From NCBI GenBank assembly GCA_018806915.1, contig JAGKQI010000092.1, positions 224,501-288,500 of the forward strand: 64,000 bases of DNA, read 5' to 3'. Under the pieces are notes generated by a model. That model made no database searches. It had not been told where the DNA came from and saw only the letters and a list, made by a program, of their open reading frames with translations. Both the position numbers and the translations under genes were made by a program. Below, one piece after another: positions 1-64,000 of this stretch; position 1 is the stretch's first letter; each line of letters opens with the position of its first letter. Origin of the DNA: Phytophthora colocasiae. Taxonomy: Eukaryota > Oomycota > Peronosporomycetes > Peronosporales > Peronosporaceae.

Positions 1-299
1 CAGTTTTCGGCACCAATCCGGCTGGTTTTTTCCTGGTTTAACCAGCCATTTATTTTGCCCAACGCTAGGTGTGACACCATGCAGTGAGACGGTCTGAGAC
101 CTGGTCCAGACCGAGCAAAAGCTTAGTCACCGAGGCCAACTTCAAAGCGCAGTGAAAAGCTCAAGAATCAGATGCTTGCGTGCCGTCGTGGCAACGCGAG
201 CTGTACTTGTTGAACGTTACGCTCGACACTGCAGACACTCGCAATGCAGCACTTTTACCTACCTATGCAATTGATACTCTGCCTCGAGTTCCTCAACGT
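1..299. other. Intergenic, nothing recognised
   Basis: This stretch lies downstream of the CD36-like gene. I see no conserved reading frame, RNA gene or repeat in it. Confidence 0.5.
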
Positions 300-2432
300 T
301 TAAGCCTTCATGGCTTGTCGACGACGACGCGTGAAGAAGATGCCGACACCCGCGAGCGCCACACCCACCACAAGGCCAACAATGAGCACGGGTAGCAGCG
401 TGCTGAGGATCGTGCTGAGCGAGTCGTAGTCGTCCACGCGTGAGTCCGTGACGGTGGAACCCTCCTGGCCCCAGTACACAGGGATCACCACCTCCGTCGG
501 CAGCGTCGGGTACAGCACGTCGCTCATGGCGAACGAACTGTTGGTGCTGGACGGCGACAGCGCGTACGACGCCATCAAGCGCTTGTACGCACGCATGGTC
601 TTGCCCGTGCCGGCCTCGATGTCCACGAACGTCGCGTATTTGTCCGAGTACTCTTCCGTGAGCGCGCCGGCGCTGTCGTACAAAGTGCTCTGGCCCACCT
701 GCACGCCGTCGGTCATGGTGATCTGCACATTCGACGTCAGGGACTCGTTGCCGTACAGGAACATCGGGTACGAAACGTATGCCAGGAAACCCTTCGTGAA
801 AGCCATGCACTGCACGCCGTCCACCGGCACAGCCGTTCCCATTTTCGCGTTTGCGTCCGTGGCTGTGAGCAGGTCGACGGCCGGGCGGAAGCGGTGCAGG
901 GTGATACCCTCGTACTCGACCTCCTGGTGCTGGTTGAACAGTGTCAAGTTCTGCTCGCCCTGTCTCAGGTAAATGTTGAAGCCCTCGATCGAGATCTCGT
1001 CCTCAAAGCCTGAAATGCTCACACCGCCCGGGGCGATGCTAGTAGCGTCGTTGCCAAACACGGGGCTGCACGTCACGTTCGACGGTGAAGATGCACAGTT
1101 GCCGTACGTGGCGAAAGCAGTCAACTCCGACAGCGTCGGGTTACGGCGCTCACCCAAGTCCGCCCACAGAGCAGTAGTGGTGTAGCCTTCGTACTGTTCG
1201 TACTCGTTGATGAAGTTTTCATCATCGCAACCTGTACGCAGTGTGTACGTGCCAAGTGCGGACGCGTTGGGGGCGTTCACAGAGTAGTTGCGGCCGCTGG
1301 ACTCGACGATACCGGGAAGCGGAGCGGCGCACAGACCCAGAGAGCTGCACAGCTGGCACGTGCTGCTGGCGAAACTGGCAGCCTCCTCCTCACCGTACGC
1401 GGCGGCGTACGTGGCCTCAATGATACCACAAGTTTCGTCGTTGACGGCAACGACACGGGCGCCACGTGCGCACTTGTTGCACTCACCGTAGATCGCAAGG
1501 CATTCAGCGCTGGTGCTGGTCGCGCATGCCGCACACTGCTCATTGAGTCCACCGGTGACAGCGCACAGGTTGCGGTAGTTGCTTCCCAAGCCGAGACCAG
1601 CAAGAAGACTCGGGTAGCCCAGGGCCCACTGGGAGATCGTGCGCTTGGCGAACAGACCGTTGTAAGCGAAGCCCGTCAGGTCCATGTCGGCAATGGCATC
1701 CGGTCCCGTGGCAAGGAAACTCAGCACAGCACTGTTGTTGCTCACGGTGCGCATGGCCTCAGGGTCCATCGAGTTGAGACCGTTGACCCAGCGCATCATC
1801 TGCGGGCCGTTCTCGGCCACGATGCTCACAGCTGCACTGGTGTTGCTGCCCTTGGCGAACGACCCGAGCGCCAGACGCACAAGGAAGGCCAGCTCACCTC
1901 CAGCACCAGCGATGACGCTCATGTAACCTGCATCCAGCGCCGTGACTTCATCGGAGTCCGAGCATCCGTCGCAGCTCAGATCCTGCTCGAACGTGTGGTA
2001 CGTGTACTGCTTGTAGCTCACGCGGTTGCCGTCGTCCTCAAAGCTCACGTCCAGCTTGATCTGGCGGCGGCGGTACGTGTACGGGCCCGTTTCCTGAACC
2101 GCCAGAGTATCAGCATCTCCGGCGAGGTAGGCCTCTGCGTTTGTCGCGTTCATCATGTGCAGACTGTAGTAGTACGGCGTGCAGTCATCGCAGTCGCCGT
2201 ACGGGTCCACGTAGCTCTCTTCGGCGCCGTCCGAGGCATCGCAGCTCACGACGCCGTCCTTGACAGCATTGTCAACGACCGCTGGCACGACGGTACCGTA
2301 CAGCAACGCGATAATGGCGATGAAGGCGCCGGTGATGATGAGACCCAGTCCAAGGGAGCAGCAGCAGCATCGACGCTGGGAACGCTGGGGGTCCTTTTCG
2401 AAGAACTCGGTCTGCGGAGATTCAGCCACCAT
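300..2432 (-). CDS. CD36/LIMP-2 (SCARB)-like membrane glycoprotein
   Basis: Intronless 710-aa protein starting at an ATG. A short cytoplasmic tail with a CCCC cluster (about residues 22-25) is followed by a hydrophobic segment (about 27-52). A long Cys-rich, Asn-glycosylation-rich ectodomain follows, then a second hydrophobic segment near 675-700 ending in RRRRQ. This two-anchor hairpin layout is that of the CD36 family. The early ectodomain holds the family pattern QETGPYTYRRR after a 'YYYSLHMMNATNAEAY' stretch, which matches the family's 'NvtN...EvGPYvY' region. The family binds lipids, lipoproteins or lysosomal enzymes at the plasma membrane or endolysosome; the ligand here cannot be told. 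It is longer than animal CD36 (about 470 aa), the extra length lying in Cys-rich inserts. The upstream region (2433-2765) abuts the Gypsy insertion, so its promoter may be affected. Confidence 0.85.
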   Translation of the reverse strand: MVAESPQTEFFEKDPQRSQRRCCCCSLGLGLIITGAFIAIIALLYGTVVPAVVDNAVKDGVVSCDASDGAEESYVDPYGDCDDCTPYYYSLHMMNATNAEAYLAGDADTLAVQETGPYTYRRRQIKLDVSFEDDGNRVSYKQYTYHTFEQDLSCDGCSDSDEVTALDAGYMSVIAGAGGELAFLVRLALGSFAKGSNTSAAVSIVAENGPQMMRWVNGLNSMDPEAMRTVSNNSAVLSFLATGPDAIADMDLTGFAYNGLFAKRTISQWALGYPSLLAGLGLGSNYRNLCAVTGGLNEQCAACATSTSAECLAIYGECNKCARGARVVAVNDETCGIIEATYAAAYGEEEAASFASSTCQLCSSLGLCAAPLPGIVESSGRNYSVNAPNASALGTYTLRTGCDDENFINEYEQYEGYTTTALWADLGERRNPTLSELTAFATYGNCASSPSNVTCSPVFGNDATSIAPGGVSISGFEDEISIEGFNIYLRQGEQNLTLFNQHQEVEYEGITLHRFRPAVDLLTATDANAKMGTAVPVDGVQCMAFTKGFLAYVSYPMFLYGNESLTSNVQITMTDGVQVGQSTLYDSAGALTEEYSDKYATFVDIEAGTGKTMRAYKRLMASYALSPSSTNSSFAMSDVLYPTLPTEVVIPVYWGQEGSTVTDSRVDDYDSLSTILSTLLPVLIVGLVVGVALAGVGIFFTRRRRQAMKA

Positions 2433-2765
2433 GGTCGAGACTCGAACGGAGACGGCAAATCCAGGAATGGCGAGTGAAACTGGACCAGGTGCCGGTCAAG
2501 TCCGCAGCCTTGGTGTCGAAAGTGGGAAGACGTAAGAAAAACTTGGGGATCTGTAGATGGAGTGATCAGAGTCTGATTCAGACTGGATGTCCGTCAGACG
2601 CGAGACACAGGTTGCACTAACAGCGAAAAAGGACGCGCTGGAGGAACACAGGAGGGGCTGCAACCATACTTGACACCAGTCAATCGCCCGATCAGCAGGT
2701 GGCGGCAAGAGACTCGGCATTAAGTCGCAGAGTCAGCGGGTTTTCGAACAGAACAATGCAACACC

Positions 2766-3342
2766 TGTCCCGAGTGAGAACGGTGGCCACCGTCTCGGGT
2801 ACGGTCCCGACCGTTCCCCCTCTGAAACCCGATCCACGACCCGTCGCATTGCGGAAGACCATATGTATGGCGAGGAGTTGTTCGAGCCGGCCCCGGTCGC
2901 AGCCAGCACGAGGGTGAGTGCGCGCCGCTATTGCTAGGGAAACGAGGTCTGCGCAGCCAAGAAAGAGCGTGGAGCGTGCGCCAGGTTGCGTGTGAGCTGA
3001 TGCCAAGGACGGAAGACATGGACTAGAGCTACGCTGGGCTTAACAGCGCCCCGAGTATGTGTGAGGAAGGGGTGAGTGGTACCGTCGAGGAGGTACGGAC
3101 CCGGGAAGGACAAGGAAGAGGACTCTGGAGGACGTGAGACGTTGGAAAACAGTGAAGGAAGGGCGTGCTGGTGGAGGTCAGTCGTGAATTTACCTTGGGC
3201 ACCGCAGCACAAGCCCCAAGTCAAAGAATAATCGCTTTTTATATTTTTCTTTACTTTTTGCGGTGCGCTTTTATCGCTCTACCGTTCCGTTCTACTTGTA
3301 ACCCGCAGCGTCTACCGTCCCGCCCAAGACCGACTCGCGACA
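2766..3342 (+). repeat. 5' LTR of the Gypsy element
   Basis: This 577-bp repeat starts TG and ends CA. It is matched base for base by 14931-15507 except for two substitutions (g/a in 'gaagGggtgag', c/t in 'tttttgCggtg'). It includes an A/T-rich stretch near 3238-3262 that may hold the promoter or polyadenylation signals; that is inference. Its first 170 bp repeat the coding tail of the membrane ORF that enters the 3' LTR. Confidence 0.95.
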
Positions 3343-3344
3343 CG

Positions 3345-3362
3345 TGGTGGAGAAGCAGGGTA
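3345..3362 (+). promoter_or_regulatory. Putative tRNA primer-binding site
   Basis: Two bases after the LTR the sequence begins TGGTGGAGAAGCAGG. TGG is the complement of a tRNA CCA end, and the following bases would pair with a tRNA whose acceptor strand starts GGAGAAG. Position and form fit a retrotransposon primer-binding site; the tRNA was not identified. Confidence 0.6.
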
Positions 3363-3569
3363 CGGCATTCGTTGTCAAGTAAGGGCAAGTCGGAAGAGCC
3401 CGTGGAGTTGAAGAACCCGGCGTGTACGCGGTCTGGTATCGAGTCCAGACGGTCACGGTTGAGAAGCAAAGTCTCGGGGGCGCAGGGAGCGCGGAATTCC
3501 CGAGTTTGTGAGTTCCCACGGAACAGAAGTTGGAGTATCGGGAGTATTGGTCAGAAGTAGAATACGGTC

Positions 3570-3668
3570 CGGAAGAATTGGAAGTGAAGCGTTGAAGTAT
3601 TGGAAGTGAAGTATTGGGGAATTGAAGTATTGAGGAATTGGAGTTTGGAGGTATTGGAAGTTTGAAGA
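3570..3668 (+). repeat. Purine-rich repeats in the Gypsy leader
   Basis: Imperfect short repeats of GAAGTATTG / GAATTGAAG fill the last 100 nt before the Gag start. They may be simple expansion or an RNA packaging or translation element; the sequence alone cannot decide. Confidence 0.6.
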
Positions 3669-5432
3669 ATGTCCGGGATTGGAAGAAGAGATGGAGGGAA
3701 AGGTACCCCTGGCCGAGGGAACAGTGGTCGTGGGGGTGGACGGGCCGGAGGTCAGAAGACCGTCCGGGTCCTGTCCGAAGTGGAGCGATTAGAAGAGGAA
3801 GAACGGTCGCGCCAAGCAGAGGCTTCGCGTAGTGGCAGTGGAGATGCCCCGCTTAGCCTGGAGAAGAGAGCAGAAGCAGAAGAAGATGATGAACCGTCGG
3901 TGGGAGTCAGCACGGCCGCTGGTCGCGAGACGTTGAGGCAGGAGTTGAGAGATGATCTCCTGACGGCTGGTGCTGACGCCGGCGATGAGGAAGAGAAGCC
4001 GGACGAGCCGGAACCCGCCGACGAGGAAGACGAGAGGGAAGAAGTGACGGAGGAGCCGACCGCGGAGAGCACGGTCCCGAGCGCTCCATTGCTGGATCCG
4101 GTGTACGGTTCGGCACGGCTGGCCGCTCTGTACGCTGGCCAGCAGATGTATGAAGGTTACCCGGACTACGACGCCTATGAACGTGCACACATGATGTACC
4201 CTACGGAAGAACTGATGATGAAGGAGGAAGTGGTCGAAGAAGTCCCTATGAGGACGCCTACTGGGTTTATCTCGAGATACACGGGAACGGAGAAGCGTCG
4301 CACGGACCGTCCCCTTGGATGGGGTTGGGGAACACTGAGTGAGGACCCGTATGAGGTGAAGACGGAGACGGCTGCGCCGTTCGCGTGGGATCAGCAAGGC
4401 GTACCGCCCCGGTCTGCGGTGACTGCTGCGTCGTCGGCCCAGCCGATGACCGAACCGCTGCCCGGAGTAACGACTCCTATAGGCGTTCAGTCGCCTGCGA
4501 CCCAACCAGTGGGTACACCTAGACAAGCGCCTCTTCGTACGAGCGTGTCTCGGGGGCCATCCCTGGCTGGAACCCAGACGAGCGTCCCTCGGACAGCGTA
4601 CGCTGCGCCGACGCAAGGATGGAGACAGCCTACTGTCCCTCCTGTGCCGACGAGGACTGTGCTGGGAGGGCAAAGAGTGTTAGTTGGACCTCCCCCTGGA
4701 GCTTATGGACAGTATGGTGGTGGGTATGGCGTTCCTAGACCGCCTCCGCCGCCCAGGATCTACGACCTGACGCAGAAGATGTCGAACGTGATGAAGGTGT
4801 TGCCTATGTTCTATTCAGACACGGCCACGGTGGAGAAGGCGCGTGACTTCTGGGAGCTGTTCGAGGCGCACACAGGACAGTTGCCCGACCGAGAACGGTT
4901 GTTGGTGTTCCGTCAGAAGCTGAAAGGAAGAGAGGCGGAACGGTGGTGGAGCAACTCCAGGATCAAAACGTTCGCCACCCTCAGGGTTCGCTTTCACAAC
5001 CAATTCCTGAGTAGGACGGCTGACGAACTATGGGATCGATTGCACACTACCAAGAGACAGAGGGGTGAATCGGTGGAAGAGTGGGGCGATCGAGTCACGG
5101 ACTTGTGCGACTCGCTCGACTATCCGAGCCCGCAGATGCGGTACAAACTGTTCCGTCGAGGTCTCAGGAACCGTCGGATGCTGGCTGCCTTGGATTCAAG
5201 CCCAGCCCGCGACATTCCCGAGGCGTGTGAGTGGTTGATGTCGAAGGACATGCATCGGCCTAGTGAGGAAGACGAGGAGTTCTCGAACGGAGCTCCAGAG
5301 AGTAACAAGAACGGTCATTCGTCGTCCGCGGTGGACGCATTAACTCAGCAGTTGCAGACGTTCATGGCCCAGCAGCAGCTTTGGCAGCAGCAACTCATGG
5401 ACGAGCGCAAGGCTAGACCTTCGTCACCTTGA
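3669..5432 (+). CDS. gag: Gag (matrix/capsid part) of the Gypsy element
   Basis: 587 codons from an ATG 327 nt after the LTR. Residues 1-370 are charged, Pro/Thr-rich and low-complexity, with acidic clusters. Residues about 371-527 form a retrotransposon Gag/capsid domain (motifs 'FWELFEAH', 'WWSNSRIKTFATLRVRFHNQF', 'RGESVEEWGDRVTDLCDSL'). The C-terminus is a Gln-rich helix. Gag packages element RNA into cytoplasmic particles. The frame ends at a TGA (5430-5432), but the same frame stays open downstream through the zinc-knuckle region, so the stop separates two halves of what is normally one Gag polyprotein. Readthrough or a nonsense mutation are both possible. Confidence 0.9.
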   Translation: MSGIGRRDGGKGTPGRGNSGRGGGRAGGQKTVRVLSEVERLEEEERSRQAEASRSGSGDAPLSLEKRAEAEEDDEPSVGVSTAAGRETLRQELRDDLLTAGADAGDEEEKPDEPEPADEEDEREEVTEEPTAESTVPSAPLLDPVYGSARLAALYAGQQMYEGYPDYDAYERAHMMYPTEELMMKEEVVEEVPMRTPTGFISRYTGTEKRRTDRPLGWGWGTLSEDPYEVKTETAAPFAWDQQGVPPRSAVTAASSAQPMTEPLPGVTTPIGVQSPATQPVGTPRQAPLRTSVSRGPSLAGTQTSVPRTAYAAPTQGWRQPTVPPVPTRTVLGGQRVLVGPPPGAYGQYGGGYGVPRPPPPPRIYDLTQKMSNVMKVLPMFYSDTATVEKARDFWELFEAHTGQLPDRERLLVFRQKLKGREAERWWSNSRIKTFATLRVRFHNQFLSRTADELWDRLHTTKRQRGESVEEWGDRVTDLCDSLDYPSPQMRYKLFRRGLRNRRMLAALDSSPARDIPEACEWLMSKDMHRPSEEDEEFSNGAPESNKNGHSSSAVDALTQQLQTFMAQQQLWQQQLMDERKARPSSP

Positions 5433-5837
5433 GGACGGTCACTGACCGTAGCTGCCACTACCGCAGGGAACGCTCCTGCGACTGGGGACGGAAACAGAAG
5501 CTATCGTGGAATCAGGATGGCGGAAGATACCCGTACGCAGGAAGGTGAACCGGTGTGTGGCCGATGTTACTACAGGGGACATGGTCGTGCTACATGTATG
5601 AGAAGGACGATGACTTGCCGGAAGTGTAATCAGTATGGTCACGTTGCAGCTGAGTGTGAGCTCCCTTATAATGGAGGTCAACTAGGAGGACGGAACGGAA
5701 CTCCCTCTAACGCTCAAGGGTTCAGGTGCTACTTCTGTGGAGAGAACGGTCATCCAGTGGCCCAGTGTCCGACGATCGCTGCCTTGAAAGGATTGGCGGC
5801 TGGATCGATGGCCCAGCCTGCGGCCCCTAGGGATTGA
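5433..5837 (+). CDS. Gag nucleocapsid: three CCHC zinc knuckles
   Basis: Same frame as Gag, directly after its TGA, with no obvious need for its own start (first ATG 5517). It encodes three consecutive CX2CX4HX4C knuckles: CGRCYYRGHGRATC, CRKCNQYGHVAAEC and CYFCGENGHPVAQC. These bind element RNA in the particle. Three knuckles are more than the usual one or two of Gypsy Gag. It ends with TGA CGG (5835-5840), a context known from viral type II stop-codon readthrough, and the frame again stays open beyond. Confidence 0.85.
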   Translation, partial: GRSLTVAATTAGNAPATGDGNRSYRGIRMAEDTRTQEGEPVCGRCYYRGHGRATCMRRTMTCRKCNQYGHVAAECELPYNGGQLGGRNGTPSNAQGFRCYFCGENGHPVAQCPTIAALKGLAAGSMAQPAAPRD

Positions 5838-6674
5838 CGGGGACGTGAGGAAGGGGAGGAGCGAGCCACTCCTTCCTCTTGTCTGGCGAATGGCTCGAAC
5901 GGTGACCGTGCTGAGGAGGAATTCGGGAAAGAGAAGACGGTTGCCGTGGTGACGGAGAGTGAGATGAACGAGAAAAAGAAGAAAAAGAAGAAGCCGCGAG
6001 GGACGGTGAAAACCGCGCGGAATGCAGAGAAAAAGAGACAAAAGAAGAAAATGAAGATTGAAGAAAAAGGAACGGAGAGAAAGGAAGACGCCCGTGTGGA
6101 AGAGAACGGTGAACGTCGAAAGAAGACAGTGCGGTTCGTCGATGAGGTAGAAGCGGGTGGTAAAGCGACCCGTGAGTCGGCGGAGCCCGCCTACACGTTG
6201 GAAGAGGCTGTCGAAGACGGCCTACTGGAAGAGGAAGTACTCGAGGACGACGAACTGTCAGATGAGGGGTTGTCATTCGACCTCTTCGACGCCTCTGGTG
6301 CCGAAGTTGAGGAGCGAGCGGATTCAGTAACGGAACGGGCCGAGGTAGGGGACGGAGCGGACGTCGTGTCACCCGCGGAACACCCTACAGACTGCTTGTT
6401 CACGGACGCGGAGCTTGAGGCTCTCGAGTCTAGGGATCGTGAAGGGACGCCTGGTGACCAGGATGGAACGGAGATTTTCAGCGAGTCAGAAGAATACGAA
6501 AAAGAAATTGAGGATCGTTTGCACCCTTTGGATGAAGCTGATACTATGGAACGGATACGGTTGAACGCAGCATCTTTACGAGAGCCCTCTACCGAGGAAC
6601 TGTCCTCTCTATTGGACGTCCCGCTCGACGTAGTCGAGCGTACTCGGCGAGCGTCCCCTGAAGGCGGTGATTAG
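5838..6674 (+). CDS. Basic-acidic linker between Gag and protease
   Basis: Third open segment in the Gag frame, between TGA 5835 and TAG 6672. It starts with a run of Lys/Arg (several KKKK clusters), then becomes strongly acidic (Glu/Asp-rich, for example 'EEAVEDGLLEEEVLEDDELSD'). No enzyme domain is recognisable. Open frame, codon use and position suggest a spacer of the polyprotein rather than an independent gene. The following TAG is again followed by coding-like sequence in the same frame. Confidence 0.6.
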   Translation, partial: RGREEGEERATPSSCLANGSNGDRAEEEFGKEKTVAVVTESEMNEKKKKKKKPRGTVKTARNAEKKRQKKKMKIEEKGTERKEDARVEENGERRKKTVRFVDEVEAGGKATRESAEPAYTLEEAVEDGLLEEEVLEDDELSDEGLSFDLFDASGAEVEERADSVTERAEVGDGADVVSPAEHPTDCLFTDAELEALESRDREGTPGDQDGTEIFSESEEYEKEIEDRLHPLDEADTMERIRLNAASLREPSTEELSSLLDVPLDVVERTRRASPEGGD

Positions 6675-8123
6675 CCTGAGTACTGGCAGGGATGGTTCCG
6701 CGAGACGCTCGAGAAGACCGGAGAAGCCAAGCGTGCTAACCGCGATTTCAAGTCGTCAGTCGTGCAGGTAGTGGGACGAACGGTGTTAAAGGAACCCAGC
6801 GCACGGAAACCTAAACCATTTAGAGAGCGAGACGCGAGTCCAAAGGCAGGATCTACTACGGAAGAGGAGGTCAGTGCTAATATCTTGTCGCAGCTAGAGG
6901 ACGTCGCGGCGTCCGTCCAAGTGCCGAGTGCAGGGACTGTGGCTACGAAGCTGGAGTCCGTCCTGAGGAACCGTGTCGTCGTTTCACCTACTTTGGCGAG
7001 GACCGTGGTCCAACGTGCAGTGTACTTGTTCCTGAAGGAAGCCTTCCAACAGGAAATCACTCCGTTGCGTGATAAAGTTCCGAAGGCGGACCTGATCAAA
7101 CTGGAGAAACTAGCGAAGGTGGTCGCTGCCTCCAGGAGCGTTCGGAATTTGGATTGGGGACGGTTAGAAGCGACGACTATGGAATATTACGACAAGAACG
7201 CGACGATCATTTGGGAGAAACTGATAGAACGGAGAGAAGTAAGAGAGGACCCGGAGATTGCTGCTAAGAGACGAGGTCGGCAGCGTCCTGAGATTGACTT
7301 CGAGGCCATGTTTAGACCGTACGCAGAGGTGTTGATGAATGCTGAACTGTTGCTGAGTGATGAAGATGTGGTAAGCTACGTGGACGTGGTGGGACCGCCG
7401 CCTGGAACGGTTGCGCCTCCCCCTCGCCCGGGCCTTGTTGAGGTTGTCACGGTAGAGATGCCGGACGGTTTCGGCGTGTCGGAGGGAGACATGGATGAAA
7501 TGGAAGTATGTACTGTGGTTGAAGACGGTCGACGCGTGGTGTGTGCTGTTGGGAACTTCGAAGCGTTATCAAGTGGATTTATTGAGTGTTTGCCTTCTCG
7601 CTTACTCGTGGATACGGGAGCTACACTGAGTTTGGTAGATAGCCGTGTGCTGAAGCGGCTAGGACGGTCAACGAGGACGCTGAAGCCGTACGAAGGATCG
7701 GTCAAGAGCTCCTCCGGACATCAGTTGAAGATCCGAGGGTGGGCGAGTTTGTCGTTACGAATGGGAAGTGCGGAGATTTCGCTGAGTTTGGTAGTCGCGG
7801 ATCAGTTGCATGTAGACGCCATCCTGGGGGTAGACGCTCTTGGAGCGTTCGGAGCGGTCATTGATGTGGCTGAGCGTCAGCTCCTGCTTAAGGACTCAGG
7901 CGAGGTGTTGCCCCTTGGGGGTATGGTTGTACAGGACGCTTACATGGCGACGATGGTGAAGTCAATACGCCTGCCGCCTAAAGGACAGGCTTTAGTCATG
8001 GCAAAGTTAGTAGGGACACCGGAGGAAAAGGCTACGGTGCTCATTGAAGGCGCTGTATCTCTTCCCTACACTGTGTGTGGCGCACTCGTTGAGTACTGTG
8101 GAGGACAGTCAAGTCATAGTTGA
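6675..8123 (+). CDS. Gypsy aspartic protease segment
   Basis: Same frame as Gag, after TAG 6672-6674. An N-terminal helical region (to about 7350) leads to a retropepsin-like domain with the catalytic motif [12 protein letters not shown] (Asp codon at 7611) and the second conserved stretch [15 protein letters not shown] (about 7822-7866). Retroviral-type protease cleaves the polyprotein in the particle. The frame runs to TGA 8121-8123, but homology to the usual protease-RT joint moves into the +1 frame near 'CTT CCC T ACA' (about 8065-8075). This is compatible with a one-base insertion or a +1 slip at CCC-U. Confidence 0.85.
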
Positions 8124-11028
8124 AGTCTGTAACGCATCTACAGAGGAACGGTGGATTCGCCGTGGTACGCCGGTTGCGTGCGCTTCGGTCGTTCCGGAGT
8201 CGGCTTTCGGCCAGATGCAGACGAAGGATGGAGCGGTACCGAGGAACCCGGAGACAACAGAAACGGACGATCGAGTGCAGTCCGTGACAGGAGCGCTTGA
8301 AGATCAGATTGCTGAGAAGGAACGGAAATCTCGGCCGGAAGTGCCGCCTGACAAAGCCACGATCAAGGCTGACTTTTCGCAGTCGAGGTTGACGGAGGAA
8401 CAGAAGCGAATATTTGAAGCAGAGCTGGACAACTTCAGTGACCTGTTTGTCGAGTCTTCGGCGATGCCGGGACGGACGGAACTGCTACACTTCGAGATTG
8501 ACACGGGCGATAGTCGGCCCATCAAACAGCAACCGTACCGTGTATCAGTAGCGGAAGGAGAGGTGATGGAAGCGGAAATACAGCAGTACTTGGACGCGGG
8601 ACTGATCCGTCCATCGAACAGTCCGTGGGCTAGCCCTGTTCTCATGATAAGGAAACCGGACGGTGGTATCCGATTCTGTATAGATTATCGCAAGTTGAAC
8701 GCAGTAACGGTGAAGGACTGTTACCCGATGCCGTTGATCGATGATATTTTGGACGTGCTCGGGGGTGCCCAGTTGTTTTCGACCATGGACATCGCATCCG
8801 GGTATTGGAACGTACCGATGGCGCTGGACAGTGTATCAAAGACGGCTTTCACGTGCAAATACGGCCTCTTCGAATGGCTCGTTATGCCTTTTGGCCTCTG
8901 TAACGCTGTACCCGCGTTCGAACGGTTGATGGAGACGGTCCTAGTGGATTTGAAGTGGCGAGTGTGCCTAGTTTATTTGGACGATTGCGTAGTGTTCAGC
9001 AAGGACTTCCCGACGCACCTGTTACGCGTTCGTCAAGTCTTGACGAGGTTAAGGGAGGCGGGCTTCAAGCTCAAAATGAAGAAGTGTCACTGGGGACGGA
9101 GCCAAGTGGCGTTCCTAGGACACATCGTCACGCCCTCGGGCGTCCTTCCTAACCCCGAGAAGGTGAAGGCCGTGCTGAATGTGAGGAGACCCGTGAACTT
9201 ACATGGGATCCGCTCGTTTCTCGGACTGACTAGCTACTTTCGACGCTACATCCCGGGGTACGCCTCGATTTCGGCGCCCTTGGAACGGTTGAAAGTAAAG
9301 GATGCACCGTTCGTGTGGACGGAGGACTGTGAGTCTGCCTTTAGGCAGCTCAACCGTGCCCTTATGAAGCCACCGATTCTGGTGTACCCGGACAGTCAGA
9401 AGCGGTTCAAGTTGTATGTCGACTCGTCACGGTACGCTGTGGGAGCGTGCCTCATGCAAGAAGTGGACGGTCGTGACCGTGCCGTCTCCTATGCTAGCAA
9501 GTTGCTCACGGGGTCGCAAAAGAACTGGATAAATAACCAAGACGGCATCTCTGAGATCGAGTGCTGGGGAGTAGTATGGGCGACTAGGAAGTTCCGCTGC
9601 TACCTGGATCGGCGCGAGTTTGATCTGTTCACGGACCACCAGGCACTGAAGTGGATCTTCAGTCCTGGGAACCGTACCTCGAACGCTAAGCTGGCACGGT
9701 GGGCGATGGAGCTGTCGAGCCTGCAGTTCCAGGTTCATCACAAGCCTGGGACATCGCTAGGTCACGTGGATGGTCTCTCGAGGCTGCCAAGGGGACGAGT
9801 GGCTGCTCTGACGATACAGGACCTGCTGAATCCGGAAGACGGAGACGCGCTTCCGCCTTCAGTCGGGGAGCCGTACGAATTGGACGGTGATGTTGACTAC
9901 GGGGGGACAGAGAACGGTGAGCAGAAGGACGGTGAACAAGATTTCGATGAAGTGGACGGAGCGGCAGTAGGAGAGCAAGCGGACGGACACGTAGACGATC
10001 CGCCGCACGAGGAGTTGAGGGAGGAAGCTGAGGTTGAGCAGGATGGGGAACGCGCGAGGTCTCCTTTGGATAGGTTCGGTCTGAACCGCGACCAGTTCGT
10101 GGCCGAACAGCAGAAAATTTCGTGGGTGCGAGCTTTGGTGGCCTACCTGAAGGACGGAGCGCTTCCGCTTGATCCGTACCTGCGTGCTCGTGTAGTGCAG
10201 ATGGGGCCTAGATACGCTGTCGAGGACGGCATGTTGACACGGCGTGTTAATTTACCCGCCCGGGTGGGGCCAGCACGGTCGTTGACCGTGCCAGTGGTCC
10301 CCGTGCCTTACATGGAAACCGTCCTCCACTACTGTCATGCGGACGTCTTGTCGTCGCACTTGGGCCTGACGAAGACGCTAGAGAAGGTGAGGAGACACGC
10401 GTTCTGGCCAGGATGGAGGAAGGACGTAGCGGAGTACGTGCGGGAATGCAATACTTGTGGGAGCGGTAAAGGAGCTAGACCGTGGAGAGCTGGCCAGATG
10501 CAAAGGATGCCGGTAACGGACCTTAACGGACCGTTCTCGCTGTTAGTGGTCGACGCCGTGGGACCGTTACCAAAGACCGAGAGAAGGAACAAGTATATCC
10601 TAGTGTTTGTGGACTACTTCACGAGGTGGGCGGAAGCGTTCGCGGTAGAACGGTTGGACTCGATGACTTTTGTAGAAGCAATGATTAATGGAGTGGTCGC
10701 GCGGCACGGTGTGCCTTCACGGTTGCTGAGTGACCAAGGGTCGATTTTCACGTCGGAGATCGCGAAGTCCTTCTACCAGATCTTGGGGATTAAGAAGTTG
10801 TTTGGGGCTGCGTACCATCCCCAGACCCAGGGGTTAGTGGAACGGTTCAACGGAACACTACTGGGCATGCTAAGGATGCATGTCAACGAGGCACAGACGG
10901 ACTGGGATTTGTACCTCCCTAGAGTGCTATTCGCCTATAGAACGGCCTACCATGAGGCGTTGGGCGACTCTCCTTTCTTCTCGTTGTATGGTCGTGACCC
11001 TGTGTTGCCTTTGGATGTGAAATTTTGA
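8044..11028 (+). CDS. pol: Gypsy Pol: reverse transcriptase, RNase H, integrase
   Basis: Frame +1 relative to the protease, overlapping it by 80 nt. Domains in order: linker with 'VEVCNAST'; RT (about 8500-9150) with [17 protein letters not shown] and the catalytic VYLDD (8971-8985); connection and RNase H (about 9300-9750; [19 protein letters not shown]); acidic spacer (9840-10080); integrase HHCC zinc finger (about 10330-10460; 'HLGLTK', 'CNTCGSGK'); DDE core with VVDAVGP, SDQGSIF and LVERFNGT. All catalytic residues are present. It stops at TGA 11026-11028 after 'DVKF' in a TTTT run, while the integrase C-terminus continues in another frame. A one-base deletion in that run explains it. Confidence 0.93.
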
Positions 11029-11504
11029 ATTTGGGGAAGAAATGGAAAAGTGACGAGGTGGCACTGTACCGTCGGGAACTCCACCGTTCCCTGAGAAACT
11101 CGCGGCTCCTGGTGGAGCGTCAGTTGGTGAAGGCCCAGGACCGTCATGAGCGTCGGTTAGACGGTCAAGTGCCGGTGGTTTACGAGGACGGCGACCCAGT
11201 GTGGGTGTTCCAGTTGTTCAGGGCGAAGCGAGGTGAGGCACGGACGAAGAAACTAGCGTTTGCATGGCACGGACCGTACCGTGTTGTCGAGAAAGTGAAT
11301 GACAATGCGTACCGGGTTGCTATCCCTACACATCCGAGCCGGGTAGTCACGGTCAATGTGAACCGCATGAAGAAGTACCGTGGCAAGTGGACGCGTCCGT
11401 TCCTGGACGAGGTCCCCGAAGGGATAGGAGGGACGGAGAACCTGCGGAGGACGGACCTTTGGAGGAAGAAGATGTGCCCCATTCTAGCTTCGCGGAACGA
11501 TTAA
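11025..11504 (+). CDS. Integrase C-terminal DNA-binding part (displaced frame)
   Basis: Continues Pol in the frame used by Gag. It carries the Gypsy integrase C-terminal signature GDPVWVF...[23 protein letters not shown], followed by '[13 protein letters not shown]', as in integrases that bind element ends. Its first ATG would give an improbable start, so it is best read as the separated tail of Pol. The frame ends at 11504, but chromo-like homology moves to another frame near 11460. Confidence 0.8.
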
Positions 11505-11785
11505 CTGTCGCCGGGAGCGATACCGTTCTCGCAGGAGTAGACTCTCCGTTACTCGAAGTGGTGGCGAAGCGTACAGTGGACAGAGTGGTCGAGTACTTAG
11601 TGTTGACGGCGAGCTACGAGACGTTTTGGGTCCCTAGGTCGGAGCTCATGCCTGAGTACCGTCCCCTAGTGGACGCCTATGAGCAGGCGGAACGAAGAAA
11701 GAAGGGTTTGCCAGAGTGGCGCCGGAGTCCTCGGTTGGAGGAGGCTAATGCTGAAGCCAACGAGGACGACTTACTGCTGGCTTAG
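11461..11785 (+). CDS. Chromodomain-like end of integrase (displaced frame)
   Basis: In the third frame, from about 11461 to TAG 11783-11785. The stretch 'VDRVVEYLVLTASYETFWVPRSELM' followed by 'LVDAYEQAERRKKGLP' resembles the chromo or chromo-shadow tails of chromoviral integrases, which steer insertion to chromatin. The match is partial and the aromatic cage is not clear. It is the last part of Pol; only a frame change separates it from the integrase C-terminus. Confidence 0.55.
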
Positions 11786-11970
11786 CGGGCCTGGTACCTG
11801 CAATACCCAACGCTAAAATGGAAGCTAAAGAACGGTGAAGAGAACGGAACGCTTGAGGGGAACGGTTGGAATGTGAAATTGCATGTTGGATTAAGAGATT
11901 AGTGACGCGCTGTTACGAAAGAGGAACCCGGAAAGAGAGAGAGCTGATTGACGCGCGAGAAAGGTAGATG
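11786..11970. other. Spacer between Pol and the antisense ORF
   Basis: 185 bp with repeated AACGG/ACGGT words ('aagaacggtgaagagaacgg'), downstream of the stops of two converging ORFs. It is a plausible place for two facing transcription terminators; no terminator consensus is known to me for this group. Confidence 0.35.
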
Positions 11971-13623
11971 TTACTTGGTGGAAGGCGAGGCTGCGGGAGA
12001 AGCGGCGGTGGTGCTAGATGGTGAGCCGCCCGTCTTCTTCGACTCGGACGAGGGCTTCTTGTCTTCGGGGGACGACTTCTTGGGCTTGTCTTCCTTCTTG
12101 TCGGGGGAAGTCTTCTTGGACTTGTCGTCCTTCTTGGTGGAGCGAGGCTTGTCTTCGTCGGAGCCGTGGTAATCGCTGGACTTGTCGTCGTCGGGGCCGT
12201 CGCTGGTCTCCTTGTCTTCGTCTTCTTCTTCATCTTCTTGAGAAGGGTCCTCTTGTTCTTCGTCGGAGTCTTCTTCTTGGTCGGAGTCTTCGGCTGGGTA
12301 AGCTCCGTCGATGGGCGGGGACGGAGGAAGAATCGTGGGCTCTCCCGTGTCTTCGTCTTCGTAATCGGAGTCGTCGTCTCCTTGATCGGAGAGCTTGAAC
12401 GGCTTGTCGTCGAAGTCCACGGTGTGCGTGCCGTTCAGGACGCTTTTGGCCACGTCGATCTGGACGGGACGGAGGGTACGGTCGGAGAGGAGGCGCTTCC
12501 AGACGCCGCTGGACCGGTTGCCAACCCAACTTGCGGTCGGAGGGGATCCTCCGTTGACGTCGAGCACGATACGAGCCAAAGCAACGTCGGAGAGGCGGAG
12601 ATGGGGTCGGCGAGTGGGGTCCAGTGCTTGAGTCTGCTCGAGAAGATCAGGGACGGATGAGTAGCCGTCTTCGTCCACAGAGAGAGGGTCGAGGGCGCGG
12701 GCCACGGTACGCTCATAACGCGAACGGTCACGGCGGAATAGTGTTGCGAGGTCGGACTGAGCTGGGGCGGAGGAGTCGGACTGGGCCTTGGCGGCTGCAG
12801 CTGAGTGAGTGGCGGCCTTGCCCCCGTACCACATGAGCGTGTCGTGGGTGCCGTTCTCAAGACGGTCGAGAAAGTCGTAGTAGCCGAAGGTCTCGATGTT
12901 CTTGCTGATGAATCGGAGCCGAGCTTGGACGGCGGCGGATTTCTGCTTGCGCCGGGCGCCGGCCTTGTCGGTGGGCGCGTAGAGTGCGCAGTCGAAGAAG
13001 ACGGAGCGGTGTCTCATCCAGAAACGGTAGTGCGAGAGGTAGAGGTCGGGATACTCGCTGGGGTCGTACCAGGCGCGTTGCTGGGACCATGGATACGCGA
13101 GACGGAACGGAGCCTTACCTCGCTCGGTGGCCTCCGTGAGGATCTTGTTGATGTCGTTCTTGATGGGCTTGGGAATATCGCGCGGCAACTCAAACTTGTA
13201 AGCCAGTTTGCTGGGCGCGGGAGATGGAGATGACGAGCTGCTGGTGCGTTGCTTCTTGGCTGGAGGGCTGGACTTGGAGGAGCCTCGGGTGGCTGGACGC
13301 TTGGAAGAGGAGGACGGATTGAAGAGGGAATGTGGCGGAGGACTGCCTGATCGCATGGAGTCCGGAGCGGGTAGGAGCGTTACTACTTCACTAAGAACGG
13401 AAGGAACCGTCCCGTCAGCAGTGACGATGGAGAGAGCGAGGTTATCGAGGGCTTCAAGGCCTGTGGAGGCGTCGTTAATGGCTAGGAGAGAACGGAGCTG
13501 CGTGTAGAAGTCCACTTGGGCGGCGAGAGACTTGTCCGCGTCGCTGGACTTGGCCATGGTGTCCAGGCGGGCGCGGAGACGACCAACGATGGCGTCCTTG
13601 TTTGATTCTGGGGATTTCGGCAT
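11971..13623 (-). CDS. Intact antisense ORF inside the Gypsy element, unknown function
   Basis: 550 codons, ATG to stop, on the strand opposite gag-pol. The N-terminal 80 residues are helical, then a Ser/Pro/Lys-rich segment (about 100-150) with an NLS-like KKQRT. A globular middle part (about 155-420) contains 'RFWMRHRSVFFDCALYAP', 'FGYYDFLDRLENGTHDTLMWYGG' and a basic 'FRRDRSRYERTVARAL'. The C-terminal 130 residues are extremely acidic and then Lys/Ser-rich. I recognise no known domain. It stays open although the neighbouring gag-pol is broken, which argues that it is or was selected. Its start lies about 180 bp from the divergent membrane ORF, so the two may share a promoter region (13624-13804). 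Antisense ORFs are known in some plant LTR elements, usually without proven function. Confidence 0.7.
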   Translation of the reverse strand: MPKSPESNKDAIVGRLRARLDTMAKSSDADKSLAAQVDFYTQLRSLLAINDASTGLEALDNLALSIVTADGTVPSVLSEVVTLLPAPDSMRSGSPPPHSLFNPSSSSKRPATRGSSKSSPPAKKQRTSSSSSPSPAPSKLAYKFELPRDIPKPIKNDINKILTEATERGKAPFRLAYPWSQQRAWYDPSEYPDLYLSHYRFWMRHRSVFFDCALYAPTDKAGARRKQKSAAVQARLRFISKNIETFGYYDFLDRLENGTHDTLMWYGGKAATHSAAAAKAQSDSSAPAQSDLATLFRRDRSRYERTVARALDPLSVDEDGYSSVPDLLEQTQALDPTRRPHLRLSDVALARIVLDVNGGSPPTASWVGNRSSGVWKRLLSDRTLRPVQIDVAKSVLNGTHTVDFDDKPFKLSDQGDDDSDYEDEDTGEPTILPPSPPIDGAYPAEDSDQEEDSDEEQEDPSQEDEEEDEDKETSDGPDDDKSSDYHGSDEDKPRSTKKDDKSKKTSPDKKEDKPKKSSPEDKKPSSESKKTGGSPSSTTAASPAASPSTK

Positions 13624-13804
13624 GGTGGCGGGGGTAACTTTGGAGACTGGAGGCGAATGCGGGACTGACGAGTGAGACGCCTGATGCCCTGCCTCTGTGA
13701 TTGATGTCGCGAGACTGCGGTTGATACGCCAGTTGGGGACCAGGAAATTTAGAGGAAAGAACCGGATCGGACAGTTGAGTGATGTGGGACACGGTACACA
13801 TCTA

Positions 13805-15102
13805 ATGGAGATTGTTGACCACGGACTAGCGGGACGGAGAAGCTATATGGAACTGCTAAGCACTTTGCAATTGGTGTTGGCATGGAGGACGACTCGGCTG
13901 AGGGAGTTATGGAATAGTGCCTATGGATGGTACGCTCGTCTACTGTGCTGGTGTGGCACCTCGTTCGCTACCACTGGTTAGGATTGCTGTGGGCGCTCGG
14001 GGGTGTGCTCCTCTGGTTGATTACCAAGCCCCTTTGGAACATAGTGGCGCGGTTGGGATGGACGGCTTTCTGTTTCTCGTACAAGTGGGCCGATATCGCC
14101 AAGGAAAGCATCAAGAGCTACCGTCGGGTTGTTAGTCGGAGCGTGCTTCTTCACAACTCTCCGTCCGAGCGTCGGTGGAAGATGTACGAAGCATTGTGGC
14201 TGGCACCATTGACTATACTGGAAGTTAGAGATGAACATCTACACGGCCTGGGACGCCTGCTGTACAAGTGGTTGGAGGCTTTCCATGCCCTGTGGTGCGT
14301 GTTCGTACCGGACGTCTTGGAACTAGGCTGCCGTTCCTCCGTGAAATATTGGAACGGTTCGCAAGTGGAGTGCCGGAGAACGGTTGATAGAGCGTGCTGT
14401 GCCGGTCGAGGTTTCTGGGCGTTTACGTCGCTAACGCTATATGTGGTATTCTACACGGTAGTGTATGTGTATGAACTGTTGGAATGGGCCTGCTACGGAG
14501 TGTCGGGGGTCGGAGTGTTACTAACCGTCCTGAACTACGCATTGGCGGACGGTGGCTTAGCGTCCGAGGACGGGTTCGTGTTCGACTATGATACAATAAG
14601 AGTGAGCGGTGCTGTCGTCGTCGTGGGTTTTGCGAGTAGGGCTCTCCGTTTTTACGAAGCGTCTTCAGGAGGTCTGACGCCTTTTGAAATGGCTGGGGAC
14701 CGTTACGCCCAGTGGGTCAAGGATCTGAAAGATCAAGAGCAGGCCGAGCGTCTGAGTGAAGCGTTCTGGCGTGAAGACGGTTGCGTAGGTCCTAGACCTC
14801 GCGTGAATCTCGGTCGGAAGTGGGAAGCAGAGAGACAGGAGCTGAAGGAACAAGTGCAAAGGGACGAGCTCACTGCTGCTGCTCGAGAGCGAGCCGCTCG
14901 ACGTGGGCGTCGAGTTTCAGTCGGGGAGGATGTCCCGAGTGAGAACGGTGGCCACCGTCTCGGGTACGGTCCCGACCGTTCCCCCTCTGAAACCCGATCC
15001 ACGACCCGTCGCATTGCGGAAGACCATATGTATGGCGAGGAGTTGTTCGAGCCGGCCCCGGTCGCAGCCAGCACGAGGGTGAGTGCGCGCCGCTATTGCT
15101 AG
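13805..15102 (+). CDS. Membrane-protein ORF between pol and 3' LTR (env-like position)
   Basis: Two overlapping frames make this gene: an ATG at 13805 opens a frame to 13981, and the next frame runs from about 13918 to TAG 15102. A single frame change between 13918 and 13981 would join them. Predicted hydrophobic segments: 'WLGLLWALGGVLLWLI' near 13975-14025, a strong one near 14413-14475 (FTSLTLYVVFYTVVYVY), one near 14500-14550, and a weaker one near 14605-14640. A basic, charged helix follows (14720-14910). The last 57 codons lie inside the 3' LTR. The position after integrase is where retroviral env genes sit. I see no signal peptide, furin site or fusion peptide, so a different membrane function is equally possible. 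Confidence 0.6.
14921..14930 (+). promoter_or_regulatory. Polypurine tract
   Basis: TCGGGGAGGA abuts the TG that opens the 3' LTR. A G/A run in exactly this place primes plus-strand DNA synthesis in LTR retroelements. It lies inside the reading frame of the membrane ORF. Confidence 0.7.
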
Positions 15103-15507
15103 GGAAACGAGGTCTGCGCAGCCAAGAAAGAGCGTGGAGCGTGCGCCAGGTTGCGTGTGAGCTGATGCCAAGGACGGAAGACATGGACTAGAGCTACGCT
15201 GGGCTTAACAGCGCCCCGAGTATGTGTGAGGAAGAGGTGAGTGGTACCGTCGAGGAGGTACGGACCCGGGAAGGACAAGGAAGAGGACTCTGGAGGACGT
15301 GAGACGTTGGAAAACAGTGAAGGAAGGGCGTGCTGGTGGAGGTCAGTCGTGAATTTACCTTGGGCACCGCAGCACAAGCCCCAAGTCAAAGAATAATCGC
15401 TTTTTATATTTTTCTTTACTTTTTGTGGTGCGCTTTTATCGCTCTACCGTTCCGTTCTACTTGTAACCCGCAGCGTCTACCGTCCCGCCCAAGACCGACT
15501 CGCGACA
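14931..15507 (+). repeat. 3' LTR of the Gypsy element
   Basis: 577 bp, 575 identical to 2766-3342 by eye comparison. It is followed by CACC, the second copy of the target duplication. The first 172 bp encode the C-terminus of the membrane ORF. Confidence 0.95.
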
Positions 15508-15969
15508 CACCGGCAGCGACTGGTTGTCCCGCGCGGGCTTTGCGAAAGAAATGCCGCACGAGTCGATTGCAGGGCCACATGCAGGTGATCGACGTCATGC
15601 CAGTACACTGTGCTGCATTATCGAGAAAGAATGAAGAAGGAAGCAACAAGAAGTTGCCAAATTAATTCTCTCTTGAGATGTATTAATCCAGTTGGGGACA
15701 ACTTCAATGAAGTCAACTTGACGGCCAGCAGATTGCGGGACAAACTGCGTGATACTAATCATAGTACTCGTATGCTTTAGGGTATGATATGATTCATACA
15801 CCACTGGGATGTCACTGTAGTCACCTGCTGCCCAAAACCACTTCAACCGATTGAACTTTTTCGACTTCACTCTCAAGTTGAGATCTTCCCTGCTGTGTCG
15901 GTACTTTGGTATCTCAAGGCAACTCATACGATCTTCCGACGTGTGGACGTTTACAAACCTCGTCCTCAC
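15508..15969. other. Intergenic flank of the Gypsy insertion
   Basis: A 124-codon minus-strand frame (15595-15969) is open here but has no recognisable motif. I see no other feature. Confidence 0.4.
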
Positions 15970-17845
15970 ATGTATTTAGCACCCCGGCAAAAAATAGCAA
16001 GTCGATCATCCTCACATCAAACCCGAGTCACTTTACTTTCTCCTCTGTTCTCAGTGCTCAGTGCTCAAGATGATCAAGCCGTACGCCCCCATATCCTCCG
16101 TCATTCCTCCTACACTACACGAATAACATTTTCTCGTTCATCCATTAGCCATATCGAGCCCGTTGATCAATTCGCTGCTGTTGTGAGTCCCATCAAGCCG
16201 TACGTGAGGAAATCTCCCCATTACATCGCAACTTATTCTCATCTATAGCTGTGGGCCTTGCAGAGAGAAAATTGAGACGAAGTACCGAGACTGGCCGTTC
16301 GCCATTCTCTTCATCTTCAATGTTCTTATTGTCTTCGCTCTAATGGCATCCTTGGGGACGACAACGATTAAAACCAACAGAGACTTCCGCTCAACCCTGT
16401 CGGACAACTACATCCAGTCTATAGCAGGTCTCGCAGGTGGGATGGCCGTCCTGTCGATGGCCCTTGGTGTTGCGTTGGTCAAATTCATCCCAACGTGCGC
16501 GCGAGGGATGATCCTCTTCGTGCTCTGGTTCAACTTCGGAGTGGCAGTGGGTTTCGTTGGCATTGGCATCGCCATCGCCAACTTCTTCCTCATCGTCGTG
16601 GGGGTTATCATTGTGGTGTTCAATTGGTGCTACGTACGCAGTGTCAAGCGTCGAATTCCTCTGGCTGTGGCCCATTTAAAGGTGGCCGAAGCTGCCATCG
16701 CCAAGAACAAAACCGTCTACGTTGTGTCTGTAGTTTTCGCCATTGTGCAGATCTGCTGGGTAATCCTGTGGGTTTTAGCGCTATTGGGAGTGATCGACCA
16801 TTTATCCGACAAAACACCAGAAACTGACTCACAGTCGGGGCGAAACGATACGTTGATCTACGTACTTCTGCTGCTGTCGTTCTACTGGGGGATCCAAGTG
16901 ATCAAGAACGTCGTTCACACAACAGTCGCTGGAACTGTAGCCGCATTCTGGTACCAAACGGAGTCGGAGAACTCGACGAGTGCGTCACTGAAGCGATCGT
17001 TAACGACGTCATTCGGCTCGATCTGCTTCGGATCCCTCATTGTCGCTATCCTGCAGATGCTACTTGGAGTACGAGTTGAGTTTTGGATGTTGGTTTATTG
17101 CCATCTTTCTAACGGATTTTTGGTCTTGCAGATACTAAAAAACATTCGCAAGAAAGGAGGAGCTGGGGCTTGCATTGCTCAATGCCTTTTATCTTGGCTG
17201 GAGGCGATCATGGAGTATCTGAATCGCTGGGCGTATGTATACGTGGGTATCTACGGCTACAGCTTCATGAAAGCAGGCAGTGCAGTGTCCAAGCTTTTTC
17301 ACCAACGAGGATTCACTGCCTTCGTGAACGACGACCTTGTTCGGGTTGTGCTTCGACTCGCAGCTACTGGTGTCGGTGAGTTCCACGTACGAATGTTGGC
17401 CATTTCGTCACTAATTTTCTCCCATTGACAGGGTTAATCTGTGCTAGCTTCGGGGCGGTTGTTGCCGAGCTGAGCGATTCGTTCGTTCTCGAATCCAGCC
17501 CACGTACGATCGAAATGATAGTTGTTTTTTATTGCTTCTGACAGTTTTTTTTGTTGTTGTCGCTGCAGTACTGATGGCGTTTCTAGGTTTCATGATCGGC
17601 TTCAGCGTCGCCCTCACACCTTTAGCGATGATCAGCAGTTCGGTTGCCACGATTTTCGTCTGCTTCGTCGAGGTAAACTAGACTCGAATTAAAAAAAAAC
17701 TATATTATTTCTCTAACTAAATTCGTATTTGCAGGACCCCGCACCCTTCCAGCGTTCACATCCAGAACTCTACGCTGCGTTGGCTCAAGGTTGGCACGGA
17801 CTCCACCCTGACTTCATCGTGCAGGCTGGGTATTGGAGTGTTTAA
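15970..17845 (+). CDS. SLC44 choline-transporter-like (CTL) membrane protein, intron-split
   Basis: Proposed exons: 15970-16199 (weak), 16249-17068, 17132-17375, 17432-17503, 17569-17672, 17735-17845. They give about 526 aa with GT-AG introns of 49-66 nt. The 17069-17131 intron is a multiple of three without a stop and could be retained. The protein has about ten hydrophobic segments and CTL landmarks: 'DWPFAILFIFNVL' at the first membrane segment, 'AVAHLKVAEAAIAKN', 'GTVAAFWYQ', 'FGSICFGSLIVAILQ', 'YVGIYGYSFMKA', and a C-terminal 'DPAPFQRSHPELY'. It is a paralogue of the gene at 28930-30477, which has the same order of motifs. CTLs move choline or related amines across plasma, mitochondrial or organelle membranes. 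The first exon is uncertain: the frame from the nearer ATG at 16070 meets a TAA at 16124. Confidence 0.8.
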
Positions 17846-17904
17846 CCAACCTCCTATAATTAATATAAATATTTTTTTACCAGGAATCTACATAGCTTTT
17901 GACA

Positions 17905-19500
17905 ATGTCGTCCGAGGAAGAGTATGACTTCGACTACAGCGACGAAGATGAGGACATGGAGGACGCAGAGGACGCAGACCTCCATGTACAGATCGAGAAT
18001 GCTTATTATTCTGCCAAACAGCTGCTTGAATGCGAACCACCGCAGCGAGAAGAGACTCTGGACGCTCTGGGGCAGGTGCTAACGCTACAGACTGAGCAGA
18101 CAGACTGGGGATTTAAAGCTCTTAAGAGAATCGTCAAGCTGCTGTTCGAACTGCAACGACATGATGAAGCTATGAGGAGATACGAGGAACTACTGGGCTA
18201 CACGAAGACGGCAGTGACACGGAACGTGGGGGAGAAGGGCATCAACAGTATCTTGGATTTTGTATCGACATCGAAGGTATCTGCTACTGCTACAGATTCT
18301 GAATAATCCGTTGGATATTGATATTATCTCTCTTAGAATTGGGAGATTTTGCAGAGATTTTACGAGACAACGTTGGAGACGCTCAAAGAAGCAAGCAACG
18401 AGGTGGGAAAACGATGATCTGATGTTTTTTTTTTCAAGGATTGCAGTTTTGAAATTGATATTGTGCAGAGACTTTGGTTCAAGACGAGTGTGAAATTGGG
18501 CAACTTGCTGTACGAGATCAGGGATTTCTCCAGACTCAGTAAGGTAAGCAGGGAGCTGAAGAGAGGTTTTACTTTGAAGCTGACACAGTTTTTTAATTCA
18601 GATAATTAAGGATCTACTGGCGTCGTGCAGTGACGAAGATGCTGATGACGGAGTAAGGAAAAACTCGCAGTTGCTGGAGGTTTACGCTTTGCAGATTCAG
18701 ATGTATACGGCGCAGAAGGACAACAAGAAGCTGGTGTCGATCTACGAGAAGGCATTGCGTACCAAGTCAGGCGTGGCACACCCGGTAAGAAAGAACTCGA
18801 TCTTGTAAGAGAAACAAATATACTGACCTACTTGTTCTGACAATTGCAGAAAATCATTGGCGTTATCCACGAGTGTGGAGGCAAAATGTACATGATGCAG
18901 CGTGAGTGGGACAAGGCCCGCAGTGACTTCTTCTCCGGGTTCAAGAGCTACGACGAAGCTGGCGAGCCGCGACGGCTTCAGTGTCTCAAGTATCTGGTAC
19001 TGGCCAATATGCTGAGCGAATCACACGTAAACGTGTTCGATTCGCAAGAGGCCAAACCGTACGAAAACGACAAGGAGATTGTAGCCATGACGAAACTCAC
19101 GGATGCGTTCCTGCACGACGAGATCAAGACGTTCGAGCAGGTGCTGACGCGGAACCAGGAGTCCATCATGGACGACCCGTTCATCAAGCACTACATCGAC
19201 AGTCTGTTGCGAACCATCCGCAGTAAAGTGCTGCTGAAGATCGTCAAGCCTTATCGCACGATGGACACGCAGTACATCGCTCGGGAGCTGAACGGGATTC
19301 CGATCTCCGAGGTGGAGTCGCTTCTGTCTGCGTTGGTGCTGGACAAAAAGATTGAGGCACGAATCGACCAGGTGCAACACACATTGGTGCTCTTGGACCG
19401 CAAACCAGAGGAAAAGTTCCAGTCGTCCATCCACAACTGGTGCGATGCCCTCGAGAAGTTCCACTCGTTGACTGTGGATCGAATTGGCATCGGAATGTAG
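17905..19500 (+). CDS. CSN2: COP9 signalosome subunit 2 (CSN2/TRIP15/alien)
   Basis: Exons 17905-18276, 18337-18402, 18469-18543, 18602-18784, 18850-19500 give 448 aa, close to the 443 aa of animal CSN2. The N-terminus is acidic (MSSEEEYDFDYSDEDEDMED), as in the family. Diagnostic stretches include 'WGFKALKRIVKLLF', 'AVTRNVGEKGINSILDFVSTSK', 'LWFKTSVKLGNL', 'CLKYLVLANML', 'FDSQEAKPYEND' and the PCI/winged-helix end with 'ISEVESLLSALVLDKKIEARIDQV'. CSN2 is a scaffold subunit of the complex that removes NEDD8 from cullins. The ATG at 17905 lies only 59 bp after the CTL stop, so the two genes are very close. All four introns are GT-AG, 58-66 nt. Confidence 0.95.
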
Positions 19501-19606
19501 CAGAGGACGGATGTCATGAAGAAAAGAAATGTTTTGCAAACGATTCTTTACATGTTTTTTTTTCTTCTCATTTGTTTAGTTGTATGTGCAAATTGTCCTA
19601 ATAACC

Positions 19607-21817
19607 TCAGCACTCGGCCACTTGTGGGCGTTGGGCCGCGTAAAACTGCTGAACTTGACGCGCTTCATCCGCCTGGCGAGACGCGAGATGCCACGCTGAG
19701 CCGATGCAGAGAACCGACCAGACAGACCAGCACAGACAGAAGCGGAAGCCGATCCGGTAGGCACAGGCCTCGTCGCAGTACTGGAAGTACGTGTCCGGCT
19801 GTCCCTGCTGCGAGATGACCCACTCCATGATTAAGCCCGTGAGGTAGGGCGACAGCGCGTAGCCGAAGAGGTTGAAGACCATAACGGAGAACGAGGACGC
19901 CAGTGCGCGGTGCTCAGCCGGCACAACCGAGATGAAGATGCCCGTGCAGGCTGGCAGGATCGCCCCTCCGAAGAAGAGCAGGAGCCACAGGAAGCCAGCG
20001 GTCATGTAGATGTCGTCGAAGAACGTCGTGACCGCCGAGATGCAGAATGCCGTGAGGCCTAGGATCATACAAATACCCAGAGCCTTTGCACGCTGCTCCA
20101 CGCCGATGTAACCTCCGTACCTGTCGATCAGCCAACCGCCAAAGAAGACGCCCAAGATGGGGCCAGTACCGGAGACAACAACGAAGAGCGCGTTCACCAG
20201 GTACTTGGATGCGTGCAGAGACTTGATCATGAAGATGGTACTCCAATACTGCACGCCCGTGACGACGAAGTACACGGTCGTGAGGCCGAAGATGATCAAG
20301 CAGAAGACGGGAATGTGCAGCAGCTCGTACACGCCTTCCGAGAACGCGCCCTGTTCGTACACCTCCATGAACTCTTCCTCGAGGATGGAAGCTTCCAACA
20401 TGCTCATTCGAGGCGACATCCGAGGCGATCTCATTGGGGTAATTGCCGTGTCTAAGGCGCCGTAAGTCGAGGGTAAATGCGCGTTCTTCGTCACTGGAGA
20501 CGTCCGCTCTACTGTAACTTCAGTTGCTGCCTTGGTGTTGATCGGGGACGTAGAGATTGCCGGTGGAGCACTGACAGAGCTGTCACCCTTCTCCAATTCA
20601 CTTGCAACCGAGTCTAATAGCGAACCAGGAGCAACACTACGCATACTAGGCGGTCGGATCATACTGCGTCGAAGCGATGACGAGCCGACGTCGTCTTCGC
20701 AGTGGCCGAAATGGTACTGTTGCTGGTTCTGGTGCAGTTGACGGAAGCTGCGCTGGCTGCTGGCTCCGTACATGCTGGCACTGGCCAGTAGCGCGTCCTC
20801 TTCGTCGTGGTACGTGGTGGATCTCGTACTCATTGGGGTTCCAACCACTGTATCGTCCAGGAAGCTGTGCAGACCGAAGGTGGATCTACCTCTGGCGCTT
20901 AAAAACCCTCCACGTCCGCTATTCAGCGGCTCCGTCTCTCCCTGGTGGTCAAAGTGGGGAACTTGATCATTATCTTCTTCTTCTTGAGCCTCGTTCTCTT
21001 GTTTCAACATCATTTGGTCTTCTTCCTGTCCATTTGCCTTGGTACCTGCAGCTTCTTCCACTTCAATTGACTGCGTTTCATCTAAACCGTCGGATGAACT
21101 GGCACTGGCACTCTCCGTCCCGCCACTCCCTACTGCTTCTCGGTCATTATCACTTCGAATGACCAAATGTTTCTTCGGTACGAAGAAAATAGCCACGTTA
21201 ATGGGCAAAAGAGCCAAAAACTGCAGTATAAATGGCCATCGCCACGTCTGGATAAGTGAAAAACTCTCCGGTACGACCCAATTGCTCACTGTTCCAGCGA
21301 AATAACCCAACATAACCCCCATGGGCACACTTCCCTGCAAATAACTCATCCAGCCTGCCACTTTCTCCCTTGGAGCGTACTCATCCACCCACAAAGGGGT
21401 ATAAATACAGGGAAATGCTTGCGTAAACCCCACAGCAGCTCGAGCTAAAATCAACATATTAGCCGAGAACGCGTAACCCGTAGGGGTTAATGCCAACATC
21501 AGTACAGCCACATTGTTACATAACAAACTGAGTCCCAAGACCAGTCGAGGGTTAAATCGATGCAGGAAAAACGCGCAAAGAGGCGACGCAGCACTCAGCG
21601 CCAGGTACACGACGCCCCCCAAAGCTCCTTGTTGTGTGGCGTCCAGACTGAGAGAGACGCTGAGCTGATCCAGGAGACACGGGATGGAGCCGGCTTCGAG
21701 ATAAACCACTATTTGCGTCAGGATTAAGTACTTAAAGAGGTAACTGGCCTCGCTCCGAGTCTTTTGCATGTAGCGCTCACGGCGCTCGGCCTTCGTGAGC
21801 GGCCCGAAGCTCACCAT
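19607..21817 (-). CDS. Major facilitator superfamily transporter (Spinster-like) with long central loop
   Basis: 736 aa from an ATG at 21817 (the frame extends one TTG codon upstream). Six N-terminal hydrophobic segments include 'TQQGALGGVVYLALSAASPL' and the MFS loop/TM4-5 pattern 'ILARAAVGFTQAFPCIYTPLWVDEYAPREKVAGW'. That pattern resembles Spinster/sphingolipid-type and organic-anion MFS carriers. A poorly conserved cytoplasmic loop of about 260 residues (roughly 215-480), rich in Ser, Gln and acid residues, separates the halves; six more segments follow ('ILGVFFGGWLIDRYGGYIG' is the second MFS signature). The substrate cannot be told. It converges with CSN2, with 106 bp between the stops. 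Confidence 0.85.
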   Translation of the reverse strand: MVSFGPLTKAERRERYMQKTRSEASYLFKYLILTQIVVYLEAGSIPCLLDQLSVSLSLDATQQGALGGVVYLALSAASPLCAFFLHRFNPRLVLGLSLLCNNVAVLMLALTPTGYAFSANMLILARAAVGFTQAFPCIYTPLWVDEYAPREKVAGWMSYLQGSVPMGVMLGYFAGTVSNWVVPESFSLIQTWRWPFILQFLALLPINVAIFFVPKKHLVIRSDNDREAVGSGGTESASASSSDGLDETQSIEVEEAAGTKANGQEEDQMMLKQENEAQEEEDNDQVPHFDHQGETEPLNSGRGGFLSARGRSTFGLHSFLDDTVVGTPMSTRSTTYHDEEDALLASASMYGASSQRSFRQLHQNQQQYHFGHCEDDVGSSSLRRSMIRPPSMRSVAPGSLLDSVASELEKGDSSVSAPPAISTSPINTKAATEVTVERTSPVTKNAHLPSTYGALDTAITPMRSPRMSPRMSMLEASILEEEFMEVYEQGAFSEGVYELLHIPVFCLIIFGLTTVYFVVTGVQYWSTIFMIKSLHASKYLVNALFVVVSGTGPILGVFFGGWLIDRYGGYIGVEQRAKALGICMILGLTAFCISAVTTFFDDIYMTAGFLWLLLFFGGAILPACTGIFISVVPAEHRALASSFSVMVFNLFGYALSPYLTGLIMEWVISQQGQPDTYFQYCDEACAYRIGFRFCLCWSVWSVLCIGSAWHLASRQADEARQVQQFYAAQRPQVAEC

Positions 21818-22436
21818 CAAGAGGAAATGTGTCTAACCCCCTGTCGCTTTAAACACACTTCGTTTTGCCACTGTGTGTCGCTGTGTGTAAGTGCCGTCTG
21901 TGGTGGCGGCTTTCTCTGCCGGATACTGTCCTTTGAGCTGATTCACAAAGCAGTTTCGGTGGTGGTACCGTTTTATACTTTAATTTTAGAAGTTTGAAAC
22001 GATATGCGTTCTGCTTGGTTTTGATTAAAAATAAGTCATACATTCTTAAAACTGATACAGAAACTAATATTATAATTGACAGGTTATGTTATTTTAGGAC
22101 TTCTTTCGAGAATAAATGACTGGCTAACGGTACTGTGGCAAATATTTTTGTTGGGATATTTTTACAATTCGGACCAGTGGAGCACTGGAGTTTGGACCAG
22201 CAATGTTGGGCGTCAACCAAAGAACCAACATGCAACCACTGCGGATCGACTTGATCGACTCCCTGCAGTGTTTAAAAAAAACATTGCAAGTCAAACATTT
22301 CTTCAACTCGCAGTTTCATCTGATCCTAAAACGTATATCAACGTTACCACAATTCTACTCCGTGTTGAAGCGGAAGACTACAAACATGTACTTACCAAGA
22401 AAAACAAAAAGTTAAATACTAGTATGTTTTAGGTAT
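21818..22436. other. Intergenic, A/T-rich, nothing firm
   Basis: 619 bp between two minus-strand transporter genes. It must contain the promoter of the MFS gene and the 3' end of the SLC1 gene. A 118-codon plus-strand frame (22076-22432) has no recognisable domain and I do not call it. Confidence 0.4.
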
Positions 22437-24149
22437 TTACACCACGCGAGTCGTAGCTTGTGCCTCGAGTTCCAACTCAGAGATGGTGGTCTCGTCACAT
22501 TGATCAGCGATGATCCTCACTAGAATTGTATCGTTGGTGATGTTGACGATCGCTCGCATCCGGTTAAGCAGCCAGTCGGCGCCTACGAGCAATGAAAACA
22601 CGGGTGGGACGTCCATATTAAAGACTGTGTGCCAAACGGTAATGGCCATGACCAAACCGGAGTGAGGAACGGGAGCTACACCGAAAGACGCAATAGCACC
22701 AACCAGTACCAGCAAAGCGTAGCGTAAAGGTGTTAAAAGGTCTCCGTAGCCGCCGACTTTGGCCATGAACACACAGGCCAACGTCATGTAGCAGGCGCTA
22801 CCATTTAGATTGCTGGTGGCTCCCAGAGGCAGGAGGAACCTCGACAATGCGTACGACACTTCGCGAGTTGAATCCACACACCGCATCGTCATAGGTAACG
22901 TGGCAATTGAAGAGGAACAACCGAAGATAAACACTTGAGCAGGGATGATGTGGCGTAAGTACGTCAAGACGTTCACTCTAGTCGTGACGAACAACGCCGT
23001 CCCCATGATCCCGTACGTGAGAGTGATGAGCGCCACTGCCAACGCCACAATGAGGAAGCCGACACTCTCCACCAAATCCATCGACGACGTGTACTGAGCC
23101 ATTGACCCTGCGATCATCGACACGATCGCGAACGGAATGAGAGACACCACGGAGTTGATCATGAGTTGGCACACCAGGCCGCAGTGGTTGATAAGCAGTA
23201 GCAGGTGGTTCACGTCGATGTCCGTCTTGGTCGTTCCGGCTGGGCCTCCACTTGTTGCGAGTTGCCGTCGTGTACGTTCGTGACTTAAGACACTGGCGAT
23301 GCCGAAGAAGATGGCGAGAGTGATGACGCCCATGGTGGACGAACTTGAGAAGGCCTTGACCATGTTGGACGGGACGATCTCGTTGAGAATGGCGAAAAGC
23401 TGTTGCGAGACGTTGATGTCCGTGTATTTCCCAGTGGCAGTGGCGAAGTTGGTGCTGGTATCGTTAAGTGCAAGGAGACTCGCTAGTTCCGTTACGTTTG
23501 AGTCTTTAACACACGCCATACTGCCACCTTTGGCCATTGACAAGACGTCTCCATTCCAGCAGTGCATCCGTAGTTCCGTCACCAAATCCGAGTTGCTGCC
23601 TTTCATTTGCTGAATGAAGAAGGGCGAGAACAACAGACCGAAGACAACGCCTGTACCTGATGAGATGACAGAGCACAAAGCGAAGTACGCCATGATTCGA
23701 CCGCCGATAGATGCGACCTTGCCGGCCTCCACGAGTTGGCCGATGCAGCCGACAATACTGCAAAAGACCATCGGCCCGATCAAACACTTTAGAGCGGAGA
23801 TGAAGAGGTCTCCAGGCATTGAAATCCACTTGGCGTAGGCGCCATCCACCTTGAGGTGAGCGAAAAGAAAACCGAGACCGATACCGATGCCTGCCGCTGT
23901 TAGGACGTAGCTGATGGGGGTACTCGCTCGCTGGTTGTAGAGGGAGATGAACATGGTGGACGGGTTGTTGTTGTCATTTTTGAGATCATTCGGTGCTAGT
24001 GGTTCTCCACCGACGCGCAGGTCGCTCTTGAGCGAAGGCGTGTGCGATTCGTTGTACTTGTACGCATACAGGTTGTCGTAGAACTGACTTCGTTCGGATG
24101 GGGTGCCGGGCGGCGTGCTTAATTCGTCGACTTTTGCCTGTTTCTCCAT
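22437..24149 (-). CDS. SLC1/DAACS-type dicarboxylate or amino acid:cation symporter
   Basis: 570 aa, ATG start, no introns. About 80 polar residues precede the first membrane helix. The family core is clear: 'SMPGDLFISALKCLIGPMVF' (helix 2), the HP1 serine-rich motif CSSSIATLPMTMRC, the helix 7 motif 'LPLGATSNLNGSA' (family NMDG-type), and the helix 8 pattern 'DWLLNRMRAIVNITND', where substrate-binding Asp/Arg/Asn sit. In the last motif the usual D-R pair reads N-R, which may alter substrate choice. Such carriers import glutamate, aspartate, neutral amino acids or C4 acids with Na+ or H+. It is the second of two minus-strand transporter genes here. Confidence 0.92.
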   Translation of the reverse strand: MEKQAKVDELSTPPGTPSERSQFYDNLYAYKYNESHTPSLKSDLRVGGEPLAPNDLKNDNNNPSTMFISLYNQRASTPISYVLTAAGIGIGLGFLFAHLKVDGAYAKWISMPGDLFISALKCLIGPMVFCSIVGCIGQLVEAGKVASIGGRIMAYFALCSVISSGTGVVFGLLFSPFFIQQMKGSNSDLVTELRMHCWNGDVLSMAKGGSMACVKDSNVTELASLLALNDTSTNFATATGKYTDINVSQQLFAILNEIVPSNMVKAFSSSSTMGVITLAIFFGIASVLSHERTRRQLATSGGPAGTTKTDIDVNHLLLLINHCGLVCQLMINSVVSLIPFAIVSMIAGSMAQYTSSMDLVESVGFLIVALAVALITLTYGIMGTALFVTTRVNVLTYLRHIIPAQVFIFGCSSSIATLPMTMRCVDSTREVSYALSRFLLPLGATSNLNGSACYMTLACVFMAKVGGYGDLLTPLRYALLVLVGAIASFGVAPVPHSGLVMAITVWHTVFNMDVPPVFSLLVGADWLLNRMRAIVNITNDTILVRIIADQCDETTISELELEAQATTRVV

Positions 24150-24399
24150 GATTCAGCTAAACGGGTGAAGGGGGAATGGGAGGAGGAAGTCGAATGGGAA
24201 TCTGGTCATCTGCACGGATATAAACACTCTCCCCTATGCCATACATGCGTATTTCAAGTTACCTTTTCTTATGACATCCATAAGTTTTTTTTTTCGGATG
24301 AAGAGATGAGAACAGATGAAAACTCATCACCTGCGTCTGGTTCTATAGACAACGTCGAGCCATTTCCACTGACAATTGTCAATTGCTCATTGGTATTTG

Positions 24400-25821
24400 T
24401 TACGTTGTTGTCTTTGCTAGTAACGTGGCAGCGTGTTTCCGCAGTGCGATGGAGTTTTCCAGTTGCAAACGTGTTGCCATCTCGACTTCAAACAATCTTG
24501 TGACCTTGAAGTCTTCAGTCGCGCGGTTTGCAACTTCTCGTTGCTTTACTGCCACTTGTTGAACCCAAGCAAGTGTTTCCAAGCTGAAATCTCCTGGTTC
24601 GGCCGGACCTGGAGCTTCACACAATCGCATTGTGGCTAAACGACCACGTAGCACGTCGCACTTGACAGAGTAGAACGTTGATTCTGTCGCCCGCGTCGGT
24701 GCTGGAGGAGGTTCGGGTGAATGCGATCCCTTCGCGAGCCATTGTTGGGTCTGAGCACGTTCCATGAGCGACGTTGGCATCTTGAGTCTCTGGTGAGAAC
24801 GCAACTGCGAGTTGCCAACCTGTTGTCGTTGACGTCTCGACGGACGTCCACTGCTCGCTCGATGAATCAATTCCTTGACGGCCGCAGCAGGGATTTTACG
24901 AACAGCAACTCTCGATTCACGTACAGAGGATCGAGCGCTCTTCGGCTTGGAGCCCGAAGTCTTGAGTTCCTGGATCTTGTAAAAGCACCAATCTCTCAGT
25001 TCTGGATAAAGATCGGTTTCCAGCACCACTTGGGCATCGAGTGGTGCACCATCCTGTAGGTTTTCACCGTTTTGACAATCAATTGTTCCCTCACCTTCAA
25101 ATGATTCATCGGTGTAACCATTTTCGTCACTGGTGGATGACGAAATATCTTGTACCCTCAACGATGCTGCAACTCCGTGTTCACCATTTGCCTCTTCGCC
25201 TTCAAATGATTCATCGTCGTACTCGTTTGCTTCTTTAGAGCATTGCAAACAATCCCTTTGACTTGAACCTTTTGCCCCCAACGTTGCTGCAACTTCCAGT
25301 TCTCCACTTGTTTCTTGACCTTCGAACGATTCATCGTCATAACAACTTTCTTCATTACTGGCTTGGGAACTTTCTCCTTGTACCCCTAGGTCTTCTACTT
25401 CGTATGTTACTTCTTCTCCTTCAAATGATTCATCGACGTATTCATCTTCTTCTTCAGTGGCCTGTGAAATGTCTCCTTGCTGCACCCCAAACGCTGTTGC
25501 TTCTTCTTCCCCTTCAAACGACTCGTCATCGTAGTCCCCACTGTTTTCAACATCCCCAGAGACGGAAACATCTCTGAAAGAGGCATCGCTAGCCTGAACT
25601 TGCTCGTCTTCAAAGTCATCCGAACCGTAGTTGTCGCTGCTACTCGAGTTGAAGGCAGCCACTTGTGCAACAGCTACCACCGATTCACCTTCGTCCTCAC
25701 TCTGCGAGTCAAACTGCTCGTCGTCATAGTTCGCGTTGGGCTCGCTTGCAGTTCCACTCTGTTGCTGCTCTAAGTCGCTGTCTTCCAGCACCGACGACAC
25801 AGAGGAAAAGGACCGAGACAT
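24400..25821 (-). CDS. Acidic repeat protein with five DESFEGE motifs
   Basis: 473 aa, ATG start. The first 265 residues are Ser/Glu/Asp-rich and contain five spaced copies of (Y)xDESFEGxE at roughly 35-residue intervals: DDESFEGEE, VDESFEGEE, DDESFEGQE, DDESFEGEE, TDESFEGEG. Two looser versions (DDEQFDSQ, SDDFEDEQ) precede them. The C-terminal third is basic and helical (KPKSARSSVRESRVAVRKI; PSRRQRQQVGNSQL), ending in a coiled-coil-like stretch. I do not recognise the family; a cytoskeletal or ciliary role would fit such repeats but is a guess. Its ATG lies 51 bp after the stop of the helicase gene on the same strand. Confidence 0.75.
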   Translation of the reverse strand: MSRSFSSVSSVLEDSDLEQQQSGTASEPNANYDDEQFDSQSEDEGESVVAVAQVAAFNSSSSDNYGSDDFEDEQVQASDASFRDVSVSGDVENSGDYDDESFEGEEEATAFGVQQGDISQATEEEDEYVDESFEGEEVTYEVEDLGVQGESSQASNEESCYDDESFEGQETSGELEVAATLGAKGSSQRDCLQCSKEANEYDDESFEGEEANGEHGVAASLRVQDISSSTSDENGYTDESFEGEGTIDCQNGENLQDGAPLDAQVVLETDLYPELRDWCFYKIQELKTSGSKPKSARSSVRESRVAVRKIPAAAVKELIHRASSGRPSRRQRQQVGNSQLRSHQRLKMPTSLMERAQTQQWLAKGSHSPEPPPAPTRATESTFYSVKCDVLRGRLATMRLCEAPGPAEPGDFSLETLAWVQQVAVKQREVANRATEDFKVTRLFEVEMATRLQLENSIALRKHAATLLAKTTT

Positions 25822-25872
25822 TGCACCTGGCGATCTTCGTGAAGAGACGGCGAGTGGAATTCCTTCCGTTAT

Positions 25873-28767
25873 CTACTTAGGCGATTTCTGCGGACGGAAG
25901 ATGGAGAAAACACTCTCTGGAGGGTCTTCCTGCTTCGCGATAAAGTCCTTCACCGTAGCCAGCGTAGACGACAGTGATGGGGTTGCCGCCCGCTTCTCCT
26001 TTGGCATTTTGCTCTTCTTGTCCACTTCGTACTCGAGCACAAGCGGGTTCTTCGCAGTCCCAGCTGCTTCTGCCACTGGAGCTGAGATCGTCTGGGGCAA
26101 TTCCATCTTGTTGCGCTGGAAAAAGTCGCTGAACATGGGTAAACACATCTGCGAGTGCTCGAACTCCTGGATGAACGGCCGCATCCACTTGGACAAAGAC
26201 TTGGTGTGCTTGTTGAAGCGATGTCTCGAGTCCAACAGCATGATGGCGCCGTAGTCCTGACGGTGACGGATGCAGCGTCCTAGTGCCTGGTTGAGCGCCC
26301 GGAAGGCCTGCAGGTTGTACCAGATGTGGCCGTTTACCAGCTTCACGTTCAATCGGCTCTTCTCGTCCTGGTACTTGCGCTTCAGCGACACCTGCAGCTC
26401 CTTGACACTGGGGAACGGGATCCCCACACACAGCACTGCCCTTGCATTATCGTTGGAGAAATCGATTCCCTCGCTCACTTTGCCTCGATACACAGCCAGG
26501 AAGACAGCGCCAGTCTTCCCGTCTTCTCCGCCATTGGCGTACCTGGTGATCGTGTCCTTGTAGTCGTCTAGCAGCGCATCAAAGTCCTTTCCAGCGTTGC
26601 GAGGCTCCGAGTACATCGACTTGAACTGCTCAACCTCCCCCCACAGCTTCGTCTTCTTCCAGCGCATTGTTAGCTTGTTCAGCAGCGAATAGGACGGGAA
26701 GAACATGAGGATGCCGCCAGGGATCGACTGCGAGTACTGCAACAGCAACTGGCCCATTGAATCCTGATACCGCGGGTCCTGCTGGTTGTTATACGTGGAC
26801 TGGAGATCCACGTTGCCAGGTCCGTGCATGATGGCGCCGATGAATACCTGTTTGCGCATATTCACGACGTGGTTGGCCTCGAGGCGGATGGGGAAGTCCA
26901 CGCCCAGTTCACCTGCAAATGACTCCATGGGACTCAACGTACCAGACGTGAGGATGACGCTACGCGCTCGGCTGGCGATATCTGAGAAGGCCACGGCGGC
27001 ATTCAGGCACCAGATGCACATTTTCAAGTCCCAATCGCCCGCGCTCTTCTTCGTGGGAGAGCGGAAACTTGCGTTCTCTTTCCATGTTAACTTGGACTTG
27101 ATCACCACCAGTTTAAAGTCGTCCAGGTACTTGAGATTGTCCCGGAACATGTAGTCGACCACGTTCATGATGCTCTGTACCGTGGCCAGCGCCAAGGCGC
27201 CGAGGAGAACAGACGCTCCTGTTGGGTTAGCTGCAGCGTCCTGCGTGGCCTTGGTTTGCGGCTGCTGATTAGCCTCTGCGCTGTCCCCCAGCTCGTTCTC
27301 ATACGCTCGAACTTCCTGCACGTTGGTTTTCATCTCAGCTAAGTTATCCTTCGTCAACCCCGAGTACTCTGCCAACATGGCCAGAGCGTCTGCACCGTCC
27401 CAGACCTTACTCTTCTCTTCGTAGCCTGAGGCCTGCAGAATGGCGTTCGCATTCGAGTCGACACTCTGCAGCCAGCGACTGATGCCGTTCAAGAGCTTCA
27501 GCAGCGCGTTGTACGTCTTGGGCCGGTTACCGTGCTTGATGACGATAGAAAAGGCCTTGATGGACGCCGCTAAGGTGTCGGCCGTCACCTCGACGCTAGC
27601 ACTGGATCGACACGTGTCTTCCACGTTGTGTGCCTCATCCAGCACGATGATGGAGTCCTTGAGAGTGATCCCGACCGCCTCTCGGATCGTCGGGTCCAGC
27701 AGGTAATTGTAGGGCGCGAAGACGATGTTGGCGTGGTCGAGCGCGTCTCGGGCGTGGAAGTACGCACACTCGCGGTGCTTCTGCGCCAGCTTGACCAGAT
27801 CTTCGATGTCCCACACGGGCGGCACAGTCCTCCTCAAGTCGTTCGTCTTCTTCCTCTTCCGGAAGTACGAACAGGATGAGTTTTCCAGCGCCAGTCGGCA
27901 CTTATCGTCCACCTGAGACGGATCGCGGTTCACCTTGCGGTTGACGCACAAGTTGCGCTTGGAGCCCAGCACACACGTCTGCAGCTGCTTCGTGTACGTA
28001 TTGTTGTCCTCAGGCGAGTCCAGATACGACACAGGGCAGCTCTTAAGCTCGTCCACGACCTGCGCTAACTGCGAGTGCGTCCGGGAGCAGAAGAAGATAC
28101 GCGGCGGCGTCACGCGTTTGCTCTTGGGCTTGTCCGGTGCTTCACCCTTGACCTGCTGCTTATCTGCATCTTCAGTTGCAAAGGCAAAGGAGTTGGGTAG
28201 CACCCGTTTCTTCTTGGGTGCGACAGAGTCCGTCTCCAGCTCGTGTTTCCTTGTCGTCATCCAACCATTGGCACTGAGCTGAGTAGGGGCCACATCGTCC
28301 TGTGTTGTAGCCATTTGAGTCTCCTGTGTAGCTTGGGTTTCCTGTGTAACTTGTGTAGGTTGGAATGTAGACTGAGTACTCATTTGGTCTTCCTGTATCT
28401 GTCGAGCCTTTTTCGCCTGTTGAATCTGTTGTTGAGCCTCTACAAGTTGTATTTGAGCTTCCAGAGCCCTCAATTGGGTCTCTCGAGCCTGTTTCTTCGC
28501 CTCCTGTTCCTTAAACTTGGGATCTTCCTGTAGTTTCTTCTGTGCTGCCACTTTTTCCTTCACAAATTGTTTCTGGAAGGTTAAAGTCGAGCACAAAAGC
28601 GCCAACGTTTTGCCACTTCCAGTGGGCGACTCCAACAGCGCATGCTGCTCCGTTTTAAGCGCCGTCAGGACTTTATTCATCACCGCAAACTGCGCAGGGA
28701 ACGGCCGTTTCCCCTGCGGAAACTCCACGTCGAAGCCCATGATCATGAACCGGTTGGCGTCGCTCAT
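25873..28767 (-). CDS. FANCJ/BRIP1-like iron-sulfur DNA helicase (XPD/Rad3 superfamily 2)
   Basis: 964 aa from the ATG at 28767 (the frame extends five codons upstream to a TTG). Motif I SPTGSGKT is near residue 50. A Gln-rich insert (about 95-170) follows, then motif Ia 'FFCSRTHSQLAQV', Cys residues of the 4Fe-4S domain in 'CVLGSKRNLCVN', 'CRLALENSSCSYF' and 'HRECAYFHA', and motif II VLDEAH. C-terminal motifs include 'AVYRGKVSEGIDFSNDNARAV' (V) and QALGRCIRHRQDYGAI (VI). The last two are closest to BRIP1/FANCJ rather than RTEL1 or XPD, although RTEL1 is the main alternative. FANCJ unwinds forked DNA and G-quadruplexes in crosslink repair. Human BRIP1 is longer at the C-terminus; the BRCA1-binding tail is not evident. 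Confidence 0.88.
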   Translation of the reverse strand: MSDANRFMIMGFDVEFPQGKRPFPAQFAVMNKVLTALKTEQHALLESPTGSGKTLALLCSTLTFQKQFVKEKVAAQKKLQEDPKFKEQEAKKQARETQLRALEAQIQLVEAQQQIQQAKKARQIQEDQMSTQSTFQPTQVTQETQATQETQMATTQDDVAPTQLSANGWMTTRKHELETDSVAPKKKRVLPNSFAFATEDADKQQVKGEAPDKPKSKRVTPPRIFFCSRTHSQLAQVVDELKSCPVSYLDSPEDNNTYTKQLQTCVLGSKRNLCVNRKVNRDPSQVDDKCRLALENSSCSYFRKRKKTNDLRRTVPPVWDIEDLVKLAQKHRECAYFHARDALDHANIVFAPYNYLLDPTIREAVGITLKDSIIVLDEAHNVEDTCRSSASVEVTADTLAASIKAFSIVIKHGNRPKTYNALLKLLNGISRWLQSVDSNANAILQASGYEEKSKVWDGADALAMLAEYSGLTKDNLAEMKTNVQEVRAYENELGDSAEANQQPQTKATQDAAANPTGASVLLGALALATVQSIMNVVDYMFRDNLKYLDDFKLVVIKSKLTWKENASFRSPTKKSAGDWDLKMCIWCLNAAVAFSDIASRARSVILTSGTLSPMESFAGELGVDFPIRLEANHVVNMRKQVFIGAIMHGPGNVDLQSTYNNQQDPRYQDSMGQLLLQYSQSIPGGILMFFPSYSLLNKLTMRWKKTKLWGEVEQFKSMYSEPRNAGKDFDALLDDYKDTITRYANGGEDGKTGAVFLAVYRGKVSEGIDFSNDNARAVLCVGIPFPSVKELQVSLKRKYQDEKSRLNVKLVNGHIWYNLQAFRALNQALGRCIRHRQDYGAIMLLDSRHRFNKHTKSLSKWMRPFIQEFEHSQMCLPMFSDFFQRNKMELPQTISAPVAEAAGTAKNPLVLEYEVDKKSKMPKEKRAATPSLSSTLATVKDFIAKQEDPPESVFSIFRPQKSPK

Positions 28768-28786
28768 GGTACAAATTGGCAATAGG

Positions 28787-28800
28787 TTTTCCCGCCAAAA
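28787..28800. promoter_or_regulatory. E2F/DP-type site upstream of the FANCJ-like gene
   Basis: TTTTCCCGCCAAAA matches the E2F consensus TTTSSCGC, with A/T flanks on both sides. It ends 19 bp before the ATG of the helicase gene. E2F sites control S-phase genes in animals and plants; use in oomycetes is inference. Confidence 0.5.
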
Positions 28801-28929
28801 ATAATTTTACTAAATCTTACCCTGTTTTAATCTATTTCTTACCCTGTTTTAAGAAGGTATTGAAGCTCGACTGGTGAGATATATTACCATAATATATATT
28901 ATATGTATTACCAGGTAGTGTAGTGTTTA

Positions 28930-30477
28930 TTAAACTCGTCCATCTGCACCACTATCTGCTGCTTGCTTGCCGTATCCGTTGTTGTATTCATCTGGGTAAA
29001 TCTTGAGCCACGCCTTGTGCAGTGTTTCGTAGTGTTTAGGTCGTGTGAGTTGCCATCCGTGTGGATCTTCAGCCCAGAGCACGAAAATGGTAGTGACGGC
29101 ACTGGCCACGACCGACATGAAGAGGTTGTTGATCCCATAGCCCACAAAGAAGCAGAAGAAGCCGATGAACACGTGTGGGTGGGAGAACATCGCTAGTCGA
29201 GCCGAGTCGGTGCTGTCCACGATCTGCACGCCAATGTACGCCGTCACACCGCCAATGATAATGTTGCCTAACCAGAAGACGTTCCCTGTGAGGTCGTCGT
29301 TCACGATGGCACTCCAGCCCTTGGCAGCGAACAGCTTGAAGACGTGGCGACTGGCCGTCACGAAGCTGTAGCCGTAGCAGCCCACGTACGCGTAGGCGAA
29401 GCGGTTGAAGAACTCGATCCAACTCTCAATGCACGAGATGATGCACGACAGACAAGAGAGCAGACACGCAAGGCAGCAATTGCCGCTGCGACCGGCCAGC
29501 CACGCCAGCAAACGCAGGATCGACGCGATCGTCTCGAGGATTGCTACGATGAGCGAACCGAAGCAGATGCTGCCGAGGTTGAGCGTCATAGCACGCAGCC
29601 ACGCCCCCATCGTGATGAACGGCGTGTTGGCGGCGTTCTTCCACGCGGCCACAGTGCCGGCCGTCGTGACGCCGATGATGTTGCGCAAGACGAACGTGAC
29701 CCACAAGTAGATGAGCAGCATGCCGCACAGCACGCCGATGATGGCCCCGGTCTTGTACTTGAACTCGCAGCTCTCGGTCGTGCACGTGTTTTCCAGTTTG
29801 ATGTAGTCCTGGTTGAACATGATCCCGAGACTGCCGAGCACCCACAGCACACCCCAACCGATCTGCACGCCGACCATGACCAGCGCCACCAGTAGAGTCA
29901 TAGGCAGACGGAAGATTGCCTTGCCAGCCACCTTTAAATGAGCAGCAGCGAACTTAATCCGCTTGCGGATGCAGCACACGTACAGGATCGTCAGCAGCGC
30001 CAAGAGGCCGAAGACGACAGCCGGCCACCAGTACCAGTCCGAGCCGCTGTCGTACGCCTTTTTGGTGAGGAAGATGGCGGCCGCAATGTTGAGTACGATG
30101 ATGGTGATGAGGGCCACCCAGATGAGCACTTCGGCCAGTAAAACCATGATCGCGATCCAGACGACGGACATCCCGGCGGCTGCAAGAGCCGACAGTCCGA
30201 CGATACGGAGCATCAGTTTAACACCGGAAGACTCGGACATTCCCTGGACATTGGTGGCACTGATAAAGTCATCACCGTACTTGGCTGCAAACACGATGGT
30301 GACGACTACGACGGCTACGAACGGGATGAGGAAGAAAAAGTCGTTGCATTCGCGTTTGACGGGCGGCGCGTCGATTTCAGCCGGTGGAGCGGAGGCCTGT
30401 AGATCTGGTTGGGGCGATTCGGCCCGTCGCGACGGCTGATGCAGGTACGGGCTTGCACCGTAGACTGGAGACGACAT
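28930..30477 (-). CDS. SLC44 choline-transporter-like (CTL) membrane protein, intronless
   Basis: 515 aa from the ATG at 30477 (MSSPVYGAS). A longer frame to 30606 begins with GTG and is not needed. A Pro-rich cytoplasmic tail of about 60 residues is followed by 'RECNDFFFLIPFVAVVVVTIVFA' and at least nine further hydrophobic segments. CTL landmarks: 'FAAAHLKVAGKAIFRLP', 'VGVQIGWGVLWVLG', 'GTVAAWKNA', 'NLGSICFGSLIVAILE', a Cys-rich 'CCLACLLSCLSCIISC', 'YVGCYGYSFVTA' and the end 'HYETLHKAWLKIYPDEYNNG'. Paralogue of the intron-containing gene at 15970-17845; the intronless state suggests retroposition or intron loss. Confidence 0.9.
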   Translation of the reverse strand: MSSPVYGASPYLHQPSRRAESPQPDLQASAPPAEIDAPPVKRECNDFFFLIPFVAVVVVTIVFAAKYGDDFISATNVQGMSESSGVKLMLRIVGLSALAAAGMSVVWIAIMVLLAEVLIWVALITIIVLNIAAAIFLTKKAYDSGSDWYWWPAVVFGLLALLTILYVCCIRKRIKFAAAHLKVAGKAIFRLPMTLLVALVMVGVQIGWGVLWVLGSLGIMFNQDYIKLENTCTTESCEFKYKTGAIIGVLCGMLLIYLWVTFVLRNIIGVTTAGTVAAWKNAANTPFITMGAWLRAMTLNLGSICFGSLIVAILETIASILRLLAWLAGRSGNCCLACLLSCLSCIISCIESWIEFFNRFAYAYVGCYGYSFVTASRHVFKLFAAKGWSAIVNDDLTGNVFWLGNIIIGGVTAYIGVQIVDSTDSARLAMFSHPHVFIGFFCFFVGYGINNLFMSVVASAVTTIFVLWAEDPHGWQLTRPKHYETLHKAWLKIYPDEYNNGYGKQAADSGADGRV

Positions 30478-30512
30478 TTGTCTGTACTGTAGAGGTTGAA
30501 ACGAGGAATGTC

Positions 30513-30523
30513 TTGAAATGAAC
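30513..30523 (-). promoter_or_regulatory. Initiator-like element of the CTL gene
   Basis: On the minus strand the sequence reads GTTCATTTCAA, one change from the oomycete initiator core (GCTCATTYY). It lies 36 nt upstream of the ATG. Confidence 0.35.
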
Positions 30524-31724
30524 GAGAAGGTGGCAATCGAAACGGATTTCCGTTGTTGGACACTAAGAGAAGACGATTGATTGATTCTGCGTGGAGAAAG
30601 TGTCACGTATTGTGAAAACGGGTAATCACTTGCATCTTTGTGCGGCGGTAAACTGTTGCTGGATACTCTCGTGGCCAGTTATGGCAATGAACCCACAAGA
30701 CAAAAGTCATCTGGCTGACAAAGTAGCTCCCTGACATGAATTGGCTTAGGGGAACGTCGATCCGCTCAACGGAAATGAAGTTGTATACTGCAATAGAACA
30801 AATTCGTCTCAAAGCTGATGCAACTTGTCGGGTGCGTCGGTTGCCAACCAGCAATTGTGAAAGGCGCTGGCGATGGTGTCCTTGGACGGCATGAAGCAAA
30901 AGACTTGGCAGAAAGTGGTGGATGTTTTGGTCCAGTGGAAGTCAGGATCGGCAGGAACTAGCTAGCTCCAGTAGCTGGGAATCCTCCTAAAGTGTAACTA
31001 TGTTCGACCGCGCATATACAGCCAGCGTGTGCAATTCGAACCGACGGAGGTCCTTACCATTGGTTAGGACCAAGCGGGCACTTGATATGTAAAAGTCTTC
31101 TCACGGTTGTATTATGGAGTGCAGCGACTGCACACTGTCGTTGTTGGACCAGAACACACACTTCAACCCAGAAAACGAAAGTGACTGCACGGTCGATCAC
31201 GTCGTGAACGTTGCCGACAAATGGAGAGCAGTGTCGTTTGCTGACCGACATGCACTTCAATCACGAGAACGAAAGTGGCTGCACGATCAATCAATCACGT
31301 TGTGGGCAACGTAATTTATTGACACCGAAATGAGAATCTTCACCGCGACGAGTGTTTGTATCTCGTCAGAAAGACAGAACATCGTGCGTCTCATTTTGAT
31401 ATTCAAATGAGTTAGCATTGTCCGATCGGTGTTGATGGTGTCGAATCTGAAGGCGAGCAGCGCACATGACCGCTTCCCGAAGCGCTTGTACATGTAGCAC
31501 ATTCGAGAATCAGCGTCGCATTCGCTGCGCGTCGAAATCGCCTCATCTAGACGCAGATACTGCTGCTGTCTGACCATGATCACGGTCACCACCCGTTGAA
31601 ATCTTCCTCTTAGATGAAAGTTGTGATCCTCGCACCTCCGACTGGACCTTACGATCCGGCGCTGCTGGAGGTCTGGTCCATTGCGCGTGAGTTCGCTTCA
31701 GCTCAAGGTCTCCTCCACTTCTCT
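30524..31724. other. 1.2-kb gene-free region
   Basis: No convincing protein or RNA gene. It contains a short hairpin at 31049-31071 (GGTCCTTACC / GGTTAGGACC) and an imperfect tandem duplication (31121-31315, separate entry). Confidence 0.4.
31121..31315. repeat. Imperfect tandem duplication of about 100 bp
   Basis: Two adjacent copies share an order of blocks: 'TGTCGTTG...GACC', 'CACTTCAA', 'GAAAACGAAAGTGACTGCAC' against 'GAGAACGAAAGTGGCTGCAC', then 'GATCACGTCGTG' against 'AATCACGTTGTG'. No frame is conserved through both. Confidence 0.5.
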
Positions 31725-31734
31725 CTCATTTCGC
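31725..31734 (+). promoter_or_regulatory. Oomycete-type initiator of the thioesterase gene
   Basis: CTCATTTCGC matches the conserved part of the oomycete core promoter (GCTCATTYYNC) and lies 47 nt before the ATG. The flanking AATTT block is not conserved. Confidence 0.5.
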
Positions 31735-31780
31735 CGCTGTCCGGAAGCTCACAATCCCTTTCACCGCTAAGTCGTTCCCC

Positions 31781-32848
31781 ATGGTGATCCGTTTCTTCCT
31801 CGCATTGGCTGCCGTTGTCGTCGCCACCGCCATCGCTGGCTCCAGTTCAGTCCCCGACTCGGAACTTCCCGTCTTCTTCTTCCACGGCATCACGGGCAAC
31901 GCCACCAATGGGCGCAACATCAAGGCCAACCTCACGGCTGAAGGTCGCGTCTTCGTGGGACTCACGTTCTGTGAGAACGAGTGCTCAGTGCAGTCAGTGA
32001 CGGCGCAAGTCCCGTTGGCCATCGAGGAAATCCGCAGTATCGTCAAGAACGACTCACGCTTCGACAACGGCTACCACTTCGTAGGTCACTCGCAGGGCGG
32101 CGGCATCGCCCGTGCCGTAGTGGAGAACATGGATGACCACAAGGTGCACTCGCTCGTGAGTCTGGCCGGCATGCAGAACGGCATGTTCTACGGCCCGCAG
32201 GCGGCGGACGTCGTGCCGCTCTACATTATGCTGAACGTGTTGGGTCCCCAGTTGCTGACCTCCGACGTCTTCAACTTCTCCAAGTACACCGCCGCCGACT
32301 GGCGCGGCAAGTTCCAGCACGATCTGGCCGCACTGGACGGGAACCAGACGCTGCAGTCCAAGTACTCGCTCATGAACATGAATCGCGAGCCGGTCGACAG
32401 CTATTTCGTCTCGAACAACAAGTATCTACCGTTCCTGAACAACCTGAACCAGTGTGACGACGACGACTTCCAGTGCAAATGGGACAAGATCCGTCGCAAG
32501 TCGAACTTCCTGCGCCTCAAGTCCGCGCACTTCTTCGCCGGTCCAAACGACGGTGTCGTGGCCCCATGGCAGCACTCGCTATTGCAGCGCTACACGTCCG
32601 TGGACTCACTCGACGAGATTGAGACAAAGTTCGAGAAGTTCACCGTCATGGACATGGAGGACACCGTCGAGTACAAGGAGGACACGTACGGCTTGCGTTC
32701 GCTGGACGAGCGAGGCGCACTGCACCGCACGTCGGTGCCCAACGTCTCTCACAACTGCTGGATCGTTGACGGTGTGCGCTTCGACGCCAACGTCGAGTGC
32801 TACTGGGAGCCTTTGTGGGATCAGTACATTTACCCAGCGCTGCAATAA
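31781..32848 (+). CDS. Palmitoyl-protein thioesterase (PPT1-like), secreted or lysosomal
   Basis: 355 aa. The N-terminus (MVIRFFLALAAVVVATAIAG) is a signal peptide. The alpha/beta-hydrolase start 'LPVFFFHGITGNA' leads to the nucleophile motif GHSQGG (Ser104). A late 'GLRSLDERGALHRTSVPNVSHNCWI' corresponds to the PPT region 'YGLKTL...G.H', with the catalytic His. An acidic residue in 'FAGPNDGVVAPWQ' is probably the third member of the triad. Several N-glycosylation sites are present. PPTs remove fatty acyl groups from cysteines of lipidated proteins in lysosomes; oomycetes also secrete relatives. The length is near that of animal PPT1 (306 aa) plus a small insert. Confidence 0.92.
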   Translation: MVIRFFLALAAVVVATAIAGSSSVPDSELPVFFFHGITGNATNGRNIKANLTAEGRVFVGLTFCENECSVQSVTAQVPLAIEEIRSIVKNDSRFDNGYHFVGHSQGGGIARAVVENMDDHKVHSLVSLAGMQNGMFYGPQAADVVPLYIMLNVLGPQLLTSDVFNFSKYTAADWRGKFQHDLAALDGNQTLQSKYSLMNMNREPVDSYFVSNNKYLPFLNNLNQCDDDDFQCKWDKIRRKSNFLRLKSAHFFAGPNDGVVAPWQHSLLQRYTSVDSLDEIETKFEKFTVMDMEDTVEYKEDTYGLRSLDERGALHRTSVPNVSHNCWIVDGVRFDANVECYWEPLWDQYIYPALQ

Positions 32849-33665
32849 GTTACGTAGAGTGCTTCATTGCACGTTCAAAAGTTTTGAAGGAATGGTAATC
32901 GAACTCAGTTATCAATTCATTTTGTGTAAGTATTTGTAGCTGTCTACCGTCTAGGCGTTGCACGAGGTGTTGCCCAGGGGCTGCACGTCCAATGCCGCGC
33001 ACATCTTGGTGAAGTACGTGATGCGGGGCTTCTCGTTGGCCTGGTTGGGACCGCCGCACTCCAACGCGCCGTTGATGATGTCGGTGGATTCGGCGAATCC
33101 GTTCACACCGGTAACGACGTCGTGGATCACGCGGCCACCCTGCGGAGTCATCCAGTACCAGAGTGCCGTCATCCACGTCACGGCCGTGTCGTTCGCGACG
33201 ATGTCAGGGTTGTTCAACAGGTCGATGCCTAGCGCTTCCCCGGCGTTGAAGTAGTTATAGTTCCACGAAAGCTGAATGGGGCCGCGGCCGTGGTAACGTT
33301 TGCCGGGTGCGCACGGGTACGTGGTGTTGTCGCAGTACTGCCACACTGTGTACGTGTTGCGCGCGTACTCCTCGGGAGCCTTGAAGTTGTCGCTCTCGTG
33401 CGCCGTCTGAGCCAGGAACGCGGCCAGCTCCCGCTTGTCGTTGGTGTCGTTGCCCGTGTTGGCGAACGCCGTGTACTTGTTGGCGGCGTTGACCAGGCCG
33501 TCGAAGTTGTAGAGCTCCACCGCGTCCGGGAACATCGCGTGGAAGCGGTCTTGGTCGAAGAAGCGTGCGAAACTTGTAGTTGTCGGGGCCGTAGTGGTGG
33601 CAGCAGGCGTCACGTCCGGCGTTGACTGCTGGACTTCACCACCGCCAGCAGCAGCGACTCCGAAT

Positions 33666-35635
33666 CAGGCATTCCGATAATATCATTGAAATCCTAGTAG
33701 AGACCTTTACCGAAGTAAGATATTGATTAGAACGAGAGCGAACGGAAAGTCAATTATTGTGGGCATTGGTATTGTATTGCAAAATACCATGAACAGTACA
33801 AAGCTACGCGTTGACTGCCTTTGCAACCGTGCTGGCGCTCCAGAATCGACGGTTCGCTTTGAGAAACAGCACCGTCTCAAGGTGAATCGGAAGCATGCGC
33901 TGTCGGTGGTGCGACAGCGTATGCTTCGCAACACTGAAGAGTCTCTCCACGCTGTTGGACGTCGGCGGGATGAAGCGTACACCACCAAACTTCTTCTTGG
34001 TCGTCCGCTGCTTCTTGCGCGCAGCAAGCGCCTTCTCCGCGAAGCCGTTTGCTTGAACCTCTTTTCCGGTGGTCGCAGTCCCGGGCACCGTCTCAAATGG
34101 CTGCAGCATCAGCAGCTGCCCCGACGACAGCTCTTCGGTCCTACCGGACAGTGCAAGAATGCACGCCTCTTCGAAGGCGACGTCCTTCACTATACGGGCA
34201 TCAGCTGCCAGATAGTGCTCCGTCGTCGGGTGGGTTTCGACGAGAGCGTCGAAAATATCTCGCACGTCGAGTAGCGTGATGCTGTCTTCTTGCAGCTTCT
34301 TGGTGGCGGACTGGAAGTCCCCCATTTCCGTCAAAAGCGCCTTGAGGCGGTTCTCGTCACGTCTAGACGGCATCGAAGCCGCAATATCATCATCATCGAC
34401 ATCCAGGAAAGGACGAAGCTCAAAGTAGCGCTTTAGCATCTTAAAAGTCGAGCCCCACCTCGTCACTTGGTTGAGAACAGGGCGGAGAGAAGTTTTCTTC
34501 CTATTACAAAAACAAAACAAAAATCACATTATTAAAAAAAAAACAAAACAAAAATCACAGAATACTACCACATCACCCATACTGAAAACACAATTTACCT
34601 GAGTTTTGCGGCGTGCTTGAGGCAGCGCAGTTTCCGCATGAGTACTTTCACTTCGTCGAGCTGGGCTTCGTGGTCGGCAATGATAGCAGCGACTGCCAAA
34701 TTCAAGCGATGGCTTGCGCACCCGACAAACGGGACATGTAGCAAATCGGCCAAGCGCGTGTTCACTGAACAGTTGTCAGCAACCAAGAAGGTGACATCCT
34801 CGATGGTTCGCTTGTAGAAAGGCAGCACACCCTCCAGAAACGCTACGTGGCTCTCAGCGGAATGGTCAGACGCACCCTCGTCAATGAGAGGGGCTATAGC
34901 CAGCAGTGCCTTCTCGGAGCGTCGGTCGTGTTCGTAGACCGCGAAGACGGCCACATAGTGCTCTGACTGGAAGCTCCAGCCATCAATGACGACACCAAAT
35001 GTTGCAGGTAAAGCTTCGCTCAACGCGTCCTCCACCTGGCGTGTCACTAAGTCCGCGTACTTAAGAAGTGTTTCGGTGGCGATTGGCTTCATAGTAACGT
35101 ACTTAGCGACAGTGGTATTCTCACAAAATGAGAACGGCAAGTTGCACTGGATGACCCAGTCCAACCAACTGTAAATGGTCTGGCTCTTCTGGTCGACAAA
35201 TGTCACTAGCGTGCCCGAGTTGAACCCACTGTTCGTCATCGTTGCCACAAAATCAGGATGCTGCTTAAGCACGTGACTGATGAGGTTGGAGTAGCCAGTC
35301 TTTGGGTCTTGTTTGCGCACGGTAGAGCACTGGCAACGGAAATACTCCGTTGGCTCGTCTTGGCCGTCTAGCACCGGCGTAAAAAAGTAGGAGCAGATTT
35401 GCTTGGTAGTGAAGGGGTTGTTGCTGTTGGTGGGAGCCATGGTAGATGTTGGAATGAGGATTTATCTGGCGACGTTCACTTTTGCTCCAACAGCTCTCAA
35501 CCATTGATTTGGTGGATACGTCGCTGTCCACCCACTGCAGTAGAAAAACAAAACCGGTAAAACTCAACTACTGATCGGTTTTTGTATGAAATATTGTATT
35601 GACTTTCCAATACAATCATTTTTTCGGAATGCCTG
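33666..35635 (-). mobile_element. Complete hAT DNA transposon, 1970 bp
   Basis: Terminal inverted repeats start CAGGCATTCCGA at both ends, with similarity continuing about 23 bp (left CAGGCATTCCGATAATATCA, right complement CAGGCATTCCGAAAAAATGA). It is flanked by a perfect 8-bp duplication, CTCCGAAT, at 33658-33665 and 35636-35643. An 8-bp duplication and CAGG-type ends are hAT marks. It encodes an apparently intact transposase on the minus strand. The perfect duplication and open transposase suggest a recent insertion that could still be active. Confidence 0.95.
33804..35440 (-). CDS. hAT-family transposase, one intron
   Basis: Exon 1 35440-34599, intron 34598-34501 (GTAAAT...TAATAG, 98 nt, T-rich), exon 2 34500-33804; 512 aa. 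The N-terminus has a BED-type zinc finger (CQC...C, then 'HVLKQH'). The catalytic region includes 'ATFGVVIDGWSFQSEHYVAVF' (first Asp) and 'DVTFLVADNCSVNTRLADLLHVPFVGCASHRLNLAV', which holds the second Asp and the C/W-x2-H signature. The C-terminal hAT dimerisation domain reads 'PTSNSVERLFSVAKHTLSHHRQRMLPIHLE', with the catalytic Glu in the SVERLFS motif. No stop or frameshift interrupts it once the intron is removed. Confidence 0.93.
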
Positions 35636-35643
35636 CTCCGAAT

Positions 35644-35945
35644 AGACCGACGGACGCGAAAACTCCAGCAAACTTCATCATGTGGTGAGAGCCTTGAACG
35701 GGTGGAGGAAAGATTGAAAGTGAGGATCGCACCTCGGAAGCCCGTGCAGTCGGGATAGAGCTCTCGCCTTCAAATTACTTGGCGCCACACAACCTTCCCC
35801 ATCCGGGCGTGTGCTCAACGGTCAGATGGCACATTTCCGGTGAAGTGAGTTTTGCAAATCGTTCTTGTCTGTATTTGCTACGGATCCACGTACAGTAGGT
35901 CAAGAAGGATGTCCCAAGCTGCTGGCAGTATCCACTGCTATTAAT
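35644..35945. other. Chitinase start and promoter region
   Basis: 35644-35681 is the severed start of the chitinase. The rest (to 35945) is its likely promoter, with 'CTCACTTC' on the minus strand near 35845-35855 as a weak initiator candidate. It ends at the stop of the coiled-coil gene. Confidence 0.5.
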
Positions 35946-37504
35946 CTACAACGGCTTTGGGTTGTTGGAAATGGCTGTCAATTTGCTCCGAGTCCAATCG
36001 TACAACCCCAACAGGTCCTTGTCGATGCGTGCGAGGTGCGAACCGTGCTCTTCTCGAAGACTGGCCACCTCTTTCCGCAACTTGTTGAAAGTTTTTAGCT
36101 GTTCTGGGTCCGCGTGGCAGTCGTGATGGGTGTTGGCGGTCACTTTCCGCCTCTGCACGTTGTAGAATGCCTCTAGGTTGAGCATAGTCGCCTTTAACCC
36201 CTCGATTTCACTGCTCCATGCAGCGTGTGCTTTCTGCAGGCGCTTTGAAAGCTCGCTGGGGATTTTGACCATCATCTGCGGAAACAAACAAACAATCAGT
36301 ATTAGCAGCAGTAGTCGGTTGAGTTCCTCTTCCCAGTCGTATTGTACCTGATCATAGCACTCTCTCGCGTCCTGTAGTCGACCTTCCACCTCTTTCTTGA
36401 GATCGTGTTGGCTTTTTGCTGCCTCACGCATTCGGTTCGTTATCGCGTCGAACTGCTTCCGATCTGCAGATCGGTACGCCAATGCGTCAGCTTTCCTGAA
36501 GAATGAGTGAACAGAAGTGAGCTCAATACCTCACTGCAGCAAACATACACATTCTTACACTGCCTCGAGATCCGCCGCTGCTTCTTGGAGCTTCAAAGCG
36601 ATGCTCAGGTCTCCTGCTTCCACGTGAATGGCACTGGTTCGGATCCCACAAGTCGAATTTTGGTCCGTGAATGACGTTGGCAGTTGAGCTTTGACGGACG
36701 CTGGTAGTGCCAACTTGAGCTTCAGCAGCTCCTTGTCCAGTGCGAAGAGCTTCTCGTCCAAGTCGTCCATTTTAGCCGAATGTTTCAGCGTCGCAGTGTG
36801 CTGCTGGTCGACACCTCGAGCGATTTCGCTTCGGACGCTGGTCACTGCGTCCTCAATCGCGTTGAGCCTCTGAGTCACGAACGTCTTTGACGCGATCATC
36901 TGTAGCGAGTTAGCAGTGATGCATGCTAAACCGAGAGCAGCTATCGTTGGTTACCTCTTGATGCAGCAGTTGAATCTCCGCTGTGTGTTCGTCCTGCACT
37001 TCCTGCAACCTGCTAATGAACCTACGGAGATCCTAAAGAACCTGTTAAGTATTAAAAAATCTATCCCAATACATCAGTAACTACTCACATATCGATCTGC
37101 AGTAGTCTGTTCCTCCAACTGCTTGACGTTGTTCTCAATCCGACAGTCTACAGCACAGAACTGCTCTTGTCTGGCCCCCATTGCGTCGATCAAGTCCTGC
37201 AGGTTCTTCAGACTAGAATTTACCAACTTGTCTTTTGCCTCATCCTGTTGCAGTCTCCGTCGCTTCTCAACTTGTAAGGCCTGTTGAATTAATTTTTTTT
37301 TTAGAGAATTTGTATCAACTGTATCAACTTCATCACTTTTTGCACCTCAACGGCCTGTGTCAATTGCTGAACCTGCGGCGTAAGATCCTGCGCTACTGTA
37401 CGAAGGTTCAATCTTGTACTTTGCAGTGCTTCCTCTGCCTTTTCTCGTCGATTACGCTCCGCTACGAGGTTATTGCTGCCCCCGAGGATGTGAGGCTTCC
37501 CCAT
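35946..37504 (-). CDS. Six-exon coiled-coil protein, family not recognised
   Basis: Exons (minus): 37504-37337, 37280-37089, 37032-36955, 36899-36559, 36495-36348, 36275-35946; 418 aa. All introns are GT-AG, 56-71 nt, and all phases agree. The protein begins MGKPHILGGSNNL and is almost wholly charged helix with heptad patterns ('RNRREKAEEALQ', 'KRRRLQQDEAKDKL', 'MDDLDEKLFALDKELLKLKLAL', 'MREAAKSQHDLKKEVEGRLQDA', 'LRKEVASLREEHGSHLARIDKDL'). There is no catalytic motif, signal or membrane segment. It may be a structural protein of cilium, centrosome or cytoskeleton; this is a guess from composition. The last intron is T-rich with a clear TTTCCGCAG acceptor. Confidence 0.75.
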
Positions 37505-37751
37505 AATTCACTTCAACTTGTGTCGTTTCGAGCAGTTATACCTATCGTACTACATATCTAAATCTGATTGGCTCTTCATTTTCAAACATTTTGTCAAATA
37601 CCACATACTAAAAACAGAAGTGACATTTTTTTGTAGATTGACCTTGATTGATGTAAAGCCACACTACGCTAAAGGGACCTCAAAGAAGCTCAATCTTGGA
37701 TTCCTATAGCTTGCTACCTCCCTCCGTTGTTCCCTGTAAGGTGCGACGTTT

Positions 37752-39215
37752 ATGGCCTCGTACTCTGCATCTCCCCCGTCGCCGTCTCCCGCCCACAAGA
37801 AGCCAAAGCTGCGCTCCGCATTGGACATGACGACCAACACTCTGCACTCGGTACGCGGCAGTGAGCGCCACTGGGACCTACTGCGACTTCTAAGCCACCG
37901 AACAGCCTTCCCAGCCGAGACGTCCACTGTGGCACTGGGCGAGTTCGACCCAGAGGCTGCACAGGACACGCTCAGCTTCCTAGAGAGTGAATGTCGTGTG
38001 CTTATTATTGGAGCAGGAGGGTTAGGCTGCGAACTGTTAAAAGACGCCGTGCTGTCTGGGTTTACAAAAGTGGACATTATCGACATGGACACCATCGATG
38101 TGTCCAACTTAAACAGACAATTCTTATTTCGAGCAGCTGATGTCGGCAAGTCCAAGGCAGAATGCGCTGCGAATTTTGTTCGTGAACGGATGGCTTCAAC
38201 TAAGGAGGACACTCAGGTGGACATTACGCCGCACTTCAAGAAGGTGCAGGATATGGACGCTGATTTCTATCGTCAGTTCCACGTGATCCTCTCCGGTTTG
38301 GACAACATTGAAGCTCGTCGTTACTTGAATTCACTAGTGGTGTCTCTGGCTGAAGTGGACGAAGACGGAGAAGTGGACCCTTCAACTATCATCCCGCTTA
38401 TCGACGGCGGCACGGAAGGCTTACGCGGCCAGGCTCGTGTCATTATCCCGAGGATCACGAGCTGCTTCGAGTGTTCACTGGAGACGTTCCCGCCCCAGAA
38501 GAGCTTCCCCATGTGCACCATAGCAGAGACCCCTCGTCAGCCTGCACACTGTGTCGCTTACGCTTTCATCGTGCTGTGGCCACGCGAGTTCCCTGAGAAA
38601 AAATTGGACAAGGACTCGCCCGAGCACATGCAGTGGGTGCACCAGGCGGCAAAGGAACGAGCTGAGCAGTTCGGTATTGCTGGCGTCACGTACAGTCTCA
38701 CCCTTGGAGTTGTGAAGAACATCATTCCTGCTGTAGCCTCGACCAACGCAGTAGTGTCGGCCATGTGCGTGAGTGAAGCATTGAAGGCAATGAGCTACTG
38801 CAGTCGTCTGATGAACAACTACCATATGCACATGGGCGCTACGGGCTGCTACTCGCACACGTTCCAGTACGACCGGAAAGCGGACTGTGTGGTCTGTTCT
38901 TCGCAGCAGAAGACGTTGCACGTGGACGCGGATGCCACAACGTTGCAGCAGCTGATCGACCAGCTTTGCGGCGACGATTTCAGACTGCTCAAGCCCTCGA
39001 TCAGCTCAGCCAACGCGAATCTGTTCATGCAAGGTCCTCCGGCGTTGCGTACTGCTACGAGTCCCAATTTGACCAAGCCACTGCGAGAGCTTGTGAAGGA
39101 CGGAGAGAACCTCACGATCACGGACGCAGTTTTTGTCGGCGATATGGCGTTGTCGTTGCAGATTTTTTTTAAGCCGAAGATGAAGAACGGGGTGCAGCCT
39201 ATGGACGAAGACTGA
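37752..39215 (+). CDS. UBA3: NEDD8-activating enzyme E1 catalytic subunit (UBA3)
   Basis: 487 aa, ATG start, no introns. The adenylation domain has the nucleotide motif VLIIGAGGLGCELLKDAVLSGF (begins near residue 84), 'IIDMDTIDVSNLNRQFLFRAADVGKSKAE' and 'PLIDGGTEGLRGQARVI'. The catalytic cysteine is Cys255 in FPMCTIAETPR, and zinc-binding Cys pairs appear in CFEC and CVVC. The C-terminal ubiquitin-fold domain ends with 'DAVFVGDMALSLQIFF'. With APP-BP1/NAE1 it adenylates NEDD8 and passes it to UBC12 for cullin modification. Human UBA3 is 463 aa. The chain beginning at ATG 37752 includes a Ser/Pro-rich tail of 30 residues. Confidence 0.96.
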   Translation: MASYSASPPSPSPAHKKPKLRSALDMTTNTLHSVRGSERHWDLLRLLSHRTAFPAETSTVALGEFDPEAAQDTLSFLESECRVLIIGAGGLGCELLKDAVLSGFTKVDIIDMDTIDVSNLNRQFLFRAADVGKSKAECAANFVRERMASTKEDTQVDITPHFKKVQDMDADFYRQFHVILSGLDNIEARRYLNSLVVSLAEVDEDGEVDPSTIIPLIDGGTEGLRGQARVIIPRITSCFECSLETFPPQKSFPMCTIAETPRQPAHCVAYAFIVLWPREFPEKKLDKDSPEHMQWVHQAAKERAEQFGIAGVTYSLTLGVVKNIIPAVASTNAVVSAMCVSEALKAMSYCSRLMNNYHMHMGATGCYSHTFQYDRKADCVVCSSQQKTLHVDADATTLQQLIDQLCGDDFRLLKPSISSANANLFMQGPPALRTATSPNLTKPLRELVKDGENLTITDAVFVGDMALSLQIFFKPKMKNGVQPMDED

Positions 39216-39295
39216 GGTCGGCACTTTAATATTCACTTTGTCGTCCTCGAGTTACTTAACTGTTTGTCTCCTGATGCACTTAAACTCACCAACGT

Positions 39296-40543
39296 TTACA
39301 CAGATACAGCTCGACCGTCCTGGTGGACCAGCAGCTTCTCCATTAGCCGCATCATGTACGTGATGTCCTCCTCGTCCGACCGCACGAACATTTTGACGAA
39401 TCGAGGCGGCACCTGCGGTCCGCCAAACCCTGTCGGCACTAACCGTGTGTAGATCTCGAAGACGGTCGATTCATTGTCGTCTGGATTGGTGTCCGAAGGC
39501 CGCACAACGACCCACACAGTCTCGTCCATTGCGAGCCCGTCGAACTCGCCTTGACCTTCACTACGCGCCCGCCACACGAACACAACGCGATCAGCCTCCA
39601 CGTACCGTCGAATGGCGCAGTAAACCACGAACGAGACGCTCTCGCCCGACTCCCACGAGTAGTTGAGACGATACGTCGAGGCGGTCGTGTTCTCCGGGTC
39701 TTCGATCCCTTCACTGTGCGGATTCTCCCTCGGGTCCGACAGCATCGCGAACGACACAGCGTGCTTAGTCTGTTCAAAGCCGAAGGGGATGACAGTCGCG
39801 TCCGCGCTCTCAAGGAACGTCATACCCTGGTTCCACTTCCACGTGCGCTTATACATGAGCGAAGACGAGAATTTCACGTCGGAACTCTCGAGGACCTCGT
39901 CCGTCTGTGCGTGGATGGCGTCCAGTTCGTGTACGAACGTCTTGAAGAGCGCTGTGCCCTTCTTCTTCCATCCTGCTCCTTCCTGTCCTTCAAGCGCCAA
40001 TACGTTCTCCAATTGACTGCTGGCCACGCGATGTTGCAGCAGCGAGTGCATCTGATGGATCAACTTGGCTCGCGTGAGGACTGCGGCCTTGAGTCGGCGT
40101 TGCTGTTCCTCGGACTCTTGTCTCCTCTCCTTCTGACGGACGCACGTGGCTCTCCAGACACTGACGGCCAGTGCGTCGGCCTTCTCCGCCTCCTCCTTGG
40201 CCTTCTGCTGTGCGTTCTTCATCCTCTCCAGCTCCTCCGTCATCTCCTTGGCCTGGCGCTTCAGCGTCTCCCGCTTGTCCTTGACGCGCTTCAGATACTT
40301 GACTCTCCGCTTGGCCGCCTGCGCGTTCGTGATCTTACGTCGCCGTTCGGCTTTGGCCTCAGCGGCCCGGTCGCTGTCGGACGAGCTTTGAGCCAGGGAC
40401 GCCTCGGTCTCCGATACCAGCACGTGACTGGCGAGCAGTAGATCGTCCACGGGCGGTTGGTGGGCGGCGGACGGCTCGTATTCACTCAGGAACTGCGTGA
40501 CGGCTGCCAGTGTAGCATCCATTTGCTGCTTGGTCTCCTCCAT
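39296..40543 (-). CDS. M96/bZIP-like protein with START-like C-terminal domain, copy 1
   Basis: 415 aa, ATG start. An acidic N-terminus (1-70) precedes a basic region and coiled coil (RRRKITNAQAAKRRVKYLKRVKDKRETLKRQ; about 67-125) that looks like a bZIP. A second helix with 'AVLTRAKLIHQMHSLLQ' follows, then an alpha/beta domain of about 200 residues ('LFKTFVHELDAIHAQTDEVL', 'TYRLNYSWESGESVSFVVYCAIRRYVEADRVVFVWRA', 'GLAMDETVWVVVRPS'). This architecture occurs in the oomycete families annotated as M96 mating-specific or bZIP-like, with a START-like lipid-binding domain. The annotation is from memory of that family. It is a tandem paralogue of the next gene, in the same order and orientation. 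Confidence 0.7.
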   Translation of the reverse strand: MEETKQQMDATLAAVTQFLSEYEPSAAHQPPVDDLLLASHVLVSETEASLAQSSSDSDRAAEAKAERRRKITNAQAAKRRVKYLKRVKDKRETLKRQAKEMTEELERMKNAQQKAKEEAEKADALAVSVWRATCVRQKERRQESEEQQRRLKAAVLTRAKLIHQMHSLLQHRVASSQLENVLALEGQEGAGWKKKGTALFKTFVHELDAIHAQTDEVLESSDVKFSSSLMYKRTWKWNQGMTFLESADATVIPFGFEQTKHAVSFAMLSDPRENPHSEGIEDPENTTASTYRLNYSWESGESVSFVVYCAIRRYVEADRVVFVWRARSEGQGEFDGLAMDETVWVVVRPSDTNPDDNESTVFEIYTRLVPTGFGGPQVPPRFVKMFVRSDEEDITYMMRLMEKLLVHQDGRAVSV

Positions 40544-40663
40544 CTTGGCCTTCTTCTTCCGATCGGATAGCGTTTATGTCCGGAACCGGGTATACTACGC
40601 CCTCTGGACGAGGAAGGTTTTTGATACATGAACATGATATTGATAGCGACGCATGAATGTTGT

Positions 40664-41818
40664 TTACAAGTTTAACTCCAGCGCTACGTCCGACTCTGGT
40701 TGCAGCAATACACGTTGCATCAGTTGTTTAATATCCGCGATATCCTCTTCGTTCGACTTCTCTAGTAGTTTGACGAACCGAAGGTAGCACGAGTCGTTAC
40801 TGATCGCATGTCCGTCGATACGCATAGGTTTTAACTGTGAAAAGCTCTCCAGAGTCGTATTTGTGGGGCCTGAAGAACGGATCACGAGCCACGCGTGCTC
40901 GTCCGCGTACAGTCCGTCGAACTCTCCTTGACCTTCGAATAGCACGCGCCACACGAACACCACGCGGTCCTTTTCAACGTATCTCCTCACGGCGTTGTAG
41001 ACGACGAGCTGTGCTGTATCACCAGCCTCGTAGTTGAGTCGGTACGTGATCGCCGCTGTGTTCTCCGGGTCGTCGATATCTCCAGTGTAGTGAGTTCCCT
41101 GCGGGTCCGACAACAGGATGGAGGACAGACAACGCCATGTCGGCTCAAAAGCTACTGGGATCTCTGTCGTGTTAGCACCTTCCAGCAGCCTCGGATCTTC
41201 TCCACGCGTGAGCTTCCGTGCGAAGTCCTCGGGTGGAACCTGTTCCATTGAAGCTTTCACGAAGTGATCGGTCTTGTCATACAACGAGTCCAGTTCACCA
41301 ATGAACGTCTTGAACAGTAGTGCTCCTTGAGCGCCCACCTGCTCCTCGGACGCCGCGATAGTCTTCATCGGACCGGACAGATTCAACATGGCGCTCATAC
41401 GGCGAATCGCCTCTGCACGGCAGTGTATGGCCGCTTTAAGTTGCTGCTGCTCGTGCTCAATTTCCAGTCGTTTCTCCTTCTGCCGTGCAGCTGTGGCCCT
41501 CCACGCACTCAACGCGATGGTGTTGCGCTGTTTCTCCAGTTCCTTCTCTCTCGCTTGAGCTTCTTGTAGACGCGTCAGTTCAATCGACAGTTCTCGTTCC
41601 TGACGTCGCAACATCTCGCGTTCGTTCTGCAGCTTTTTACGGTAGCGATCGCGTCTCTTGTTGGCCTTCAGTTTGGACAGCGCCGCTTTCTGCGGGTCGT
41701 GGCTGTCGGGGCTATTACTTCCCTCCATGGCTTCGTCAGTGATCAAGTTGAATTCATGGAGGAAACCAGCCATTGCTGCCTCGAAGGCCACGTCGTCCAT
41801 TGCTTCACCGTCTGCCAT
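40664..41818 (-). CDS. M96/bZIP-like protein with START-like C-terminal domain, copy 2
   Basis: 384 aa from the ATG at 41818 (MADGEAMDD). The frame is open 35 codons further upstream but only to a TTG. The layout is the same as copy 1: basic-coiled region (KLKANKRRDRYRKKLQNEREMLRRQ), helix with 'AIHCRAEAIRRMSAML', then the alpha/beta domain 'LFKTFIGELDSLYDKTDHFV', 'TYRLNYEAGDTAQLVVYNAVRRYVEKDRVVFVWRVLFEGQGEFDGLYADEHAWLVIRSSG'. Shared stretches such as 'DRVVFVWR' and 'EGQGEFDGL' show an old tandem duplication. If they are transcription factors the basic region would bind DNA; neither has the canonical Asn-x7-Arg of bZIP clearly, so this is unproven. Confidence 0.7.
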   Translation of the reverse strand: MADGEAMDDVAFEAAMAGFLHEFNLITDEAMEGSNSPDSHDPQKAALSKLKANKRRDRYRKKLQNEREMLRRQERELSIELTRLQEAQAREKELEKQRNTIALSAWRATAARQKEKRLEIEHEQQQLKAAIHCRAEAIRRMSAMLNLSGPMKTIAASEEQVGAQGALLFKTFIGELDSLYDKTDHFVKASMEQVPPEDFARKLTRGEDPRLLEGANTTEIPVAFEPTWRCLSSILLSDPQGTHYTGDIDDPENTAAITYRLNYEAGDTAQLVVYNAVRRYVEKDRVVFVWRVLFEGQGEFDGLYADEHAWLVIRSSGPTNTTLESFSQLKPMRIDGHAISNDSCYLRFVKLLEKSNEEDIADIKQLMQRVLLQPESDVALELNL

Positions 41819-42151
41819 TGCACGCGCAAAATGATCTCTGTGCTCTGTACGGACGCTGGTCAAGACCTTCGCACTGGATATTGCACAAGACAAGCAGATC
41901 AGGCTGATCACAGCAGCGTTCAATTACCACGAGTGGGCCAGTCCATGGGATAACGTGAAGAGACGTTGACACTACGGTGTGAACTGAGCTTCAACCTAGA
42001 CAAGAAAGCTGTACTGTAGCAGACAGATTTCTGCATAACCAACCATACATGGTTGTGTCAAAGAGAACTCCGTCGGATTTCCTTTTGAGAAACGGTGGAG
42101 GCCTGTCCATATCATAGGTACATCTTACAACGTTGAAGGCTTTCAAGTACA
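41819..42151. other. Intergenic to the Helitron block
   Basis: 333 bp. It presumably holds the promoter of the second M96-like gene. The last base, A at 42151 (T on the minus strand), is the host base next to the Helitron CTAG end. Nothing else is seen. Confidence 0.5.
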
Positions 42152-42163
42152 CTAGCGCTCTGG

Positions 42164-42182
42164 GCGCCCGCTACGCGGGCGC
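42164..42182 (-). terminator. Helitron 3' terminal hairpin (copy 1)
   Basis: Arms GCGCCCGC / GCGGGCGC, loop of three bases, 8 nt before CTAG. In Helitrons this hairpin marks the end of rolling-circle transposition; it is not a transcription terminator. The same hairpin is at the end of copy 2 (48598-48616). Confidence 0.85.
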
Positions 42183-42285
42183 GTGGGCATAGTTGGTCCC
42201 AGTAGTTTGGGTAAGGTTCATAAAGACCAGTGAAGTTGAAAATATTACATGAAAGTAAGAGATTTTATTCAAAAGAAATATGAAC

Positions 42286-45200
42286 TTAGAACTCGAAGAT
42301 CTCCCGATAGACAATGTTCTTGGTGTGTACGTTCCCGTCTTCGTCGATCGCTTCCGGGTCCACGGCTATCTTGATCGCCTTCCTTGAAGTTACCCTCGAC
42401 AACGCGACATACAGCTGTCCATGCGCGAACACAGGGGACTCGAGGTAGATCCCTACGTGGTGGATAGACTGTCCTTGGGCCTTGTTGATCGTCATCGCGA
42501 ATGCCGGAACCACAGGAAACTGTTTTCGCCGAAGCTTGAACGGGAATTCCTTGTCGTCGTCTTCATTGTAGAAGATGATGCGCGGAATGAATACTCGCTT
42601 TCCCTTGAACGGCCCAGTCATAATCGTAGCTTCAATGCTTCGCTCACGCAGTGACACCACTCGGAGTCGTGTTCCGTTACACAACCCTGCGTCGCTGTTC
42701 AGGTTGCGAATCATAATGATCGGAGTTCCAACTTTCAATACAATTCGGTGTGGTGGAATTCCAGAGAAATTCAGAGAGTTCAAGAACTCTGGCTCAAACA
42801 TGTTTGGATCCGCTACACCTTCAAGACTGTCAACAGAGAGGTACTCTTTTGTTTCTCCCGATAGACGTTCCGAGACCATGTCGTTGATTCGCCTCACACT
42901 TGTGTTCGTTGGTGCCAAAATGGCTCGTTCAACGAAGTAGTCATCCGGAAGATTGTCGTCACCAACACCAGGATACACTGCATCAATAAGCGCATTGACA
43001 TTGCGCTTCCGCCTGTTCTCATCCGGATCATCAACATCTTGATCAGCAGATGTTTCCATTGGCGGTAGAAGATTGAAGTTTGGAGGTGCTTCCATGTCTT
43101 CGTTCTCTTTGGTTTCTTCGTCATCCCATCGATCTTCCCCTCGTGTGCCTGGTATAATGCACATGTCAAGTGGAAGACATATGTCGTTCTCACTGATATC
43201 GGAGTTCACTGGATATCGACCTTCCCCAATCTGAAGCAAGAAGTCGGAAAACTCTGCCAATTCAGCGGCGCTTGCTGGGTCTGGAGCCGTCTGAACACGC
43301 ATATTCTCCGTCAGACGCACTTGTCGTAAATGGCTCCACAGTGCGGAAGACTTGAAGCAAGCATCCAGCGTTTCTGCCCGAGTAGCATCCTTCAACACAG
43401 GCAGGATCTGTCGATGGTCTCCACTGAAAACCATGACCTTGCCTCCGAATGGCTCCAACTCGTTCTTCATAATATCCCGGAACGACCGATCCACAGCTTC
43501 GAAGCACGCTCGATTCATCATAGGAGCTTCGTCCCAGATGATTAAACTTGCCTTGCGGATCAGTTCTGCCTTCTGGCTCTGCCAAGACAGACTACATGTC
43601 GAAAACTCGGACAGTTTAAGCGGAATCCGAAACGTAGAATGTGCCGTGTGTCCTCCTGTCAATAACGTCGCTGCGATTCCACTGGAAGCCACTGCTATCG
43701 CCACCTTTCTCTGTAGACGGACATGAGCAAGTATCTGCTCCAGCAAGAACGATTTACCAGTTCCACCCGGACCGTCCACAAAAAACAGCTTCTGTCCACC
43801 GACTGGGCGGTTTACAGCTTCGATGACTTGGTCAAAAATGTCTTTCTGGTTCTGGTTCATCTGATCCGCAAGCGTCGCAGTTCTCTCAAGGTCGTCCGGT
43901 TCGTACGCGGCTACCTCCTGTGCGACGATATCCATAGGATCAGCAGACTGGCGTGCGACTTCATCAGAAACGTCGCTGTACGTTTCGAGACCAGGAAGTC
44001 CATACATACGCAGCGTTTTCCCGTTCGAAATCAAATAGTCCGCCAGCCACATCAGGCACTTGTACTCTGCCATGCGCAAGCTGACTTCTTCGTCACGGTC
44101 AATGTTGTTTTGTGCGTCTCTTCCCTGGATGGATCTGAAAAAGTCTTCTGACAAATCCTTCTTAAACCGATCCCACAGAGCAGCGGCATGGTCGGGTAGC
44201 GAGTAAACCAAAATGATTCCCAAAAGTTGTCGCAAAGCGGATGGCATCTTATACGAAACTGCCTCCGCTAAGCATTCTTCCCACTCTTGATCATTCTCCA
44301 AGTACCCAGCAGCCAGTGCTGCGTCGTGAAAGGTATCATAAACCACTCCATTCACTGTGCGAATATCTTCGAATGATTGGGGTGATCGCCGATGGCACAG
44401 TAGAAGTCGAAGGTAAAACCGCTCTGGGTCTTGTGGCGAGACGTGCACCAATCTACCCAGCGAAGCTACGTATCTTCTGTACGGTACCCAATACTTCAAA
44501 CGGTCATCCCACCTGTACTTCACCGGCACATCCTTGTACAACAAATCAGCGGTTCCTTCTGGGTCTTGCATGCACAGGTTGAAAAACGCTGTTAATTTCG
44601 TTCGATCTCCTCGGCGGACCAAATTCTGAAGCTGTGGAGTCGTTGCATGATCTCGATACGTGACCAGACTCATTCCTTCCAGGTGGATAGGAAGAGTCAC
44701 AACGGCATGTGATGAAGCTTGTGTGGGAAATCCGAACAGTCGCATGCAAGCCTCTACCGGAGAAATATAACGACCCAGTAAGTACTGAAGAATCTCGTTC
44801 GCCTGAATTTCCTCTCCTTCAATAGTGATCGTCGTCATATCCGAACCCTTGTAGACATACTTGTAGATGTACTTCACCGCCTTGTTTGTAGCGCATACTT
44901 CCACGTTGATGTGACAGTCATATTTCTGCGATAGGAACGGGTTGTAAGGTACGACCCACTGGTTGATCTTTGCGTTATCCCACACCTTCCCCTTGTGCCT
45001 CAGAATCCCTTCAGGTCGACGACGTCTCTTGTACGTAGGATACTTATCCTCAGCCATTATCGTTTCTTCTGCGAACTGTTTGGGGAATTTCTTGGAGCAT
45101 TTACCGTTCTTCATGCAGGGACAGTTGGGATTTTGTTGCCCACAGGGACCGTGCAACATATTTGAAATGACGGTTTCATAGAGCTCAGGGTGTGTCTCCT

Positions 45201-47310
45201 TGTCTGGTAGCTCGGCTGACGTCAACCGGTCGACATCCTCCGCCGTTGTGGGTTTGTCTTCCGGTCGCATAATCAGCAGGATATGGGCGTGTGGCAGTCC
45301 ACGTTTTTGGTATTCCACCACGTGAACCCGGGCAGCTACAATACCCAGCAGGCCTTCGTCGAGGTCCTTGTTGAGGGCCTTCAGCTTCTGCATGAACACA
45401 CGCGCAACAATGTCCGGTCGATCAGATGCCTTCTCTCCACGTTTAAGATTTTCCTTGATTTCAGACCAGTTCGGGTTACACGTCATGGTGATGAACAGAT
45501 TGGGTGCACCCGTCTCTCGAACTATAGCCATTGCATCCAGGAAACGCTGGTACATGTAGCGCGGCCCTCCCGTAAAGGTTGGAGGTATAATAACCTTACG
45601 GCCGATGTTTTCTGCTTCAGGTTCAGCTGGATCTACCCCTGTGTCCCGTGGCTGTCGTGTTGTAGCCGTTGACCTACGTTGTGCCACTTCCTCATTTGCA
45701 GCCACTCTGTGTACATCGACAGATTCGTTCCGCAGGGCATCGGTAAGACCTTGCAGTGTTTCCAATCTGTACTGAAGTTGGTTCTTTTCTATGAACCGCA
45801 GGCGTTCTTGCTCACACTTGGCCCATTGGTCCACACAATACTGCTGGGTCAGGCGACCTCCTCGGAGAATGAGAGAACGCGCCACATGCAATCGAAGCCG
45901 GAGGTCCTCATCGTGAGGGAGAAACTCATTGAGACGCAGAGCAGGGTTATCACCAGGTCTTGCTTCACCAGCAGCTAATTCCCGTGCAAACTGCTCCACG
46001 GCTGCTTGGTACGCCGGTCCAGCACGATCAATCAACAGTCTGCGAGCGTTTAGAAACTGTCGTGTGTACCCGTTGTGGGCAGTCATCACCTGATCGATTG
46101 TTCCCAGTATGGCCGGGTCCAGTCCATCTGTCATCCCCATACGGCTTGCTACGCGTGCTTCCATATCCGGATCATTAATGTATACTTGCGCAAACATCGG
46201 TCGCCGGTTCGGTGGTGGTAGCAATGCTCCCATGCGATGACAGACAGATCCCTGTACGCGGAAGTTGTATACACCACTTCGAGTTACCCTCTCATCGACG
46301 TTGAGAGAGCGGGTACGTGAGGATCCCATTGAGGTGAACGCGAAGACGTTGTTGTATGCGCGGATCGATTGCTTAAATCTCGGGTTGCCAAACAGTGTGT
46401 TAAGTTCAGCTGGAGCTTCGCGACTGGGAGGAACATCCACCAATCCCTTACGACAACAATTTCCTTCGCTTTCATCCGGAAATTTCCAAGCGCCGCAGTG
46501 CTGACACACTCGCTCGTGCTCCAGGGTATCGTCCGTGTACCGGGTGAAATAATGGCGACCGCCAGGAATGATAGCGGGATCGAACTCTTCGTAGTACGCA
46601 AGCCCTTTTTGGTACTTTCGAGACCGGCGTTGAAATCGGACTTCCTCTCTTCGACGATCAAGATCTTCCTCCGTCATAGCCGCTCGTGTCGCTCGTCGAG
46701 CGGTGGCGTCTTGATCACGTACAGTCTGACGCTCTTCCTCCGTCATGGCATCTCTTGTCGCTCGTCGAACAGCGGTGTCTTCTTCTAATTCACCGGGATT
46801 CATTAGCGCTCGCCGAGCTCTCACATGTTCGGCATCTTGTTGCCGATCTCGATCTATTTGCGACTCCGATCGGTTCGCCCTTGCCCGACGTTTCCTCTCC
46901 GCATCTGCCGCACGAACGCGAGCTAATTGAGACGGTGTCATATTGGCTCGGGAACGCCTGGCTGTTGAACTAAGTCGTGGCTCTTGTTGATTATTTGTTG
47001 CAGGTTCCATACCTACTGCAAACCCAGAGTCGGCAGGTCGAGGAGGTTCTGCAACTGCGATTGAAGCACTTGCCACCGTCGCATTTTGTTCCGACCCAAT
47101 ATCAACAGCCTGCAGCGCGCTGACAACGGCCGGAATGGAGTCTGCATTCTCCTGTTCTCTCGTCTCAGACTGCTGCTTTCTAAACCGGATCAAAGCTGCA
47201 CTGAGGGTCTTCATCCGTCGTCGCTTTGCAGCAGGTTCTTCGTGACCTTCTGGCGCGCGATAAGCTGCTTTGATTTCTTCTTCGCTTCCATACTTGCGCT
47301 TTCTCCCCAT
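42286..47310 (-). CDS. RepHel: HUH rolling-circle initiator fused to PIF1-type helicase
   Basis: 1674 aa from the ATG at 47310 (MGRKRKYGS). The N-terminal 250 residues are basic and Arg-rich with short repeats ('ATRDAMTEEERQTVRDQDA'), followed by a Cys-rich finger 'CQHCGAWKFPDESEGNCC'. The Helitron Rep domain has the HUH motif in RGLPHAHILLI (near residue 675) and the Tyr motif KAVKYIYKYVYKG (near 816), where Tyr attacks DNA. The helicase has Walker A GPGGTGKSF (near 1182), IIWDEAPM (near 1260), FSGDHRQILPV, and late motifs 'MTINKAQGQSIHHVGIYL' and 'LYVALSRVTS'. The whole frame is uninterrupted, so this copy may be active. No RPA-like or endonuclease domain is present. Confidence 0.95.
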   Translation of the reverse strand: MGRKRKYGSEEEIKAAYRAPEGHEEPAAKRRRMKTLSAALIRFRKQQSETREQENADSIPAVVSALQAVDIGSEQNATVASASIAVAEPPRPADSGFAVGMEPATNNQQEPRLSSTARRSRANMTPSQLARVRAADAERKRRARANRSESQIDRDRQQDAEHVRARRALMNPGELEEDTAVRRATRDAMTEEERQTVRDQDATARRATRAAMTEEDLDRRREEVRFQRRSRKYQKGLAYYEEFDPAIIPGGRHYFTRYTDDTLEHERVCQHCGAWKFPDESEGNCCRKGLVDVPPSREAPAELNTLFGNPRFKQSIRAYNNVFAFTSMGSSRTRSLNVDERVTRSGVYNFRVQGSVCHRMGALLPPPNRRPMFAQVYINDPDMEARVASRMGMTDGLDPAILGTIDQVMTAHNGYTRQFLNARRLLIDRAGPAYQAAVEQFARELAAGEARPGDNPALRLNEFLPHDEDLRLRLHVARSLILRGGRLTQQYCVDQWAKCEQERLRFIEKNQLQYRLETLQGLTDALRNESVDVHRVAANEEVAQRRSTATTRQPRDTGVDPAEPEAENIGRKVIIPPTFTGGPRYMYQRFLDAMAIVRETGAPNLFITMTCNPNWSEIKENLKRGEKASDRPDIVARVFMQKLKALNKDLDEGLLGIVAARVHVVEYQKRGLPHAHILLIMRPEDKPTTAEDVDRLTSAELPDKETHPELYETVISNMLHGPCGQQNPNCPCMKNGKCSKKFPKQFAEETIMAEDKYPTYKRRRRPEGILRHKGKVWDNAKINQWVVPYNPFLSQKYDCHINVEVCATNKAVKYIYKYVYKGSDMTTITIEGEEIQANEILQYLLGRYISPVEACMRLFGFPTQASSHAVVTLPIHLEGMSLVTYRDHATTPQLQNLVRRGDRTKLTAFFNLCMQDPEGTADLLYKDVPVKYRWDDRLKYWVPYRRYVASLGRLVHVSPQDPERFYLRLLLCHRRSPQSFEDIRTVNGVVYDTFHDAALAAGYLENDQEWEECLAEAVSYKMPSALRQLLGIILVYSLPDHAAALWDRFKKDLSEDFFRSIQGRDAQNNIDRDEEVSLRMAEYKCLMWLADYLISNGKTLRMYGLPGLETYSDVSDEVARQSADPMDIVAQEVAAYEPDDLERTATLADQMNQNQKDIFDQVIEAVNRPVGGQKLFFVDGPGGTGKSFLLEQILAHVRLQRKVAIAVASSGIAATLLTGGHTAHSTFRIPLKLSEFSTCSLSWQSQKAELIRKASLIIWDEAPMMNRACFEAVDRSFRDIMKNELEPFGGKVMVFSGDHRQILPVLKDATRAETLDACFKSSALWSHLRQVRLTENMRVQTAPDPASAAELAEFSDFLLQIGEGRYPVNSDISENDICLPLDMCIIPGTRGEDRWDDEETKENEDMEAPPNFNLLPPMETSADQDVDDPDENRRKRNVNALIDAVYPGVGDDNLPDDYFVERAILAPTNTSVRRINDMVSERLSGETKEYLSVDSLEGVADPNMFEPEFLNSLNFSGIPPHRIVLKVGTPIIMIRNLNSDAGLCNGTRLRVVSLRERSIEATIMTGPFKGKRVFIPRIIFYNEDDDKEFPFKLRRKQFPVVPAFAMTINKAQGQSIHHVGIYLESPVFAHGQLYVALSRVTSRKAIKIAVDPEAIDEDGNVHTKNIVYREIFEF

Positions 47311-48585
47311 CGTTCCTACAAACACTTAACACAAACCTACGTTAGTCTACACTCTTACTTTCTTCATTGTCTACTTCTTCACGCTTCTTTTTGTGCTTGA
47401 AAAAAACGTGCGGTAAGCGGTTCCAGATGCCGCGGCAAAAAGATTTCCTTTTTCCCGAAGTAGAAGGTCTCAGTTCGCCGCTAAACAAAAGGTAAGCCAT
47501 AAGCCCTCAAGTCACTGTCCCCAATGACTCGGCAGGTCCGCGACCATGCCACGTGGCTGTCCGCACGCGCCCTGTCGCGGACTCGGAAGCACGGGACTGG
47601 GGTCACCCCCAAAACCAACGTGCCGGTCCCATACACGACCACTCTCCGAGGATAAGGCAGGCGGCCCGGCTAAGCCGGCTCTTCTCGCCACATGGATCTG
47701 CCTCAGCGCCTCGGCGGGGTATGAGACTTCCCATGCTGCTGGCGGGCAAACATGGGCGCCTCAGGGTCGCGGCTCCGGAGAGCAAAGGTGCGACAGGACT
47801 AAACCTTAGTACGTGCAACGGGGTCCAGCTGCAACCTCCTTATCGCCCTCGTGTCCTGGAATTGTGCCTCCGGGGGTAGAAATCCCCGCCTCGGAACGAC
47901 ACGTTTTGCCAGAGAGGAACGAAACTGTGACTCTACTGTAACGTTTGCTTCGAGAGGGTCGTCCTGGCAACTCTGGGCAGGGAATGGGCTCCTCTGGGGG
48001 CTGGCTAGGCCGCATCAGTATGGCAAATCTTAGGATGCCCATCCTCCGTGCAGTGGTGGATATCTCACCCAATGCACGGCTCCGGTTTCCCTCTCTAACG
48101 CGCACAGTAAGTCTTGGTTGCCCCAGAAGGTACCAGTTCTCCCAACAGGCGGAACTCCCGAAGCCGTAAAGACTTTATTAATACTTTAATATTCTATGTG
48201 GCTACACCTACCTACCTTCTCTGCGGCGCTCGCTTCCTCTAAGCTGCTGTAGAGCCCGCGCCGTTCGCGCTCCAAGTGTCGTCGCCGGCGCCGATGTTGA
48301 AATGAGCGAAAATGTGAATCGAAACAATTCGATTAGGTTCGAAAAATTCGATTAAGTTCGAGAACGTTCCAGATAAGTCCGAATAATTACGTGGACAGTG
48401 CTAGTTTTGTAATTTCTGGAAAGAAGTTTCCAGTCAATAAGGTAGGTGCAGCTGCTTTGATGGGAGGAAAATGTATAGAAATGTATCGAGACGCGCACCA
48501 AAAAAGATGCCACTCGAAAGGCTCAGGCCGGTGGAAAGGGGCGTGACCGACGGACAGACACGTTATGATCTTACTGTGAAGTTGA
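47311..48585 (-). other. Helitron copy 1 non-coding 5' region
   Basis: 1.27 kb between the RepHel start and the 5' TC end. It must contain the promoter. A G/C-rich middle part (about 47520-48130) has no convincing frame and could be captured foreign sequence. An A/T-rich part near the end carries two copies of ATTCGATTARGTTCGA (48326-48362). The same region in copy 2 shows small rearrangements. Confidence 0.5.
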
Positions 48586-51500
48586 CTAGCGCTCTGGGCG
48601 CCCGCTACGCGGGCGCGTGGGCATAGTTGGTCCCAGTAGTTTGGGTAAGGTTCATAAAGACCAGTGAAGTTGAAAATATTACATGAAAGTAAGAGATTTT
48701 ATTCAAAAGAAATATGAACTTAGAACTCGAAGATCTCCCGATAGACAATGTTCTTGGTGTGTACGTTCCCGTCTTCGTCGATCGCTTCCGGGTCCACGGC
48801 TATCTTGATCGCCTTCCTTGAAGTTACCCTCGACAACGCGACATACAGCTGTCCATGCGCGAACACAGGGGACTCGAGGTAGATCCCTACGTGGTGGATA
48901 GACTGTCCTTGGGCCTTGTTGATCGTCATCGCGAATGCCGGAACCACAGGAAACTGTTTTCGCCGAAGCTTGAACGGGAATTCCTTGTCGTCGTCTTCAT
49001 TGTAGAAGATGATGCGCGGAATGAATACTCGCTTTCCCTTGAACGGCCCAGTCATAATCGTAGCTTCAATGCTTCGCTCACGCAGTGACACCACTCGGAG
49101 TCGTGTTCCGTTACACAACCCCTGCGTCGCTGTTCAGGTTGCGAATCATAATGATCGGAGTTCCAACTTTCAATACAATTCGGTGTGGTGGAATTCCAGA
49201 GAAATTCAGAGAGTTCAAGAACTCTGGCTCAAACATGTTTGGATCCGCTACACCTTCAAGACTGTCAACAGAGAGGTACTCTTTTGTTTCTCCCGATAGA
49301 CGTTCCGAGACCATGTCGTTGATTCGCCTCACACTTGTGTTCGTTGGTGCCAAAATGGCTCGTTCAACGAAGTAGTCATCCGGAAGATTGTCGTCACCAA
49401 CACCAGGATACACTGCATCAATAAGCGCATTGACATTGCGCTTCCGCCTGTTCTCATCCGGATCATCAACATCTTGATCAGCAGATGTTTCCATTGGCGG
49501 TAGAAGATTGAAGTTTGGAGGTGCTTCCATGTCTTCGTTCTCTTTGGTTTCTTCGTCATCCCATCGATCTTCCCCTCGTGTGCCTGGTATAATGCACATG
49601 TCAAGTGGAAGACATATGTCGCTCTCACTGATATCGGAGTTCACTGGATATCGACCTTCCCCAATCTGGAAGCAAGAAGTCGGAAAACTCTGCCAATTCA
49701 GCGGCGCTTGCTGGGTCTGGAGCCGTCTGAACACGCATATTCTCCGTCAGACGCACTTGTCGTAAATGGCTCCACAGTGCGGAAGACTTGAAGCAAGCAT
49801 CCAGCGTTTCTGCCCGAGTAGCATCCTTCAACACAGGCAGGATCTGTCGATGGTCTCCACTGAAAACCATGACCTTGCCTCCGAATGGCTCCAACTCGTT
49901 CTTCATAATATCCCGGAACGACCGATCCACAGCTTCGAAGCACGCTCGATTCATCATAGGAGCTTCGTCCCAGATGATTAAACTTGCCTTGCGGATCAGT
50001 TCTGCCTTCTGGCTCTGCCAAGACAGACTACATGTCGAAAACTCGGACAGTTTAAGCGGAATCCGAAACGTAGAATGTGCCGTGTGTCCTCCTGTCAATA
50101 ACGTCGCTGCGATTCCACTGGAAGCCACTGCTATCGCCACCTTTCTCTGTAGACGGACATGAGCAAGTATCTGCTCCAGCAAGAACGATTTACCAGTTCC
50201 ACCCGGACCGTCCACAAAAAACAGCTTCTGTCCACCGACTGGGCGGTTTACAGCTTCGATGACTTGGTCAAAAATGTCTTTCTGGTTCTGGTTCATCTGA
50301 TCCGCAAGCGTCGCAGTTCTCTCAAGGTCGTCCGGTTCGTACGCGGCTACCTCCTGTGCGACGATATCCATAGGATCAGCAGACTGGCGTGCGACTTCAT
50401 CAGAAACGTCGCTGTACGTTTCGAGACCAGGAAGTCCATACATACGCAGCGTTTTCCCGTTCGAAATCAAATAGTCCGCCAGCCACATCAGGCACTTGTA
50501 CTCTGCCATGCGCAAGCTGACTTCTTCGTCACGGTCAATGTTGTTTTGTGCGTCTCTTCCCTGGATGGATCTGAAAAAGTCTTCTGACAAATCCTTCTTA
50601 AACCGATCCCACAGAGCAGCGGCATGGTCGGGTAGCGAGTAAACCAAAATGATTCCCAAAAGTTGTCGCAAAGCGGATGGCATCTTATACGAAACTGCCT
50701 CCGCTAAGCATTCTTCCCACTCTTGATCATTCTCCAAGTACCCAGCAGCCAGTGCTGCGTCGTGAAAGGTATCATAAACCACTCCATTCACTGTGCGAAT
50801 ATCTTCGAATGATTGGGGTGATCGCCGATGGCACAGTAGAAGTCGAAGGTAAAACCGCTCTGGGTCTTGTGGCGAGACGTGCACCAATCTACCCAGCGAA
50901 GCTACGTATCTTCTGTACGGTACCCAATACTTCAAACGGTCATCCCACCTGTACTTCACCGGCACATCCTTGTACAACAAATCAGCGGTTCCTTCTGGGT
51001 CTTGCATGCACAGGTTGAAAAACGCTGTTAATTTCGTTCGATCTCCTCGGCGGACCAAATTCTGAAGCTGTGGAGTCGTTGCATGATCTCGATACGTGAC
51101 CAGACTCATTCCTTCCAGGTGGATAGGAAGAGTCACAACGGCATGTGATGAAGCTTGTGTGGGAAATCGAACAGTCGCATGCAAGCCTCTACCGGAGAAA
51201 TATAACGACCCAGTAAGTACTGAAGAATCTCGTTCGCCTGAATTTCCTCTCCTTCAATAGTGATCGTCGTCATATCCGAACCCTTGTAGACATACTTGTA
51301 GATGTACTTCACCGCCTTGTTTGTAGCGCATACTTCCACGTTGATGTGACAGTCATATTTCTGCGATAGGAACGGGTTGTAAGGTACGACCCACTGGTTG
51401 ATCTTTGCGTTATCCCACACCTTCCCCTTGTGCCTCAGAATCCCTTCAGGTCGACGACGTCTCTTGTACGTAGGATACTTATCCTCAGCCATTATCGTTT

Positions 51501-54500
51501 CTTCTGCGAACTGTTTGGGGAATTTCTTGGAGCATTTACCGTTCTTCATGCAGGGACAGTTGGGATTTTGTTGCCCACAGGGACCGTGCAACATATTTGA
51601 AATGACGGTTTCATAGAGCTCAGGGTGTGTCTCCTTGTCTGGTAGCTCGGCTGACGTCAACCGGTCGACATCCTCCGCCGTTGTGGGTTTGTCTTCCGGT
51701 CGCATAATCAGCAGGATATGGGCGTGTGGCAGTCCACGTTTTTGGTATTCCACCACGTGAACCCGGGCAGCTACAATACCCAGCAGGCCTTCGTCGAGGT
51801 CCTTGTTGAGGGCCTTCAGCTTCTGCATGAACACACGCGCAACAATGTCCGGTCGATCAGATGCCTTCTCTCCACGTTTAAGATTTTCCTTGATTTCAGA
51901 CCAGTTCGGGTTACACGTCATGGTGATGAACAGATTGGGTGCACCCGTCTCTCGAACTATAGCCATTGCATCCAGGAAACGCTGGTACATGTAGCGCGGC
52001 CCTCCCGTAAAGGTTGGAGGTATAATAACCTTACGGCCGATGTTTTCTGCTTCAGGTTCAGCTGGATCTACCCCTGTGTCCCGTGGCTGTCGTGTTGTAG
52101 CCGTTGACCTACGTTGTGCCACTTCCTCATTTGCAGCCACTCTGTGTACATCGACAGATTCGTTCCGCAGGGCATCGGTAAGACCTTGCAGTGTTTCCAA
52201 TCTGTACTGAAGTTGGTTCTTTTCTATGAACCGCAGGCGTTCTTGCTCACACTTGGCCCATTGGTCCACACAATACTGCTGGGTCAGGCGACCTCCTCGG
52301 AGAATGAGAGAACGCGCCACATGCAATCGAAGCCGGAGGTCCTCATCGTGAGGGAGAAACTCATTGAGACGCAGAGCAGGGTTATCACCAGGTCTTGCTT
52401 CACCAGCAGCTAATTCCCGTGCAAACTGCTCCACGGCTGCTTGGTACGCCGGTCCAGCACGATCAATCAACAGTCTGCGAGCGTTTAGAAACTGTCGTGT
52501 GTACCCGTTGTGGGCAGTCATCACCTGATCGATTGTTCCCAGTATGGCCGGGTCCAGTCCATCTGTCATCCCCATACGGCTTGCTACGCGTGCTTCCATA
52601 TCCGGATCATTAATGTATACTTGCGCAAACATCGGTCGCCGGTTCGGTGGTGGTAGCAATGCTCCCATGCGATGACAGACAGATCCCTGTACGCGGAAGT
52701 TGTATACACCACTTCGAGTTACCCTCTCATCGACGTTGAGAGAGCGGGTACGTGAGGATCCCATTGAGGTGAACGCGAAGACGTTGTTGTATGCGCGGAT
52801 CGATTGCTTAAATCTCGGGTTGCCAAACAGTGTGTTAAGTTCAGCTGGAGCTTCGCGACTGGGAGGAACATCCACCAATCCCTTACGACAACAATTTCCT
52901 TCGCTTTCATCCGGAAATTTCCAAGCGCCGCAGTGCTGACACACTCGCTCGTGCTCCAGGGTATCGTCCGTGTACCGGGTGAAATAATGGCGACCGCCAG
53001 GAATGATAGCGGGATCGAACTCTTCGTAGTACGCAAGCCCTTTTTGGTACTTTCGAGACCGGCGTTGAAATCGGACTTCCTCTCTTCGACGATCAAGATC
53101 TTCCTCCGTCATAGCCGCTCGTGTCGCTCGTCGAGCGGTGGCGTCTTGATCACGTACAGTCTGACGCTCTTCCTCCGTCATGGCATCTCTTGTCGCTCGT
53201 CGAACAGCGGTGTCTTCTTCTAATTCACCGGGATTCATTAGCGCTCGCCGAGCTCTCACATGTTCGGCATCTTGTTGCCGATCTCGATCTATTTGCGACT
53301 CCGATCGGTTCGCCCTTGCCCGACGTTTCCTCTCCGCATCTGCCGCACGAACGCGAGCTAATTGAGACGGTGTCATATTGGCTCGGGAACGCCTGGCTGT
53401 TGAACTAAGTCGTGGCTCTTGTTGATTATTTGTTGCAGGTTCCATACCTACTGCAAACCCAGAGTCGGCAGGTCGAGGAGGTTCTGCAACTGCGATTGAA
53501 GCACTTGCCACCGTCGCATTTTGTTCCGACCCAATATCAACAGCCTGCAGCGCGCTGACAACGGCCGGAATGGAGTCTGCATTCTCCTGTTCTCTCGTCT
53601 CAGACTGCTGCTTTCTAAACCGAATCAAAGCTGCACTGAGGGTCTTCATCCGTCGTCGCTTTGCAGCAGGTTCTTCGTGACCTTCTGGCGCGCGATAAGC
53701 TGCTTTGATTTCTTCTTCGCTTCCATACTTGCGCTTTCTCCCCATCGTTCCTACAAACACTTAACACAAACCTACGTTAGTCTACACTCTTACTTTCTTC
53801 ATTGTCTACTTCTTCACGCTTCTTTTTGTGCTTGAAAAAAACGTGCGGTAAGCGGTTCCAGATGCCGCGGCAAAAAGATTTCCTTTTTCCCGAAGTAGAA
53901 GGTCTCAGTTCGCCGCTAAACAAAAGGTAAGCCATAAGCCCTCAAGTCACTGTCCCCAATGACTCGGCAGGTCCGCGACCATGCCACGTGGCTGTCCGCA
54001 CGCGCCCTGTCGCGGACTCGAAGCTTACGGGACTGGGGTCACCCCCAAAACCAACGTGCCGGTCCCATACACGACCACTCTCCGAGGATAAGGCAGGCGG
54101 CCCGGCTAAGCCGGCTCTTCTCGCCACATGGATCTGCCTCAGCGCCTCGGCGGGGTATGAGACTTCCCATGCTGCTGGCGGGCAAACATGGGCGCCTCAG
54201 GGTCGCGGCTCCGGAGAGCAAAGGTGCGACAGGACTAAACCTTAGTACGTGCAACGGGGTCCAGCTGCAACCTCCTTATCGCCCTCGTGTCCTGGAATTG
54301 TGCCTCCGGGGGTAGAAATCCCCGCCTCGGAACGACACGTTTTGCCAGAGAGGAACGAAACTGTGACTCTACTGTAACGTTTGCTTCGAGAGGGTCGTCC
54401 TGGCAACTCTGGGCAGGGAATGGGCTCCTCTGGGGGGCTGGCTAGGCCGCATCAGTATGGCCGTCTTAGGATGCCCATCCCTCCGTGCAGTGGTGGATAT

Positions 54501-55022
54501 CTCACCCAATGCACGGCTCCGGTTTCCCTCTCTAACGCGCACAGTAAGTCTTGGTTGCCCCAGAAGGTACCAGTTCTCCCAACAGGCGGAACTCCCGAAG
54601 CCGTAAAGACTTTATTAATACTTTAATATTCTATGTGGCTACACCTACCTACCTTCTCTGCGGCGCTCGCTTCCTCTAAGCTGCTGTAGAGCCCGCGCCG
54701 TTCGCGCTCCAAGTGTCGTCGCCGGCGCCGATGTTGAAATGAGCGAAAATGTGAATCGAAACAATTCGATTAGGTTCGAAAAATTCGATTAAGTTCGAGA
54801 ACGTTCCAGATAAGTCCGAATAATTACGTGGACAGTGCTAGTTTTGTAATTTCTGGAAAGAAGTTTCCAGTCAATAAGGTAGGTGCAGCTGCTTTGATGG
54901 GAGGAAAATGTATAGAAATGTATCGAGACGCGCACCAAAAAAGATGCCACTCGAAAGGCTCAGGCCGGTGGAAAGGGGCGTGACCGACGGACAGACACGT
55001 TATGATCTTACTGTGAAGTTGA
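48586..55022 (-). mobile_element. Autonomous-type Helitron, copy 2 (6437 bp)
   Basis: Near-identical to copy 1 with the same 3' hairpin and CTAG (48586-48589) and the same 5' end TCAACTTC (at 55022). It lies head-to-tail with copy 1. Differences seen: three one-base indels and a few substitutions in the gene, and a few short changes in the 5' region (near 54020-54030 and 54430-54480). Confidence 0.95.
48720..53745 (-). pseudogene. RepHel of copy 2, three one-base frameshifts
   Basis: Same protein as copy 1 but broken: one C missing near 51167 (just after the Rep Tyr region), one G extra near 49668 and one C extra in a C-run at 49119-49122. ORF pieces are 53745-51133, 51184-49625, 49734-49111 and 49118-48720. 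The Rep half is intact, the helicase half displaced. At least one substitution (N to S after the 'SDISE' stretch) also separates the copies. Two of the indels are in short homopolymers, so a sequencing or assembly error is possible. Confidence 0.9.
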
Positions 55023-58000
55023 CTAGCCGAGTGCCGCCCGCTTTTGCGGGCGGTGTGTATGTGTTTGGGTGAAGCCCGAGGTGCTCACTGTTCCAGTTCG
55101 CCCCACTACTCACCATCGGCGCCACACCTTCGGCGCGCGCCAGTTGGCCGAGGTGCTACCTTCGCTTCGCTCGGTAGGATGTATTTTAGCCAATCACCAG
55201 TGGGGGCTGCGAGCTCGCGAGCTCGCAGCTACTATTTCGTACTTATCGAAGCAATTTTAGCCGAGTGCCGCCCGCTTTTGCGGGCGGTTTGTATGTGTTT
55301 GGTCGAAACCCGTGGGGCTCACTGTTCCAGTTCGCCCCACTACTCACCACCGGCGCCACACCTTCGGCGCGCGCCAGTTGGCCGAGGTGCTACCTTCGCT
55401 TCGCTCGGTAGGATGTATTTTAGCCAATCACCGGTCTGTAAAGCGGGGCAGCTCAGCATTTTAATCGTACTTAGCTTACTTTTGTCCAATTAAATATTTT
55501 GTGGCCGGGTGTGCGGACCAATCAGAGGCCATGGAGAGGGTTATCATTAGTGGGCTATATTTGTAATTTTGGCATTCCTGAGAGCAGTCTAGAACATAGG
55601 GATAGGCTACACCATGGGAAAATACAGTATAGAATACGTACATGTACAAAATGGAGAGACAGGTAGCTACGCAGGTTTATGCGCTACGACGTTGAACAGA
55701 CACACAGACACGGCACTAGCCTAGAGGGCAGAGACTAGCCGAGTGCCGCCCGCTTTTGCGGGCGGTTTGTATGTGTTTGGTTGAAACCCGTGGGGCTCAC
55801 TGTTCCAGTTCGCCCCACTACTCACCATCGGCGCCACACCTTCGGCGCGCGCCAGTTGACCGAGGTGCTACCTTCGCTTCGCTCGGTAGGATGTATTTTA
55901 GCCGAGTGCCGCCCGCTTTTGCGGGCGGTTTATATGTGTTTGGTTGAAACCCGTGGGGCTCACTGTTCCAGTTCGCCCCACTACTCACCATCGGCGCCAC
56001 ACCTTCGGCGCGCGCCAGTTGACCGAGGTGCTACCTTCGCTTCGCTCGGTAGGATGTATTTTAGCCAATCACCGGTCTGTAAAGCGGGGCAGCTCAGCAT
56101 TTTAATCGTACTTTGCTTAATTTTGTCCAATCAAATATTTTGTGGCCGGGTGTGCGGACCAATCAGAGGCCATTGAGAGGGTTATCATTAGTGGGCTATA
56201 TTTGTAATTTTGGCATTCCTGAGAGCAGTCTAGAACATAGGGATAGGCTACACCATGGGAAAATACAGTATAGAATACGTACATGTACAAAATGGAGAGA
56301 CAGGTTGCTACGCAGGTTTATGCGCTACGACGTTGAACACACACACAACGGACACACAGACACACAGACACGGCACTAGCCTAGAGGGCAGAGACTAGCC
56401 GAGTGCCGCCCGCTTTTGCGGGCGGTGTGTATGTGTTTGGTTGAAACCCGTGGGGCTCACTGTTCCAGTTCGCCCCACTACTCACCACCAGCGCCACACC
56501 TTCGGCGCGCGCCAGTTGGCCGAGGTGCTACCTTCGCTTCGCTCGGTAGGATGTATTTTAGCCGAGTGCCGCCCGCTTTTGCGGGCGGTTTGTATGTGTT
56601 TGGGTGAAGCCCGTGGTGCTCACTGTTCCAGTTCGCTATACTACTCACCACCGGCGCCACACCTTCGGCGCGCGCCAGTTGGCCGAGGTGCTACCTTCGC
56701 TTCGCTCGGTAGGATGTATTTTAGCCAATCACCGGTCTGTAAAGCGGGGCAGCTCAGCATTTTAATCGTACTTTGCTTAATTTTGTCCAATCAAATATTT
56801 TGTGGCCGGGTGTGCGGACCAATCAGAGGCCATTGAGAGGGTTATCATTAGTGGGCTATATTTGTAATTTTGTCATTCCTGAGAGCAGTCTAGAACATAG
56901 GGATAGGCTACACCATGGGAAAATACAGTATAGAATACGTACATGTACAAAATGGAGAGACAGGTAGCTACGCAGGTTTATGCGCTAAGACGTTGAACAC
57001 ACACACAACGGACACACAGACGCCGCACTAGCCTAGAGAGTAGATTGAGACTAGTTGAGTACTGAGTGCCAGCCCGCTTTTGCGGGCGGTTTGTATGTGT
57101 TTGGTTGAAACCCGTGGGGCTCACTGTTCCAGTTCGCCCCACTACTCACCATCGGCGCCACACCTTCGGCGCGCGCCAGTTGGCCGAGGTGCTACCTTCG
57201 CTTCGCTCGGTAGGATGTATTTTAGCCAATCACCGGTCTGTAAAGCGGGGCAGCTCAGCATTTTAATCGTACTTTGCTTAAGTTTGTCCAATTAAATATT
57301 TTGTGGCCGTGTGCGGACCAATGTGAGAGGGGTTTCCAGTTCGCCCCACTACTCACCATCGGCGCCACACCTTCGGCGCGCGCCATTGGCATTCGAGGTG
57401 CTGCATAGCGATAGGCTACACCATGGGAAAATACAGTATAGAATACGTACATGTGCAGAAAATGGAGAGACAGGTAGCTACGCAGGTTATGCGCTACGAC
57501 GTTGAACACACACACAGACACACAGACACGGGACTAGCCTACTGTGTTGAGACTGTTGAGTGCCGCCCGCTTTTGCGGGCGGTTTGTATGTGTTTGGTTG
57601 AAACCCGTGGTGCTCACTGTTCCAGTTCGCCCCACTACTCACCATCGGCGCCACACCTTCGGCGCGCGCCAGTTGGCCGAGGTGCTACCTTCGCTTCGCT
57701 CGGTAGGATGTATTTTAGCCAATCACCAGTGGGGGCTACGAGCTCGCGAGCTAGCAGCTACTATTTCGTACTAATCGAAGCAATTTTAGCCGAGTGCCGC
57801 CCGCTTTTGCGGGCGGTTTGTATGTGTTTGGTTGAAACCCGTGGGGCTCACTGTTCCAGTTCGCCCCACTACTCACCATCGGCGCCACACCTTCGGCGCG
57901 CGCCAGTTGGCCGAGGTGCTACCTTCGCTTCGCTCGGTAGGATGCATTTTAGCCAATCACCGGTCTGTAAAGCGGGGCAGCTCAGCATTTTAATCGTACT

Positions 58001-58288
58001 TAGCTTACTTTTGTCCAATTAAATATTTTGTGGCCGGGTGTGCGGACCAATCAGAGGCCATTGAGAGGGTTATCATTAGTGGGCTATATTTGTAATTTTG
58101 GCATTCCTGAGAGCAGTCTAGAACATAGGGATAGGCTACACCATGGGACAATACAGTATAGAATACGTACATGTACAAAATGGAGAGACAGGTAGCTACG
58201 CAGGTTTATGCGCTACGACGTTGAACACACACAACAGACACACGGACACACGGACACACAGACGCCGCACTAGCCTAGAGAGTAGAGA
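55023..58288 (-). mobile_element. Tandem array of five non-autonomous Helitron units
   Basis: Head-to-tail units, each (minus strand) opening with TC and closing with a hairpin CCGCCCGC-AAAA-GCGGGCGG then CACTCGGCTAG. Units: 55023-55734, 55735-56394, 56395-57050, 57051-57552 (rearranged, end altered to CTAGTTGAGTACTGAG) and 57553-58288 (CTAG mutated to CTGT). Four of the five contain a second internal copy of the hairpin end, with TTAG in place of CTAG (55257, 55898, 56558, 57786). Unit bodies share 'CCAATCACCGGTCTGTAAAG' and 'GTTATCATTAGTGGGCTATA'. None encodes a Rep; the short open frames (for example MRAVCMCL...) repeat with the DNA and look accidental. Confidence 0.88.
55206..55229. repeat. 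Perfect 24-bp palindrome
   Basis: Half-site GCTGCGAGCTCG, followed by its exact complement. A decayed version is at 57726-57749. It lies between the two hairpin ends of the first and fifth short units only, in the 70-bp segment that those units have and the 163-bp spaced units lack. Confidence 0.85.
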
Positions 58289-58493
58289 CTAGCCGAGTGC
58301 CGCCCGCTTTGCGGGCGGTGTGTATGTGTTAGGTCCCAACCCGTAGTGCTCGCTGTTCCAGCTCGCCCTACTACTCTGTAGCCCCTGCCTTCGCCTCGCT
58401 CGGAGGGGACAAAAACATACACAGTGTTTCATATGCACAGTGAACATGTATTTGTTGTTATAAAAAATGCAGTGATCTCCTTCTTCCTCTTGC

Positions 58494-61400
58494 TTACATC
58501 TCGAATATCTGTCGGTAGACAATATTCTGTGTGTACACTCCATCGGCGTCCACCTGGTCAGGATACTCGATCATCACCTTGAGTCTCGACCGCGCTGTCA
58601 CTCTCGATAACGCCACGTACAGCTGTCCGTGTGAGAAGCAAGGAGTCGCCAAGTATAGTCCGAGATTTTGTACCGTTTGTCCTTGGGCCTTGTTGATTGT
58701 CATCGCAAACGCTGGTTGCACTGGGAACTGCTTACGACGTAGACGGAAGGGGAACTCACGCGTGTCCCCGTCACTGAGGAACACAATCCGCGGAATGAAC
58801 ACATGCTGGCCGTGGCGTTCCCCTGTCATGATGGTCGCATGGATCACGTGGAGGTTTCAGCTCCACAACACGGAGGCGCGTTCCGTTGCACAGTCCAAGA
58901 TTTGGATTCAGGTTGCGCATCATCATGATCGGCGCACCCTTCTTCAAAGTTAGTTTGTGCGGCGGGATTCCGTTCATATTCACTGAATGCAGGAGTTCAG
59001 GCTCAAAGTAATCAGCGTCACCGTCATTATCCACTGAATCGTTGGACAAATACTCCTGGGCGTCACCTTCCAGCTTCTGAGAAACAGCTTCGTTGATACG
59101 CTGCACGATCATGTTCGTAGTCGTCAATATCGTTCGATTGGCAAAGTACTCATCCGTGGCGATCTCAGGGTTATTAATGTCTGCATACATCTCGTCAATG
59201 ATGCGTCGCATGCCTCTGGGAGTGGTGCCAGGCCGAACCTCTTCATCTTCTTCTTCCGGCTCTTCCTCCGGTTCGATCTCAATCAACATGTCGTTCGGGA
59301 TCTTGATGAAGTCTGGTCCAAGTCCAGCATTCACTTGGTGCCTTCCTTCGCCCACTTGAAGGAGAAACTCAGAGAATGCTGCCAGTTCTTCCGCTGTCGT
59401 TTCATTCGCAGCCGACCTCACACGCATGTTCTCCGTAAGATGAACTTGTTCGAATTTGCTCCACAACTCCGAAGACTTTAGACACGCGTCGATGGTATCG
59501 GCAGGCGTTCCCTGCAGTACCACTGGTAGAATTTGTCTGAAATCTCCTGAAAGGACGACCACTTTCCCGCCAAATGGTTCATCGATGTCCAAGATATCCC
59601 GTAGCGAACGGTCCACAGCCTCAAAAGCGTGACGATGGGCCATCGGAGCTTCGTCCCAGATAATTAAACTGGCCATCTTGATAAGTTCCTTCAGGGCGGA
59701 GTTCTTATTGATCGCACACGTAGACTCCGCATTCAGCTTTAGCGGGATTCGAAAGGTAGAATGTGCAGTGCGACCACCCATTAGTAGAAGTGCGGCAATT
59801 CCACTCGAAGCTACCGCAATGGCAATTTTCCCAGACAAACGAACTTTTGCCAGGATGTGCTTGAGCAAGGTTGATTTTCCAGTACCACCAGGTCCATCCA
59901 GAAAAAATAACTTGTTGCCTTCTGAAGATCCATCGACAGCCGCCATGACTTTCGCGTAGATAGCTTGTTGACCTTCATTAAGTCCATCCTCATGCTCCAC
60001 AATTTCTTGAAGCGTGTGATAGTCATACGCCATGGTCTCGCGGTCAATCAAACTGTTGTTGGTCTGGAGTGCGTCTCGAAGAAGCAGCTCAGGAAATCGG
60101 CAAGTTGTGGAAGGTCAAACTCATGTACCGCTTTCCCACTCGCTTGAAGCAACTCGTTCAGACTCTTGAGCGTGTTAAACATCACCACGTCGTCCCTCGC
60201 TTGGCCTTCCATGGCGCGGAATCGACGGTGGAAATCCTCAGACAATGCTCCGTAGTAATTATCCCATAGCTGACGCACCTGCCCAACCTGAGAGTATACT
60301 AACAGCGTAGCAAATAGCTGACGCAGTTGATACGCCATCTGGAACGTCGCGGCTTCCTCCATACAGGCTGCCCACTCCTCATCATTCTCGAGATATCCTA
60401 GACGTAACGCGGCATCCTTATACGATCCACATACGACGTTTTCCACAGTCCGGATATCCTGGAAAGAAGTAGGTCCTTTGCGATGGCATAGCAAGACGCG
60501 TAAGTAGAACCTCTCCTCATCTCGCGGAGACACGTGAATCATTCGTCCTAGTGCAGCTTGATACTTTTTGCGGCGGACCCATATCTTGTGTTTGTCCCAT
60601 CTAAAGTACTTCGGCACATCCTGATACACAATTGTCTTCGCTACCTGGTCTTCGGGCGCTCTACTCGCACATATGTCGAAGAAGGCAGTAAGCTTCGTGC
60701 GCTCACTACGATCCATAACGCGTTCCGGATCTTCGGTCTCGCGGAATACCACCATCTGCTCACCTTCGAGGTGTACCGTGAGCTGGAAAACCGCATGGGA
60801 CTTCCCTTGCACTACGTGTCCGAGGAGACGCATACACGCCTCAATGGGAGAGATGTACCTTGCGCTTAAGTATCGGATGATCTCGTTGGGTTCCCGTCTG
60901 TCGATATTACCTTCGTCTTGCACCGTCTCCACTGTAATCACAGCTCTGTCGGATCCCTTGTACACGTACTTGTAGAGATACTTCACCACTGACAGTGCTG
61001 TGCAGATTTCAATGTTGATGTGGCAGTTGTACTTGTATGAAAAGTATGGGTTGTATGGCACCACCCACTGATTCAGCGTAGCATTGTCGTACCGTCTTCC
61101 ATTGAATGTAAAAAATCCTTCCGATCGTCGTCGGCGTCTGTACTGCGAAACCGTCTTCGCTCACCCGCGTTGTCTCCACGAACGGTTTCAGGTAGCCCTT
61201 TGTACACTTGCCATCCTTCATACAGACACACGATGGATTCGCCGTGCCACAGGGCCCGTGCATCATATTCGTCATGACCGTTTCATAAAGGCCGGGGTTG
61301 GTGTCAGGATCCGGTACTTCCGCCGATACAATCTTGTCAATAATTTGCCTTGTGCGTGGCTTGTCCTCGTCCGCCAAGATGACAATGATGTGCGCATGAG

Positions 61401-63882
61401 GAAGTCCACGCTTTTGAAACTCCACCACGTAAATCCGAGCGGAAACCCGCCCAAGCACACCCTCGTCTAAGTCTTTTAAATGAGCAGCCAGCTTTTTGCT
61501 GCCATACTCTCGCGACGATGTCTGGGCGGTCTTGGGCGCTATGGTTAGGATCGCGAATCTGCTCTTGGATCTCTTCCCACTTTGGATTGCAAGTCATCGT
61601 GTCGAAGATATCTGGCTTGCCGTACTCCCTAACGATTGCCATCGAGTCTTGTTACGATTGGTACATCTGACGCGGGCTCCCTGAGTGAGAAGACGGTAAG
61701 ATGATCTTCTTCCCAACCTGATTGAGGAAGTGCCTGTTTCGGGCTCGGTCGGGGTGAGCCAGCTCTCCAGTGTCACGATCATATTCCGCCAGGAGTCCTT
61801 CGCCATCGCCCAGGATAGTCCTAGCCTCTTCCATAGCTTCGCTCAGGTACGCATCTCGCAGTCCATTGTACTGGTAAGCACGGATCTCCTTCTGGTGAGT
61901 TGCTATCCAGCGAAGTTCTTCTTGCTCGCATTTGGCTCTCTGGTCCACACAATACTGTTGGAAAAAGGCGCCCCCCTTTATGTAGAGCTGATCGGTCGTC
62001 GTCCTTTTGGAAGAGTCGATACGCGACGTGCTCACGTAGAGCCATAGCGCGTTTGTTCCTGCGCACCACATCACCTTCGTACGTATCCGTATACGTCCAC
62101 CCCAGTTCTCCATACGGAAGAAGTAGCGGGTACTGAAGGGGTCGTAGTTGGCGTTTGTTTCCCAGAGACGCATGAGATTTCTGTCTTTTGTATATACCAA
62201 GAGATCGCGAGGCTGTGCGAGGTTGCCGTCTTCAATCATAGTGACGGCCACTTCAGAAACCGTCGGCAGATTTTCCGTTCGAGGTCTCGAAGGATTGTTT
62301 TTCAGACGGAACACCAAGTCGATTGGCTGCTGCATATCGCTTTGACGCACCCTTTCGCCAAACGTGAGAAACTGCTGAGCGAACGGGTTGTACCTTTGCA
62401 TCACCCGCTCGATGTCTAACAAAGCCACAGGGTCCAGGTCTGCGAAAATCCCCATACGTCTCTCAGCTCGGCGCTCCATGTCCGGATCGACGATATAGAT
62501 CTGCGCAAACTTGGGCTGAGTCCTTTGGCCAGTTCGACGATCAATGTATGGCAACAACGAACCCATGTAGTGGCCCATAGCACCTTGAATTCGGTAGGAG
62601 TATACGCCACGTTCACCCGCGACGCTGTTGTCCTGGTTGACGTTCTGAAACCTACCCGTGTTCGGGTTTGAAGCACCGATAGACGTAAAGGCAAACGCCT
62701 GGTTGTACGCCCGTATCTGCTTTCGAAAATTGGGGTCTCCGTAAAGCTGGAGAAGTTCGTCTGGAGCCGGGGCCAGAGGTGGTAGTCTGACTTTCCCCTC
62801 GATACAGCAGGCAGACTCGCTTTCACCAGGCCACTTCCACGCGTTACAGTGACCGCACACCGTAGTGGGAGGAAGCCGGTGGCGTTTGGTGTCTTCATCA
62901 ACATCTGGACCTGTGACCATCGACGGACGGAAATCTTCATGGTTTGCAAGTGCTTTTCGATGGCGAGTGATACGTCGACGTTCTCGAACACGCTCGCGCT
63001 CCTCTTCGCGCTCTTCCTCCGTTTGTAACGCCCTTCTGATGGCGTGACGCTCTCGGTCCTGTTCTCGCTCTGCCGCACGCTGCTCCTCGTCCTGTTGCTG
63101 TCTAGCATACGATTGCCGCTCTCTGTTGCTCTCCCGCTCAACATCACGCTCCTCTGGGGTCTGGTGCTCCCTTGAACTTGCGCGACGTTGCCTGTCAAGT
63201 TCCCGCTCTGCCGCACGCTGCTCCTCGTCCTGTTGCTGTCTAGCATACGATTGCCGCTCTCTGTTGCTCTCCCGCTCAACATCACGCTCCTCTGGGGTCT
63301 GGTGCTCCCTTGAACTTGCGCGACGTTGCCTGTCAAGTTCCCGCTCTGCCGCACGCTGCTCCTCGTCCTGTTGCTGTCTAGCATACGATTGCCGCTCTCT
63401 GTTGCTCTCCCGCTCAACATCACGCTCCTCTGGGGTCTGGTGCTCCCTTGAACTTGCGCGACGTTGCCTGTCAAGTTCACGCTCTGCCGCACGCTCCTCA
63501 TCCGTCTGACGGGCACGTCGGGATGCCTGAACCACAGCATTTGCTTCGCGCTCCTCCTTGCGTTCATTCTCGTCTTGCTGGGAACGACGAATGGCCCTTG
63601 TTTCTGTGTGTTTCGTTGTCGTTCGATGTCTCGGTCTTCTAGGGAAAGTTGGGAGCGTATTTGCGCTTGGCGCTCACTGGCAATATCAAGACCAATCTGA
63701 CCCTGAAGGCCTCGTCGATTTAGCTGTTCAAGTCGGTTTCTTTCGCGATCTGCTACCACTTGTTCAGCACTTCGTTGAGCTCTCCGTTGGCGCTGGCGTT
63801 CGGCATTCCGTTGCCGCGTACGTTCGCGTTGGGAAGAGCTCATGTTTGCCCGCCGCAGCCTGGCTCTCTCTGCGTCACTCAT
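58494..63882 (-). pseudogene. RepHel of the third Helitron, multiply broken
   Basis: Pieces in order: 63882-~63540, 63535-61652, 61642-61337, 61458-61009, 61064-60048, 60051-58771, 58847-58494. Between them are several frameshifts and one in-frame TAA (61652-61654, before 'QDSMAIVREYGK'). Motifs remain: Cys finger 'CGHCNAWKWPGESESACC', HUH RGLPHAHIIVI, Tyr region VVKYLYKYVYKG, Walker A GPGGTGKST, IIWDEAPM, LSGDFRQILPV, 'MTINKAQGQTVQNLGLYL', 'YVALSRVTA'. The N-terminus may extend past 63882. It is clearly homologous to, but distinct from, the RepHel of copies 1 and 2. A Rep with this damage cannot act, so another copy must supply it. Confidence 0.88.
63071..63484 (-). repeat. 138-bp coding minisatellite, three copies
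   Basis: Exact or near-exact repeats with period 138 bp (marks at 63071, 63209, 63347), with a partial fourth at 63485. Each encodes 46 residues of Arg/Glu/Gln-rich charged helix (for example 'EHQTPEERDVERESNRERQ') in the N-terminal tail of the third RepHel. The period is a multiple of three, so the frame is kept. Confidence 0.9.
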
Positions 63883-64000
63883 CCTAAGCGCCGCAGCACT
63901 GGATGGATTCGTAGTGGGGGCATGGTTGTTCCTGTCGGAGGAACCACCGGTGCATCTACAGGGGCTACAATGGGGTCGCCTGAAACCGAAACGTTGTTTA

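Follow-up and report, generated by a model that had tools for sequence, protein, structure and literature searches.

Polar head-to-tail arrays of two Helitron families in Phytophthora colocasiae and their possible growth at the 5′ edge of resident elements

A 64,000-nucleotide stretch of Phytophthora colocasiae DNA (GenBank assembly GCA_018806915.1, contig JAGKQI010000092.1, positions 224,501 to 288,500; hereafter the window) contains most of a head-to-tail array of Helitrons. In window coordinates the array extends from 42152 to 80281, a span of 38,130 bp with 11 units and 10 joints, seven of which lie in the window; the remainder of the array is found beyond position 64,000. All units are on the minus strand, and the joints, which appear as GA/CTAG on the plus strand, read CTAG/TC in element orientation (the slash marks the joint). 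The array as a whole is flanked by a single host A upstream and a single host T downstream and thus occupies one host A/T site. Its parts are as follows.

42151..42152, array 3′ edge: CTAG, then host T, in the minus-strand reading
42152..48585, minus strand, family A Helitron, 6434 bp; 5′ end TCAACTTCACAG; 3′ hairpin, then GCGCTAG
48586..55022, minus strand, second family A Helitron, 6437 bp; Rep and helicase regions in two open reading frames (875 and 519 aa)
55023..55734, minus strand, family B mini-unit, 712 bp; lies immediately 5′ of family A
55735..56394, minus strand, family B mini-unit, 660 bp; 3′ end tandemly duplicated (163 bp)
56395..57050, minus strand, family B mini-unit, 656 bp; 5′ variant TCTCAATCTACTCTC; 163-bp tandem duplication of the 3′ end
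57051..57552, minus strand, family B mini-unit, 502 bp; 5′ variant TCTCAACACAG; 3′ end ...CTCAACTAG
57553..58288, minus strand, family B mini-unit, 736 bp; 3′ end ...CTCAACAG, not ...CTCGGCTAG
58289..65408 (58289..64000 in the window), minus strand, family B Helitron of autonomous size, 7120 bp
65409-72514, minus strand, beyond the window, 7.1-kb unit continuing the array
72515-79633, minus strand, beyond the window, 7.1-kb unit continuing the array
79634-80281, minus strand, beyond the window, 648-bp mini-unit, the 5′-most of the array, with host A before its TC
80281/80282, array 5′ edge, outside the window: host A, then TCTCTACCC

A preliminary description of the window had placed seven joints between these units, and all are present, including the one at 57552/57553 where CTGT replaces CTAG on the plus strand (ACAG in element orientation). 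It was right that these are Helitrons in a single orientation, joined seamlessly and drawn from two families. The units it listed, two 6.4-kb copies, five short units and a third autonomous element, are those given above, the third running past the window to 65408. The mixed joint of the window, between A and B, is 55022/55023. At 57050 and 57552 the ends are not clean and a short irregular sequence is present. These irregularities, at 57045-57060 and 57545-57560, contain CTCAA and look as if the joints themselves had been nicked and then repaired; the 3′ ends at two joints on another contig (C44, 906298 and 909139) are likewise altered.

Family A elements start with TCAACTTCACAG or TCTACCTCCCAG and end with GCGCTAG, and some A relatives elsewhere in the genome begin with TTTCCC. 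Family B elements mostly start with TCTCT[AG]C[CT]CTCTAGG and end with GGCTAG. Rep and PIF1-like helicase regions are common to the two families, with matches to Helitron_like_N, PIF1 and Pif1_2B, which is the Rep (HUH) plus helicase combination of canonical Helitrons. The A protein carries the motifs HAH and YIYKY, which we take to be the HUH and tyrosine motifs. Over the aligned stretches the A and B proteins are 37–64% identical. In the first A unit the transposase is encoded by a single 1679-aa frame (42286-47325) with Rep and PIF1-like helicase domains; the protein closest to it comes from Phytophthora infestans and is helitron helicase-like (80% identity, 71% of the query). The frame is split in the second A unit and in the B unit at 58289-65408, where the Rep and helicase regions are scattered over several frames. 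Within the coding region of this B unit there is a 138-bp tandem repeat of 3.2 copies (63061-63499), with matches in both of the following units.

The ends are also those of canonical Helitrons. All window units but one have a 5′ TC and a 3′ CTAG just downstream of a GC-rich hairpin, the exception being the unit that ends in ACAG. Judged from the flanks of occupied sites, insertion is between host A and T with no target duplication. The mini-units carry B ends, and most contain an additional internal copy of the 3′ end terminating in CTAA, as in the unit at 55023..55734; these copies apparently arose as tandem duplications at a short GGCTA match. Elsewhere in the window, 578-bp direct repeats at 2766-3343 and 14931-15508 are 99.65% identical and enclose a weak gag-like match and a reverse transcriptase/integrase reading frame. 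This is probably a recent Gypsy-type LTR element of ~12.7 kb.

The 92.5-Mb genome (105 contigs, designated here by C numbers, the window being G000:C104:224501-288500) was searched for similar joints, and about 200 were found. With up to two mismatches there are 172 joints of CTAG with a B 5′ end, against none for a reversed-pattern control, and 18 of CTAG with an A 5′ end. The TTTCCC start of the A relatives gave 16 matches at up to three mismatches, with CTAG in 12 and CCAG in two more. Had some 230 insertions (a round figure) fallen on random AT sites, at an AT frequency extrapolated from the window, ~0.006 head-to-tail abutments would be expected, against the ~200 matches; the joints are not due to chance. 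The base preceding an exact B 5′ end (n=190) is G in 142 cases, A in 47 and C in one, so that about three quarters of these ends adjoin another element. Among the 100 G-context ends listed from the 142, 97 are exact CTAG joints, and in two of the remaining three, when read, the upstream B 3′ end is altered. The single C-context end lies between B ends of one cluster on C46. On the other side, 29 exact B 3′ ends stand before T followed by a base other than C, and none in the genome stands before a base other than T. The canonical A/T rule is thus tightly kept by host insertions in this genome.

Several loci met in this search are more complex. On C44, positions 892112-944445 form a ~52-kb cluster of B joints in which spacings of ~711, 660 and 943 bp recur; some gaps are larger, and higher-order repeats may be present. 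The stretch read was 901601-911000. The 5′ region of an A relative lies inverted against an A 3′ end at L023 (G000:C22:524136; CTAG/TTTTAGGTGGCGGGAAA); the structure resembles an insertion in opposite orientation within a resident 5′ end. Four A 5′ ends preceded by A are found at G000:C58:1803248-1814238, 355–367 bp inside units that start at joints; the outer starts are another A-type 5′ end, possibly the acquisition of a new outer 5′ end.

Where the two families meet, the arrangement is polar. Reading 5′ to 3′ along the elements, B is followed by A at eight places (C6, C31, C54, C57, C81, C82, C100 and C104) and A by B at one (C5; two-sided sign test, p 0.039). Five of the eight B-then-A loci were read completely, C82 and C100 in part, and C81 is unread. 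This count takes in A units starting with TCAACTT or TCTACC (up to two mismatches) and, downstream of A 3′ ends, the common B 5′ end (up to three) but no variant B starts such as TCTCAACACAG; the TTTCCC joints, some of them (C53) of unassigned upstream family, stand apart from it. Edge-to-edge reading of five mixed arrays (C104, C6, C31, C54 and C57) gave one order throughout: host A, then B units, then one or more A units, which are 3′-most, then host T; the host flanks differ from array to array. This sorting has p ~1e-5 against a random order of units, and p 0.03 (one-sided) when each array is treated as one block order. At the counterexample on C5 a B element, 97.9–98.7% identical to a B copy, directly follows a stretch that is 94.4% identical to family A and in which no 5′ end was recognised on reading the locus. 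The order there looks like attachment at a 3′ edge.

The relatedness of the units was assessed in 46 B units shorter than 1500 bp from eight arrays, longer B units being left out. For all six mini-units of the present array, five in the window and one beyond it, the nearest sampled relative lies in another array, on differences of few substitutions in alignments of unequal length. Local amplification is common all the same, since for 25 of the 46 units the nearest relative is a unit of the same array, against a shuffled mean of 5.6. Near-identical runs of neighbours, absent from the mini-units of the array described here, are found on C54 (0.000 apart), on C6 (0.002) and among the ~711-bp units on C44 (0.001–0.004), and the two 6.4-kb A units of the window are 99.8% identical to each other. 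The 7.1-kb B units of the array share 99.0–99.2% identity, measured against the first of them, and a partly read copy on C82, at 99.2%, is just as close. Judging from these similarities, independent arrivals and local multiplication both seem to occur. Copying of a single B-A composite around the genome is unsupported, for in the same sample of eight arrays the B units adjoining A are not each other's nearest relatives.

Three comparisons of age and order gave no significant result. An age gradient from 5′ to 3′ along the arrays has a positive sign and is not significant (p 0.15–0.35). The order of the B 5′ subtypes ACCC, GCCC and ACTC was striking in the first five arrays; the stratigraphy was lost when exact ends on contigs up to C80 were taken (99 joints, 36 edges; p 0.19–0.47). 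At four mixed loci the pairwise divergence of A units is 3.2–5.9%, that of adjacent B units 2.2–4.7%, and the mean over all B pairs 2.6–3.4%. The A units at these loci are not clearly more diverged than the B units, and the figures do not decide whether A is the older.

The preliminary description argued that ordinary AT insertion could not produce these joints. This is incorrect, as the host A and the first base of a resident's TC together form an A/T site, and a newcomer entering there leaves CTAG/TC behind it. A joint of this kind cannot, therefore, by itself separate insertion from read-through. The order of events and the enzymology we infer as follows. A resident Helitron would offer the transposase a preferred A/T target at its 5′ edge, where host A is followed by TC. 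At its 5′ end the newcomer would be linked through TC to the host A, and at its 3′ end through CTAG to the T that opens the resident, giving A/TC..X..CTAG/TC..Y, in which the joint is seamless and an A/TC edge is restored upstream. Since this edge is restored, the stack could grow again on its 5′ side. The chemistry of the CTAG/TC joint would be that of Helitron circle closure, here acting in trans. Near-identical neighbours would come from a second process, which may be read-through, a multimeric circle or unequal exchange.

The mixed joints are most simply accounted for by insertion at the resident 5′ edge, which is favoured here and needs only the canonical A/T rule. This account is supported by the B-before-A polarity, by the relatives of the mini-units in other arrays and the equally close C82 copy of the 7.1-kb units, by the lack of support for a copied B-A composite, and by the cuts and circles known from the Helraiser element. 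The order at C5, the non-significant tests of age, subtype and A versus B, and the frequency of local amplification weaken it, as do the small number of polar places and the fact that only the common B 5′ end was sought after A. We give stepwise, independent insertion at the resident 5′ edge, together with a second process for the near-identical runs, a probability of about 0.58. A broader form is more tentative, and we hold it a little less probable than its opposite: that the transposase prefers as its target the 5′ end of whatever related Helitron is resident, other families included, so that such loci would be self-renewing landing pads and most copies of a family would lie in polar stacks whose order is their arrival history.

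Experiments with Helraiser are relevant to the enzymology. Its transposase makes an exact top-strand cut at the 5′ end, between flank and TC, and exact cuts on both strands at the 3′ end; 46 insertions out of 1,751 fell at sites other than AT (PMC4778049). With cuts at both ends, the 3′ edge could serve as a substrate too. Helraiser circles have an exact CTAG-TC junction and an A/T target, and re-inserted circles are active, as in the scheme above; the difference is that their junction closes the two ends of one and the same element (PMC4778049; PMC5876387).

The preliminary description had instead traced the array to rolling-circle read-through or to a multimeric circle that inserted, so that one event, or a few, would have produced all of it. 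Circles joined head to tail have been reported (PMC4778049; PMC13286980), and this origin fits the near-identical runs, namely the 6.4-kb A pair and those on C54, C6 and C44. It fails at the mixed joints and at the mini-units: read-through alone cannot join two families whose proteins differ so widely, all six mini-units are closest to units elsewhere, and units of different length and 5′ variant are intermixed. As an explanation of the whole array it is unlikely.

Stepwise insertion could also take place at the other edge, a newcomer entering between the G of the resident's CTAG and the host T, with growth on the 3′ side. The joint would be identical. The C5 locus agrees with this, as does one maize data set (PMC2267711); the cutting of the Helraiser 3′ end (PMC4778049) is compatible with it, and the 0.2% divergence of the 3′-most A pair would suit a late arrival. 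Growth at the 3′ edge would, however, break the A/T rule at every joint, although host insertions obey it (47 A and one C before the 5′ end, no base other than T after the 3′ end), and it would require that A elements used B 3′ ends eight times while B elements ignored those of A but for one case. We consider it quite improbable.

Joining in trans of the ends of different excised Helitrons, with the mixed multimers inserted as blocks, would use the chemistry of circle closure and would account for mixed seamless joints within one A/T site. It predicts a random order of A and B, against the 8:1 ratio seen and the sorting in five of five edge-to-edge mixed arrays, and is very improbable. For this array, which was read from assembled contigs, misjoining of dispersed repeats can be given little credence: the recurrence of ~200 joints in varied unit combinations at many loci of a 105-contig assembly, with five edge-to-edge arrays each in its own host A/T site, argues against a general artefact.

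Tandem Helitrons as such have been known for some time, and head-to-tail copies are cited for bat, Drosophila, rice, maize and plant centromeres. The closest parallel is a maize pair (Du et al., 2008; PMC2267711). As in the array described here, two unlike Helitrons meet there at a CTAG/TC joint without a host A. Entry between the host A and the resident T is given as one of two possible orders, and maize lines with only the 5′ member exist, which fits the opposite order or excision. The maize case differs in being one pair, with its order left open and no genome-wide polarity given in the portion of the paper available. Maize Helitrons also insert near or inside other Helitrons, creating multiple 3′ ends (PMC3288121). 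This preference for resident Helitrons and the internal 3′ ends with damaged CTAG resemble the situation in the mini-units; seamless polar arrays are not described in the accessible part of that source. Plant centromere arrays are described as tandem rolling-circle products, whereas the present arrays mix units of two families and several subtypes in a polar order. In Metarhizium acridum there is one case, a triple Helitron of three copies, and most fungal Helitrons in that study are of the non-canonical Helitron2 type (PMC5148889). In literature largely outside subscription journals, no report was found of polar mixed Helitron arrays, nor of a genome with most copies of a family in such joints and a fixed two-family polarity. 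The scale, mixing and polarity seen in P. colocasiae are unusual.

Tandem arrangements of Helitrons have been taken to speak for rolling-circle transposition (PMC5876387). If many joints are insertions at a 5′ edge, tandem structure alone would be no evidence for read-through. With ~200 joints, and eight plus one mixed joints in one genome, the order of insertion could be tested across isolates. The pattern points to frequent landing of newcomers exactly at a resident's front edge, which would bear on the old question of how Helitron stacks form. If this is true, the choice of target by Helitrons would be partly self-directed, and the order of units in an array could be read as a time series.
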